This document shows positions 1-40,335 of a stretch of DNA of 40,335 nt, one piece after another. Below the pieces are notes generated by a model. That model was not told where the DNA came from and made no database searches. It was given only the letters and a program-made list of their open reading frames with translations. A program made the position numbers and the translations under genes. Position 1 is the first letter of the stretch; every line of letters starts with the position of its first letter. Source of the stretch: Candidatus Bathyarchaeota archaeon (GTDB lineage: Archaea > Thermoproteota > Bathyarchaeia > TCS64); the NCBI GenBank assembly GCA_016783485.1, contig JADHWM010000013.1, positions 1 through 40,335 on the forward strand, given 5' to 3'.

Positions 1-306
1 AGATGTAGAGTGCCAGTATCGCGAGCTCGATGATCGTCAGTATCTGTGCATACTTTTCGGTGTGCTCGATGAGATCCGTGAACCCCTCTTTATCGTCGTA
101 TAGCTCCTTGAAGTCTCTGAAAGCCCCTGGCATCACAAGAGACACCACCGGGATCAGAACCATGGTTAATGCTAGACCCGTCAGAGCCCCCGAGACGACG
201 AAGAGAACCGGGAGCAACCCCGAGTTCCAGAAGGGAGGCCGTGCCCATACTCCTGGACGACTTCGAGCTCTCCAAGGACGAACCCTGCGTCTTCTAACGT
301 CAACAT
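1..306 (-). pseudogene. NrfD-like membrane protein, partial, frame-disrupted
   Basis: The minus strand is open from the window edge to about position 310. Read in the frame with codons at 2-4, 5-7 and so on, positions 244-2 encode a stretch beginning ARPPFWNSGLLPVLFVVSG and continuing through a second hydrophobic segment. This is the hallmark of the NrfD/PsrC family (PFWNS.LLPVLF.VSG..TG), membrane quinone-interacting subunits of redox complexes. The only good start, ATG at 306, is in another frame and gives MLTLEDAGFVLGELEVVQEYG, so a frame change is needed near 240-245. The helices that normally precede the PFWNS segment are absent. It is either a decayed remnant, a sequencing frameshift, or a shortened NrfD-like protein; the remainder lies outside the window. 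Family assignment is fairly secure, intactness is not. Confidence 0.55.
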
Positions 307-327
307 TTCTTTAGCGGTCCGTGAAAA

Positions 328-338
328 TACTTTTTAAT
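328..338. promoter_or_regulatory. Shared TATA region, hypC and NrfD-like gene
   Basis: A T-rich stretch (tactttttaat) lies about 26 bases from the hypC ATG at 359 on one side and about 26 bases from the ATG at 306 on the other. That is the distance from an archaeal TATA box to the transcription start, so both genes may give nearly leaderless mRNAs from one AT-rich core. No Shine-Dalgarno sequence precedes hypC, which fits a leaderless start. The bidirectional use is inferred from spacing only. Confidence 0.45.
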
Positions 339-358
339 GATTAGCTCGATGTCACCTG

Positions 359-586
359 ATGTGCCTCGCAGTACCCGGTAAAGTTCTCGAGAAAGAGGGC
401 ACCCTTGCTAAGGTCGATTTCGGTCACGGCACCGTCCGTGAGGTGGACATCTCCCTCGTTGACGTCGCGGTGGGCCAGCATGTACTCGTCCACACGGGTT
501 ACGCGATCCAGATCATGGACGAGGAAGAGGCGAGGGCCTCCCTGGACCTCTGGAAGGACATCCTGGAGAGGCTCGAGGGGGAGTAG
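359..586 (+). CDS. hypC: Hydrogenase maturation factor HypC
   Basis: 75 residues, the usual HypC/HypG length. It begins MCLAVPGKV, the family signature; Cys2, exposed after Met removal, binds the Fe(CN)2CO unit together with HypD and carries it to the hydrogenase large-subunit precursor. A beta-barrel OB-like body follows, with the conserved VHTGYAI segment near residue 51, and an acidic C-terminal helix. The ATG sits where a leaderless transcript from the upstream TATA would begin. hypD starts 3 bases after the stop, so the two are co-transcribed and probably made together, as expected for proteins that form a HypC-HypD complex. Confidence 0.95.
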   Translation: MCLAVPGKVLEKEGTLAKVDFGHGTVREVDISLVDVAVGQHVLVHTGYAIQIMDEEEARASLDLWKDILERLEGE

Positions 587-589
587 GCG

Positions 590-1663
590 TTGGAGCAGTT
601 CCGGGGCTTCAGGGACAGGGAGTTGGCTGAGCTCCTCACCAAGAGGATCCGAGAACTAGAGCCCCCCGACCCAGTGAAGATCTGCCACGTTTGCGGAACC
701 CACGAGTGGACCATCACCCACAACGGGCTGAGACATCTCCTCCCCGAGAACGTCAACCTCATCGCCGGCCCGGGCTGCCCCGTCTGCATCGTCCCTGCGA
801 GGGAGATCGACGAGGCGATCTGGCTCTCACTTAACGGGACCACGGTGGTCACCTTCGGGGACATGTACAGGGCCCCGGGCTCCGAGATCTCCCTAGAGGA
901 CGCCAAGAGCCAGGGTGGTGAAGTGAAGGTCGTCTACAGCGTGAGGGACGCTGTAGAGATGGCCGCGAGGGAGCCCTCCCATGAGTTCGTCTTCTTCGCG
1001 ATCGGCTTCGAGACCACCACGCCGATGAACGCTGTGGAGGCCGAACGGTGCCCGGATAATTTCAGCTTCCTTGTAAGCCACAGGCTGATCCCCCCGGCCC
1101 TCGACGCCCTCGCCGAGATGGACGACCTCAACCTCGACGGCTTCATCGCCCCGGGCCACGTCTCCACAGTCATCGGGATGAAGCCCTACCAGAAGTACCC
1201 GGAGATGGGGATGCCCACGGTGATCGCAGGCTTCGAGCCCCTCGACGTCCTCATGGGGGTCTACATGATCCTTAAGCAGATCGAGGATGGGGAGCCCAGG
1301 CTCGAGAACGAGTATTCTAGGGCGGTCACCTTCGAGGGGAATGTCAAAGCTCAGGAGGCGGTGGCCAGGGTCTTCGACACCGTAGACGGGGCCTGGAGAG
1401 GCCTCGGGTCAATACCCGCATCAGCCCTGAAGCTGAAAGAAGAGTTCTCCGCCCACGACGCCCGCCTCAGATACGAGATCGATGTGGGCCCCGGACGGGA
1501 CGTCTACCCGGGCTGCAGCTGCCCCCAAGTGATCCTTGGGAAGATATCCCCCGACGAGTGCCCTCTGTTCATCAAGGAGTGCACCCCTGAGAAGCCCAAG
1601 GGAGCCTGCATGGTGAGCAGGGAGGGCACATGCAGCATTTGGGCCATTGAGGCCCTCCTATGA
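590..1663 (+). CDS. hypD: Hydrogenase maturation protein HypD
   Basis: 357 residues. HypD is the iron-sulfur scaffold on which the Fe(CN)2CO group of [NiFe] hydrogenase is assembled in the cytoplasm with HypC and HypE. Visible features are the CHVCGTHE motif (Cys32, Cys35), GPGCPVC (Cys63, Cys66), the GFETTTPMN loop, and a C-terminal Cys-rich part (PGCSCPQV and further Cys residues) that carries the [4Fe-4S] cluster. The start is TTG at 590; a GGGGGAG ribosome site overlaps the end of hypC, and no other start fits the family length. The gene ends 6 bases inside the convergent hypF gene, so the two 3' ends overlap. Confidence 0.95.
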   Translation: MEQFRGFRDRELAELLTKRIRELEPPDPVKICHVCGTHEWTITHNGLRHLLPENVNLIAGPGCPVCIVPAREIDEAIWLSLNGTTVVTFGDMYRAPGSEISLEDAKSQGGEVKVVYSVRDAVEMAAREPSHEFVFFAIGFETTTPMNAVEAERCPDNFSFLVSHRLIPPALDALAEMDDLNLDGFIAPGHVSTVIGMKPYQKYPEMGMPTVIAGFEPLDVLMGVYMILKQIEDGEPRLENEYSRAVTFEGNVKAQEAVARVFDTVDGAWRGLGSIPASALKLKEEFSAHDARLRYEIDVGPGRDVYPGCSCPQVILGKISPDECPLFIKECTPEKPKGACMVSREGTCSIWAIEALL

Positions 1664-3973
1664 TTCTCTGAGAGCTCCTACTACCGCTTGCCCAAGGGAT
1701 ATTCCCCCGTCGCCCGCAGGGACCTTCTTATGTCGGAGGAACTTTAACCCGTGGATCTCGACTCTTCTCCTGATAGTCTCGGTGATCGTGTGGTTGTTCG
1801 CTACTCCCCCGGAGAAGGCCACGGTATTGATTCCCTCGGAGAGGGCAGTCCTGACCGCCATCTCAGCCAAGCCCTCCGATAATGCCACCTGGAACCCATA
1901 AGCTAGGTCTATTCTCGAGGTTTCGCCTAAGAGATCCAGGACGCCTTTAACCATCTGGGTGGTCTTCAACACTTGTGAGCCTCCTTTATCTTCTATTTCC
2001 ACAGGCAGGCTCATAGACCCGGGGTTCTCTTGAGCCGCGAACGCCTCCAGTTTCATGGCTCCCTCCCCCTCATATGTTCTGACTTTGGATACTCCAAGGA
2101 GGCATGAGACCGCATCCAACAGGCGCCCCACGCTCGTTGTCCACGGAGTGTAGATCCGTTTCTCCAGTTGGCTGAAGACGGTATCCACCTCTATCTCCCC
2201 CTGGCCGTAGCCATCGAGGTAGTTCTCCGTGAGCAAGCGCCTCAGAGCTTCATCCGGCATTGAGCCGTAGAGGATGCCCTGGAGCATCCTACCGTACCTT
2301 ATGGAGGCGAGGTCTCCCCCAGGCATGGGCTGTCTCTCCACGTGGCCAACCCTCTTAAAGCCGCTATAGCCGCCGACGAGGATCTCGCCGCCCCATGCCT
2401 CACCGTCGCTCCCGTATCCATATCCGTCGCAGATGATCCCTACAGCCTCTATGTCGGGCTCCAGATCATTATCGACCATGACCGAGGCGAGGTGGGCGTG
2501 ATGATGCTGGACCTCCACGAGCTGGGCGTCATTCTCCTCAGCGAATCTCTCTGCGACTCCTCTAGATAGGAACCGAGGGTGGTGGTCGCAGGCGACGGCG
2601 TCGGCCTTGCCTCCCCTGAGGACCTTTACGAGGTGCTTAATCGCCTCCTCAAGGAACTCGACTGCCTCGGGGCTCTCGATGTCCCCCAAGTGCTGGGTAA
2701 GGTAGCACCGGTTTATCTTGAGGAGAGCCGCAGTCGATGTTAGCTCGGACCCCAGGGAGACCACCGTCCTCTCAGAGGTGAAGGGTAAATCTAGGGGCAT
2801 GGGAACGTATCCCCTCGACCTCCTCAGGAAGAGAGGGGCGTCATCCACCATCCGTATCACGGAGTCGTCACATCGAGCGTGGATCACCCTGTCGTGGAGG
2901 AGGAGGTAGTCGACGATCCCCCGGAGCTTCCCGAAAGCGAGGTCATTGCTGGTGAACATAGGCTCCCCTGGGTAGTTCGCCGATGTCATCACAAGGGCCG
3001 ACTCGTTGAAGTAGTGGAAGAGGAGCTGGTGGATCCCGGAGTAGGGGAGCATCACCCCCACCGTGTGGAGTCCAGGGGATATGTACTCCGACAACGGGAA
3101 GGGGGCTCTCTTCTTCAGGGCGATGATGGGCCGGGCGTAGGAGGTGAGGAGCTGCCTCTCCTTCTCCCCGACATGGGCGAAGCCCTCCACGGCCTCGAGG
3201 CCCTTGCTCATGAGGGCGAAAGGCTTCCCCAGCTTCCTCCGCCTTTCCCGCAACCTGAGGATAGAGTCGTCGCCCATGGTCTTGACCGCCAGATGGATGC
3301 CCCCAATCCCCTTTATCGCGAAGATCGAGCCCTCCTCTAGGAGCCTAGCCGCATTGACTAGGGGGTCGCCCTCCACGACCTCCCCGTCTCTTGTGTAGAG
3401 GGTCATCCGGGGTCCGCAAGTGGGGCAGCAGATGGTCTGGGCGTTGAAGCGCCGGTCCAAGGGGTCCCAGTACTCCCTGCTGCAATCAGGGCATAGAGGG
3501 AACATCTCCATGGTGGTTCTCTCCCTGTCGTAGGGGAGGTCCGTGATCGTGGTGAGCCGGGGTCCGCAGATGGCGCAGCAAGTGAACGGATACAGGTGGT
3601 GCCGGTTGGCGGGGTCGAATATCTCCTTGAGGCAGTCGGGGCAGACGGTTATATCTGGGGGAATGATGGAAAGCTTCACGACCCTCTTCCCTAGGTCGCT
3701 CATATCGATGTTGAATTCGGAGTACCCTGCTTTTTCCTCAAGCCAGTCCACATCAACTTTAGTGTAGACGGCGATGGGGGGCCTCTTCTCTTGGAGATCC
3801 AGGAGAAAGGCCTCGATGGAGGACCTTTCCCCCTCCACGTCGATCTCGACGCCAGCGTCCCCCAGGTTCCTCACGTAGCCCCTGAGCCCGTTACTCGCGG
3901 CTATCCTATAGACAAAGGGCCTGAATCCGATGCCTTGGACTAGCCCTGAGATGCTGATGAAGGCTCTAGCCAT
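1658..3973 (-). CDS. hypF: Carbamoyltransferase HypF
   Basis: 771 residues from ATG 3973, chosen because GGAGG lies 8 bases upstream and the protein then starts directly with the acylphosphatase domain; an ATG at 3997 has no such site. HypF makes the cyanide ligands: it adenylates carbamoyl phosphate and transfers the carbamoyl group to the C-terminal Cys of HypE. Domains in order: acylphosphatase (VQGIGFRPFVYR), two CX2C...CX2C zinc fingers (CPDCLKEIF...CAICGPR and CPDCSREYW...CPTCGPR), a YrdC-like nucleotide-binding domain, and a Kae1/HypF carbamoyltransferase domain with VQHHHAHLASV and a C-terminal GGVANN segment. It follows hypE by 31 bases on the same strand, giving a hypE-hypF unit. 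Confidence 0.95.
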   Translation of the reverse strand: MARAFISISGLVQGIGFRPFVYRIAASNGLRGYVRNLGDAGVEIDVEGERSSIEAFLLDLQEKRPPIAVYTKVDVDWLEEKAGYSEFNIDMSDLGKRVVKLSIIPPDITVCPDCLKEIFDPANRHHLYPFTCCAICGPRLTTITDLPYDRERTTMEMFPLCPDCSREYWDPLDRRFNAQTICCPTCGPRMTLYTRDGEVVEGDPLVNAARLLEEGSIFAIKGIGGIHLAVKTMGDDSILRLRERRRKLGKPFALMSKGLEAVEGFAHVGEKERQLLTSYARPIIALKKRAPFPLSEYISPGLHTVGVMLPYSGIHQLLFHYFNESALVMTSANYPGEPMFTSNDLAFGKLRGIVDYLLLHDRVIHARCDDSVIRMVDDAPLFLRRSRGYVPMPLDLPFTSERTVVSLGSELTSTAALLKINRCYLTQHLGDIESPEAVEFLEEAIKHLVKVLRGGKADAVACDHHPRFLSRGVAERFAEENDAQLVEVQHHHAHLASVMVDNDLEPDIEAVGIICDGYGYGSDGEAWGGEILVGGYSGFKRVGHVERQPMPGGDLASIRYGRMLQGILYGSMPDEALRRLLTENYLDGYGQGEIEVDTVFSQLEKRIYTPWTTSVGRLLDAVSCLLGVSKVRTYEGEGAMKLEAFAAQENPGSMSLPVEIEDKGGSQVLKTTQMVKGVLDLLGETSRIDLAYGFQVALSEGLAEMAVRTALSEGINTVAFSGGVANNHTITETIRRRVEIHGLKFLRHKKVPAGDGGISLGQAVVGALRES

Positions 3974-4004
3974 CTCTCCGTTTCCTCCTCTCACCATTTC
4001 TTTC

Positions 4005-5021
4005 TCAGCAGATCCGGGGCATCGGGGAGCCGTAAGGCTCTCTGACTATCCTCCTACCCCCTATCTGTGTTTCCAGAATGACCCTACTGGGCCCCTCCCG
4101 GACCTCCCCGACGATGGCCGCATCCTTTCCTAGCTCAGTCTTCATTAGGACTCCTAGGACATCATCAGCTTTCTCGGCCTCGACAACCATGAGCGCGATC
4201 CCCTCGTTGGCGAGTTCCAGAGGGTCTAGCCCAAGCATCTCCGTGGCGCTCGTCACTACCCCTTTTACGGGGATCGCCTCCTCCTTGAGAACAAAATCGA
4301 CGCCGGCCTTCCTCGCGAGCTCGTTGAGGGCTCCCGAGAGGCCGCCCCGGGTCGGGTCCTTCATCGCCTTTATCCCCCCAACCTCGAGGGCCTTCTCGAT
4401 CATCCCCCATAGGGGGGCTACATCGGACTCAACGGGAGCCTCGAAGCTTAGCCCCTCTCGCTTTGATAGTAATGATAGTTGGTGGTTTCCAATGGTGCCT
4501 GAGACGATGATCTTGTCGCCGGGTCTCGAGCCCGAGTCCGTGATCACCCCCTCAGCGAGCCCGATCCCTGTTGTACTCGCGATGATCTCGTCAAGGCTCC
4601 CCTGTTCCACGACCTTGGTGTCCCCGGCGATGAGAGGGACCCCGACCTCAACCATGACCTCGTCCATTGAGGCGAGGAGCTCCTTCAGGGTGGAGACCGG
4701 AAACCCCTCCTCCACTACAAGGGTGGAAGCCAGGGCGATGGGCCTAGCCCCCATCATGGAGAGGTCATTGATGGCACCGCAGATCGAAAGCCTCCCAAGG
4801 TCGCCCCCCGGGAAGAACAGGGGCTTCACAGTCGTCGCGTCGGTGGTTACCACGATGTTATTACCATCGCTGAGGGGTATCGTGGCGCCGTCGTCCATCT
4901 CGGGGAGCCCGACGCCCCTCTCCAGATGGTTGAGGGTGAATGAGGGGATGATGACCTTCTCCAGGAGCTCCCGTGTGAGGCTGCCACCCCCACCGTGCTC
5001 AAGTTTGAGGAAACCCTGCAA
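4005..5021 (-). CDS. hypE: Hydrogenase maturation protein HypE
   Basis: 338 residues from TTG 5021. HypE is carbamoylated by HypF on its last residue and dehydrates the product to thiocyanate, the cyanide donor for the Fe site. The C-terminus is PRIC, with the essential terminal Cys. The N-terminal ATP-binding part has KLEHGGGGSLTREL and the AIRS/PurM-like core follows (TTDATTVKPLFFPGGDLG, KDPTRGGLSGALNE). Start choice: homologues begin only a few residues before the LEHGxGG motif, and a TATA-like run at 5081-5092 would place transcription start near 5061, downstream of the alternative ATG at 5081. TTG at 5021 is therefore preferred but not certain. Confidence 0.92.
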   Translation of the reverse strand: MQGFLKLEHGGGGSLTRELLEKVIIPSFTLNHLERGVGLPEMDDGATIPLSDGNNIVVTTDATTVKPLFFPGGDLGRLSICGAINDLSMMGARPIALASTLVVEEGFPVSTLKELLASMDEVMVEVGVPLIAGDTKVVEQGSLDEIIASTTGIGLAEGVITDSGSRPGDKIIVSGTIGNHQLSLLSKREGLSFEAPVESDVAPLWGMIEKALEVGGIKAMKDPTRGGLSGALNELARKAGVDFVLKEEAIPVKGVVTSATEMLGLDPLELANEGIALMVVEAEKADDVLGVLMKTELGKDAAIVGEVREGPSRVILETQIGGRRIVREPYGSPMPRIC

Positions 5022-5080
5022 TGTATATCGCTTGGATACCTCAGGCCATGATAAATAGTTTCGGGTTAATGCGTTTGTCA

Positions 5081-5092
5081 TATTTTTAATAT
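5081..5092. promoter_or_regulatory. TATA region between hypE and protease gene
   Basis: The run tatttttaatat is near-symmetrical and lies between two divergent genes. For the protease gene it puts the start of transcription near 5111, leaving AGAGGG (5116-5121) in the leader ahead of the TTG at 5129. For hypE it would start transcription near 5061. Functional use on either strand is inferred. Confidence 0.4.
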
Positions 5093-5128
5093 CGGGAAGC
5101 TCATCTGTTCCCCTCAGAGGGAAACTCA

Positions 5129-5626
5129 TTGAACGATTCTGGGAGTACCTCACGAAGGATACTCGTGGCCGGCATCGGCAACAGACTGATAGCCGATGAT
5201 GGCTTCGGTCCCAGGGTCGTCGACCTCCTCTCTGAAAGGGAACTACCCGACCACGTGGAGGTCAGGGACTTCGGGACCGCTGGGATGACCATAGCCACCG
5301 ATCTCGCCGATTACGACGCTGTAATATTCGTCGACTCCATGGACCACGACGGGGAGCCCGGGAGCCTCACCAAATCGAGGCTCGTCGTCGAGGAGGGTGT
5401 TGAGGACGTCGCGGAGCTCGCTAGGCTGACCCTCCATGAGGCGGGGCTCGAGGGCCTCCTGCGTTTCTCCAAATCGATTGGCACTCTACCTGACGACGTC
5501 TTCTTCGTGGGGTGCAAGCCCAAGACGCTGTGCCCCAGCCTGGAGCTCTCTCCGGAGGTGGAGGCTGCTTTGGAGAGGGCTGTCGCTATCGTGGACGAGA
5601 TTCTGGAGAAAATATTGGTAAAATAG
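5129..5626 (+). CDS. [NiFe] hydrogenase maturation protease (M52 family)
   Basis: 165 residues. This family clips the C-terminal tail of the hydrogenase large subunit once nickel is inserted, which closes the active site. Visible motifs: VAGIGNRLIADDGFG (the G.GN...DDG.G nickel-sensing loop with its acidic residue), DFGTAGM, a second conserved Asp in FVDSMDHDGEPG, and the His in LHEAGLEGLL. The C-terminal VGCKPKTLCPSLELSPEV resembles the family's P....LSP.V end. The TTG start has AGAGGG 7 bases upstream. Its target is almost certainly the large subunit encoded convergently 9 bases away. Whether it is closest to HyaD, HoxM or HycI cannot be told by eye. Confidence 0.9.
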   Translation: MNDSGSTSRRILVAGIGNRLIADDGFGPRVVDLLSERELPDHVEVRDFGTAGMTIATDLADYDAVIFVDSMDHDGEPGSLTKSRLVVEEGVEDVAELARLTLHEAGLEGLLRFSKSIGTLPDDVFFVGCKPKTLCPSLELSPEVEAALERAVAIVDEILEKILVK

Positions 5627-5629
5627 AGG

Positions 5630-5644
5630 GGAGATTAGATCTCC
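5630..5644. terminator. Hairpin at convergent stop codons
   Basis: GGAGAT-TAG-ATCTCC is a perfect 6-bp inverted repeat with a 3-base loop, lying between the stops of the protease gene (+) and the hydrogenase large subunit (-); the large-subunit stop falls within it. It could act as a two-way 3'-end signal. There is no long T-run beside it, so termination is inferred. Confidence 0.4.
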
Positions 5645-7347
5645 GCTATGTGGACGATCTTCTCGTCTCCTCGGTAGACCTGGATACTGCAGGCGAGGCA
5701 GGGGTCGAAGCTCCTGATCGCCCGGACGACGTCCAAGCCACTGAGTTCTCCGCCGTTCTCGGAGACTGGTGTCCCGACTATGGCCGCCTCGTAGGGGCCG
5801 AGGTCGCTCTCCCCGAGCCTGGGGCCGCTGTTCCAAGTGCTGGGGGCCATGATCTGGTAGTTGTCGATGACCCCGTTCTTCATGATGCACCAGTGGGCGA
5901 CTCCGCCCCTCATGGCCTCGTGGAGGCCAACGCCGATGCCGTTCTTCGCCTTCTTGTATTTGTTCCAGACCTTGACGTTCCCCGCCTTCACCAGGCTCAG
6001 GCCTTGGAGGACTTGGAGGTAGGTGACGTAGGCGGTGTAGGCGTGCCAGTAGGCCCGGGCCCTTATCCGCTCCACGGTGTTGGGCTTCTCGGGGACTTTC
6101 CACTCGAACTCCATGGGCGCTGAGTTACGGTAAGGCACCACGGTGGCTTGGGGCAGCGCGAACTTGAGGCTGCTCCCGGTGGACTCGGGGACCAGCTTGC
6201 CGACAGCGGTGGCCCACATCCGGGCGAGAGGCCCTAGCTCCACCGTGTTGAGCTCCCCGCTCCCGTTCCAGTCGAGCCAGCGCACCGAGGTGCCCCAGCT
6301 ATACTTGCCGTCCCACTTCTTGTACTCCCCGGGGGCAGGCTTGGTCGTCTTGTTCCAGGGGTGGTACTTGGTGAGGGGGTTCCCCACGGGGTCCTCCTTC
6401 ACCTTGATGTCGTCCCACTCCTCGAAGTAACTCCGCTCCACCATCTCCTGGATCCCGACGTTGATCTCGATGAGGTCCTGGGTCACGAGCTTGCCGTCGA
6501 TGATGACCCCAGGGCTCACCTTCCTCTTCTTGGCCCACTCCCCCATGTCCGCGTAGTTCGCGTTGTAGGCGAGGGGGTCCTCGTAGGTCCCGTAGGAGAT
6601 GAGGTTTGGCTCCCTCGCCCCAGCGTCCTCGTACCCCATGCTGAGGACGAAGTCGAGGAGGTCATTCATCACCGGGATGAACCCCTTGGAGAAGGCAACG
6701 TGCTGGCTCAGCATCGATGCGTACTGCTCCAGATCCGTGGGGCTCAGAGTCTTGGCGACTCCCCCTGGAACCAGGGTGTTGACGTGGGGGTGTTTCGCGC
6801 CTAGGAGGGCGGCCATCTTACGCCCCACCTTCTCGATGCCTAGGCTATTGACCCATAGAGCCCCCGAGATGGGGTTGAGGGCGGTCATGATGTCCGCGAT
6901 GGTCACGTAGCCGTGATACTCGGTCCCAGGAGCGTCCGCGGTCTGGGCGGCGTCCCACCAGTCGGGGTTTTCCTTCTCCACAATGGATTGGCTATAATCT
7001 GGGCCCTCCAGGATGAAGCATCCCAGGGTGGCGTCGTATAGCTGCTCCGCTCCCATGAGGAGGTTCCTTAGGGCTATGCCCATAGGGGGCGGGGGGGCCT
7101 GATAGGCCATGTCGACGGTCATCGCGGCGGCGATTCCATGGGGCGTAGGGCAGACCCCGCAGGTCCTCTGGGTGATCCAGATGGCATCCGCAGGCTCCCG
7201 GCCTTTGAGGATTATCTCCCATCCCCTGAACATGGTGCCGAAGCAGTGGGCGTCCGTGTAGGTCTTCCCGTCGTCGCTGACCTCAGCCTGGACGCCGAGG
7301 TGGCCCTCGATCCTCGTCACAGGCTCTATGGTGATCTCTTTACCCAT
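5635..7347 (-). CDS. [NiFe] hydrogenase large subunit, group 1-like
   Basis: 570 residues from ATG 7347, chosen over GTG 7356 because GAGGTGA lies 6 bases upstream. It holds the Ni-Fe(CN)2CO site that splits or makes H2. Ligand motifs are RTCGVCPTPH (Cys63, Cys66, His70) and the C-terminal DPCLACSIQ (Cys550, Cys553); PVTRIEGHLG carries the conserved Glu. Many phrases, such as GVIIDGKLVTQDL and DPVGNPLTKYHPWN, recall the HhyL proteins of group 1h (high-affinity uptake enzymes), as does the overall length, but the exact subgroup needs a phylogeny. Odd: the residue at the usual tail cleavage site (His or Arg after CxxCxx) is Gln556, followed by a 14-residue tail. The gene follows the small subunit by 10 bases. 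Confidence 0.93.
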   Translation of the reverse strand: MGKEITIEPVTRIEGHLGVQAEVSDDGKTYTDAHCFGTMFRGWEIILKGREPADAIWITQRTCGVCPTPHGIAAAMTVDMAYQAPPPPMGIALRNLLMGAEQLYDATLGCFILEGPDYSQSIVEKENPDWWDAAQTADAPGTEYHGYVTIADIMTALNPISGALWVNSLGIEKVGRKMAALLGAKHPHVNTLVPGGVAKTLSPTDLEQYASMLSQHVAFSKGFIPVMNDLLDFVLSMGYEDAGAREPNLISYGTYEDPLAYNANYADMGEWAKKRKVSPGVIIDGKLVTQDLIEINVGIQEMVERSYFEEWDDIKVKEDPVGNPLTKYHPWNKTTKPAPGEYKKWDGKYSWGTSVRWLDWNGSGELNTVELGPLARMWATAVGKLVPESTGSSLKFALPQATVVPYRNSAPMEFEWKVPEKPNTVERIRARAYWHAYTAYVTYLQVLQGLSLVKAGNVKVWNKYKKAKNGIGVGLHEAMRGGVAHWCIMKNGVIDNYQIMAPSTWNSGPRLGESDLGPYEAAIVGTPVSENGGELSGLDVVRAIRSFDPCLACSIQVYRGDEKIVHIAEI

Positions 7348-7357
7348 CACATTCACC

Positions 7358-8335
7358 TCATATGTCCCGACCCATCAGGGTCTCCTTGATCCTGCCCCAA
7401 ACAGCCTCGAGGCTCCCGGGGATGCTGTGGATCTTCTCAGCCACGAAGAAGCCTGCTGGTGCCTTGGCAAGGAACGGGCTCAGTGGAGCATCTGGGAACG
7501 CTGGCTCGGTACACCCGATGCAAGGAGAACCCACTGTGGGGCATCCGCCAACCCCCTCAATAAAGCCTCTCTTGGGAACATCGCAATGACTTATAGGGCC
7601 CTTGCAGCCCAAGAGGCCCATGCAGTAGGGCTCCCCGAACTCATGGCTGTTCTTCCCGTCGGCGAATAAACCCGCTCTGGGGCAGTTCTCGTGGGCCGTG
7701 TGCTCGAATAGGAACACGGGTCTGTTCTGGGAATCCAGATCAGGCAGAGGCAGGAATCCCCTAACCGCGAGGACAGCGTAGGCCAGCACCTCAGCGAGGT
7801 GCTCCCCGTGGGATGGGCACCCGGGCACGTTGATGATGGGTATCCCGAGGGCGCTCTTCCAGTCCTTCCCAAAGTAATCCATGGCGCCCATGGCGCCAGT
7901 AGGGTTGGGCTTACCGCTGGGGATTCCACCGAACGAGGCGCACGTCCCTGCGCAGACTATCGCAGCTGCGTGTTTCGCCAGCTTGTCAATGCGCTCGTTA
8001 AACGTGATTGGGTTGCCCTCCTCGTCCTCCCCTATCACGCACCAATACCCTCCACTCGCCTTGGCCAGTGATTCGTCGGGTATGGCGCCCTCCAGGACTA
8101 GAACGAAGGGCCCTAATTCACCTCTCTGAGCGGCGTCGACAGCCTTCATCGCCTCCTCTCCCCAGGGAGTCATTATTGTAGCGTGGTAGTCCAGAGTCAC
8201 TCCCGCGGCTTGAGGGATGAACCCTGTGAGGAGGTCCAGGAGGTTGGGGTGGCTCGCGTTCAGGAGGGATATGGTGCACCCGGTGCAGGCCTGCCCCGGA
8301 AGCCAGATCACCTGTATTTTCTCAGGTTCAAACAT
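7358..8335 (-). CDS. [NiFe] hydrogenase small subunit, no Tat signal
   Basis: 325 residues from ATG 8335; ATG 8350 is a possible alternative. It carries the electron-transfer clusters. Proximal ligands: ACTGC (Cys17, Cys20), AGTC (Cys132) and PGC (Cys173). Distal: an HxxHENC segment with Cys218, then Cys238 and Cys244 (GCKGP). Medial: Cys251, Cys272 and Cys275 (SPCIGCTEPAFPD), with an extra Cys265 nearby. Group 1h small subunits, as I recall them, replace one proximal Cys; this one keeps all four. The N-terminus goes straight into the flavodoxin-like fold (VIWLPGQACTGC) with no twin-arginine leader, and there is no C-terminal membrane helix, so the enzyme is probably cytosolic. No cytochrome b gene adjoins. 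Confidence 0.93.
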   Translation of the reverse strand: MFEPEKIQVIWLPGQACTGCTISLLNASHPNLLDLLTGFIPQAAGVTLDYHATIMTPWGEEAMKAVDAAQRGELGPFVLVLEGAIPDESLAKASGGYWCVIGEDEEGNPITFNERIDKLAKHAAAIVCAGTCASFGGIPSGKPNPTGAMGAMDYFGKDWKSALGIPIINVPGCPSHGEHLAEVLAYAVLAVRGFLPLPDLDSQNRPVFLFEHTAHENCPRAGLFADGKNSHEFGEPYCMGLLGCKGPISHCDVPKRGFIEGVGGCPTVGSPCIGCTEPAFPDAPLSPFLAKAPAGFFVAEKIHSIPGSLEAVWGRIKETLMGRDI

Positions 8336-8350
8336 GGTCTTTCGTCTCAT

Positions 8351-8674
8351 CCTTTGAATCTAGAAATTTCTACCAAAGTAGGCTGGTTGAATATTCTGCG
8401 AGTAATATCAGATGAATTATTCATCCACCAAATTCTGTTGTTTATGGATATTAACTTTTCTTTTCTCATATTGAGACGCACAGAACATTCCCTATACCGA
8501 TAAATATAGTATATATTGATCTAATATTACATCGTAATAAAAACGATAGAATTGGCCTTCACAAAAACATAGTTTAATTAAAATACACTTCCATTTTTGT
8601 ATTCAACTATGTCTGTTAATATGACTTTATTATCCGTTATCCCATTCTTTACGTTCAAGTTGGAATATACATAA
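8351..8674. other. AT-rich spacer upstream of hydrogenase operon
   Basis: About 320 bases without a convincing gene, much richer in A and T than the flanking genes. It contains the hydrogenase promoter and the palindromes listed separately. Beyond 8430 I see only AT-rich sequence with several TATA-like runs (for example around 8500-8520) and no recognisable RNA gene. Confidence 0.5.
8361..8425 (-). promoter_or_regulatory. Hydrogenase promoter with two palindromes
   Basis: Reading toward the small subunit, there is GATGAAT-T-ATTCATC at 8411-8425 (7-bp arms, one-base centre), then a weak TATA-like AGAATATTC near 8391, then the perfect 12-bp palindrome TAGAAATTTCTA at 8361-8372 just before the coding start. 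The placement on either side of a possible core promoter is what operators look like. No regulator can be assigned, and the TATA call is weak. Confidence 0.4.
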
Positions 8675-9124
8675 CTAACGTGGATTTTTTGGGGGATAGA
8701 GCACCCTAACCAGTCGCTCAACAGCGGGCAATCTCCCTGATATTTCATCATTCTCGAGGGCGAGAAACTCCATACTCTCCTCGAACTCCCGGAACAGGAG
8801 TTGTATAATCTCCATCATTTTCCCGGGGTGCCTCTCGAAGAGATCCATATTCTTCATGGTGAATCTTCTGGCACCCTCGGGGGGGGCAGCATCGAGGCGA
8901 GGACTTAAGCAGGCTGATGCACCTGATCACGGGTATCGTAACGTGAGGAGATCCTCGTATAGCGGTCGAAATCCATGAATTGACATCTTCGTTTCCGATG
9001 GCGACCCGTTTTCAAAAAAGATCGTGTAATTCCCGGTATTTTCTTCAAAATAGAAACTTGAAACTCCCTGTTTCGAGGGATAAACGTGAAAAAGGGCCGG
9101 GTGAAAGCTTAAATTAATCATCAT
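8675..9124 (-). pseudogene. Doubtful small ORF pair or broken gene
   Basis: One minus-strand frame is open for about 150 codons except for a single TGA at 8927-8929. The upstream part (ATG 9124) reads protein-like (FYFEENTGNYTIFFENG); the downstream part contains an ATG at 8857 followed by MKNMDLFERHPGKMMEIIQL and an amphipathic helix. A TATA-like ATATATAT at 9151-9160 lies about 31 bases before ATG 9124. It may be a pseudogene with one nonsense change, two small genes, or chance. The family is unknown to me. Confidence 0.3.
9107..9119 (+). promoter_or_regulatory. nuo operon promoter
   Basis: cttaaattaatc is a good archaeal TATA-like element; transcription would begin near 9138, and the ribosome site GGGGAGTGA sits just before the ATG at 9149. 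A 6-bp inverted repeat (TTAATC at 9114-9119, GATTAA at 9127-9132) spans the region between TATA and start and might be an operator. Confidence 0.5.
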
Positions 9125-9148
9125 GAGATTAAAGGGGAGTGATTGGGA

Positions 9149-9517
9149 ATGATATATATTGGCGACCATCTCGCGTTCTGGATCTTCACAGCCACTGAGA
9201 TAGGTTTCCTCACCTTCGCAATCATCGTCGCCCGGCTGATCGGAGCCAAGAAACCCAACAAGATCAAGGCCACAATCTACGAGTGCGGCCAGGAACCCTT
9301 CGGGGCCGCCAAGGACTACAAGGTCCTCGGGATAACCCGGTACTTCGGGTACGCCGTGGTCTTCTTCGCCCTCGACGCCTTCGCCTGGGTGATACTGACG
9401 GCGGCGATGTCCATCAACTTCACGTTCGAGACGATATCCGTCGTCACCGTTTACATAGCCGTCGTCCTCGTGGGGATCGGCTACTTCCTTACCGAGCTCA
9501 AAAAGCTGGTGAGATGA
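9149..9517 (+). CDS. nuoA: Complex I subunit A (NuoA/FpoA)
   Basis: 122 residues with three membrane helices (about 8-28, 68-88 and 92-114). NuoA holds the loop beside the quinone pocket; the conserved YECGQEPFG segment with its Cys and Glu is seen at about residues 44-52. ATG 9149 is preferred to an upstream TTG because GGGGAGTGA precedes it at the right distance. It is the first gene of the operon and is followed one base after its stop by nuoB. Confidence 0.95.
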   Translation: MIYIGDHLAFWIFTATEIGFLTFAIIVARLIGAKKPNKIKATIYECGQEPFGAAKDYKVLGITRYFGYAVVFFALDAFAWVILTAAMSINFTFETISVVTVYIAVVLVGIGYFLTELKKLVR

Positions 9518-9518
9518 T

Positions 9519-10028
9519 ATGGCTGAAGAGTCCTGTGAGCTGAAACGAAGCCTCGACTGGGTCCCAGGATCTGGGGCCGTCTACAGCGTCGTCGACTACG
9601 TCGCCGGGTGGGCTCGCAAGTACTCCATCTGGCCCATACACTTAGTGACGGGATGCTGCGGCCCGGAGTTCATGCAGACCTCCGGCGTCCAGTACGACAT
9701 GGAGCGCCTGGGCATACTGCCCTTCGCGAGCGTCCGGCAGTGCGACTGCATCATGGTGGTCGGCGTCGTCTCCCGCAAGATGGCGTTGAGGGTCAAGTAC
9801 CTCTACGAGCAGATGGGGGAGCCCAAGTACGTCGTCTCCGTGGGGGCCTGCCCCACCGGGAGGGGTCCCTTCTACGACTCCTACGCCGCCGTCCCCGTGG
9901 ACGAGTACGTCCCCGTGGATGTCTACATCCCGGGCTGCCCGCCCCGCCCCGAGGCCATCATCCAGGGGATGATGATCCTCCAGGAAAAGATCAAGAACAC
10001 GAAGAGGATAGGTGTCAAGAGTGAGTGA
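9519..10028 (+). CDS. nuoB: Complex I subunit B (NuoB/FpoB), N2 cluster
   Basis: 169 residues. NuoB carries the terminal [4Fe-4S] cluster N2 that passes electrons to quinone or another lipid carrier. All four ligands are present: adjacent Cys46-Cys47 in TGCCGPEF, Cys111 in GACPTGRG and Cys140 in PGCPPRP. Two extra Cys (75 and 77) lie where many homologues have small or acidic residues. There is no transmembrane segment; it is a peripheral-arm protein. nuoC starts inside its last codons. Confidence 0.95.
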   Translation: MAEESCELKRSLDWVPGSGAVYSVVDYVAGWARKYSIWPIHLVTGCCGPEFMQTSGVQYDMERLGILPFASVRQCDCIMVVGVVSRKMALRVKYLYEQMGEPKYVVSVGACPTGRGPFYDSYAAVPVDEYVPVDVYIPGCPPRPEAIIQGMMILQEKIKNTKRIGVKSE

Positions 10029-10482
10029 GGCGGAGCTCGTCGAAGCGATAACAACTTCCCACGCCGAGCAGATTGAGTCGGCCGAGGTCCTCCGATCCCA
10101 GAGGGTCTCCGTGGTCGTGAAGAGGGAGGTCTTCCTCGAGGTGGCCGAGGCCCTCAGGGACGAATACGGCTTCAAGACCCCCTCCGCCGCCGGGGGACTG
10201 GATTATCCCAAGGAGGAGCGGATGCAGATGATCTATTATCTCTTCAACCCGGACTCCAAGATCACCCTCACTTTAAGGGTCGACCTGCCCAGGGACGACC
10301 CGACCCTCCCCACCCTCACAGGGGTCTGGGAGGCGATGAGCTTCCACGAGAGGGAGGCCCACGAGATGTTCGGCATCGAGTTCGAGGGCCACCCCAACAT
10401 GATCCCCCTGCTGATGCCGCCGGATTGGAGGGGGGGCTACCCGCTCAGGAAGGACTTCAAGGGGGAGGCGGGCGAGGAATGA
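10012..10482 (+). CDS. nuoC: Complex I subunit C (NuoC/FpoC)
   Basis: 156 residues of the 30-kDa subunit family, a structural part of the peripheral arm. The family signature is WEAMSFHEREAHEMFGIEF, followed by the PLLMPPDWRGGYPLRKDF end. The N-terminal 60 residues form a variable alpha/beta domain. The start is GTG; both 10012 and 10021 are possible, and 10012 has AGAGG about 5 bases upstream. It overlaps nuoB by 17 bases and nuoD by 4 (ATGA), so translation is probably coupled. Confidence 0.94.
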   Translation: MSRVSEAELVEAITTSHAEQIESAEVLRSQRVSVVVKREVFLEVAEALRDEYGFKTPSAAGGLDYPKEERMQMIYYLFNPDSKITLTLRVDLPRDDPTLPTLTGVWEAMSFHEREAHEMFGIEFEGHPNMIPLLMPPDWRGGYPLRKDFKGEAGEE

Positions 10483-11594
10483 GCGAGCCCACCATCACCC
10501 CCGACTTGATGCGGATCAGCTGGGGCCCCCAGCACCCCATGAGCGGCCAGACCCGGATCCTCCTCGATGTCGACGGGGAGAAGGTCCACAAGATCATAGC
10601 CGACCTCGGCTTCACCCACAGGGGCATCGAGAAGATCCTGGAGAACAGGTCATTCCTCCAGGGGATCGTCCCCATCGAGAGGATGGTGATGATCGACACC
10701 GCTAACATCGGCCTCGGGTACGTGATGGCCATCGAGGAGTCTCTCGGCATCGAGGTCCCCGAGAGGGCTCACTGGATCCGAAGCCTCGTCTGCGAGCTGT
10801 CCCGGATCAGCAGCCACCTCTACGCCTTCGGGCTCCAGGCCGAGTCCACGGGCTACTTCCCCGCGGTCTTCCTCTGGACCACCACGGACAGGACTGTCCT
10901 GCTGGACCTCATGGAGGAGCTCACCGGGGCCCGCTTCAGCTACAACTTCTTCCTCCCCGGAGGGGTCATGAAGGACCTCACCGAGGGATTCGAGGACAGG
11001 GTCATCGAGGGCGTCCAATACCTCAGGAAGCGCTTCGAGGACTACTGGACCGCTATGATAGAGAACATCGTCTTCGAGGCCCGCTGCAACGACGTCGCAG
11101 TCCTGAAGCCTGAGGACGCAATCCGCCTCGGTGCCACCGGCCCTGTGCTCAGGGGATCCGGTATTTCCATCGACGTCCGGAAGGACGAGCCCTACGCCGC
11201 CTATGGAGACCTCGACTTCGAGGTGATCACCGAGTCCGCATGCGACAGCATGGCCCGGACCAAGGTCCGGTACAGGGAGATCGGCCAGTCGCTTAACATG
11301 ATGGAGCAGGTCGCCAACGAGATCCCGGGCGGCCCCATCAGAACCCGGTTCCCCCTCTTCACCCGCTCAAAGCCCGGGGAGGTTTACAGCAGGGTCGAGA
11401 CTGGCAGGGGGGAGATGGGTATCCACATGTTCACGGCGGTGGGGATGAATCCCTACAGGGTCAAGATCAACTCCCCGACCCTGCGGAACATGTACGTCTT
11501 CGAGAGGCTCTGCGAGCTCGACGAGATGCTCATGGCCGACGTTCCCGTCGTGATCAACTCGATTGACCCGTGGTACCTCGACTCGGATAGGTGA
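10479..11594 (+). CDS. nuoD: Complex I subunit D (NuoD/FpoD)
   Basis: 371 residues of the 49-kDa subunit, which is derived from a hydrogenase large subunit and forms the quinone pocket with NuoB. Seen: SWGPQHPMSGQTRILLDVDG at the N-terminus, GFTHRGIEKILE, and the conserved C-terminal part ending in VVINSIDPWYLDSDR. The Ni-binding Cys pairs of hydrogenases are absent, as expected, which separates it from the real hydrogenase subunit in this window. ATG 10479 overlaps the nuoC stop (ATGA). Confidence 0.95.
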   Translation: MSEPTITPDLMRISWGPQHPMSGQTRILLDVDGEKVHKIIADLGFTHRGIEKILENRSFLQGIVPIERMVMIDTANIGLGYVMAIEESLGIEVPERAHWIRSLVCELSRISSHLYAFGLQAESTGYFPAVFLWTTTDRTVLLDLMEELTGARFSYNFFLPGGVMKDLTEGFEDRVIEGVQYLRKRFEDYWTAMIENIVFEARCNDVAVLKPEDAIRLGATGPVLRGSGISIDVRKDEPYAAYGDLDFEVITESACDSMARTKVRYREIGQSLNMMEQVANEIPGGPIRTRFPLFTRSKPGEVYSRVETGRGEMGIHMFTAVGMNPYRVKINSPTLRNMYVFERLCELDEMLMADVPVVINSIDPWYLDSDR

Positions 11595-12631
11595 TGAATG
11601 TGAACATACTTGCATCGATCTGGAATTATGCGACCGAGTTCCTGGCCGTGAACGCGAAGCCCCTGCTCCAGATCTACGTCTTGCCCGGGCTCATCTTCAT
11701 CCTCGGCTTCGCGATCATCGCCGTCTGGTTCGAGAGAAAGTTCCTCGCCAGGGCGATGCTCAGGGTGGGCCCCTACTACTGCGGTAAGCGGTCCGGGGTT
11801 CTCCAGGTCTTCGCGGACTTCCTGAAGCTATTCATGAAGGAGATCATCGTCCCCAAGGACATGAACTTCCTCTTCTTCGCGGCGATGCCGGTGCTCGTCT
11901 CCACGGTGCCCGCCCTCGCCCTCATCCTGATACCCTTCGACGCGAACTGGGTCCTCTGGGACATCGGGAGCCTAGGGTTGCCCATGTTCTTCGCCATCGC
12001 TGGGATAGCCCCTCTGATCCCCATCTTCGCAGGGTGGGCGTCTAACAACAAGTACGGCTTCATCGGGGCCTTCAGGGTCGCTTACATGTACATCAGCGCC
12101 GAGATCCCCCTGGTCATCTGCGGGGCGGCCGTCGCCATCATGGCGGGGAGCTTCGACCTCGTCGAGATAGTCCAGGCTCAGCGGAACATGTGGTTTGCGG
12201 TGCCCCAGTTCATCGGTTTCGTGATATTCTTCCTGGGGGTCATCATCGAGTCCGAGAGGACCCCCTTCGACATCCCCGTCGCCGAGGTGGAGCTCGTACT
12301 CGGCTGGAGGACCGAGTACAGCGGCATCCTCTTCGGGTTCACCATGATGGCCGAGTACGTCATGTTCCAGGCCTGGACCCTACTGTTCATCACCCTCTAC
12401 CTTGGGGGCTTCAACGGCCCGGTCCTGGGTTTCCTAGGGGTCACGGGGAGCCACATCTTCTGGATGCTCGCCAAGTTCGCTTTCATGGTCGTGCTGATTG
12501 TCCTCATCAGGACCGTCTACCCCAGGCTCAGGCTCGACCAGATGCTCGACCTGGGCTGGAAGTACCTGACCCCCCTGGCGTTGCTCAATCTGGCGCTGGT
12601 CCTGGGGATGAAGATGTTGGGGGTGTATTGA
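11594..12631 (+). CDS. nuoH: Complex I subunit H (NuoH/FpoH)
   Basis: 345 residues, eight or so membrane helices. NuoH joins the peripheral and membrane arms and lines the quinone channel. The family motif RVGPYYCGKRSGVLQVFAD followed by FLKLFMKE is at about residues 56-84, and a conserved acidic loop (ESERTPFDIPVAEVELVLG) is at about 218-237. The start codon overlaps the nuoD stop in TGATG; a GTG at 11591 in the same frame is the only alternative. Confidence 0.95.
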   Translation: MNVNILASIWNYATEFLAVNAKPLLQIYVLPGLIFILGFAIIAVWFERKFLARAMLRVGPYYCGKRSGVLQVFADFLKLFMKEIIVPKDMNFLFFAAMPVLVSTVPALALILIPFDANWVLWDIGSLGLPMFFAIAGIAPLIPIFAGWASNNKYGFIGAFRVAYMYISAEIPLVICGAAVAIMAGSFDLVEIVQAQRNMWFAVPQFIGFVIFFLGVIIESERTPFDIPVAEVELVLGWRTEYSGILFGFTMMAEYVMFQAWTLLFITLYLGGFNGPVLGFLGVTGSHIFWMLAKFAFMVVLIVLIRTVYPRLRLDQMLDLGWKYLTPLALLNLALVLGMKMLGVY

Positions 12632-13131
12632 TGAGCGTCCTGGATCGCTACCTGGATCGCTTCCCGTTCTTCAAGAAGATTTTCAAGCCCTTCCTCGTGG
12701 TGGCCCCCTACGTCCTCATGAGCGGCCAGACCGTGGCTTACCCCACGGAGAGGCCCATATTCCACGATAGGTTCAGGGGGCGTCACAAGTTCTACTTCGA
12801 CAGGTGCATAAGCTGCAACACCTGCGCCCGGGTCTGCCCGTGCAAGTCCATCACCCTCGTCGAGGTGGAGGGGCGGGAGGGCAAGTTCCCCGAGATCGAT
12901 TATCAGACCTGCAGCTTCTGCGGCTACTGCGTCGAGTTCTGCCCCAAGTTAGCATTGGAGTTCACGGACTTTGTGGAGTTCTCCGAGGTGGATAGGAGTA
13001 AGCTCGTCTACTCCCCGGAGCAGCTCACGGAGGTTCCCGACCTCAAGGAGGTCCTCCCGATGCTCAAGAGGAGGACGGAGAGGTATCTCACGGATAAGGA
13101 GATCAAGTACAGGAAGGTGAGCGACGTATGA
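12631..13131 (+). CDS. nuoI: Complex I subunit I (NuoI/FpoI), two [4Fe-4S]
   Basis: 166 residues. Two ferredoxin-type clusters are encoded: Cys59, 62, 65 and 69 in CISCNTCARVCP and Cys94, 97, 100 and 104 in CSFCGYCVEFCP. NuoI relays electrons from the input module to NuoB. The N-terminal 50 residues form the amphipathic membrane-surface helix typical of the family. The ATG overlaps the nuoH stop (TGATG), and the end overlaps nuoJ1 by 4 bases. Since no NuoE, F or G is encoded nearby, this subunit is the likely entry point for a soluble donor such as ferredoxin; that is inference. Confidence 0.95.
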   Translation: MSVLDRYLDRFPFFKKIFKPFLVVAPYVLMSGQTVAYPTERPIFHDRFRGRHKFYFDRCISCNTCARVCPCKSITLVEVEGREGKFPEIDYQTCSFCGYCVEFCPKLALEFTDFVEFSEVDRSKLVYSPEQLTEVPDLKEVLPMLKRRTERYLTDKEIKYRKVSDV

Positions 13132-13394
13132 TAGCGATTCTACTCGTCCTGATCGTCACGGTGGTCAGCGCCGGATTGGCCGTCACGATGCCCAACATCG
13201 TCTACGGCGTCGTCTTCCTGCTCTGCACCAACATCTGCCTCGCCATCGCCTACTACATGATGGGGGCGCCCACGGTGGCCCTGTTCCAGCTCGCGATATT
13301 CGCGGGGGCGGTGGTGGTCTTCTTCATCATCACGGTCATGTTCACCAGGGCCGGTGAGATGGAGATCGTCGAGGAGCCGGAGGTGGCGCAATGA
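13128..13394 (+). CDS. nuoJ: Complex I subunit J, N-terminal half
   Basis: 88 residues with three helices. It matches the first half of NuoJ, including the conserved GAPTVALFQLAIFAGAVVVF segment, which holds the third helix with its pi-bulge. In this genome, as in some other archaea, NuoJ is split into two genes. It overlaps nuoI and the next gene by 4 bases each. It works in the membrane arm between NuoH and NuoK. Confidence 0.9.
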   Translation: MIAILLVLIVTVVSAGLAVTMPNIVYGVVFLLCTNICLAIAYYMMGAPTVALFQLAIFAGAVVVFFIITVMFTRAGEMEIVEEPEVAQ

Positions 13395-13678
13395 GCGACC
13401 TCTGGGATAAGTACGGATTGACGATCTCAGTCATCATCATGATCATGGGAGGTTTCATCACCTTCATGGGGAGCGATGCCCTGAGCTTCCCGGCCTTCGA
13501 GTACAGAGCCTCAGATGCTGGCCTGGTCCCTGCGGAGCCCTACGGCGAGATAGCCGAGCATGCTAGCCGCTTCCTCTGGGAGCACCGGGCCCTCGACCTC
13601 ACGGCCCAGGCCTTCGTCATCACGGCGGCGGTGATCTGCTGCCTGGCGCTTATCAAGCCCTCGGAGGTGGAGGCCTGA
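13391..13678 (+). CDS. Complex I subunit J, C-terminal half
   Basis: 95 residues with two helices (about 10-30 and 73-90) separated by a polar stretch. Its position directly after the N-terminal half of NuoJ, before NuoK and with 4-base overlaps on both sides, is how the second half of a split NuoJ appears in archaeal operons. Sequence conservation in this part of NuoJ is low, so the call rests mainly on context. Confidence 0.75.
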   Translation: MSDLWDKYGLTISVIIMIMGGFITFMGSDALSFPAFEYRASDAGLVPAEPYGEIAEHASRFLWEHRALDLTAQAFVITAAVICCLALIKPSEVEA

Positions 13679-13989
13679 TGATGCCCCTGGCTCCATTCGT
13701 CGCGACGACGGTCATCATGATCATCATAGGGCTGGGATGTCTCATGTTCAAGAGGGACATGGTCCGGCTCCTCATCGGGGTCGAGATACTCTTCAACGCG
13801 GCGAACCTGTTCTTCATCGCCCTCGCCACCCAGAGCCCGGGTATGATCGATCCTTTCGCCCACTCGGTGGTCATGATGGCCATCGTCCTGGACGGGACGG
13901 TGATCGCCGTCGGCCTCGCGATGGTGCTCAACGTCTACAAGCACTACAAGACTATCGACATCAGGAAGCTGAGGCGGTTGAAATGGTAG
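13678..13989 (+). CDS. nuoK: Complex I subunit K (NuoK/FpoK)
   Basis: 103 residues, three membrane helices. The family core LLIGVEILFNAANLFFIAL contains the conserved membrane Glu of helix 2, part of the proton-transfer path. Two consecutive ATG codons (13678, 13681) are possible starts; the first overlaps the nuoJ2 stop. The end overlaps the next gene by 7 bases. Confidence 0.95.
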   Translation: MMPLAPFVATTVIMIIIGLGCLMFKRDMVRLLIGVEILFNAANLFFIALATQSPGMIDPFAHSVVMMAIVLDGTVIAVGLAMVLNVYKHYKTIDIRKLRRLKW

Positions 13990-15503
13990 CCCAAGACTTC
14001 ATCATAAACGGTTTCCAGCTCCCCCTCCCACTGGCGGTTCTCCTCCTGGGAGGCCTCGCTTCCCCATTGGTCGGGATCTTGTCCAGAAAGTTCGAGGTCA
14101 AGAAGATCCAGGAGGCCTGGATGGTCATAGTCTCCGCGAGCGCCCTCGTTACCGTCTACCTGCTCTACCAAACGGTCAAGGCGACGGCCAACGAGATTCT
14201 CGTGATCGGGATGTGGGGGCAGGCGCCCCCCCTCGCGGGCTGCTTCGAGATAGACATGCTCAGCGTCTTCATGGCGGGGAGCATTGGCTTCCTGGGATTA
14301 TTGGTTGCCGTCTACTCTGTGAGCTACATGGAGAGGGAGACCCGCCTCACTGAGTTCTACACCCTGGTCACATTCATGATGGCCGGGATGACCGGTATTG
14401 TCATGGCTGGGGACCTGTTCACCCTGTTCGTCTTCTGGGAGCTTATGGGCCTCTCCAGCTACGCCCTGGTCGCCTTCCTGAAGCGCACCTGGGGGCCAAT
14501 AGAGGCCGGCTTTAAGTATCTCATGATGAGCGCGACGGCCGGCGCCTTCCTCCTCCTCAGCATGGCCATCATCTACGGCATGACGGGGTCCCTCAACTTC
14601 GCCGTCATCGCCGACAGCCTCAGGGGCGCCCCGTCTTCGCCCTGGATCTTCATCCTCTTCAGCACCCTGGTGGTCGGCTTCGGCGTAAAATCGGCGATCG
14701 TCCCACTCCACACATGGCTGCCGGACGCCCACCCGGAGGCCCCTAGCCCCATCAGCGCTCTGCTATCCGGAATAGTCATCGAGACGGGCCTCTACGCCCT
14801 CACGCGGGTCTTATTCCTCGCATTCGAGCCGGGGATGTTCAAGCTGCCCATGGCTTTCCTCGCGGTCCTCACCATGACCCTGGCCAACGTCACGGCCCTC
14901 CTCCAGAGCGACATCAAGCGGATGCTGGCGTACTCCAGCATCGCCCAGATAGGGTATATGCTCATGGGGCTGGCGGCGGGGACGGCCTACGGCGTGATGG
15001 GGCTCTTCCTCCACGTGTTCAACCACTCTATAATGAAGGGGGTGGCCTTCCTCGCCTCGGGCTCCATCGTCCACGAGACGGGCACCCGGGACATCAAGAG
15101 CCTCAGAGGCGTCGGTAAGATGATGCCCCTAACGTCCATCAGCCTCTTCATAGCCCTCCTGGGCCTCGGGGGCGTCCCCGGCACCAACGGCTTCATAAGC
15201 AAGTACCACCTGTTCAGCGCCGCCTTCGGCTCGGGGCTCGGGTGGCTGGGGATCATGGGGGTCCTCAACAGCGCCCTGAGCATGGCATACTACCTCAGGG
15301 TCATGCAGGTTCTCCTGGGTTCGCCGGATAAGGGCTTCAAGGCCCACGAGGCCCCGATCCTGATGGTCGCGGTGACCCTGGTAATGGCAGTCATCATAGT
15401 GTTCCTCGGGGTCTGGCCGGCTCCCATCATCAGCTTCGCAACCGATGCGTCAGAAGCCCTAGTGAACGGGCTCTCCACATTCATCGGGGCGGTGCTGGGC
15501 TGA
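13983..15503 (+). CDS. nuoN: Antiporter-like complex I subunit (NuoN/MrpD type)
   Basis: 506 residues, about 14 membrane helices, of the proton-conducting transporter family. The conserved Glu of helix 5 is in FWELMGLSSY and the helix-7 Lys in GFGVKSAIVPLHTWLPDAHPEAPSP. The next motif reads LLSGIVIETGLYALTR, with Glu where NuoM and NuoL commonly have Lys. It could equally be called FpoN, FpoM-like or MrpD-like; the order of the three antiporters (this one, then L, then M) differs from the usual L-M-N. The ATG lies inside the end of nuoK. The stop overlaps the ATG of a 22-codon ORF. Confidence 0.9.
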   Translation: MVAQDFIINGFQLPLPLAVLLLGGLASPLVGILSRKFEVKKIQEAWMVIVSASALVTVYLLYQTVKATANEILVIGMWGQAPPLAGCFEIDMLSVFMAGSIGFLGLLVAVYSVSYMERETRLTEFYTLVTFMMAGMTGIVMAGDLFTLFVFWELMGLSSYALVAFLKRTWGPIEAGFKYLMMSATAGAFLLLSMAIIYGMTGSLNFAVIADSLRGAPSSPWIFILFSTLVVGFGVKSAIVPLHTWLPDAHPEAPSPISALLSGIVIETGLYALTRVLFLAFEPGMFKLPMAFLAVLTMTLANVTALLQSDIKRMLAYSSIAQIGYMLMGLAAGTAYGVMGLFLHVFNHSIMKGVAFLASGSIVHETGTRDIKSLRGVGKMMPLTSISLFIALLGLGGVPGTNGFISKYHLFSAAFGSGLGWLGIMGVLNSALSMAYYLRVMQVLLGSPDKGFKAHEAPILMVAVTLVMAVIIVFLGVWPAPIISFATDASEALVNGLSTFIGAVLG

Positions 15504-15571
15504 TGGTTTACGCAAACGCTATTAACTGGATGCTAAAAATGGTAGGAGATATGATGGGAGGTCTAGCGTGA
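15503..15571 (+). CDS. 22-residue micro-ORF coupled to nuoN and nuoL
   Basis: ATG 15503 overlaps the nuoN-like stop (TGATG), and the TGA stop at 15569-15571 overlaps the GTG start of nuoL. These are the same overlap styles used between the proven genes of this operon. The peptide begins MVYANAINWMLKMVGDMM and is amphipathic with four Met. It also contains the nuoL ribosome site GGGAGGT. It may be a tiny subunit, a leader that couples nuoL translation to nuoN, or chance. Confidence 0.35.
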   Translation: MVYANAINWMLKMVGDMMGGLA

Positions 15572-17844
15572 TAGACCCCGTGGCTGCGATGACCCCCCTC
15601 GAGGTCATCATGAAGTACCCGGGTCCATGGCTCGCCTGGATTCTCCCAATGATCGGCGCCCTATCGATGCCCCTCTTCGAGAGGTTTGGCAACAAGATAA
15701 GGGATTACGCGGCTGTCGCCTGGGGATTCACGTCGGTCTTATCGGCCGCATCAATGGTTCCATGGCTGTTCTCGGGCAACTACCCCGGGGACATCAAGCT
15801 GACGACGTGGATCACCTTCCCGGGCGGGAGTCCCCTCGAGGTCGGCGTCCTGGTTGACCCGCTGAGCATAATAATATGCAACGTGGTTGCCTTCATCTCC
15901 TTCCTCATCCTCGTCTACTCCACCGAGTACATGCATGGGGACAAGCACCTCACTAGGTTCTGGTTCTTCTTCCTCTTCTTCGTCGGGAGCATGCTCCTCC
16001 TCGTTCTCTCCGACAACCTCGTCCAGACCATGGTCGGCTGGGAGGGAGTCGGCATCTGCAGCTACGGCCTCATCGGCTATTATTACAGGGATGCGAAGGA
16101 ACGATGGCTCGGCGGCCCGCCACCCCACAAGATGTTCCCGCCTTCCCACGCCGGCATGAAGGCCTTCGTGGTCACAGGCATCGGCGATGTCTTCATCTTG
16201 GGGTCGATCTTCGTCATCTTCAACTTCGCCGGGACCCTGAACTACGTCGAGCTCATTGAGACCGCCCACCACTGGCTGCCCCAGATCGCAGCGGTCCCCG
16301 GTCTGCTGGCCATCACGGCCATCTTCTTCCTCGGGGGCCCCATCGGCAAGTCCGCCCAGTTCCCCCTCCACGAGTGGCTCCCCGAGGCGATGGCCGGCCC
16401 CACCTCGGTATCCGCTCTCATCCACGCGGCGACGATGGTGAAGGCCGGGGTCTACCTCGTCGCGAGGATGTCCCCCATCTTCTACCTGGGCACCTGGGAG
16501 ATGTTCCTACCCGAGGCCCAGGTGTTCTTCATTGTCATCGCTTGCGTGGGGGCTTTCACTTGCTTCATGGCTGCCTCGCAGGCCCTGGTCTCCGTGGAGC
16601 TGAAGAAGATACTGGCATACTCGACGGTCAGCCAGATCGGTTACATGATGCTTGCCCTCGGGGTCTCAGGCATGAGCGAGGGCGCCTACGTCGCAGGCCT
16701 CACGGCGAGCGTCTTCCACCTGACGAGCCACGCCCTCTTCAAGGCGGCTCTCTTCCTTGGCGCGGGCTCCGTCATCCACGCCATCCACACCATCTACACG
16801 TTCAACATGGGAGGCATGAAGAAGTACATGCCCATCACTTTCATCCTCATGGTCATCGCGACCGCGTCTCTCGCGGGGATACCGCCTCTGAGCGGGTTCT
16901 GGAGCAAGGACGCCGTCTTCATCGCTTGTCTGGTGGCCAACACGCCCCTGTCGTTGACGTTGCTGGCCGTTGGGGCTGTAAGCGCCGCGATGACCTTCTT
17001 CTACAGCATCAGGTACATCAAGCTCACGTTCCTCGGCCACGAGAGCAAACACATCGAGGAGATGGAGAAGCACGGCCACCACCCCCACGAGGCCCCCAAG
17101 ATCATGTGGGTGCCCATCGCGATACTCGTCGGCCTCGTCTGTGTCGTCGGGCTATTCGGCCTGGTCGGGTTCTTCGTGCCCAGCTTATCCCCCGAGCTCT
17201 TCATCGAGCACCTGCTCCACGATATGCTCCACCATATGGGGATACCCCTGCACACTCACCACCTGGAGTTCCCGACTATACTGACCGCCTGGGGGACGTC
17301 CGCGGCGATGCTCCTGATCGGCGGAATCCTGGGCTGGCTCTTCTACCTCTCTAGGAAGGTGGACTCCTGGGCGTTCGTCTCAGGCAATCCCGTACTCAAG
17401 CCCATCCACACATTCCTCTTCAACCGGTGGTACATGAACTCCGCCTACTACAAGGTATTCGTCTACGGGCTCATCGACTTCTCGAAGGTCGTCTTCGCCA
17501 CCCTGGAGAGCATGGTCTTCGACAAGATCACCGCCTTCGTCAGCGGTTCGACAATCGCTTTCGGTAAGGTGCTCCATGTCTTCGAGACCAAGGTCTATGA
17601 CCCAGCAATAAACGTGGGCTTGGTCAACGTCTTCGTGGAGGGTAGCAGGCTGCTCTACAATGACCTGGAGTTTCTTATAGACGTGAGCTTGAACAGAGGC
17701 GTCCCGGCGACCATGACGGGACTACACAACCGAGTCAAAAAGCTCCAGTCCGGCGTCCTGTCTTACAACATTATATACATGGTCATCATATTCGTAGTCC
17801 TGATCCTAGGATTCGGTTTAACGCAGATGTATGGAGGTATATGA
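15568..17844 (+). CDS. nuoL: Complex I subunit L (NuoL/FpoL)
   Basis: 758 residues, longer than many NuoL, with about 14 antiporter helices and a C-terminal lateral-helix region ending in a final helix. Conserved: VGWEGVGICSYGLIGYYY (helix-5 Glu), GKSAQFPLHEWLPEAMAGPT (helix-7 Lys) and LIHAATMVKAGVYL (helix-8 Lys). It is the distal proton pump. Two His-rich stretches are unusual: HESKHIEEMEKHGHHPHEAP at about 491-510 and EHLLHDMLHHMGIPLHTHH at about 547-565. The start is GTG with GGGAGGT 5 bases upstream. It overlaps the preceding micro-ORF. Confidence 0.95.
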   Translation: MIDPVAAMTPLEVIMKYPGPWLAWILPMIGALSMPLFERFGNKIRDYAAVAWGFTSVLSAASMVPWLFSGNYPGDIKLTTWITFPGGSPLEVGVLVDPLSIIICNVVAFISFLILVYSTEYMHGDKHLTRFWFFFLFFVGSMLLLVLSDNLVQTMVGWEGVGICSYGLIGYYYRDAKERWLGGPPPHKMFPPSHAGMKAFVVTGIGDVFILGSIFVIFNFAGTLNYVELIETAHHWLPQIAAVPGLLAITAIFFLGGPIGKSAQFPLHEWLPEAMAGPTSVSALIHAATMVKAGVYLVARMSPIFYLGTWEMFLPEAQVFFIVIACVGAFTCFMAASQALVSVELKKILAYSTVSQIGYMMLALGVSGMSEGAYVAGLTASVFHLTSHALFKAALFLGAGSVIHAIHTIYTFNMGGMKKYMPITFILMVIATASLAGIPPLSGFWSKDAVFIACLVANTPLSLTLLAVGAVSAAMTFFYSIRYIKLTFLGHESKHIEEMEKHGHHPHEAPKIMWVPIAILVGLVCVVGLFGLVGFFVPSLSPELFIEHLLHDMLHHMGIPLHTHHLEFPTILTAWGTSAAMLLIGGILGWLFYLSRKVDSWAFVSGNPVLKPIHTFLFNRWYMNSAYYKVFVYGLIDFSKVVFATLESMVFDKITAFVSGSTIAFGKVLHVFETKVYDPAINVGLVNVFVEGSRLLYNDLEFLIDVSLNRGVPATMTGLHNRVKKLQSGVLSYNIIYMVIIFVVLILGFGLTQMYGGI

Positions 17845-17845
17845 A

Positions 17846-19378
17846 ATGGCAATACCCTACTCCCTGGCTCTGGTACTTCTAGTACCCCTAGTATCCGCAC
17901 CTGTTGTTTACTACCTTGGTAAGCAGATGGGAAAGAAAGTTGGATGGGTTGCGACCCTACCGTTAATCGTAACCCTATTATTGATATTCAGCCTCGCCGC
18001 CGATTTAAATGGCGGTGGGTCTTATAGCGAGAGCTATAGTTGGGCCCCTGACGCTGGCCTGACATTTGGCCTGCTTGCGGACGGGCTGAGCTTTTGGATG
18101 TTGATCACCATAAACGTCCTCTGCCTCGGAATCTGCGTCTACTCGACCACCTATATGGAGCACAGATTCGAAGAGGAGGAGCACCACACAGGCGTCCCGA
18201 CTCCTAACTCAGCTTACGCCTCTTACTACGCTCTCTACCTTTTGTACGCGGTCGGAATGCTCGGCACCGTCTTAACTACAAACCTCATCCAGTTCTACCT
18301 GTTCTACGAGCTGATGCTCGTGCCCAGCTGGGCTCTGATCAACAACTACGGCTACGGGGACCGGGAGCGCATCGGCATGATGTACTTCATGTGGACCCAC
18401 GTCGGAGCAGTGATACTCCTGGCGGGCATCCTCAGCAGCTACTGGATCACCGGGAGCTTCGAGATCGCCGCCCTCAGCGGCGTCGTCGGAAGCCCGATAG
18501 CCGGCTGGATCGCCTTCGCCATCCTCATCGGGTTCTTCACCAAGATGGCGGTCTTCGGTATCCACATCTGGCTACCCTACGCCCACGGCGAGGCACCGAC
18601 GCCCATCTCGGCGCTCCTGAGTCCGGCAATGATCGGCATTGGGGCGTACGCCGCTACGAGGCTCGTCATAATACCCATGTTTCCGGTCTACCAGACCTTC
18701 AGCCTCGTCTTCTCCCTCTGGGCACTACTCACGATGACCTACGGCGGGCTCATGGCTCTGGCGCAGGACGACATAAAGCGCTTCCTCGCCTACAGCAGCG
18801 TCAGCCAGATGGGCTACATCTTCCTGGGCCTCGCCAGCGCAGCTGAGTACGGCGTGTCAGGCGCGATCTTCCACTACATAACCCACGGCTTTGGCAAGTG
18901 CATCTTGTTCGGTGTCGCGGGCATACTCATGGCCCAGGTGGGGACGCGGAGCATCAAGGAGATGGGGGGACTGGCCGACAGGATGCCCTGGACCACGGTC
19001 CTGTGCCTGCTCGGGTTCTTCTCCATCGCGGGTGTGCCGCCGACGATGGGCTTCATGTCCAAGTTCTTCATCTTCAGCGGAGCCTTCAGCAGCGCGCTCT
19101 CGGGCTCGCCGACGCAGCTCATACTGGCCCTGGTGGCAATAATCATGACGGTGCTCACGGTGGGATACTCCCTCTGGACGGTGAGGCGAATCTTCTTTGG
19201 GCCGCTCCCGGAGAAACTGAAGGAGGTGAAGGAGGCCCCCTGGACTATGACAGTGCCGCTCCTAGTCTTCGCGCTATTCTCGGTGATAATAGGCATATAC
19301 CCCAAGTTAGTCACCGACTACCTGCTGCCCTTCATATCAGAGGCCCTGCACGCGACGACCGCCGCCTTATCCCATTAA
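17846..19378 (+). CDS. nuoM: Complex I subunit M (NuoM/FpoM)
   Basis: 510 residues, about 14 helices. Motifs: FYELMLVPSWALINNYG (helix-5 Glu) and FFTKMAVFGIHIWLPYAHGEAPTP (helix-7 Lys). Helix 8 reads LLSPAMIGIGAYAATR and lacks the Lys of bacterial NuoM; I believe archaeal homologues commonly share this, so it is not necessarily a defect. ATG 17846 is preferred because GGAGGT lies 9 bases before it. It begins one base after the nuoL stop. It is the last gene of the operon; the first 150 bases are slightly more AT-rich than the rest. Confidence 0.94.
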   Translation: MAIPYSLALVLLVPLVSAPVVYYLGKQMGKKVGWVATLPLIVTLLLIFSLAADLNGGGSYSESYSWAPDAGLTFGLLADGLSFWMLITINVLCLGICVYSTTYMEHRFEEEEHHTGVPTPNSAYASYYALYLLYAVGMLGTVLTTNLIQFYLFYELMLVPSWALINNYGYGDRERIGMMYFMWTHVGAVILLAGILSSYWITGSFEIAALSGVVGSPIAGWIAFAILIGFFTKMAVFGIHIWLPYAHGEAPTPISALLSPAMIGIGAYAATRLVIIPMFPVYQTFSLVFSLWALLTMTYGGLMALAQDDIKRFLAYSSVSQMGYIFLGLASAAEYGVSGAIFHYITHGFGKCILFGVAGILMAQVGTRSIKEMGGLADRMPWTTVLCLLGFFSIAGVPPTMGFMSKFFIFSGAFSSALSGSPTQLILALVAIIMTVLTVGYSLWTVRRIFFGPLPEKLKEVKEAPWTMTVPLLVFALFSVIIGIYPKLVTDYLLPFISEALHATTAALSH

Positions 19379-19509
19379 TTTATTCAACTAATTTTCGGTC
19401 CCACTTCGACCCGTTGGAGCGTTGACTGGGGCGATTAATCCAAGAGGTCGCCCCTTCTTCGTCGATGTACACAAGTTTTTTTAGTCAAGTTAACGTGAGC
19501 TTCTAGGAC
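19379..19509 (+). promoter_or_regulatory. ATP synthase operon promoter region
   Basis: A 131-base spacer. The run gtttttttag at 19474-19483 is TATA-like and lies about 30 bases before the atpF ATG, giving a very short leader. The same T-run could end nuo transcripts. The spacer suggests that the ATPase genes have their own promoter. Confidence 0.45.
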
Positions 19510-19827
19510 ATGAGCGTCGCTGTCATTGGACCCCCCTCCTTTATCACCAGCTTCGAGCTGATCGGGGCAGCGGGCTTCGAGGGCAGCTCCGGGGAGGCCG
19601 TGGCGCAGACTTTGAACCGCCTCATCGACGAGGGCCGGTTCCAGCTCATAATAATTCCCGAGCGGTTCGCGGAGCAGACACGACCCGTCCGGGAGGCAGT
19701 CATGAGGAAGGGGGAGATCACACCTGTCTTCGCCCTCATCCCCGACTTCACGTTGGAGACCGGGATGAGAATGGAGGAGCTACAGGAAGTCGTCTCCTTA
19801 GCGATCGGGACCCGACTAGAGTTGTGA
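19510..19827 (+). CDS. atpF: A-type ATP synthase subunit F
   Basis: 105 residues. Subunit F binds the central stalk subunit D inside the A3B3 head. The family start SVAVIGPPSFITSFELIGAAG (a Rossmann-like beta-alpha unit, with the usual GD of VIGD replaced by GPP) and the LIIIPERFAEQTRPV segment are clear, as is PVFALIPDF toward the C-terminus. The ATG closely follows the promoter; atpH begins one base after the stop. In many archaea atpF sits directly before atpA; here two stalk genes intervene. Confidence 0.9.
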   Translation: MSVAVIGPPSFITSFELIGAAGFEGSSGEAVAQTLNRLIDEGRFQLIIIPERFAEQTRPVREAVMRKGEITPVFALIPDFTLETGMRMEELQEVVSLAIGTRLEL

Positions 19828-19828
19828 T

Positions 19829-20164
19829 ATGATGGGTATGGAAAGGGTATTATCAATCGGAGAGCGCCTCCAGAAGCTCCTGACCGACGCAGAAGCCGAG
19901 GCCAAGGCCAAGATCACCGAGGCCCAGAGCGCCGCCGACGAGAAGATCACGGCGGCCCAGAGGGAGGCTGCGAGGAAGAAGGCCATGGCCCAGAGGGGCA
20001 CCGGGATCGATGAGCTTCTCAAAGAGGAGGAGAAGAAAGCGGAGAAGGAGGCCAAGAAGATCCTGAAAGACTACGAGGCCAAGGCGGAGGCCCTCAAGGA
20101 CGTTCCAGAGGACAAGATGAAGGAGGCCATCGAGACAGTGATGAAGGAAGTGCTGCCTCAATGA
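19829..20164 (+). CDS. atpH: A-type ATP synthase peripheral stalk subunit H
   Basis: 111 residues, nearly all predicted coiled coil, rich in Ala, Lys and Glu (for example EAEAKAKITEAQSAADEKI). Subunit H pairs with subunit E to form the peripheral stalks that hold the head against rotation. The identification rests on composition, length and its place directly before atpE. ATG 19829, 19832 and 19838 are all possible starts. It overlaps atpE by 4 bases. Confidence 0.82.
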   Translation: MMGMERVLSIGERLQKLLTDAEAEAKAKITEAQSAADEKITAAQREAARKKAMAQRGTGIDELLKEEEKKAEKEAKKILKDYEAKAEALKDVPEDKMKEAIETVMKEVLPQ

Positions 20165-20805
20165 GCGAATCATCCATGGATCTCGAGGCCCAGCTCATCG
20201 AGAGGGTCATCGAGCAGAGGAACAAGCTCCTCGAGGACGCCGATAATGAGGTCGAAAAGATCGCAGAGTCGGCCGTGGAGGAAGTGGCCAGGATAAACGT
20301 CAACTCCGAGGCGGAGATCCTCAGCTTGATCGGCTCCGATCTCAACGCCGCGAGGGACAGGATCATCGGGAACGCCCAGCTAGAGGGCAGGAAGACCCTC
20401 CTGCTGGCCCGCCAGGCCCTCCTCACGGGGGTTTTCGACGAGGTTCTGGAGAGGCTCCGGGGCATCTCAAGGAGAGACGACGCTAACTTCGACAAGGGAG
20501 AGGTCCTCATAGCGCTCATCAAGGAGGCCGCCGCGGCGATCGGCGGAGAGGAGTTCATCATCTCTGGGAACGAGGCGGACCTCGAGTACCTGGGGAAGAA
20601 CCTCGGTAATATCAGCATGGCACTGGAACAATCTATAGGTGAGAGCAAAGTCAGCTTGGACTCGGAGCCCCTCGATATCGGCGGGGGAGTCGTTGTCAGG
20701 AACAGCGACGGGACCAAGACCTACTATAACACCTTCGAGGGGAGGCTTGCCAGTGTCAAGGCGAGGCTCGAGTCCGAGGTCGCCGAAAAGCTGGGGGTGC
20801 TATAG
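20161..20805 (+). CDS. atpE: A-type ATP synthase subunit E
   Basis: 214 residues: an N-terminal coiled coil (about 1-100) that pairs with subunit H and a C-terminal alpha/beta head that contacts subunit B. The family end is recognisable in the LDIGGGVVVRNSDGTKTYYNTFEGRL segment, written here across two phrases: GGGVVVRNSDG and YYNTFEGRL. ATG overlaps the atpH stop, and atpA begins directly after its stop. Confidence 0.92.
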   Translation: MSESSMDLEAQLIERVIEQRNKLLEDADNEVEKIAESAVEEVARINVNSEAEILSLIGSDLNAARDRIIGNAQLEGRKTLLLARQALLTGVFDEVLERLRGISRRDDANFDKGEVLIALIKEAAAAIGGEEFIISGNEADLEYLGKNLGNISMALEQSIGESKVSLDSEPLDIGGGVVVRNSDGTKTYYNTFEGRLASVKARLESEVAEKLGVL

Positions 20806-22572
20806 ATGTCTACAATTGTTGGTACAATCGAGAGGATTAACGGATCGCTCATCGTCGCCCACTTCGACGAGGCGCCCAAGATCGGCGACCTCACCGAGGT
20901 CGGGGACCTCAGGCTCATGGGCGAGATAGTCAGGCTCAGCGGGGAGACCGCGTACATCCAGTGCTTCGAGGCCACCAGCGGCCTCATGCCCGGGGAGCCG
21001 GTCACGGACCTCGGCGTCCCCCTCGTCGCCGAGCTGGGCCCCGGCCTCATGGGCCGGATCGTGGACGGGGTACAGAGGTCCGAGACGGAGCTCTGGGAGC
21101 TCACGGGACCCTTCGTCTCCAGGGGGACAAACATCGATCCCCTCAACAGGGGTGCGAAATGGAAATTTGAGGCCAAGGTGAAGCCCGGGGACAAGGTGGA
21201 AGGGGGAAACGTCATCGGAGTCGTCCAGGAGACGGTGTCCTTCGAGCACAGGGTGATGGTGCCCCCCGGTCAATCAGGGACGATCAAATCGATAAAGTCC
21301 GGGGAGTTCACCGTCGAGGACGTCATCGGGGAGCTCGAGACCAGCTCGGGCGTCGTGCCCCTGAAGATGATGCAGACCTGGCCGGTGCGGATACCCAGAC
21401 CCATCAAGGAGCGCCTCCCACTGGAGATGCCCCTCATGACGGGCCAGAGGGTCATCGACACATTCTTCCCTGTGGCGAAAGGCGGTGCAGTAGCAATCCC
21501 AGGTGGCTTCGGGACCGGCAAGACGGTCACCCTCCAACAGGTCGCCAAATGGTCCGACGCCGACATCATCATCTACATCGGGTGCGGGGAGCGGGGGAAC
21601 GAGATGGCAGACGTAGTCGCCCACTTCCCCGAACTCGAGGACCCCAGGAGCGGCAGGAAGCTCATCGAGAGGACGGTCATCATCGCGAACGTCTCCAACA
21701 TGCCCGTCTCCGCCAGGGAGGCCAGCATCTACATGGGGGTCACCATCGGCGAGTTCTACAGAGACATGGGATACGACGTCGCCATCATGGCCGACTCCAC
21801 ATCGAGGTGGGCCGAGGCTCTCAGAGACATCTCGGGGCGCCTCGAGGAGATCCCGGCCGAGGCCGGCTTCCCAGCCTACCTCTCAGACAGGATCGCCCAG
21901 ATCTACGAGAGGACCGGCAGGGGCGTCGTCATGGGCGAAGGCAGGACTCTGGGCAGCCTCACGCTCATCGGGGCCGTATCGCCCCCCGGCGGGGACTTTA
22001 GCGAGCCCGTAACCACCCACACCCTCAGGTTCATCGGGACCTTCTGGGCCCTAGACACCGACCTCGCCTACAGGCGCCACTTCCCGGCCATCAACTGGCT
22101 CAGGAGCTTCACGAGGTACATGGACGTCTCGGCCCGCTGGTGGTCGAAGCTTGACCCCGAATGGGAGGCGTCGAGATCCCAGGCCCTCAGGCTCCTGGAG
22201 GAGGCCTCGGAAGTCGAGGAGACCGCCAGGATCATCGGGGAGAAGGCGCTCCCCGACGAGCAGAGGCTCGTGCTGCTGCTGGCGGAGATGCTCAGGGAGG
22301 GCTTCCTCGTCCAGAGCGCTTTCCACGAAGTCGACACCTACTGCGAGGCCGAGAAGCAGACCGCCCTCCTTAAGGTGTTCATCGAGTTCTACAGCAAGGT
22401 GGACCCCCTCGTGAGGGCAGGTGTGCCCATCGAGATGGTGAGGAATATGGACGTCGTCACCGAGCTGATGCGTCTCAAGGAGAGGGCCGGAGTCGAGCCC
22501 ATCGAGGAGGCGAGCAAGGCGATCCTCGCGCAGAGGGACGCCCTCGCCGAGGAGTACGAGGTGAAGCTGTAA
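20806..22572 (+). CDS. atpA: A-type ATP synthase catalytic subunit A
   Basis: 588 residues, the usual length. The P-loop is GGFGTGKT at 233-240 (many archaea have GPFGSGKT), followed by [12 protein letters not shown] with the catalytic Glu, and [27 protein letters not shown] written here as [19 protein letters not shown]. The N-terminal non-homologous bulge typical of A and V types lies at about 110-190. It makes ATP in the head using rotation driven by the membrane part. The stop TAA overlaps the atpB ATG by one base. Confidence 0.97.
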
Positions 22573-23969
22573 TGGTAGTCGAACAATCAGGGCTGGTCTA
22601 CAGGACCACCAGCGAGATCAGGGGCCCCATCCTCATGGTGGAGGGGGTCAAGGGGGTCGCCTTCGACGAGATCGTGAACATCCGGAGGCCCAGCGGCGAG
22701 ATAGTCACCGGATCTGTGCTGGACGTCAGCAGAGACTGGGCCATGGTCCAGTGCTTCGGGGACACCAGCGGGATGGACCTCAATATCAGGGTCAGGTTCA
22801 CGGGAGAGACTCTCAAGGTACCCATGAGCGAGGAGCTCATCGGCAGGGTCTTCAGCGGCAGCTTCAAGCCCCTGGACGGCATCCCCGTCCCCCTGAGCAC
22901 CGACCTGAGGGACGTCAACGGCGGGATCATCAACCCCGCCGCCAGGGATGTCCCCAGTGAGTTCATCCAGACCGGGCTCAGCGCCATCGACGGTATGAAC
23001 AGCCTCGTCCGTGGCCAGAAGCTCCCCATCTTCAGCGAGTCGGGCCTCCCCCATAACATGATGGCTGCCCAGATCGCGCGGCAGGCCACCATCCCCGGCC
23101 AGGAGACCGACTTCGCAATCGTCTTCGGGGCCATGGGTATCAAGAACGAGGAGGCCGACTACTTCAGGGCGGAGTTCGAGAAGACAGGCGCCCTGAGCAA
23201 GTCGGTGCTGGTCCTCAACCTCGCAGATGACCCGCCCATCGAGCGTATCGTCACCCCCCGTATCGCCCAGACCATCGCCGAGTACCTCGCCTTCGACCTG
23301 GGGATGCACGTCCTCGTCATCCTCACCGACATGACCAACTACGCCGAAGCCCTCCGTACCATCAGCATCGCAAGGGAGGAGGTCCCCACCCGTAAGGGAT
23401 ATCCGGGCTACCTCTACAGCGACCTCGCCACCATCTACGAGAGGGCGGGCAGGATTCAGGGCCGACCGGGCTCTGTGACCCTGATGCCTATCCTCTCGAT
23501 GCCCGCGGGGGACAAGACCCACCCTGTCCCGGACCTCACGGGGTACATCACCGAGGGGCAGCTCATCCTGGAGAGGGAGCTCAGCCTCAGGGGAATCTAC
23601 CCCCCGATGAACCCCCTCCCGAGCCTCAGCAGGCTCATGAAGGACGGCATCGGCGAGGAGACCACCCGGGAGGACCACCAGGACGTCTCCAACCAGCTTT
23701 ACATGGCCTACGCCGAGGGCACGAGGGCCAGGGGCCTCGTCAGGATCGTCGGAGAGGTGGGTCTCAGCGACAGGGAGAGGACGTGGCTCCGGTTCGCCGA
23801 CCGCTTCGAGCAGGAGTTCGTGAACCAGGGCCCCTACGAGAACAGGTCCATCGAGCAGACCCTGAGCATCGCCTGGGACTTGCTCTCGATACTCCCCGAG
23901 GAGGACCTGATCCGCATCAGGGAGACCTACATCAACAAGTACCACCCAGCCCACAAGAGTGACAATTAG
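22572..23969 (+). CDS. atpB: A-type ATP synthase subunit B
   Basis: 465 residues. The non-catalytic partner of subunit A; it has no working P-loop, and the corresponding region reads [20 protein letters not shown], as in the family. Also seen: [20 protein letters not shown] and [19 protein letters not shown]. It alternates with A in the hexamer and binds the peripheral stalk. The stop overlaps the GTG of atpD. Confidence 0.97.
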
Positions 23970-24589
23970 TGTCCGCCACCACGGGAATCCGGCCCACAAA
24001 GGGCTTCCTCATGGAGATGAAGAGGCGGATAGGCTTCATCGAGAAGGGCACAGAGTTCCTGAAGCTGAAGAGGGACCACCTCGCCAAGGAGCTCACCTCC
24101 TCCATCGACGTCCTCAAGGGACGGAGGAGCAAGCTCCTCGAGGAGCTCCAAGTCGCCTACAGGGGCGTCACAGCCGCCTACATCAGCCTGGGCCCCACCG
24201 AGGTGAGGAGCCAGGCGAGCGCCCTCAAGAGCAGCCTCGAGATCGAGGTTCTCCCCAGGTCCACCATGGGGGTCAGATACCCCTTCATCAAGGTGGACAA
24301 GGAACCCCAGATCGCCGGGGAGCTCGACATCACCCTCAGCGAGGCTGCCGAGAAGGTCCTGGGGATCCTCAACGTCATCATACAGCTCGCCGAGTTCGAG
24401 TCGAGGGCCGAGAGGATCGCGGACGAGCTGGGGAAGACCAACAGGAAGGTTAACGCCCTGGAGAACACCATCATCCCCAGTTACAGGGGTATCATCAAGT
24501 TCATCGAGGACAAGCTCGACGAGGAGAGCCTGGAGGAGTTGGTCAGGATGAAACTCATCGGAGGTGCGCTGGCACGGCGACGAGGGTGA
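23969..24589 (+). CDS. atpD: A-type ATP synthase central stalk subunit D
   Basis: 206 residues, a long antiparallel coiled coil with a short globular middle, the rotor shaft. Family features are the N-terminal PTKGFLMEMKRRIGFIEKG and the C-terminal RRVNALENTIIP-like segment (here NRKVNALENTIIPSYRGII). The start is GTG, overlapping the atpB stop (TAGTG). It overlaps atpC by 4 bases (GTGA). Confidence 0.95.
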   Translation: MSATTGIRPTKGFLMEMKRRIGFIEKGTEFLKLKRDHLAKELTSSIDVLKGRRSKLLEELQVAYRGVTAAYISLGPTEVRSQASALKSSLEIEVLPRSTMGVRYPFIKVDKEPQIAGELDITLSEAAEKVLGILNVIIQLAEFESRAERIADELGKTNRKVNALENTIIPSYRGIIKFIEDKLDEESLEELVRMKLIGGALARRRG

Positions 24590-25620
24590 GCCCGGGCCTC
24601 TCCTACGTGGTCATCAAGAGTCACTCGCTGATGGCCGACCTTCTGACGCCGGAGCAGATGCGCGCCCTGGCCCAGCAGGAGACCTTGGAGCTCTTCGTGG
24701 AGCAGCTGGCTGGGACCTCGTACGGAAGGATATCCACGGAGACCGACGGCGACGTCTCCTTGGCCCTGGAGAAAGTCTTCTACCAAAAGTTCATCGAGCG
24801 GATGATGGGGATAGTGGATCTGGCACCGACGAACATCGGCGACTTCCTTCAGTCCTACTACTACCTGAGGTTCGAGGCCATCAACCTCAAGAGGATCGTC
24901 CGCGGAAAGTTCAGCGGCCTCCCGACCTCCAAGATTATCGATTTCCTGATACCGATAACGCCCTACAGGGTCGAGAGCTACGAGAAGATCGCGGGGGCGG
25001 AGACCTTACACGACGCCGTTAGGCAACTCGAGGGCACGCAGTATGAGCCCCTCGTCTCGAGCCTGGAGCTCTCAGAGAAGTACGACGCACTCTGGCCCGT
25101 CGAGATAGCCCTGAACTACCTCAGCGCCAGGGGGATCTTCAAGTCACTGGAGAGGCTCCCCCAGAGCGACAGGGGCCTGGTCCGGCGGATCGTACAGGCC
25201 GAGGCCGACGTCGAGAACTTCCTCGTCGCAGCGAAGCAGAGGGGCGCCCGCGAGAACGCCCACAGCCCCGAGGAGATGTTTCCCACGACCTACGATATAA
25301 GCCTCGATATGCTCAGGGAGGCAATGGAGACAGATGACCTCAGGGCCGTCATCCAAGGGCTCAACCCACCGTATAATGAAATCCTGACTCCCCTCTACGA
25401 GGGAGACGTAGCCCTAATCAGGAGCCGCCTCCGCCAGCATGTCTACGACATCGCCCGTAGGGGGCGCGCGGCGAACGATTTCGGGTTCAACGTCGTCATG
25501 GCGTATCTCGTCTTCAGCGAGATTGAGAAGAACGACCTCGTCGGCATCGCATGGGGGAAAACCCAGGGCATCGCGGCCGAAGATATGTTGAAGTATCTGA
25601 CTATCCCCAACTATCCCTGA
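24586..25620 (+). CDS. atpC: A-type ATP synthase subunit C
   Basis: 344 residues, all helical, the funnel-shaped subunit that couples the central shaft to the membrane ring. Conserved phrases are YYYLRFEAINLKRIVRGK and the NDFGFNVVMAYLVFSEIEKND segment near the end. The start is GTG overlapping atpD. It is the last gene of the plus-strand ATPase cluster; in many archaea atpC lies before atpF, so the order is rearranged here. Confidence 0.93.
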   Translation: MSPGLSYVVIKSHSLMADLLTPEQMRALAQQETLELFVEQLAGTSYGRISTETDGDVSLALEKVFYQKFIERMMGIVDLAPTNIGDFLQSYYYLRFEAINLKRIVRGKFSGLPTSKIIDFLIPITPYRVESYEKIAGAETLHDAVRQLEGTQYEPLVSSLELSEKYDALWPVEIALNYLSARGIFKSLERLPQSDRGLVRRIVQAEADVENFLVAAKQRGARENAHSPEEMFPTTYDISLDMLREAMETDDLRAVIQGLNPPYNEILTPLYEGDVALIRSRLRQHVYDIARRGRAANDFGFNVVMAYLVFSEIEKNDLVGIAWGKTQGIAAEDMLKYLTIPNYP

Positions 25621-25631
25621 GCCGTCATCCC

Positions 25632-25650
25632 GATTTTTGGGCTCTTTTCC
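25632..25650 (+). terminator. T-rich 3' end after atpC
   Basis: gatttttgggctcttttcc gives two short U-tracts just after the atpC stop, the usual form of archaeal termination. No hairpin is needed or evident. Confidence 0.35.
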
Positions 25651-25717
25651 ACTCAGGTGGATAAAACCATTATTGAATGATGAATATAATAATCGATGAC
25701 CTTCAGTAAGTGACTGT

Positions 25718-25730
25718 AAAAAAGAAAAAA
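25718..25730 (-). terminator. Oligo-U terminator after atpK
   Basis: On the minus strand the sequence 16 to 28 bases past the atpK stop is TTTTTTCTTTTTT, a strong archaeal-type terminator for the atpI-atpK side. Confidence 0.6.
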
Positions 25731-25745
25731 GGAGAGCCAGAAAGG

Positions 25746-26366
25746 CTAACCAATCAGTAGAATTGCCACGATCAATCCATAGATGGCTAGACCTTCGCCG
25801 AGGGCAACGAAGAGCAGAGACCAGATCGAGAGCTCCGGCTTCGCTATCAACATCTCGGAGCCCGACTTCACGGCCGTCATGATGCACAGGGCGGCCGCGA
25901 ATGCGGAACCGATCATAGTCAGAGCTCCCATCAGAAGCCCCCAAGCAGAATCAGGTATCATAACACTTTCACCTCCTCCACCGATCAATATGAAAATTAT
26001 GCTGAAGAAAATCACAACTGTCGTTATCTTCCCCCACGAGCCCAGGTTGTCCAGCGCCGCTATAATGGTCTTTTCATTCCCGCCGCCACCAGTGATCGAG
26101 ACCACTAGAATCAATCCCAAGATGATCATCACGCCCATGAGCAGAGTCAACATAGGAGAGACCGTATCCATCAACAGCATCTGCCCTCCAAGGAACCCGT
26201 AGAAGATGATCAAGACCCCTATAAGATTGAGGGAAACTCCCCAGACCGAGGCCCTGCCCTTCTCACCCGTCGTTGAAGCGTTTATGGTGGCGCCTTGAAC
26301 CATGCACCAAGCAGCAGCTATGATGGAAGCAGCAAACGTGATTGCCACAGGTATAAGGTCAGCCAT
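25746..26366 (-). CDS. atpK: A-type ATP synthase rotor ring subunit K (c)
   Basis: 206 residues from ATG 26366, chosen because GAGGT lies 7 bases upstream and a hydrophobic helix follows at once; upstream residues are polar. About six helices are visible, so the protein is larger than a one-hairpin c subunit (about 80 residues). The last hairpin is canonical: a Gly/Ala-rich helix and then SLLFVALGEGLAIYGLIVA with the ion-binding Glu191. The first hairpin keeps the IYG-like FYG but has Val51 at the Glu position, and the middle pair has no membrane carboxylate. One carboxylate per six helices would lower the ions moved per turn. It lies downstream of atpI. Confidence 0.88.
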   Translation of the reverse strand: MADLIPVAITFAASIIAAAWCMVQGATINASTTGEKGRASVWGVSLNLIGVLIIFYGFLGGQMLLMDTVSPMLTLLMGVMIILGLILVVSITGGGGNEKTIIAALDNLGSWGKITTVVIFFSIIFILIGGGGESVMIPDSAWGLLMGALTMIGSAFAAALCIMTAVKSGSEMLIAKPELSIWSLLFVALGEGLAIYGLIVAILLIG

Positions 26367-26403
26367 ATTCACAACCTCTGTGAAAGGCGCAGCATGTGAG
26401 AGA

Positions 26404-26412
26404 AATTTATTG
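26404..26412 (-). promoter_or_regulatory. Possible atpK promoter
   Basis: CAATAAATT on the minus strand, about 41 bases before the atpK ATG, is TATA-like and would leave a leader of about 16 bases that includes GAGGT. The 144-base gap after atpI and this element suggest that atpK can be expressed separately, as is useful for a subunit needed in many copies. An inverted pair CTCTGTGAAA (26376-26385) and TTTCACAGAG (26473-26482) flanks it. Confidence 0.35.
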
Positions 26413-26510
26413 ACGTCATTTGTTACTTTCCACCTTTTTCTCGTTACAATGCCCAAATCAGAATATAACTCTTTTCACAGAGTGTAATGAATAAAAAAGG
26501 GATATTCAGG

Positions 26511-28445
26511 TCAGGATTTGTTTATCCTGAACCTGTATGGTCTGAACGGCACTCCGCCTCCGTGATAGAACTTGCCCATGAACTCGTAGTAGAGCAGTCT
26601 CAGGGACTGTACGCCGCTCGACATGAACTCGAAGCTCATCGCGATGAGGTTCATCAGGATGAGGCTTGGGATAGTTCCCATGAAACCGGACAGCTGGTGA
26701 GCCGCGCCTGCCAGGCTGGCGTGGGCGAGTGCGAAGGCGACGATACGGAGGAAGGAGAAGAGGTTGGCGAGCCCCTCGACGAAGGTCATGAGGAGCGCTC
26801 CCACTCCCTCGCCGACTACCTCTATGCCGAAATGTCCTCCCGCCACGGCGGCGATGATGGGCTCCATCATTGCGAGGAACATCCCGCCCAGCATGACGTA
26901 GAAGCCCCAGTAGCCCATGGTGCCCATGAAGTCGCTGGTCCTGATGAACTCGAACACGGACAGGGACAGTCCCAAGACGTAGAGTATCATGCCGAGGCCG
27001 TGCATCCCGAGGACGCCCCACTTGTGCCCCGCCTTCCACTGGTTGATGGCGCCGAGGACGAGGCCGAATATGATCTCGACCGTAGCGATCTTGAACACCC
27101 ACTTCATCAGCGTCGTCGTCTCGTGGATGGGGTTCGGCATGAACTGGTTATGGTGGAACAGGAGCCCCTCCACGAGGAAGATCGAGTCGTAGCCTATGCC
27201 GAAGAGTATGGCGAATATACCCATGGGTATGAAGAGCGTCCCCAGCTTCGACATCATGCCCCGCTTGTACTTCCGGGAAACTAGTAGCCCTGCAATTAAG
27301 AATATAGCCCCCTGCCCTATGTCGCCGTACATGAGGCCGAATTGAAAGCTGAAGACGAGGATCGTGATGTACATCGGGTTAATCTCGTTGGCTGCTGGCC
27401 ATCCGCGGAGGGAGGTCAGTTTCCAAGCAGGCTGAAGGAACGAGGGCATCTTCGGTTCGGGAGTAGGGATTGAATGGTCATCGTGCCCGGGGTCCTCGTA
27501 CTCCAGGTAGAACAGTTCCCCCGTCTTCTCCTGCAGATCGTTTATGACCTTATCCAGTGTGTGCACATTATCTTCGTGAATCCATCCTTGGATGACGCTG
27601 ATCACATTCGTCCTGAGGACGGGGACCGATTCGTCGGACAGTATCCTGAGCATCTGGTCCAGGAACTTGGCGTTTCCCAGCACGGGGGAGTACTCCGCCT
27701 TTATCTGCCCGTACTCAGCCTCGCCCTCTGTCAGGGCTTGGAGCTCCTGGGCCTCTTGCTCGTACTCCTTTATGACTTCCTCACGCCTCCCGGCATCGAT
27801 CGACAGGAGGATGTCCTGTGTGTTGAGCACCTCGAAGATGTCCTTCACTTCGAATATGAGGAAGATGGTCTCGACCCACTCCCTCCTCTCCTCGGGGCCG
27901 AAAACGAAGACGTACCCCTTATCAGATGAAAACTCGACTACCTTCGAGCTTAAATCCTCGAACCTCTCGAGGTACTCATTCAGGCGTTGTTGGATGCTGA
28001 GATCGGCCAACCCCACTGTGAGGCACTTCTTCAGCTCCTCCGGTTCGAGCGCCTTCAGGCTCTCCAACCGCAGCTTTGTCTCTACAAGCTTCTTTTCTCC
28101 CTCTTCCCGCCTTGCGTCGACTTCCTTTATTTTCTCCTGAACTTCTCGGAATTTGGCGAGAAAATCATCCACTGTTGCCGCTGGATCTTCGGTGAACTCC
28201 CTCAACTCATCAGTTTCGAGATCCATGTCTTCCAGTTCGAGTATAGTTGATTCTTCAAGGGCCTTGTATTCGTCTTGGAATTTCTCGTAGAGGCCCTTGA
28301 AATCTACGATCCTCTCCCCGGTCTTCCTCAGCCGTTCAACATCCACACCGCCCACGGCCTTCAGCTGGGCAACTCTCGCCACACCTAGTTCTCTAGTAAT
28401 CTGGTGCTCGTACTCCGGGGGAGTAATGATCGTGAACTTCTTCAT
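26511..28445 (-). CDS. atpI: A-type ATP synthase subunit I (a)
   Basis: 644 residues from ATG 28445 (a TTG at 28448 is the only alternative). The N-terminal half (about 1-330) is a soluble, coiled-coil-rich arm that binds the peripheral stalks; the C-terminal half has about eight membrane helices forming the ion half-channels. The key Arg lies in SGVQSLRLLYYEFMGKFYHG near the end, with HASLAGAAHQLSG just before. It is transcribed toward atpK and against the other ATPase genes; in most archaea I and K precede E-C-F-A-B-D on the same strand. Confidence 0.95.
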   Translation of the reverse strand: MKKFTIITPPEYEHQITRELGVARVAQLKAVGGVDVERLRKTGERIVDFKGLYEKFQDEYKALEESTILELEDMDLETDELREFTEDPAATVDDFLAKFREVQEKIKEVDARREEGEKKLVETKLRLESLKALEPEELKKCLTVGLADLSIQQRLNEYLERFEDLSSKVVEFSSDKGYVFVFGPEERREWVETIFLIFEVKDIFEVLNTQDILLSIDAGRREEVIKEYEQEAQELQALTEGEAEYGQIKAEYSPVLGNAKFLDQMLRILSDESVPVLRTNVISVIQGWIHEDNVHTLDKVINDLQEKTGELFYLEYEDPGHDDHSIPTPEPKMPSFLQPAWKLTSLRGWPAANEINPMYITILVFSFQFGLMYGDIGQGAIFLIAGLLVSRKYKRGMMSKLGTLFIPMGIFAILFGIGYDSIFLVEGLLFHHNQFMPNPIHETTTLMKWVFKIATVEIIFGLVLGAINQWKAGHKWGVLGMHGLGMILYVLGLSLSVFEFIRTSDFMGTMGYWGFYVMLGGMFLAMMEPIIAAVAGGHFGIEVVGEGVGALLMTFVEGLANLFSFLRIVAFALAHASLAGAAHQLSGFMGTIPSLILMNLIAMSFEFMSSGVQSLRLLYYEFMGKFYHGGGVPFRPYRFRINKS

Positions 28446-28456
28446 CAAGATGAATC

Positions 28457-28486
28457 AATATCAAACCCTTCGTTTGATATTAAAGT
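28457..28486 (-). promoter_or_regulatory. atpI promoter with perfect inverted repeat
   Basis: AATATCAAAC-CCTTC-GTTTGATATT at 28457-28481 is a perfect 10-bp inverted repeat with a 5-base centre. Its distal arm overlaps the minus-strand TATA-like CTTTAATATC (28477-28486), and its proximal arm lies near the expected transcription start, about 20 bases before the atpI ATG. A bound regulator here would block the promoter; alternatively it folds as an mRNA leader hairpin. Confidence 0.5.
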
Positions 28487-28589
28487 TTTTTTAGTTGACA
28501 TCTCCTCTAATTTCCGCTCTGGTAAAAACGGCGCCGTCACTGCATGAATAAAGATCGTAGACGGACGGTAAAACGCCACACTATTTGGT

Positions 28590-28808
28590 TTATAAAACGT
28601 CGATTTTTTTCTTGATCCATCGAACTAGGAGCACGTACTGGAGCATTAATAAGAAGATTATCGGTAGTGCAGTCCCTATCATGTGTGGGAACCTCCAATA
28701 TATGAGGAGCATCGAGATTCCCATACCCACAACGGGCAGCATGAGGACGGCTAACAACAGGTTTCTCTTCTGCTTTATCGCCTCTACGTGGTTGGTGTCG
28801 CCACTCAT
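28590..28808 (-). CDS. Small two-helix membrane protein
   Basis: 72 residues from ATG 28808; an ATG at 28826 lies only about 12 bases from the TATA element and is less likely to be transcribed. Two membrane helices (about 16-36 and 44-64) are joined by the short polar turn YWRFPHM, and the C-terminus is basic (RWIKKKIDVL). No known family is recognised. Two damaged relatives of it occur at 31296-31420 and 32217-32410, so it belongs to a small local family. It is preceded by the CBS and AsnC-type genes on the same strand but has its own TATA box. Confidence 0.7.
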   Translation of the reverse strand: MSGDTNHVEAIKQKRNLLLAVLMLPVVGMGISMLLIYWRFPHMIGTALPIIFLLMLQYVLLVRWIKKKIDVL

Positions 28809-28825
28809 TTCCACTGAAGCTCCCA

Positions 28826-28842
28826 TACACGTGTAAATAAAT
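28826..28842 (-). promoter_or_regulatory. Promoter with TACACGTGTA palindrome
   Basis: TTTATTTA on the minus strand (28835-28842) is a good TATA box for the two-helix protein, and the perfect 10-bp palindrome TACACGTGTA (28826-28835) touches its downstream edge, between TATA and the expected start near 28813. That is a classic archaeal repressor site position. The regulator is unknown. Confidence 0.45.
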
Positions 28843-28861
28843 GATGTGCTCGGCTCATCGA

Positions 28862-29299
28862 CTACTCGCGCCTGCGTAGTAGTGAGCTGAAAGATCCAAT
28901 AGAGGCTATGGAGATGCCTCTAGTGACGTCACGCTCGGACACGACTCCCTCGAGGGCGTCTCCATCCATGACCACCAGCTGCGTGATCGAGTGCTCCCTC
29001 ATCTTCCTCATCGCCTCGAGGATGTTGACGTCCTTACCGATGGTTATCAGCGGCTTCGACATGATGTCCTTGACCTTTATCTCGCAGGGGTCCAAGCACA
29101 GCGCTACGAGCTTGCGGATGATGTCGCGTTTGGTTACGATTCCGACAGGCGCCCCCCTCTCGACGACGATGACGCTCCCGATATCCTTTCCCGCCATCAG
29201 GAGGGCCGCGTCCCTTACGTTGACCTCCGCGTCCACTGTGATTGCGGGGGAGGCCATGATGTCCGAGGCGACGGAGGGGAACTTCTCCAGCTTTCTCAC
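28862..29299 (-). CDS. Two-CBS-domain protein
   Basis: 145 residues made of two CBS repeats: about 13-67 (DIMASPAITVDAEVNVRDAA ... GIVTKRDIIRK) and 77-132 (DIMSKPLITIGKDVNILEAM ... GVVSERDVTRG). Such pairs form a Bateman module that binds adenine nucleotides or similar ligands and reports energy state. No catalytic or DNA-binding domain is attached, so it probably acts on a partner. The start is GTG, one base after the stop of the AsnC-type gene, so the two are co-translated and may act together. Confidence 0.9.
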   Translation of the reverse strand: MRKLEKFPSVASDIMASPAITVDAEVNVRDAALLMAGKDIGSVIVVERGAPVGIVTKRDIIRKLVALCLDPCEIKVKDIMSKPLITIGKDVNILEAMRKMREHSITQLVVMDGDALEGVVSERDVTRGISIASIGSFSSLLRRRE

Positions 29300-29300
29300 C

Positions 29301-29558
29301 TCATCCCTTTACCATATCCTTAGGCCTGGCCTCCAGGAGGGTTGTCGTGGAGGCGACACCGGATATCGTCCTGAGCTTGTTGAAAACGAAGTTGTCCAGG
29401 TCCCCCAGCGATTCAGACCCGACCTTGATGATCAGGTCGTACTCGCCGTAGGTGATGATGACATCTTTGACCTCACCGAAGGTCTGGACAGTCTCGTAGA
29501 CCTCCTTGTCCTGTGCCGGGTGCACCCGGATCAATGTATAACTGATCAACATCTTCAT
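29301..29558 (-). CDS. Stand-alone AsnC/Lrp ligand-binding (RAM) domain
   Basis: 85 residues that match only the C-terminal ligand-binding and oligomerising domain of Lrp/AsnC regulators: a beta-alpha-beta-beta-alpha-beta fold beginning SYTLIRVHPAQDKEVYETVQ, then the GEYDLIIKVG core and a final strand with TTTLLEARP. There is no helix-turn-helix, so it cannot bind DNA by itself. Such proteins form mixed oligomers with full-length relatives or sense small molecules. It leads a two-gene unit with the CBS protein. Confidence 0.88.
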   Translation of the reverse strand: MKMLISYTLIRVHPAQDKEVYETVQTFGEVKDVIITYGEYDLIIKVGSESLGDLDNFVFNKLRTISGVASTTTLLEARPKDMVKG

Positions 29559-29641
29559 ATCCTCTGATCCTTTGTTTTCTTAAATCTTTGTTGATGGTTG
29601 ATGAATAAAAAGGGGTAGGAGGCAATCCCCTATACCTGGCT

Positions 29642-29920
29642 CTATCCTGCTAGGCTCTTTATGGTCGCGGTGATCTCTTGGAGCCCCAGCTTGTCCAGCG
29701 TCGAGTAGGTCTCCTCCGCGTCCACCATTAGAGAGGCCTCCATAAGCGTCGTTAGCCCGGTCACCGTCGCAAGTTGGTCCTGACGCCACAGGTAGATTAC
29801 CTTCTTCGCCAACTCGGCAGGGACGGCGTTCTTGTCCTTGGTACTAAGCACTATGTTCACAAGGTTCTTTGACAGGTCCCCGAGCAACGAACTGGGTATG
29901 TTCTCAACAGCTTTCTCCAT
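29642..29920 (-). CDS. Unknown 92-residue helical protein
   Basis: 92 residues, predicted all-helical, with no membrane segment and no Cys. It runs from MEKAVENIPSSLLGDLSKNL to LGLQEITATIKSLAG. A TATA-like ATATATACA at 29954-29963 would start transcription near 29932, leaving a short leader. Codon use matches the neighbours, which supports a real gene. I do not recognise the family; a small regulatory or scaffold protein is only a guess. Confidence 0.65.
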   Translation of the reverse strand: MEKAVENIPSSLLGDLSKNLVNIVLSTKDKNAVPAELAKKVIYLWRQDQLATVTGLTTLMEASLMVDAEETYSTLDKLGLQEITATIKSLAG

Positions 29921-30248
29921 ATCTCTAAACCTAAATTATGAAGTACTTACTGTGTATATATGAGAATCCTTAAAGAAAGCATAGAAAAACCCCTAAAAAC
30001 TAAAGAAATCAAGAGTAACATAAACGGAAATTGAAAAAAGAATTATGGTTTTTCGCCATTCTTGTATATTGATGTTAATAACTTGTTTCTGTGTAATTTA
30101 ATTTGATTTTAAAATGTTAATTAATTTAGGTCCTAGATTTTTGTTAAAATGCTATGTGTTTTTCTTTATTGATCTTTGTGTTTTCTTTAATTTTACTGTT
30201 GAAACTGGAAACCTTTTATAGTTTTCTAAGATCTTCTATCTGAGTGAT
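29921..30248. other. AT-rich spacer with two divergent promoters
   Basis: About 330 bases, very AT-rich, between the 92-residue gene (-) and the AsnC regulator (+). It holds a promoter at each edge. I see no ORF of note and no recognisable RNA gene in the middle. Confidence 0.5.
30213..30221 (+). promoter_or_regulatory. AsnC regulator promoter
   Basis: cttttatag with a purine-rich GAAACTGGAAA just upstream looks like a BRE-TATA pair. Transcription would begin near 30241, so the mRNA of the gene starting at 30249 would have a leader of only a few bases. Confidence 0.5.
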
Positions 30249-30695
30249 ATGTCTCTGGACATTCTAGATATGCAGGTCATAAAGTGCCTCACGGAGGACG
30301 GGAGGAGCACCTACCGAGAAATGGCCGAGGAGACCGGGGTCAGCGAGGCCACCGTCAAGAACCGGATAGACAAACTCATCGAGACCGGTGTAATAAAGAA
30401 GTTCACTGTGATGCTCGACTACCACCATCTGGGTCGGGCTATTAAGTCCTTCATAGGCCTGAAGGTGCTGCCCGCCAAGATCCAGGAGATCGTAGAACAC
30501 ATGAAGGCCCATCCCGACGTTTTTGTCCTCTACAGGACAAGTGGCGACGTGGACCTATTGTTCGAGGTGATCTTCGAGAAGATGGAGGATCTGAACGAGT
30601 TCCTGGAGACGGAGCTCGCACTTGACGGGATACTGGGGACCGTCGTCACCATCGTGATAGGGCCCTACAAGCGGTGCCCCTGGACGGGGCTCTAG
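30249..30695 (+). CDS. Lrp/AsnC family transcription regulator
   Basis: 148 residues: N-terminal helix-turn-helix (about 3-50: DILDMQVIKCLTEDGRSTYR, then the recognition helix VSEATVKNRIDKLIE) and a C-terminal RAM domain (about 62-140). These proteins form dimers and octamers and regulate amino-acid or energy metabolism genes, often including themselves. It could oligomerise with the DNA-binding-deficient RAM protein encoded 0.7 kb away; that is inference. Its 3' end overlaps the next, convergent gene by 4 bases. Confidence 0.92.
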   Translation: MSLDILDMQVIKCLTEDGRSTYREMAEETGVSEATVKNRIDKLIETGVIKKFTVMLDYHHLGRAIKSFIGLKVLPAKIQEIVEHMKAHPDVFVLYRTSGDVDLLFEVIFEKMEDLNEFLETELALDGILGTVVTIVIGPYKRCPWTGL

Positions 30696-31228
30696 CGCCA
30701 GGCGCCGAGCTTCGACTCGCCTGCGATGAAGACTATCAGCCCCTCCACCTTTGTGTGGTGCTCCTCCAGCTCCACGTTGAACATTGTCTCCAGGTAACCC
30801 CTCAGGTAGTTGGTGGGGACGGCGGAATACTCCACCTTGATCTCGTTCCCGACCTTGGTGAAGACCCCCCAACCCAAGTTCTCCAGCTCCTTCAGCACGA
30901 TCATCCAGTTGCCCGGCTTCGTAAGGTCGATGTCCCTGTACTCGGGCTTCAGGACCTTCCTCTTCATCGCTGTCATGTATCCACTTCTGTGTGTCTCCGA
31001 GTCAGTCAGCAGCTCGAAGAGGTCTAGGAGCATCCCTCTGTCCATGAGGATGATGCGGCTCTCACCTATCCTGTAGATGTCCGGCAGCCAGTCGTGCATG
31101 GAGAGCTTCTTGAACAGTATGAGGGCCTTCCTGACGGCTTCGTCCTTACTCTTTATGAACCTGGTTCTCTCGAGGAACTCGAGGTAGTTGTAAGTGTCGT
31201 CGTCTATCTCAAGAGTGATGGTCTTCAC
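30692..31228 (-). CDS. Ribbon-helix-helix-like protein with unknown C-terminal domain
   Basis: 178 residues. The first 45 (MKTITLEIDDDTYNYLEFLE, then a helix with SKDEAVRKALILFKKL) fit a ribbon-helix-helix DNA-binding fold. The rest is an alpha/beta domain that I do not recognise; it contains GNWMIVLKELENLGWGVFTK and an acidic, His-containing strand region (NVELEEHHTKVEGLIVFI). The start is GTG with GGGGATG upstream, and a TATA-like GTAATTTAC lies about 35 bases before it. A ligand-sensing repressor is the natural reading but is not shown. Confidence 0.7.
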   Translation of the reverse strand: MKTITLEIDDDTYNYLEFLERTRFIKSKDEAVRKALILFKKLSMHDWLPDIYRIGESRIILMDRGMLLDLFELLTDSETHRSGYMTAMKRKVLKPEYRDIDLTKPGNWMIVLKELENLGWGVFTKVGNEIKVEYSAVPTNYLRGYLETMFNVELEEHHTKVEGLIVFIAGESKLGAWR

Positions 31229-31295
31229 ATGGCATCCCCAATAAGAGTATGCAGGGCTGTAAATTACTTCCTGTTCCTTGCTGCGGATGGCCCGA

Positions 31296-31566
31296 CTAGC
31301 TGACCTGTTTCTCCAGCATGGCGTCTATATTGTCGTTGATCCACTTGACGAGGAGCAGGTACTGCGCCATGATTACGACGATTATGGGGATGGCTATCAG
31401 AACATTTGTATCCCTCTCGACGCCCTCGACCTTCCTAGGGTCCCGGTAGGTGGGGAAGTACATCATCCTGTATGGGTCGTCGTTTAGGTTGGTCAGGGGC
31501 TAGCTCCTCTCCGTACTTGTAGGCTGTGAGGTAGACGACTTTTGCGTCCTTGAAGGCCTCAGCCAT
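31296..31566 (-). pseudogene. Chimeric pseudogene: split-barrel start, two-helix end
   Basis: The upstream part reads MAEAFKDAKVVYLTAYKYGEE and then, after a one-base frame change near 31500, LTNLNDDPYRMMYFPTYRDP and RKVEGVERDTNVLIAIP; this follows the intact split-barrel protein at 32498-32908 (FKEARMVYLTTFRDGEE ... KVEDIKEDPKVLITFP). It then runs into PIIVVIMAQYLLLVKWINDN and ID, which follows the end of the two-helix protein at 28590-28808 (PIIFLLMLQYVLLVRWIKKKID). The switch falls inside VLIAIP, which both parents resemble. The frame change and missing domains make it a pseudogene. Confidence 0.65.
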
Positions 31567-31606
31567 GCCTCTATCGAATTTATTGGCATCAGAAACTTTC
31601 CACGAT

Positions 31607-31616
31607 ATTATATAAT
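31607..31616. promoter_or_regulatory. Palindromic TATA, zinc-ribbon gene and pseudogene
   Basis: ATTATATAAT is a symmetrical TATA box. On the plus strand it would serve the zinc-ribbon gene (start near 31672); on the minus strand it points to the chimeric pseudogene, whose split-barrel parent has a comparable promoter distance. Confidence 0.45.
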
Positions 31617-31671
31617 GTTGTGTCAGGACCCAAAGAGTTATCCTCGGTTGAGTCCCACCAAAACTGCAGAG

Positions 31672-31851
31672 ATGTCAGGGAAGTCTTGTGCCGTCTGCGG
31701 AAAAATTCTGGACGATACCGAGATCAGGATCAACGAACGAAAACTCGGCTCCAGGAGGACGAATCCCCGGTATCTCTGCAGAGAGTGCCGTAAGAAGGAA
31801 TACAACAACTACACGGAATCGATACAGAGAGTGATTGATAAAAAGTTGTAA
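31672..31851 (+). CDS. Small zinc-ribbon protein
   Basis: 59 residues from ATG 31672; an in-frame TTG at 31648 is possible. Two CX2C pairs are separated by about 30 residues: CAVCGKIL near the start and CRECRKKEY toward the end, with a basic middle (ERKLGSRRTNPRY). This is a treble-clef or zinc-ribbon of the kind found in archaeal nucleic-acid-binding and ribosome-associated proteins. The specific function is unknown. Confidence 0.65.
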   Translation: MSGKSCAVCGKILDDTEIRINERKLGSRRTNPRYLCRECRKKEYNNYTESIQRVIDKKL

Positions 31852-31863
31852 GATCTATTGCTT

Positions 31864-32410
31864 CTAGGGTAGTGGGCTCTCACTATGTACGGTCGCGTTG
31901 ATGATTGCCTCATCGCCCATCTCCATCGCAGGTCTCAGCGTCTCCTCGAGCCCCCGCAGCCTGTTCCTGAGGGTGACCTCTGTGGTCCCCGCGGCGGAGG
32001 CGACGTCCTTCTGGATCTTCTTGTCGTCCATCTCGATGCAGGCCATGTAGAGGGCCGCGGCTGCGATCCCCCTCGGATCTTTACCTGACAGGCCTTTCCT
32101 CTCCTTCGCCCTTCTGAGTATGTCGACTGCGTGCCTCTCGGTGGTCGGCCTCACATGGAGCTTGGAGGCGATGCCCGAGACGAACTTCATGGGGTCGTCG
32201 ATGGGCATCTTGGGTGAGGTAGTCGATTCCCTTGATCATGAAGATAAGATGGTGACGGTGTATTGGACAATGAGGAAGAAGGTCATCGCGACTACGATGA
32301 GCATGTTCTTGGGGGCCCTCCAGATAACGATGGGTATTACTGCGACCATGCCGATTGCGGGCATCATGAGCACCGCGATGAAGACTTATTTGTGCTTTTG
32401 AAGCCTTCAA
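31864..32410 (-). pseudogene. Chimeric pseudogene: two-helix protein joined to TFB C-terminus
   Basis: The upstream part (32390-32217) encodes VFIAVLMMPAIGMVAVIPIV, WRAPKN and a second helix ending VQYTV, a damaged relative of the two-helix protein at 28590-28808; at least two frame changes are needed, and the C-terminal MIKGIDYLTQ is in another frame. At 32212 it changes abruptly to the last cyclin repeat of TFB (MPIDDPMKFVSGIASKLHVR). Bases 31958-32212 match 33113-33367 of the intact TFB gene with about 14 differences in 255 and no indel by hand count. The 114-codon TFB part (ATG 32208) is still open and could be translated, with its own diverged tail. Confidence 0.7.
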
Positions 32411-32497
32411 AGAAAACGGCGGGCGCGCTCATCCCTAGCTATGCTCCAGGGGCCATTAAACGGGGAACCCGAAAAAAATTGGTCCATGAAGGAGGGG

Positions 32498-32908
32498 CTA
32501 AGTCTTTTTCACCAGTCTGGCGGAAACTGGGTTCACGTTTATGATGGCTCTCTCCGGAGTCATGGCACCCCCGGGCATCCAGAACCTCAATTTCTGGGAG
32601 GGGTGCCAGTAGAGATACCACCACCTCCACTTCCTGGCGGTGGCTTCCTCGTCGGCGAGCTCCGCCCTCCCGGTGATCTCGTAGTAATCCCCTTTGTTCT
32701 GGGCGGGGAAGGTGATCAGGACTTTGGGATCCTCCTTTATGTCCTCGACCTTCCTGCTCTTCATTTCCGAGGGGAACCAGATCACATCATATGGGTCCCC
32801 GTTGAAGTTGGTCATCTGCCTGCTCCTCTCCTCCCCGTCCCGGAAGGTGGTGAGGTAGACCATCCTGGCCTCCTTGAAGCTCTCAACCAATCCCTCGATC
32901 TCACGCAT
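32498..32908 (-). CDS. Pyridoxamine-oxidase-like split-barrel protein
   Basis: 136 residues of the FMN-binding split-barrel (general stress protein 26-like) superfamily. Seen: the opening helix and strand ESFKEARMVYLTTFRDGEER, a flavin-edge strand YDVIWFPSEMKSRKVEDIKE, VLITFPAQNKGDYYEITGRA, and an aromatic C-terminal helix (RKWRWWYLYWHP). Members bind FMN or F420 and reduce small molecules; the substrate here is unknown. A CTATAAAATC TATA box lies at 32939-32948 and GGTGG precedes the ATG by 6 bases. A broken partial copy lies at 31296-31566. Confidence 0.8.
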   Translation of the reverse strand: MREIEGLVESFKEARMVYLTTFRDGEERSRQMTNFNGDPYDVIWFPSEMKSRKVEDIKEDPKVLITFPAQNKGDYYEITGRAELADEEATARKWRWWYLYWHPSQKLRFWMPGGAMTPERAIINVNPVSARLVKKT

Positions 32909-33002
32909 CTAATCCACCGTGATCAATTTCGTTTAGCGGATTTTATAGTCTTTCATTTCAGGATGAACCCTGATACGTTCAGAGCCCGAGCTATTCTGTC
33001 TG

Positions 33003-33034
33003 AAAAATAAAGAGACAGAGGGGGCTATTGCCCC
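33003..33034 (-). terminator. Hairpin and U-tract after TFB gene
   Basis: On the minus strand GGGGC-AATA-GCCCC (33021-33034) spans the TFB stop codon and is followed by a T-rich run with TTTATTTTT. This resembles a hairpin-plus-U-tract 3' end. Confidence 0.45.
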
Positions 33035-33981
33035 GGGGATGGCACGGCTGGCGCCACCGGTATGTCCTCGGTGACGGCGACCGGCTCCCGTAAAACGGCC
33101 TCTAGGCCCTTGAGCCTGTTCCTGAGGGTGACCTCGGTGGTCCCCGCGGCGGAGGCGACGTCCTTCTGGATCTTCTTGTCGTCCATCTCGATGCAGGCCA
33201 TGTAGAGGGCCGCGGCTGCGATACCCCTCGGATCCTTCCCTGACAGGCCCTTCCTCTCCCTGGCCCGCTTCAATATGTCGACTGCGTACCTCTCGGTAGT
33301 CGGCCTCACATGGAGCTTGGAGGCGATGCCCGAGACGAACTTCATGGGGTCGTCGATGGGCATCTTGAGCTTGAGCTCCCTGTGGAGCAGCCTGTAGGAC
33401 CGGGAGACCTCGGAGTGCTCCCGGGTGCTGACCTTGGAGATCTCCTTGAGGGGCCTGGGCACCTTGCGCCTCCTGCAGGCGGCGTACAAGCTGGCGGCGA
33501 CGAAGGCATCGATAGAGCGACCCCGGATCAGGTCGGCCTTCAGAGCCTGACGGTAGATGAAAGCGGCGCTCTCCTTCACCATCTTGGGTATCGAGAGGAC
33601 CGTCGAGAGCCTGTCGAGCTCGGCCATGGCGATGCTCAGGTTCCTGCCCCAGGTCTCGTCGAGCTTCGACCGTGTGTCGTACCGCTTCAGCTTATTCATC
33701 ATGTTCCTGGTGTCGACGTTGAGCTTGTTTCCCCTGGCGTCCCTGCTTCCCTTGAAGCTGGTGGAGAGACCCATGTCATATAGGGTGTAGGACCTCGCCA
33801 TGCCGACCCTCGGCCGGTTCGCCCTCTCGGCGCTGGTGAAGGCCCTCCACTCGGGCCCGGTGTCGATGATCTCGTCGTTCAGCACTAGACCGCATTGACC
33901 GCAGACCTCCTCTCCAGCGTCTGGATCTACGATTATGTTTGTGCTTCCGCACTTTGTGCAGCTTCTTGTGTTCGTTTCCAT
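33025..33981 (-). CDS. tfb: Transcription initiation factor B (TFB)
   Basis: 318 residues from ATG 33981, chosen because GGTGA lies 6 bases upstream; the frame extends to a TTG at 34026. TFB binds TBP-TATA and the BRE and recruits RNA polymerase. The N-terminal zinc ribbon has Cys8, 11, 27 and 30 (CTKCGSTN ... CGQCGL). The B-finger region is GPEWRAFTSAERANRPRVG, followed by two cyclin repeats (about 100-200 and 205-300; the first with SIDAFVAASLYAACRRRKVP, the second with DPRGIAAAALYMACIEMDDK). A short Pro-rich tail ends in PSPGQ. The second repeat is duplicated in the pseudogene 0.9 kb away. Confidence 0.96.
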   Translation of the reverse strand: METNTRSCTKCGSTNIIVDPDAGEEVCGQCGLVLNDEIIDTGPEWRAFTSAERANRPRVGMARSYTLYDMGLSTSFKGSRDARGNKLNVDTRNMMNKLKRYDTRSKLDETWGRNLSIAMAELDRLSTVLSIPKMVKESAAFIYRQALKADLIRGRSIDAFVAASLYAACRRRKVPRPLKEISKVSTREHSEVSRSYRLLHRELKLKMPIDDPMKFVSGIASKLHVRPTTERYAVDILKRARERKGLSGKDPRGIAAAALYMACIEMDDKKIQKDVASAAGTTEVTLRNRLKGLEAVLREPVAVTEDIPVAPAVPSPGQ

Positions 33982-34059
33982 TTTTTCACCTTCCCCATCG
34001 TTTGAGACAGGTTTTTGTTTGTCCAAAAGATGGGTGATATGGATATTTTACCCATACGT

Positions 34060-34072
34060 AAATTATATATAT
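34060..34072 (+). promoter_or_regulatory. TATA box of PadR-like gene
   Basis: aattatatatatc is a strong TATA match about 40 bases before ATG 34105. It lies between the divergent TFB and PadR-like genes; a separate TATA-like GTAAAATATC for TFB is at 34041-34050 on the minus strand. Confidence 0.5.
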
Positions 34073-34104
34073 CGCCCTATGATATAAAGCTTTCGAGAGA
34101 ACAC

Positions 34105-34446
34105 ATGGTCAAGCCAAAAGGCACCACAGGTGCCACGAAGATGAAAATCATGGCCATCATAGACCATAACTGCGGTAATGGCCTCGACTCCTACGGGTAC
34201 ACCATCTGGCAGTCCCTCCAAAACCATTTCCACATCTACCTCACGGGCAGCGATGTCAGGAACGTCTACCACCACCTCAAGGAGCTCACAGAACTCGGAT
34301 ATCTCATCAGAGATGAGAGTCTTTTTGAGGACCCTACCAAGAGGTGTCTCTATACCATCACGGAGAACGGCAGGAGACTCGAAAACCGGTACTCTCCCTA
34401 TCTCGATATTGTCCGCAGAAACGCCGGGCCGGCTAGGAAATATTAA
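34105..34446 (+). CDS. PadR-like winged-helix regulator
   Basis: 113 residues from ATG 34105, which follows the TATA box at a suitable distance; upstream codons would lie inside the promoter. The winged helix shows IMAIIDHN, then YTIWQSLQNHF, the recognition helix TGSDVRNVYHHLKELTELGY and the wing CLYTITENGRRLEN. PadR and related families regulate stress, efflux or catabolic genes. Its target is unknown; the TFB gene lies divergently beside it. It overlaps the convergent ModE-like gene by 4 bases. Confidence 0.82.
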   Translation: MVKPKGTTGATKMKIMAIIDHNCGNGLDSYGYTIWQSLQNHFHIYLTGSDVRNVYHHLKELTELGYLIRDESLFEDPTKRCLYTITENGRRLENRYSPYLDIVRRNAGPARKY

Positions 34447-34988
34447 TCTTCAGCCTTCTCGAGTGAGCCCGAGAGGGCCAGCATATCGAATTTAACGGTA
34501 TCCCCAACCTTTAGACCCTCGATTCTATCTCTCGGGATGTTCAGTTCGATATCTCTCGACTCGAGAGCGACGGTGAGCACCGTGTCTCCATCCCGTTCAT
34601 CCATCCCCTTGACAACCGCTTTGACCTTCGTCAGGGGGCGTTCCCTTTCTATGGACTCCCTGTTGACGAGGAGCTCGTTGAGGATGAGCTCGATGTGGGA
34701 GAACTCCTCGAGGAATTGACGCCCGACATCGGTGAGCTCGACGCCGCCACCCCCGGACCTCCCTCCCTTGTGGGATGTTACCAGGGGCTGCCCGATCTTG
34801 TCCTCAGCCTTGTGGATGAGCCCCCAGGCGAACCTGTAGGACATCCCCAGCCCCTCGGCTGAGGCCTTGAGGGTCCCCGCCTCCAAGATCTTCCTGAGCA
34901 GCCGGTAGAGCCCCGGCCCGAAGACCATGCCTTCGTCTGTCTCCAGCCAGAGCTTGAATGAGGGCCTGTGCCTCGGGGAGGGTGTCAT
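34443..34988 (-). CDS. modE: ModE-like molybdate/tungstate regulator
   Basis: 181 residues. The N-terminal ModE winged helix-turn-helix is clear: LLRKILEAGTLKASAEGLGM, SYRFAWGLIHKAEDKIGQPL and the SHKGGRSGGGGVELTDVG wing. A C-terminal TOBE/MOP domain (about 115-178, with VALESRDIELNIPRDRIEGL and GDTVKFDM) is the kind that binds molybdate or tungstate. Such proteins control oxyanion uptake and molybdoenzyme genes. No mod or wtp transporter is in the window. The ATG at 34988 gives the expected family start. Confidence 0.88.
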   Translation of the reverse strand: MTPSPRHRPSFKLWLETDEGMVFGPGLYRLLRKILEAGTLKASAEGLGMSYRFAWGLIHKAEDKIGQPLVTSHKGGRSGGGGVELTDVGRQFLEEFSHIELILNELLVNRESIERERPLTKVKAVVKGMDERDGDTVLTVALESRDIELNIPRDRIEGLKVGDTVKFDMLALSGSLEKAED

Positions 34989-35043
34989 GAATCCTCAAGG
35001 ATATGTGGCGCTGAGAGCGGATAGCGTTTTCCCAAGGAGAGGG

Positions 35044-36906
35044 TTAGCTGTCGGAGTCGTTGTCGGAGGAGCCGGTGTGCTGTATCTGGGGCTCCGCGGT
35101 CTCCTCGTCTTCCTCCGGGGTCTCGTATCTGAACTGCATCTCGTATAGCTGCTTGTAGAGCCCGCCCCTCTCGATGAGCTCGGTGTGGGGTCCTATCTCT
35201 GCTATCCTCCCCTCCTCGAGGACCACGATCTTGTCGGCGTTCCTCACTGTGCTGAGCCTGTGGGCGATGATGATGGATGTTCTGCCCTTGAGGACCCTGT
35301 CCATGGCCCTCTGGATGATGAGCTCCGTGTAGGCGTCTACGCTGCTGGTGGCCTCGTCCATGATGAGGATGCGGGGATTCGCAAGCAGAGCCCTGGCGAG
35401 GCTCACGAGCTGCCTCTGCCCCTGGCTGAGGCGGCCGCCCCGCTCCCTGACATCGGTCTCGTAGCCCTCGGGGAGCCTCTCGATGAATTCGTGGGCCCCG
35501 ACGGCCTTGGTGACCTCGATGGCCTCCTCGTCGGTGGCATCCAGACGCCCATACTTGATGTTATCCATGATGGTGCCCGAGAAGAGGTAGGTGTCCTGGA
35601 GGACGATGGCCATCTGGCTCCTGAGGGACTTGATGGTGGCCCCCCTGAGGTCCCGTCCGTCCACGGTGACCCTGCCCTCCTGGGGGTCGTAGAACCTGTA
35701 GAGGAGGTTGATCATCGTGGTCTTCCCCACCCCCGTGGGTCCCACGAGGGCGACGGTGGTGTTCGGAGCGATCTCCAGGTCGATGTCCTTGAGCACGGGT
35801 TGACCTGGCTCGTAGCTGAAGGTCAATCCCTCGTATCCGATCTTCCCCTCAAGAGTGGGGAGATCCGCGGCGTCCAGGTAGTCGCGTACCACGACCTCGG
35901 AGTCCATGATCCCGAAGACCCTCTCCGCGGCGGCGAGGGCGGACTGGACGCTGTTCCAGAATGTGCTCAGATCCTCGATGGGGTGGAAGAACCTGTTGAG
36001 GTAGGACATGAACCCGAAGAGGACGCCGACGCTGAGGGCCCCGTCGATGACGGCGCCGCCCCCGAACCAGAGGACGAGGCAGTTGCCGAGGGCCGTGAAG
36101 ACTGCGACGACGGGCCAGAACGCGGACATCACTTGGCCGGCCTGGACGTTGGCCTGCATGTTGTCGGTGTTCACCCTCTGGAACTCCTTGCGGGTCTCCC
36201 CCTCCCGGCTGAAGCTCTGGATCTCCTTCATCCCGCTGACGCTCTCCTCCATCTTGGCTGAGACGCTCGCGATGGTCCTCCGGGTGGCCCTGTAGACGAC
36301 CCGGACCCGTTGCCCCCAGATGTAGAGGAATCCGACCATCAGGGGGATGATGCTGAATGTTATGAGGGTCAGCCGGACGTCCATTATGACCATGATGATG
36401 AATATTCCCCCGAGGGTGACAAAGTCAGCGATGACGTGGGCCACGCCGCTGGTCACGAGCTCCGTGATCTTCTCCACGTCGTTGGTCGCCCTGGAGACGA
36501 TGCTCCCCACCTCCCGCTTCGCATAGAAGTCGAGGCTGAGCTCTTGGAGATGCCTGAACAGGTCAAGCCTAACATCGTATGCCAGCTTGGCTCCCAGCCA
36601 GTCGATGATGTACCTCTGGGTGTACTGGGTGACGAACGTGAGGGCATAGACCACGACGAAGGCGATCCCTATGAGGGCGAGGCCGTAGGTGTCGAGGTTC
36701 TCGATGTACTTGTCGATGGCGAGGGTGAACATGTACGGTGGGAGCAGGTTTATCCCGGTGGACGCCACGACCGCGACGATGAGGAGCATCGACTCCCTCC
36801 GATGCCTGGTTATGTAGCCCATCATCCGGTTGAACAGGACCCTGTCGGATTCGGTCCTCTCGTGGTCCTCCTCGTCTCCGCCGTACCTATGCATGTGGTG
36901 GCCCAT
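35044..36906 (-). CDS. ABC exporter half-transporter, consensus ATPase site
   Basis: 620 residues: six membrane helices (about 35-320) and a C-terminal ATPase domain. Walker A is LVGPTGVGKTTMIN, the signature is LSQGQRQLVSLARAL, Walker B is ILIMDEATSSVD with the catalytic Glu, and the H-loop is IIAHRLST, so its catalytic residues are intact. It starts 2 bases after the stop of the other half-transporter, with which it should form a heterodimer that exports lipids, drugs or peptides. The N-terminus is His- and Met-rich (MGHHMHRYGGDEEDHE), which might bind metal. The tail is acidic. Confidence 0.93.
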   Translation of the reverse strand: MGHHMHRYGGDEEDHERTESDRVLFNRMMGYITRHRRESMLLIVAVVASTGINLLPPYMFTLAIDKYIENLDTYGLALIGIAFVVVYALTFVTQYTQRYIIDWLGAKLAYDVRLDLFRHLQELSLDFYAKREVGSIVSRATNDVEKITELVTSGVAHVIADFVTLGGIFIIMVIMDVRLTLITFSIIPLMVGFLYIWGQRVRVVYRATRRTIASVSAKMEESVSGMKEIQSFSREGETRKEFQRVNTDNMQANVQAGQVMSAFWPVVAVFTALGNCLVLWFGGGAVIDGALSVGVLFGFMSYLNRFFHPIEDLSTFWNSVQSALAAAERVFGIMDSEVVVRDYLDAADLPTLEGKIGYEGLTFSYEPGQPVLKDIDLEIAPNTTVALVGPTGVGKTTMINLLYRFYDPQEGRVTVDGRDLRGATIKSLRSQMAIVLQDTYLFSGTIMDNIKYGRLDATDEEAIEVTKAVGAHEFIERLPEGYETDVRERGGRLSQGQRQLVSLARALLANPRILIMDEATSSVDAYTELIIQRAMDRVLKGRTSIIIAHRLSTVRNADKIVVLEEGRIAEIGPHTELIERGGLYKQLYEMQFRYETPEEDEETAEPQIQHTGSSDNDSDS

Positions 36907-36908
36907 GT

Positions 36909-38807
36909 CTAGGCCCCCCTCCCCTCTATCGCCCCGGAGATCTGGGTATCGTAGAGCTTCCTGTAGATGCCGTCGTTGGCGATGAGCTGGTCGTGGGTTC
37001 CCTCCTCGGAGATCTCCCCGTCCTCTAGGACGATGATGTAGTCGGCCTTCTTGATGCTGCTGAGGCGCTGGGTGATGATGAACGTGGTCCTGTCCTCCAG
37101 CAGCTCGTCGAGGGCCTGCTGTATCTCGTACTCGGTCTGGGTGTCGACGCTGCTGGTGGAGTCGTCCATGATGAGTATCTTGGGGTTCTTCAGGAGGGCC
37201 CTGGCGATGGCGACCCTCTGCTTCTGCCCCCCAGAGAGGGTGACCCCCCGCTCCCCCACCTTTGTGTCGTAGCCGTCTGGGAGCCCATCGATGAATTCGT
37301 CGATCTTCGCCCTCTTCGCAGCCTCCCTGATATCATCCAGGCCGGCGTTCTGGACGCCGTACGCGATGTTCTCCCGGAGGGTGGTGGAGAAGATGAAGGG
37401 CTCCTGGCGAACGATGCCGATGGTGCCCCGGAGGGACTTGATCTTGAGGTCCCTGAGGTCCGTCCCGTCCAGCTTGATGGACCCCTTGGAAACGTCGTAG
37501 AACCGGGGGATGAGGTTGATGATGCTGCTCTTCCCGGAGCCCGTGGCCCCCAGGATCGCGACTGTCTGCCCCGGCTGGACGTCGAGGTCGATGTCCTTGA
37601 GGACCATGTTCGTGCCGTCGTAGCTGAACCAGACGTCCTGGAACGTGAGGCGACCCTCGATCTCCGAGACCTCGACGGCGTCCTCCTTGTCGTGGACCTC
37701 CACCTCGGCGTCGATGATGTCGAAGACCCTGTTCCCTGCGGCGAGGGCCCGCACGATCATGGAGGTCATGAAACCGATCATCCGGACGGGCTGCATGAGC
37801 CTCGCGAGGTAGAAATAGAACGCGACGAGGCTCCCAACAGTTAGGGCGCCCGCGATGACCTGGCCGCCCCCGTACCAGATGATGAGGACGAAGCCGATGC
37901 TGGAGATGAATGTGGCGAGGGGCATGAAGAAGGCCCTGATCCGGGCAATGTTGATGTTGATGTCGAAGAACTCCTGGAGCTCGGTGGAGAACTTTTCCTC
38001 CTCGTGCTCCTCCCTGCTGAAGCCCCTCACGACCCTCGCCCCCGCCAGGTTCTCCTGGAGGACCGAGGTGATGACCCCGTTCTGCTCCCTCACCGCAGTC
38101 CAGAGGGGGCCGATCCTACTCGAGAACTCCCTCGTGGCGAGGAAGACGAAGGGGATCACTATCACAGATATGAGGGTCAGCGTCGGGTTGATGGAGACCA
38201 GGGAGTAGAGAACGAGGACCAGGAGGAGGACGGAGGAGACCAGCATGCGGACCCCCATCTGGTAGAACCGGCCCAGCATGTTGATGTCCCCCGTGGCCCT
38301 AGCCATGAGCTGGCCCGTCCTCTGCTGATCGTAGAAGCTGAAACTCTGCTCCAGGAGGCTGTTGTACATGTCGTCCCGCATGTTGAATGTGGCGCTCTGA
38401 CCTACGATGGTGGTGGTATACCTCTGGATGAAGTTGAAGAGCCCCGTGACCAGGGCGATGAAGACCAGGGAGACGCTGAAGATCAGGAGGGGCCCCTTCA
38501 CGGGGTCCGACCCGGTGGCCGTGATGTACCATGACGCTACGGGGGTCAGTATCCTGTAGACGAAACCCTCGATGCCGCTCCCGGGCTCCAGGGTCTCCCC
38601 CGTGGCGATCCCCTTCACCATGTCGATGATGGAGCCGATTATTGCGGGTGACAGGATGTCGAGGACTGTGGTTAGGACTATGAGCACCAGGACCACCTTG
38701 AGCTGCCAGAATCCCGCTATGTAGCCGAAGAGGCGTTTCAGCGTCTCGCTGCGGCTCCTGTTGCTGGAGCTGGCCTCGGCCAGGGACGCCCCGCGATGGC
38801 GTATCAT
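36909..38807 (-). CDS. ABC exporter half-transporter, degenerate ATPase site
   Basis: 632 residues from ATG 38807, chosen because GGGAGTGA lies about 9 bases upstream and the frame upstream of it is antisense-like. Six membrane helices are followed by an ATPase domain: Walker A ILGATGSGKSSIIN, signature LSGGQKQRVAIARAL, Walker B ILIMDDSTSSVD and H-loop ITQRLSS. Asp replaces the catalytic Glu and Gln replaces the switch His, the pattern of the degenerate subunit in heterodimeric exporters such as TM287/288. Its canonical LSGGQ would complete the active site of the partner. It follows the ArsR gene with an overlap-free gap of 8 bases. Confidence 0.93.
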   Translation of the reverse strand: MIRHRGASLAEASSSNRSRSETLKRLFGYIAGFWQLKVVLVLIVLTTVLDILSPAIIGSIIDMVKGIATGETLEPGSGIEGFVYRILTPVASWYITATGSDPVKGPLLIFSVSLVFIALVTGLFNFIQRYTTTIVGQSATFNMRDDMYNSLLEQSFSFYDQQRTGQLMARATGDINMLGRFYQMGVRMLVSSVLLLVLVLYSLVSINPTLTLISVIVIPFVFLATREFSSRIGPLWTAVREQNGVITSVLQENLAGARVVRGFSREEHEEEKFSTELQEFFDININIARIRAFFMPLATFISSIGFVLIIWYGGGQVIAGALTVGSLVAFYFYLARLMQPVRMIGFMTSMIVRALAAGNRVFDIIDAEVEVHDKEDAVEVSEIEGRLTFQDVWFSYDGTNMVLKDIDLDVQPGQTVAILGATGSGKSSIINLIPRFYDVSKGSIKLDGTDLRDLKIKSLRGTIGIVRQEPFIFSTTLRENIAYGVQNAGLDDIREAAKRAKIDEFIDGLPDGYDTKVGERGVTLSGGQKQRVAIARALLKNPKILIMDDSTSSVDTQTEYEIQQALDELLEDRTTFIITQRLSSIKKADYIIVLEDGEISEEGTHDQLIANDGIYRKLYDTQISGAIEGRGA

Positions 38808-38815
38808 TATCCGCT

Positions 38816-39412
38816 TCACTCCCGGGGCGTCAGGATGGCGTTCAGCTTGGCCAGCGCATTCGCGTAATTGGGGTCCTGGGCCAGCTTCAGGTTGGTCACC
38901 AGCCTCACGAGGCTGCGGTAGACGTGCCTCCCCAGCTCCTTCGGGTTGCCCTGGCTCTCCACGGTCTCCTCGAAGGCCCTCCTCCTGAGCCCGCTGGTCA
39001 CGGCGATGAGTTCCTCGACCTTCTCCCGCTCCCCCTCGGGGAACTCCAGCCCGAAGGAACCCAGGCCGTCGATGACCCTCTGCTGGACCTCCTCCTGCCA
39101 CGCCGTGTAGCCGTCGTTCTCCGCTAGGGCCTCGCTGAGGCTGTAGGAGACCATGAACCTCCCGGCGACACTCCTGTAGTAGGGCTGCACCATGTTCCGC
39201 ACCTGCTCGGTCCGGGTCTCCTCGATGAGCCCGGCCTCCTTGAGGAGATGGAGGTGGTGGACGATGCTGGAGTGGTTCTTCTTGAGGGCCTTCGCGAGGT
39301 CCGTCGCGGACTTTTCGTGGTGCCTCAGTATGTGGAGTATGTGGCGGCGGGTCTCGTCGGCGAAGAGCTTGGCGACCTCGGGGTCCTTTATGACGCGGAT
39401 ACCGGTGCCCAA
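38816..39412 (-). CDS. ArsR-type transcription repressor of the exporter operon
   Basis: 198 residues from TTG 39412, chosen because the promoter and inverted repeat lie just upstream; the open frame reaches 39469, inside the promoter. The winged helix is RRHILHILRHHEKSATDLAK, then the recognition helix NHSSIVHHLHLLKEAGLIEE and wing. The C-terminal 110 residues are helical and hold no Cys pair, so the ligand is probably organic rather than a metal. Being first in an operon with both ABC genes, it most likely senses the exported compound and represses the operon. Confidence 0.85.
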   Translation of the reverse strand: MGTGIRVIKDPEVAKLFADETRRHILHILRHHEKSATDLAKALKKNHSSIVHHLHLLKEAGLIEETRTEQVRNMVQPYYRSVAGRFMVSYSLSEALAENDGYTAWQEEVQQRVIDGLGSFGLEFPEGEREKVEELIAVTSGLRRRAFEETVESQGNPKELGRHVYRSLVRLVTNLKLAQDPNYANALAKLNAILTPRE

Positions 39413-39418
39413 GTTTAT

Positions 39419-39452
39419 CGCTACACAACTCTGTAGCGTTATATTTAAATGT
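39419..39452 (-). promoter_or_regulatory. ArsR-ABC promoter with operator-like repeat
   Basis: CGCTACA-CAACTC-TGTAGCG (39419-39438) is a 7-bp perfect inverted repeat placed between the minus-strand TATA-like ATTTAAATATAA (39440-39451) and the TTG start at 39412. It covers the expected transcription start near 39421, as expected for self-repression by the ArsR-type protein. Confidence 0.55.
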
Positions 39453-39504
39453 ATAATGCGGGGCACCACCCATCTTTTTAGGACCAGAAGGGGTAGTCGA
39501 AGGC

Positions 39505-40335
39505 ATGGAATCGAAGCCTGACGCGCTCCTCGGGATCAGGGTCCTGGACCTGAGCAGGGTCCTCGCCGGTCCTTTCCTAACCATGCTCCTAGCTGACATG
39601 GGGGCCGAGATCATCAAACTCGAGATCCCCGGGAGGGGGGACGACGCCAGGGAGTTCCCCCCGTTCTTGGAAGGCCAGAGCATGTATTACGTCAACCTGA
39701 ACCGGGGGAAGAAGAGCATCACCCTGAACCTGAAGCACCCCGAGGGGAGACGGGTCTTCATGGAGCTGGTGAAGCGGTGCGACGTGCTTCTGGAGAACTT
39801 CAGGCCGGGAACCATGGAGCGCCTCGGCCTGGGCTACGAGGCCATCAGGGAGGCGAACCCCCGCCTCGTCTACGCCTCCATCTCCGGCTTCGGACAGACG
39901 GGGCCCTACAGGAGCCGCCCGGGCTACGACATCATCGGCCAGGCTATGGGGGGGCTCATGAGCATCACCGGCTGGCCCGACTCGCCCCCCACCCGGGCCG
40001 GGACCGCCATAGGCGACATACTCAGCGCCCTCTACACCTGCATCGGGATCCTCGCCGCCCTCCAGGTCCGAGAGAAGACCGGGGAAGGCCAGTCTGTGGA
40101 TGTCGCCCTCGTGGACTCCATCTACGCCTCCCTGGAGAACATCCCCCAGAAGGTCTTCGTCGAGGGGAAGGTCCCAGGTCGCATCGGGAACAGGTACGAG
40201 TTCATCTACCCCTACGACAGCTTCGAGGCCCGGGATGGCTGGGTCATCATCGGGATCGCCAACGACGTGATCTGGAGGCGATTCCTGGAGACCACGGGTC
40301 TGGAGGAGCTGGACCGCCCGGGGCTAGAGACTATC
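39505..40335 (+). CDS. CaiB/BaiF family CoA-transferase, N-terminal part
   Basis: The first 277 residues of a class III CoA-transferase; the gene runs off the window. These enzymes move CoA between acyl groups through a covalent aspartyl intermediate. Visible: the N-terminal GIRVLDLSRVLAGPFLTMLL and ADMGAEIIKLE, the NLNRGKKSITLNLKHPEGR segment, LLENFRPGTMERLGLGYE, SGFGQTGPYRSRPGYD, and AGTAIGDILSALY with the likely catalytic Asp171. The substrate pair (for example formate/oxalate, carnitine or succinate/aromatic acids) cannot be told. The ATG at 39505 is preceded by GGGGTAG. A TATA-like GTATAATG at 39451-39458 could serve it, overlapping the divergent ArsR promoter. Confidence 0.9.
   Translation, partial: MESKPDALLGIRVLDLSRVLAGPFLTMLLADMGAEIIKLEIPGRGDDAREFPPFLEGQSMYYVNLNRGKKSITLNLKHPEGRRVFMELVKRCDVLLENFRPGTMERLGLGYEAIREANPRLVYASISGFGQTGPYRSRPGYDIIGQAMGGLMSITGWPDSPPTRAGTAIGDILSALYTCIGILAALQVREKTGEGQSVDVALVDSIYASLENIPQKVFVEGKVPGRIGNRYEFIYPYDSFEARDGWVIIGIANDVIWRRFLETTGLEELDRPGLETI

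Follow-up and report, generated by a model that had tools for sequence, protein, structure and literature searches.

The 3' piece of a TFB gene that lies beside an intact TFB gene in this Bathyarchaeia contig is best read, at a probability of about 0.8, as the scar of a chromosomal recombination between genera, in which the end of a foreign TFB gene came to rest at the edge of an imported segment. The original prediction had taken the piece for a duplicate of the neighboring TFB gene; its tail, its collinearity with another genus, phylogenetic trees, and AU tests instead identify it as the 3' end of a sister-genus TFB gene.

The window, i.e., the whole stretch of DNA analyzed (40,335 nt), is a complete contig (C115) of the metagenome-assembled Bathyarchaeia draft genome G000, which comprises 116 contigs and is 70% complete. 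The comparisons draw on G002 and G003, which belong to the same genus as the window, on G001, and on G006, a Bathyarchaeia genome from another genus (g3). DUF178 and p92 are working names for proteins of 178 and 92 aa and are not Pfam names. The features on which the argument turns are as follows.

24001..32212, no strand: stretch of sister-genus ancestry up to the fragment; identity to G006 is for the most part 84-89%, that to G003 for the most part 66-77%
about 31303..31600, minus strand: flavin/two-helix chimera pseudogene with an in-frame stop and an internal deletion of about 0.4 kb
31615..31851, plus strand: small Zn-binding-protein gene, foreign (G006-type), convergent with the fragment and 84% identical to the G006 protein
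31864..32212, minus strand: 3' fragment of a TFB gene of foreign (G006-type) origin, with the second cyclin repeat and the C-terminal tail
31958..32212, minus strand: 255-base block common to the fragment and the intact TFB gene, with 14 differences, a mosaic of native-type and G006-type patches
32212..32213, no strand: junction of the native two-helix 3' end with the foreign TFB, without long homology
32213..32480, minus strand: native two-helix membrane-protein pseudogene with two frameshifts, its 3' end lost
32498..32908, minus strand: native PNPOx-like flavin-protein gene, 136 aa, intact
33025..34026, minus strand: intact native TFB gene (the listed open reading frame), with a C-terminal tail unlike that of the fragment
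33099..33367, minus strand: the intact TFB gene's copy of the shared block, as aligned to the fragment

Ancestry Changes at the Fragment

We computed an identity profile of the window against G006, G003, G002, and G001 in 1-kb steps. Over 24-32 kb, up to the fragment, most steps show 84-89% identity to G006 and 66-77% to G003, while from 33099 (33 kb in the profile) rightward identity to G006 is 65-76%, compared with 93% to G002 (89-95% by step) and 70-86% to G001 and G003. Alignment places the change to the base: window positions 11636-31399 and 31386-32212 show collinearity with G006, at an identity of 82.8%, which ends exactly at the fragment's first base. Near its right end it is interrupted solely by the deletion in the chimera; to the left it reaches about 11.6 kb, with mosaic ancestry along the way. 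Protein trees on the two sides are opposed. For AsnC and DUF178, G000 and G002 group with G006 (support 95/92 and 100/99, respectively), while the tree of the first 205 residues of TFB places the same two genomes with G003 (100/99). AU tests on groups that were named after the trees had been seen reject the opposite groupings, with p = 0.0009 for AsnC plus p92 and p = 0.0004 for TFB. Profile, trees, and tests thus agree that the ancestry of the flank changes at the fragment. The same switch is present in G002 on an independently assembled 445-kb contig, and it is therefore not an artifact of the window's own contig.

Farther to the left the profile is uneven. Between 15 and 19 kb the window is 93-95% identical to G002 and 84-90% to G006, between 20 and 24 kb G003 is closest (78-86%), and over 19-28 kb identity to G002 falls to 68-85%. 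The mosaic ancestry in 15000-28000 suggests that several segments may have been exchanged. A single clean import would accordingly be a simplification, ancestry at 15-24 kb being itself mosaic.

The Shared TFB Block Is a Mosaic

The fragment and the intact gene share the block much as originally described: alignment of 31958-32212 to 33113-33367 gives exactly 14 differences (about 14 had been predicted) and no indel. The match extends beyond these 255 bases to 269 bases with 19 differences, a similarity far above chance (E = 4.5e-112), and the sharp loss of similarity at CAAGATGCCC, on the left edge, is likewise borne out. What had not been noticed is that the fragment's tail beyond the block is unrelated to that of the intact TFB gene. 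This tail, EETLRPAMEMGDEAIINAT, matches G006 (EETLGLAMDLGDEAIVNAT) and G002 and not the intact copy. Within the match, the fragment carries the G006 base at 13 of the 19 differences and the intact copy does so at 4 of the 19, and each of the block's four amino-acid differences (H26, R32, K35, and R85) shows the G006 residue in the fragment.

These types are not evenly spread. Counted along the block, the fragment is native-type at positions 1-69 and 134-255 and G006-type at 80-133 and from 256 on; its differences from the intact copy are clustered (p = 0.007), and the longest clean run is also longer than expected (p = 0.011). In the native-type patch 134-255 the two copies differ at two sites, and at both the fragment has the base of G002 and G003, so that this patch is not an assembler's collapse of the two copies. 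Native-type patches in a foreign fragment point to gene conversion from the intact copy, since they are what such conversion would leave; they require either conversion or a more complex history. In the intact TFB gene, possible foreign bases occupy 3 of the block's 9 informative sites, compared with 3 of 13 outside it, so that transfer from the fragment to the intact gene is indistinguishable from background. Of the earlier suggestion that the fragment serves as a recombination donor, what stands is a probable exchange in the opposite direction, from the intact gene to the fragment.

The two-copy arrangement of fragment plus intact TFB is known from one metagenome-assembled contig only. Reads of co-occurring strains bearing two kinds of locus could have been merged there, as may happen in a draft genome of this kind, and strain mixing could also yield a mosaic TFB block. 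We nevertheless regard an assembly artifact as unlikely: the ancestry switch itself recurs on the separate G002 contig, no long shared word on which an assembler could have slipped was found at the 32212 junction, and patch 134-255 carries the G002/G003 base precisely where it departs from the intact copy. No exact match to the junction sequence was found among viral contigs. Integration of a small mobile element of the Campbell type or at an attachment site was considered and dropped, since the 1.15 kb between the two TFB copies contain no integrase and hold only native genes of the family.

Three Gene Families Meet at the Junction

As predicted, the TFB repeat sits behind a broken two-helix gene: the gene directly upstream carries two frameshifts. 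The native two-helix gene and its upstream region align with an intact gene of G003 (L023 7050-7325) at the corresponding place behind TFB. The neighboring flavin/two-helix chimera is also real, and with it the claim that three local gene families were recombined at one place. The chimera consists of the N-terminal part of a foreign flavin gene and the C-terminal part of a foreign two-helix gene, joined within a short imperfect repeat. Its pieces are 86% (flavin) and 91% (two-helix) identical to G006, while the flavin piece is only about 71% identical to the native flavin copy. We read it as a separate deletion of 0.4 kb that would have occurred within imported copies of the same genes.

In this family the usual gene order is TFB, Zn, flavin, two-helix, DUF178, AsnC, p92, which is complete in G008 and G006 and has suffered losses elsewhere. 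The window holds two half-sets, the first (34 kb down to 32.2 kb) with TFB, flavin, and the broken two-helix gene and the second with the TFB fragment, Zn, the flavin/two-helix chimera, DUF178, AsnC, and p92. The family-wide order would explain both. Such an arrangement could also have arisen by local tandem duplication, if a TFB-Zn-flavin-two-helix block had doubled within the lineage and the halves had decayed unequally into the fragment and the chimera; the two half-sets do keep the same order, and identity between the TFB blocks is 93%. This was our first model, drawn from the family gene order, and it was dropped because the second set of flavin and two-helix pieces proved G006-like. The flavin copies are too far apart for a recent duplication, the second being closer to G006 than to the first, the tails of the two TFB copies come from different lineages, and ancestry changes over the whole flank rather than over the duplicated genes alone. 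We therefore hold duplication to be very unlikely. Because the native two-helix gene aligns with G003 and the chimera pieces are G006-like, the second half-set did not arise by recent copying of the first; the two would descend from the ancestral family set by different routes.

Two further genes of these families were noted. Window positions 28590-28826 hold an intact member of the two-helix family (78 aa) that is conserved in G002 and G006, and G003 has a decayed DUF178 remnant with several stops at the syntenic place (L023, about 5986-6330).

A Proposed Order of Events

The ancestry switch at the fragment, the frameshifts, the deletion, and the presence of both types of TFB tail are direct observations; the order of events, the direction of transfer, the conversion, the loop-out, and the fragment's lack of function are what we infer. 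In this scenario the ancestor of the window species and of G002 would have taken up part of the chromosome of a relative resembling G006. The import would have started inside the donor TFB gene, at the start of the second cyclin repeat, and continued through the donor Zn, flavin, two-helix, DUF178, AsnC, and p92 genes. The native two-helix gene would have followed the native TFB and flavin genes, and the imported TFB end would have been attached at its 3' end. The native TFB gene would have been kept whole, and the foreign one would have remained as a headless 3' piece. Later, short tracts would have been exchanged between the two TFB copies by gene conversion, the native two-helix gene would have picked up frameshifts, and about 0.4 kb would have been deleted from the foreign flavin/two-helix pair to give the chimera. 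The direction of transfer is suggested by the window having both types and G006 one. Degeneration is visible in each of the redundant copies: the fragment has a +2 frameshift ahead of its stop, the native two-helix gene is frameshifted twice, and the chimera has an in-frame stop plus the deletion.

G002 has one TFB gene in this place, native to about block position 265 and foreign after 270, followed by the foreign Zn gene. Such a gene would result if the window's two 269-base copies underwent a crossover, which would remove exactly the native tail, the flavin gene, and the two-helix gene. The G002 hybrid is thus probably a loop-out, in which the two repeats would have recombined with loss of the 1.15 kb between them, giving a native body with a foreign tail. 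The reverse order, with the hybrid first and the window state later, would by itself leave the fragment's G006-type patch 80-133, which is missing in G002, unexplained. Between the Zn and DUF178 genes, where the window has the chimera, G002 carries a SAM methyltransferase-like gene (L024, about 7224-7940).

The Fragment Is Most Likely a Relic

The 114-codon frame at 31864-32208 is open, as had been stated, and the one TFIIB/cyclin repeat that it contains is complete, covering positions 5-91 of the 92 in the Pfam model PF00382 (E = 3.5e-17). Aligned with the solved archaeal TFB structures 1ais and 1d3u, it falls on their second repeat. The intact TFB gene has two PF00382 stretches to the fragment's one, and a zinc ribbon (PF08271, E = 8.5e-17) that is absent from the fragment. 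The nominal start of the fragment's frame is an internal Met at 32208, and a 2-base insertion shifts the frame in the last codons, which run past the normal stop. The intact gene likely starts at an ATG near 33981, behind GGTGA.

Judging from known TFB structures, a second repeat on its own might be able to bind TBP and the BRE. The fragment could on this basis compete at promoters, as a dominant-negative or modulating partial TFB; its frame is open, its repeat is complete, and it matches the TBP- and DNA-binding part of the protein. Truncated TFBs can indeed act, as in Sulfolobus, where TFB3 competes with TFB1 for RNA polymerase (PMC2246294). Against this, TFB3 retains the opposite part of the protein, and by eye there is no Shine-Dalgarno-like or TATA-like sequence at the fragment's nominal ATG, where expression may yet be leaderless or by read-through; the intact gene has its GGTGA. 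The C-terminus is frameshifted, and an open frame is expected by chance, with a probability of 0.78 after 10 random substitutions. The amino-acid changes were inherited from the donor and are uninformative about selection on the fragment as such. No lone TFB piece away from a contig end was found in the other genomes of the family; single-repeat pieces in G014, G021, G024, and G026 were rejected as parallels because they lie a few bases from contig ends. The dominant partial TFB that had been proposed thus finds no support here, and we judge a working partial TFB highly improbable. Scarcely any credence attaches to an expressed lone repeat that tunes promoter use by occupying TBP and BRE while recruiting no RNA polymerase, or to a donor cassette kept so that the working TFB can alternate between a native and a foreign C-terminal end. 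The fragment is most likely a nonfunctional relic, and we take it to have no role beyond that of a gene-conversion partner.

Comparison with Known Systems

Homologous replacement of chromosome segments occurs between related genera and can leave partial gene copies at the edge. The window resembles such cases in that flanking ancestry changes at a conserved gene and a partial gene lies at the edge. It differs in that the join is between a two-helix gene and the middle of TFB, not a clean crossover in a shared gene, and for that reason native and foreign ends lie side by side. Compared with archaeal TFB (TFIIB, PF00382), the fragment likewise has the second cyclin repeat, including the helix-turn-helix, and the C-terminal tail; it is without the zinc ribbon, the B-reader/linker region, and the first cyclin repeat, and no start signal of its own is visible by eye. 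Sulfolobus TFB3, too, is a TFB-related gene of less than full length. This truncated protein, which acts after DNA damage, keeps the zinc ribbon and is without the BRE-binding helix-turn-helix and the B-finger (PMC2246294); the fragment is the reverse part of the protein and shows no sign of use. Paralogous archaeal genes are described as undergoing gene conversion, an example being mtrA, of which some methanogens have two copies (PMC4632066). The likeness is a tract-wise homogenization of two gene copies at one locus, and the difference is that one copy here is a headless foreign piece rather than a working ancient paralogue.

In this locus an exchange of chromosome between genera of uncultured Bathyarchaeia seems to have been caught midway, with native and foreign TFB ends adjacent, and the hybrid TFB of the sister species G002 is the apparent end product. 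These findings suggest that chromosome segments can be exchanged between genera at TFB, a gene that is conserved along with its neighborhood, and that a basal factor can have its C-terminal tail replaced in this manner. Literature searches returned no paper on TFB exchange in Bathyarchaeia. The fragment is probably ordinary as a functional element and is useful mainly as a record of DNA exchange among these archaea: the locus is a real and unusually legible recombination scar, an informative snapshot of an ordinary kind of event and not a new functional element.

Other TFB Genes of the Family

Genomes of the family have up to 10 TFB matches each, and G002 holds two further TFB genes in tandem (G002:C10:16485-18563, partly in locus L020). 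The TFB gene of G001 (L025 9590-10537) has a tail that resembles the G006 type; its identity to G006 is 83.1% in the second-repeat block and 76.5% in the rest of the gene, values hinting at what may be another exchange inside TFB.
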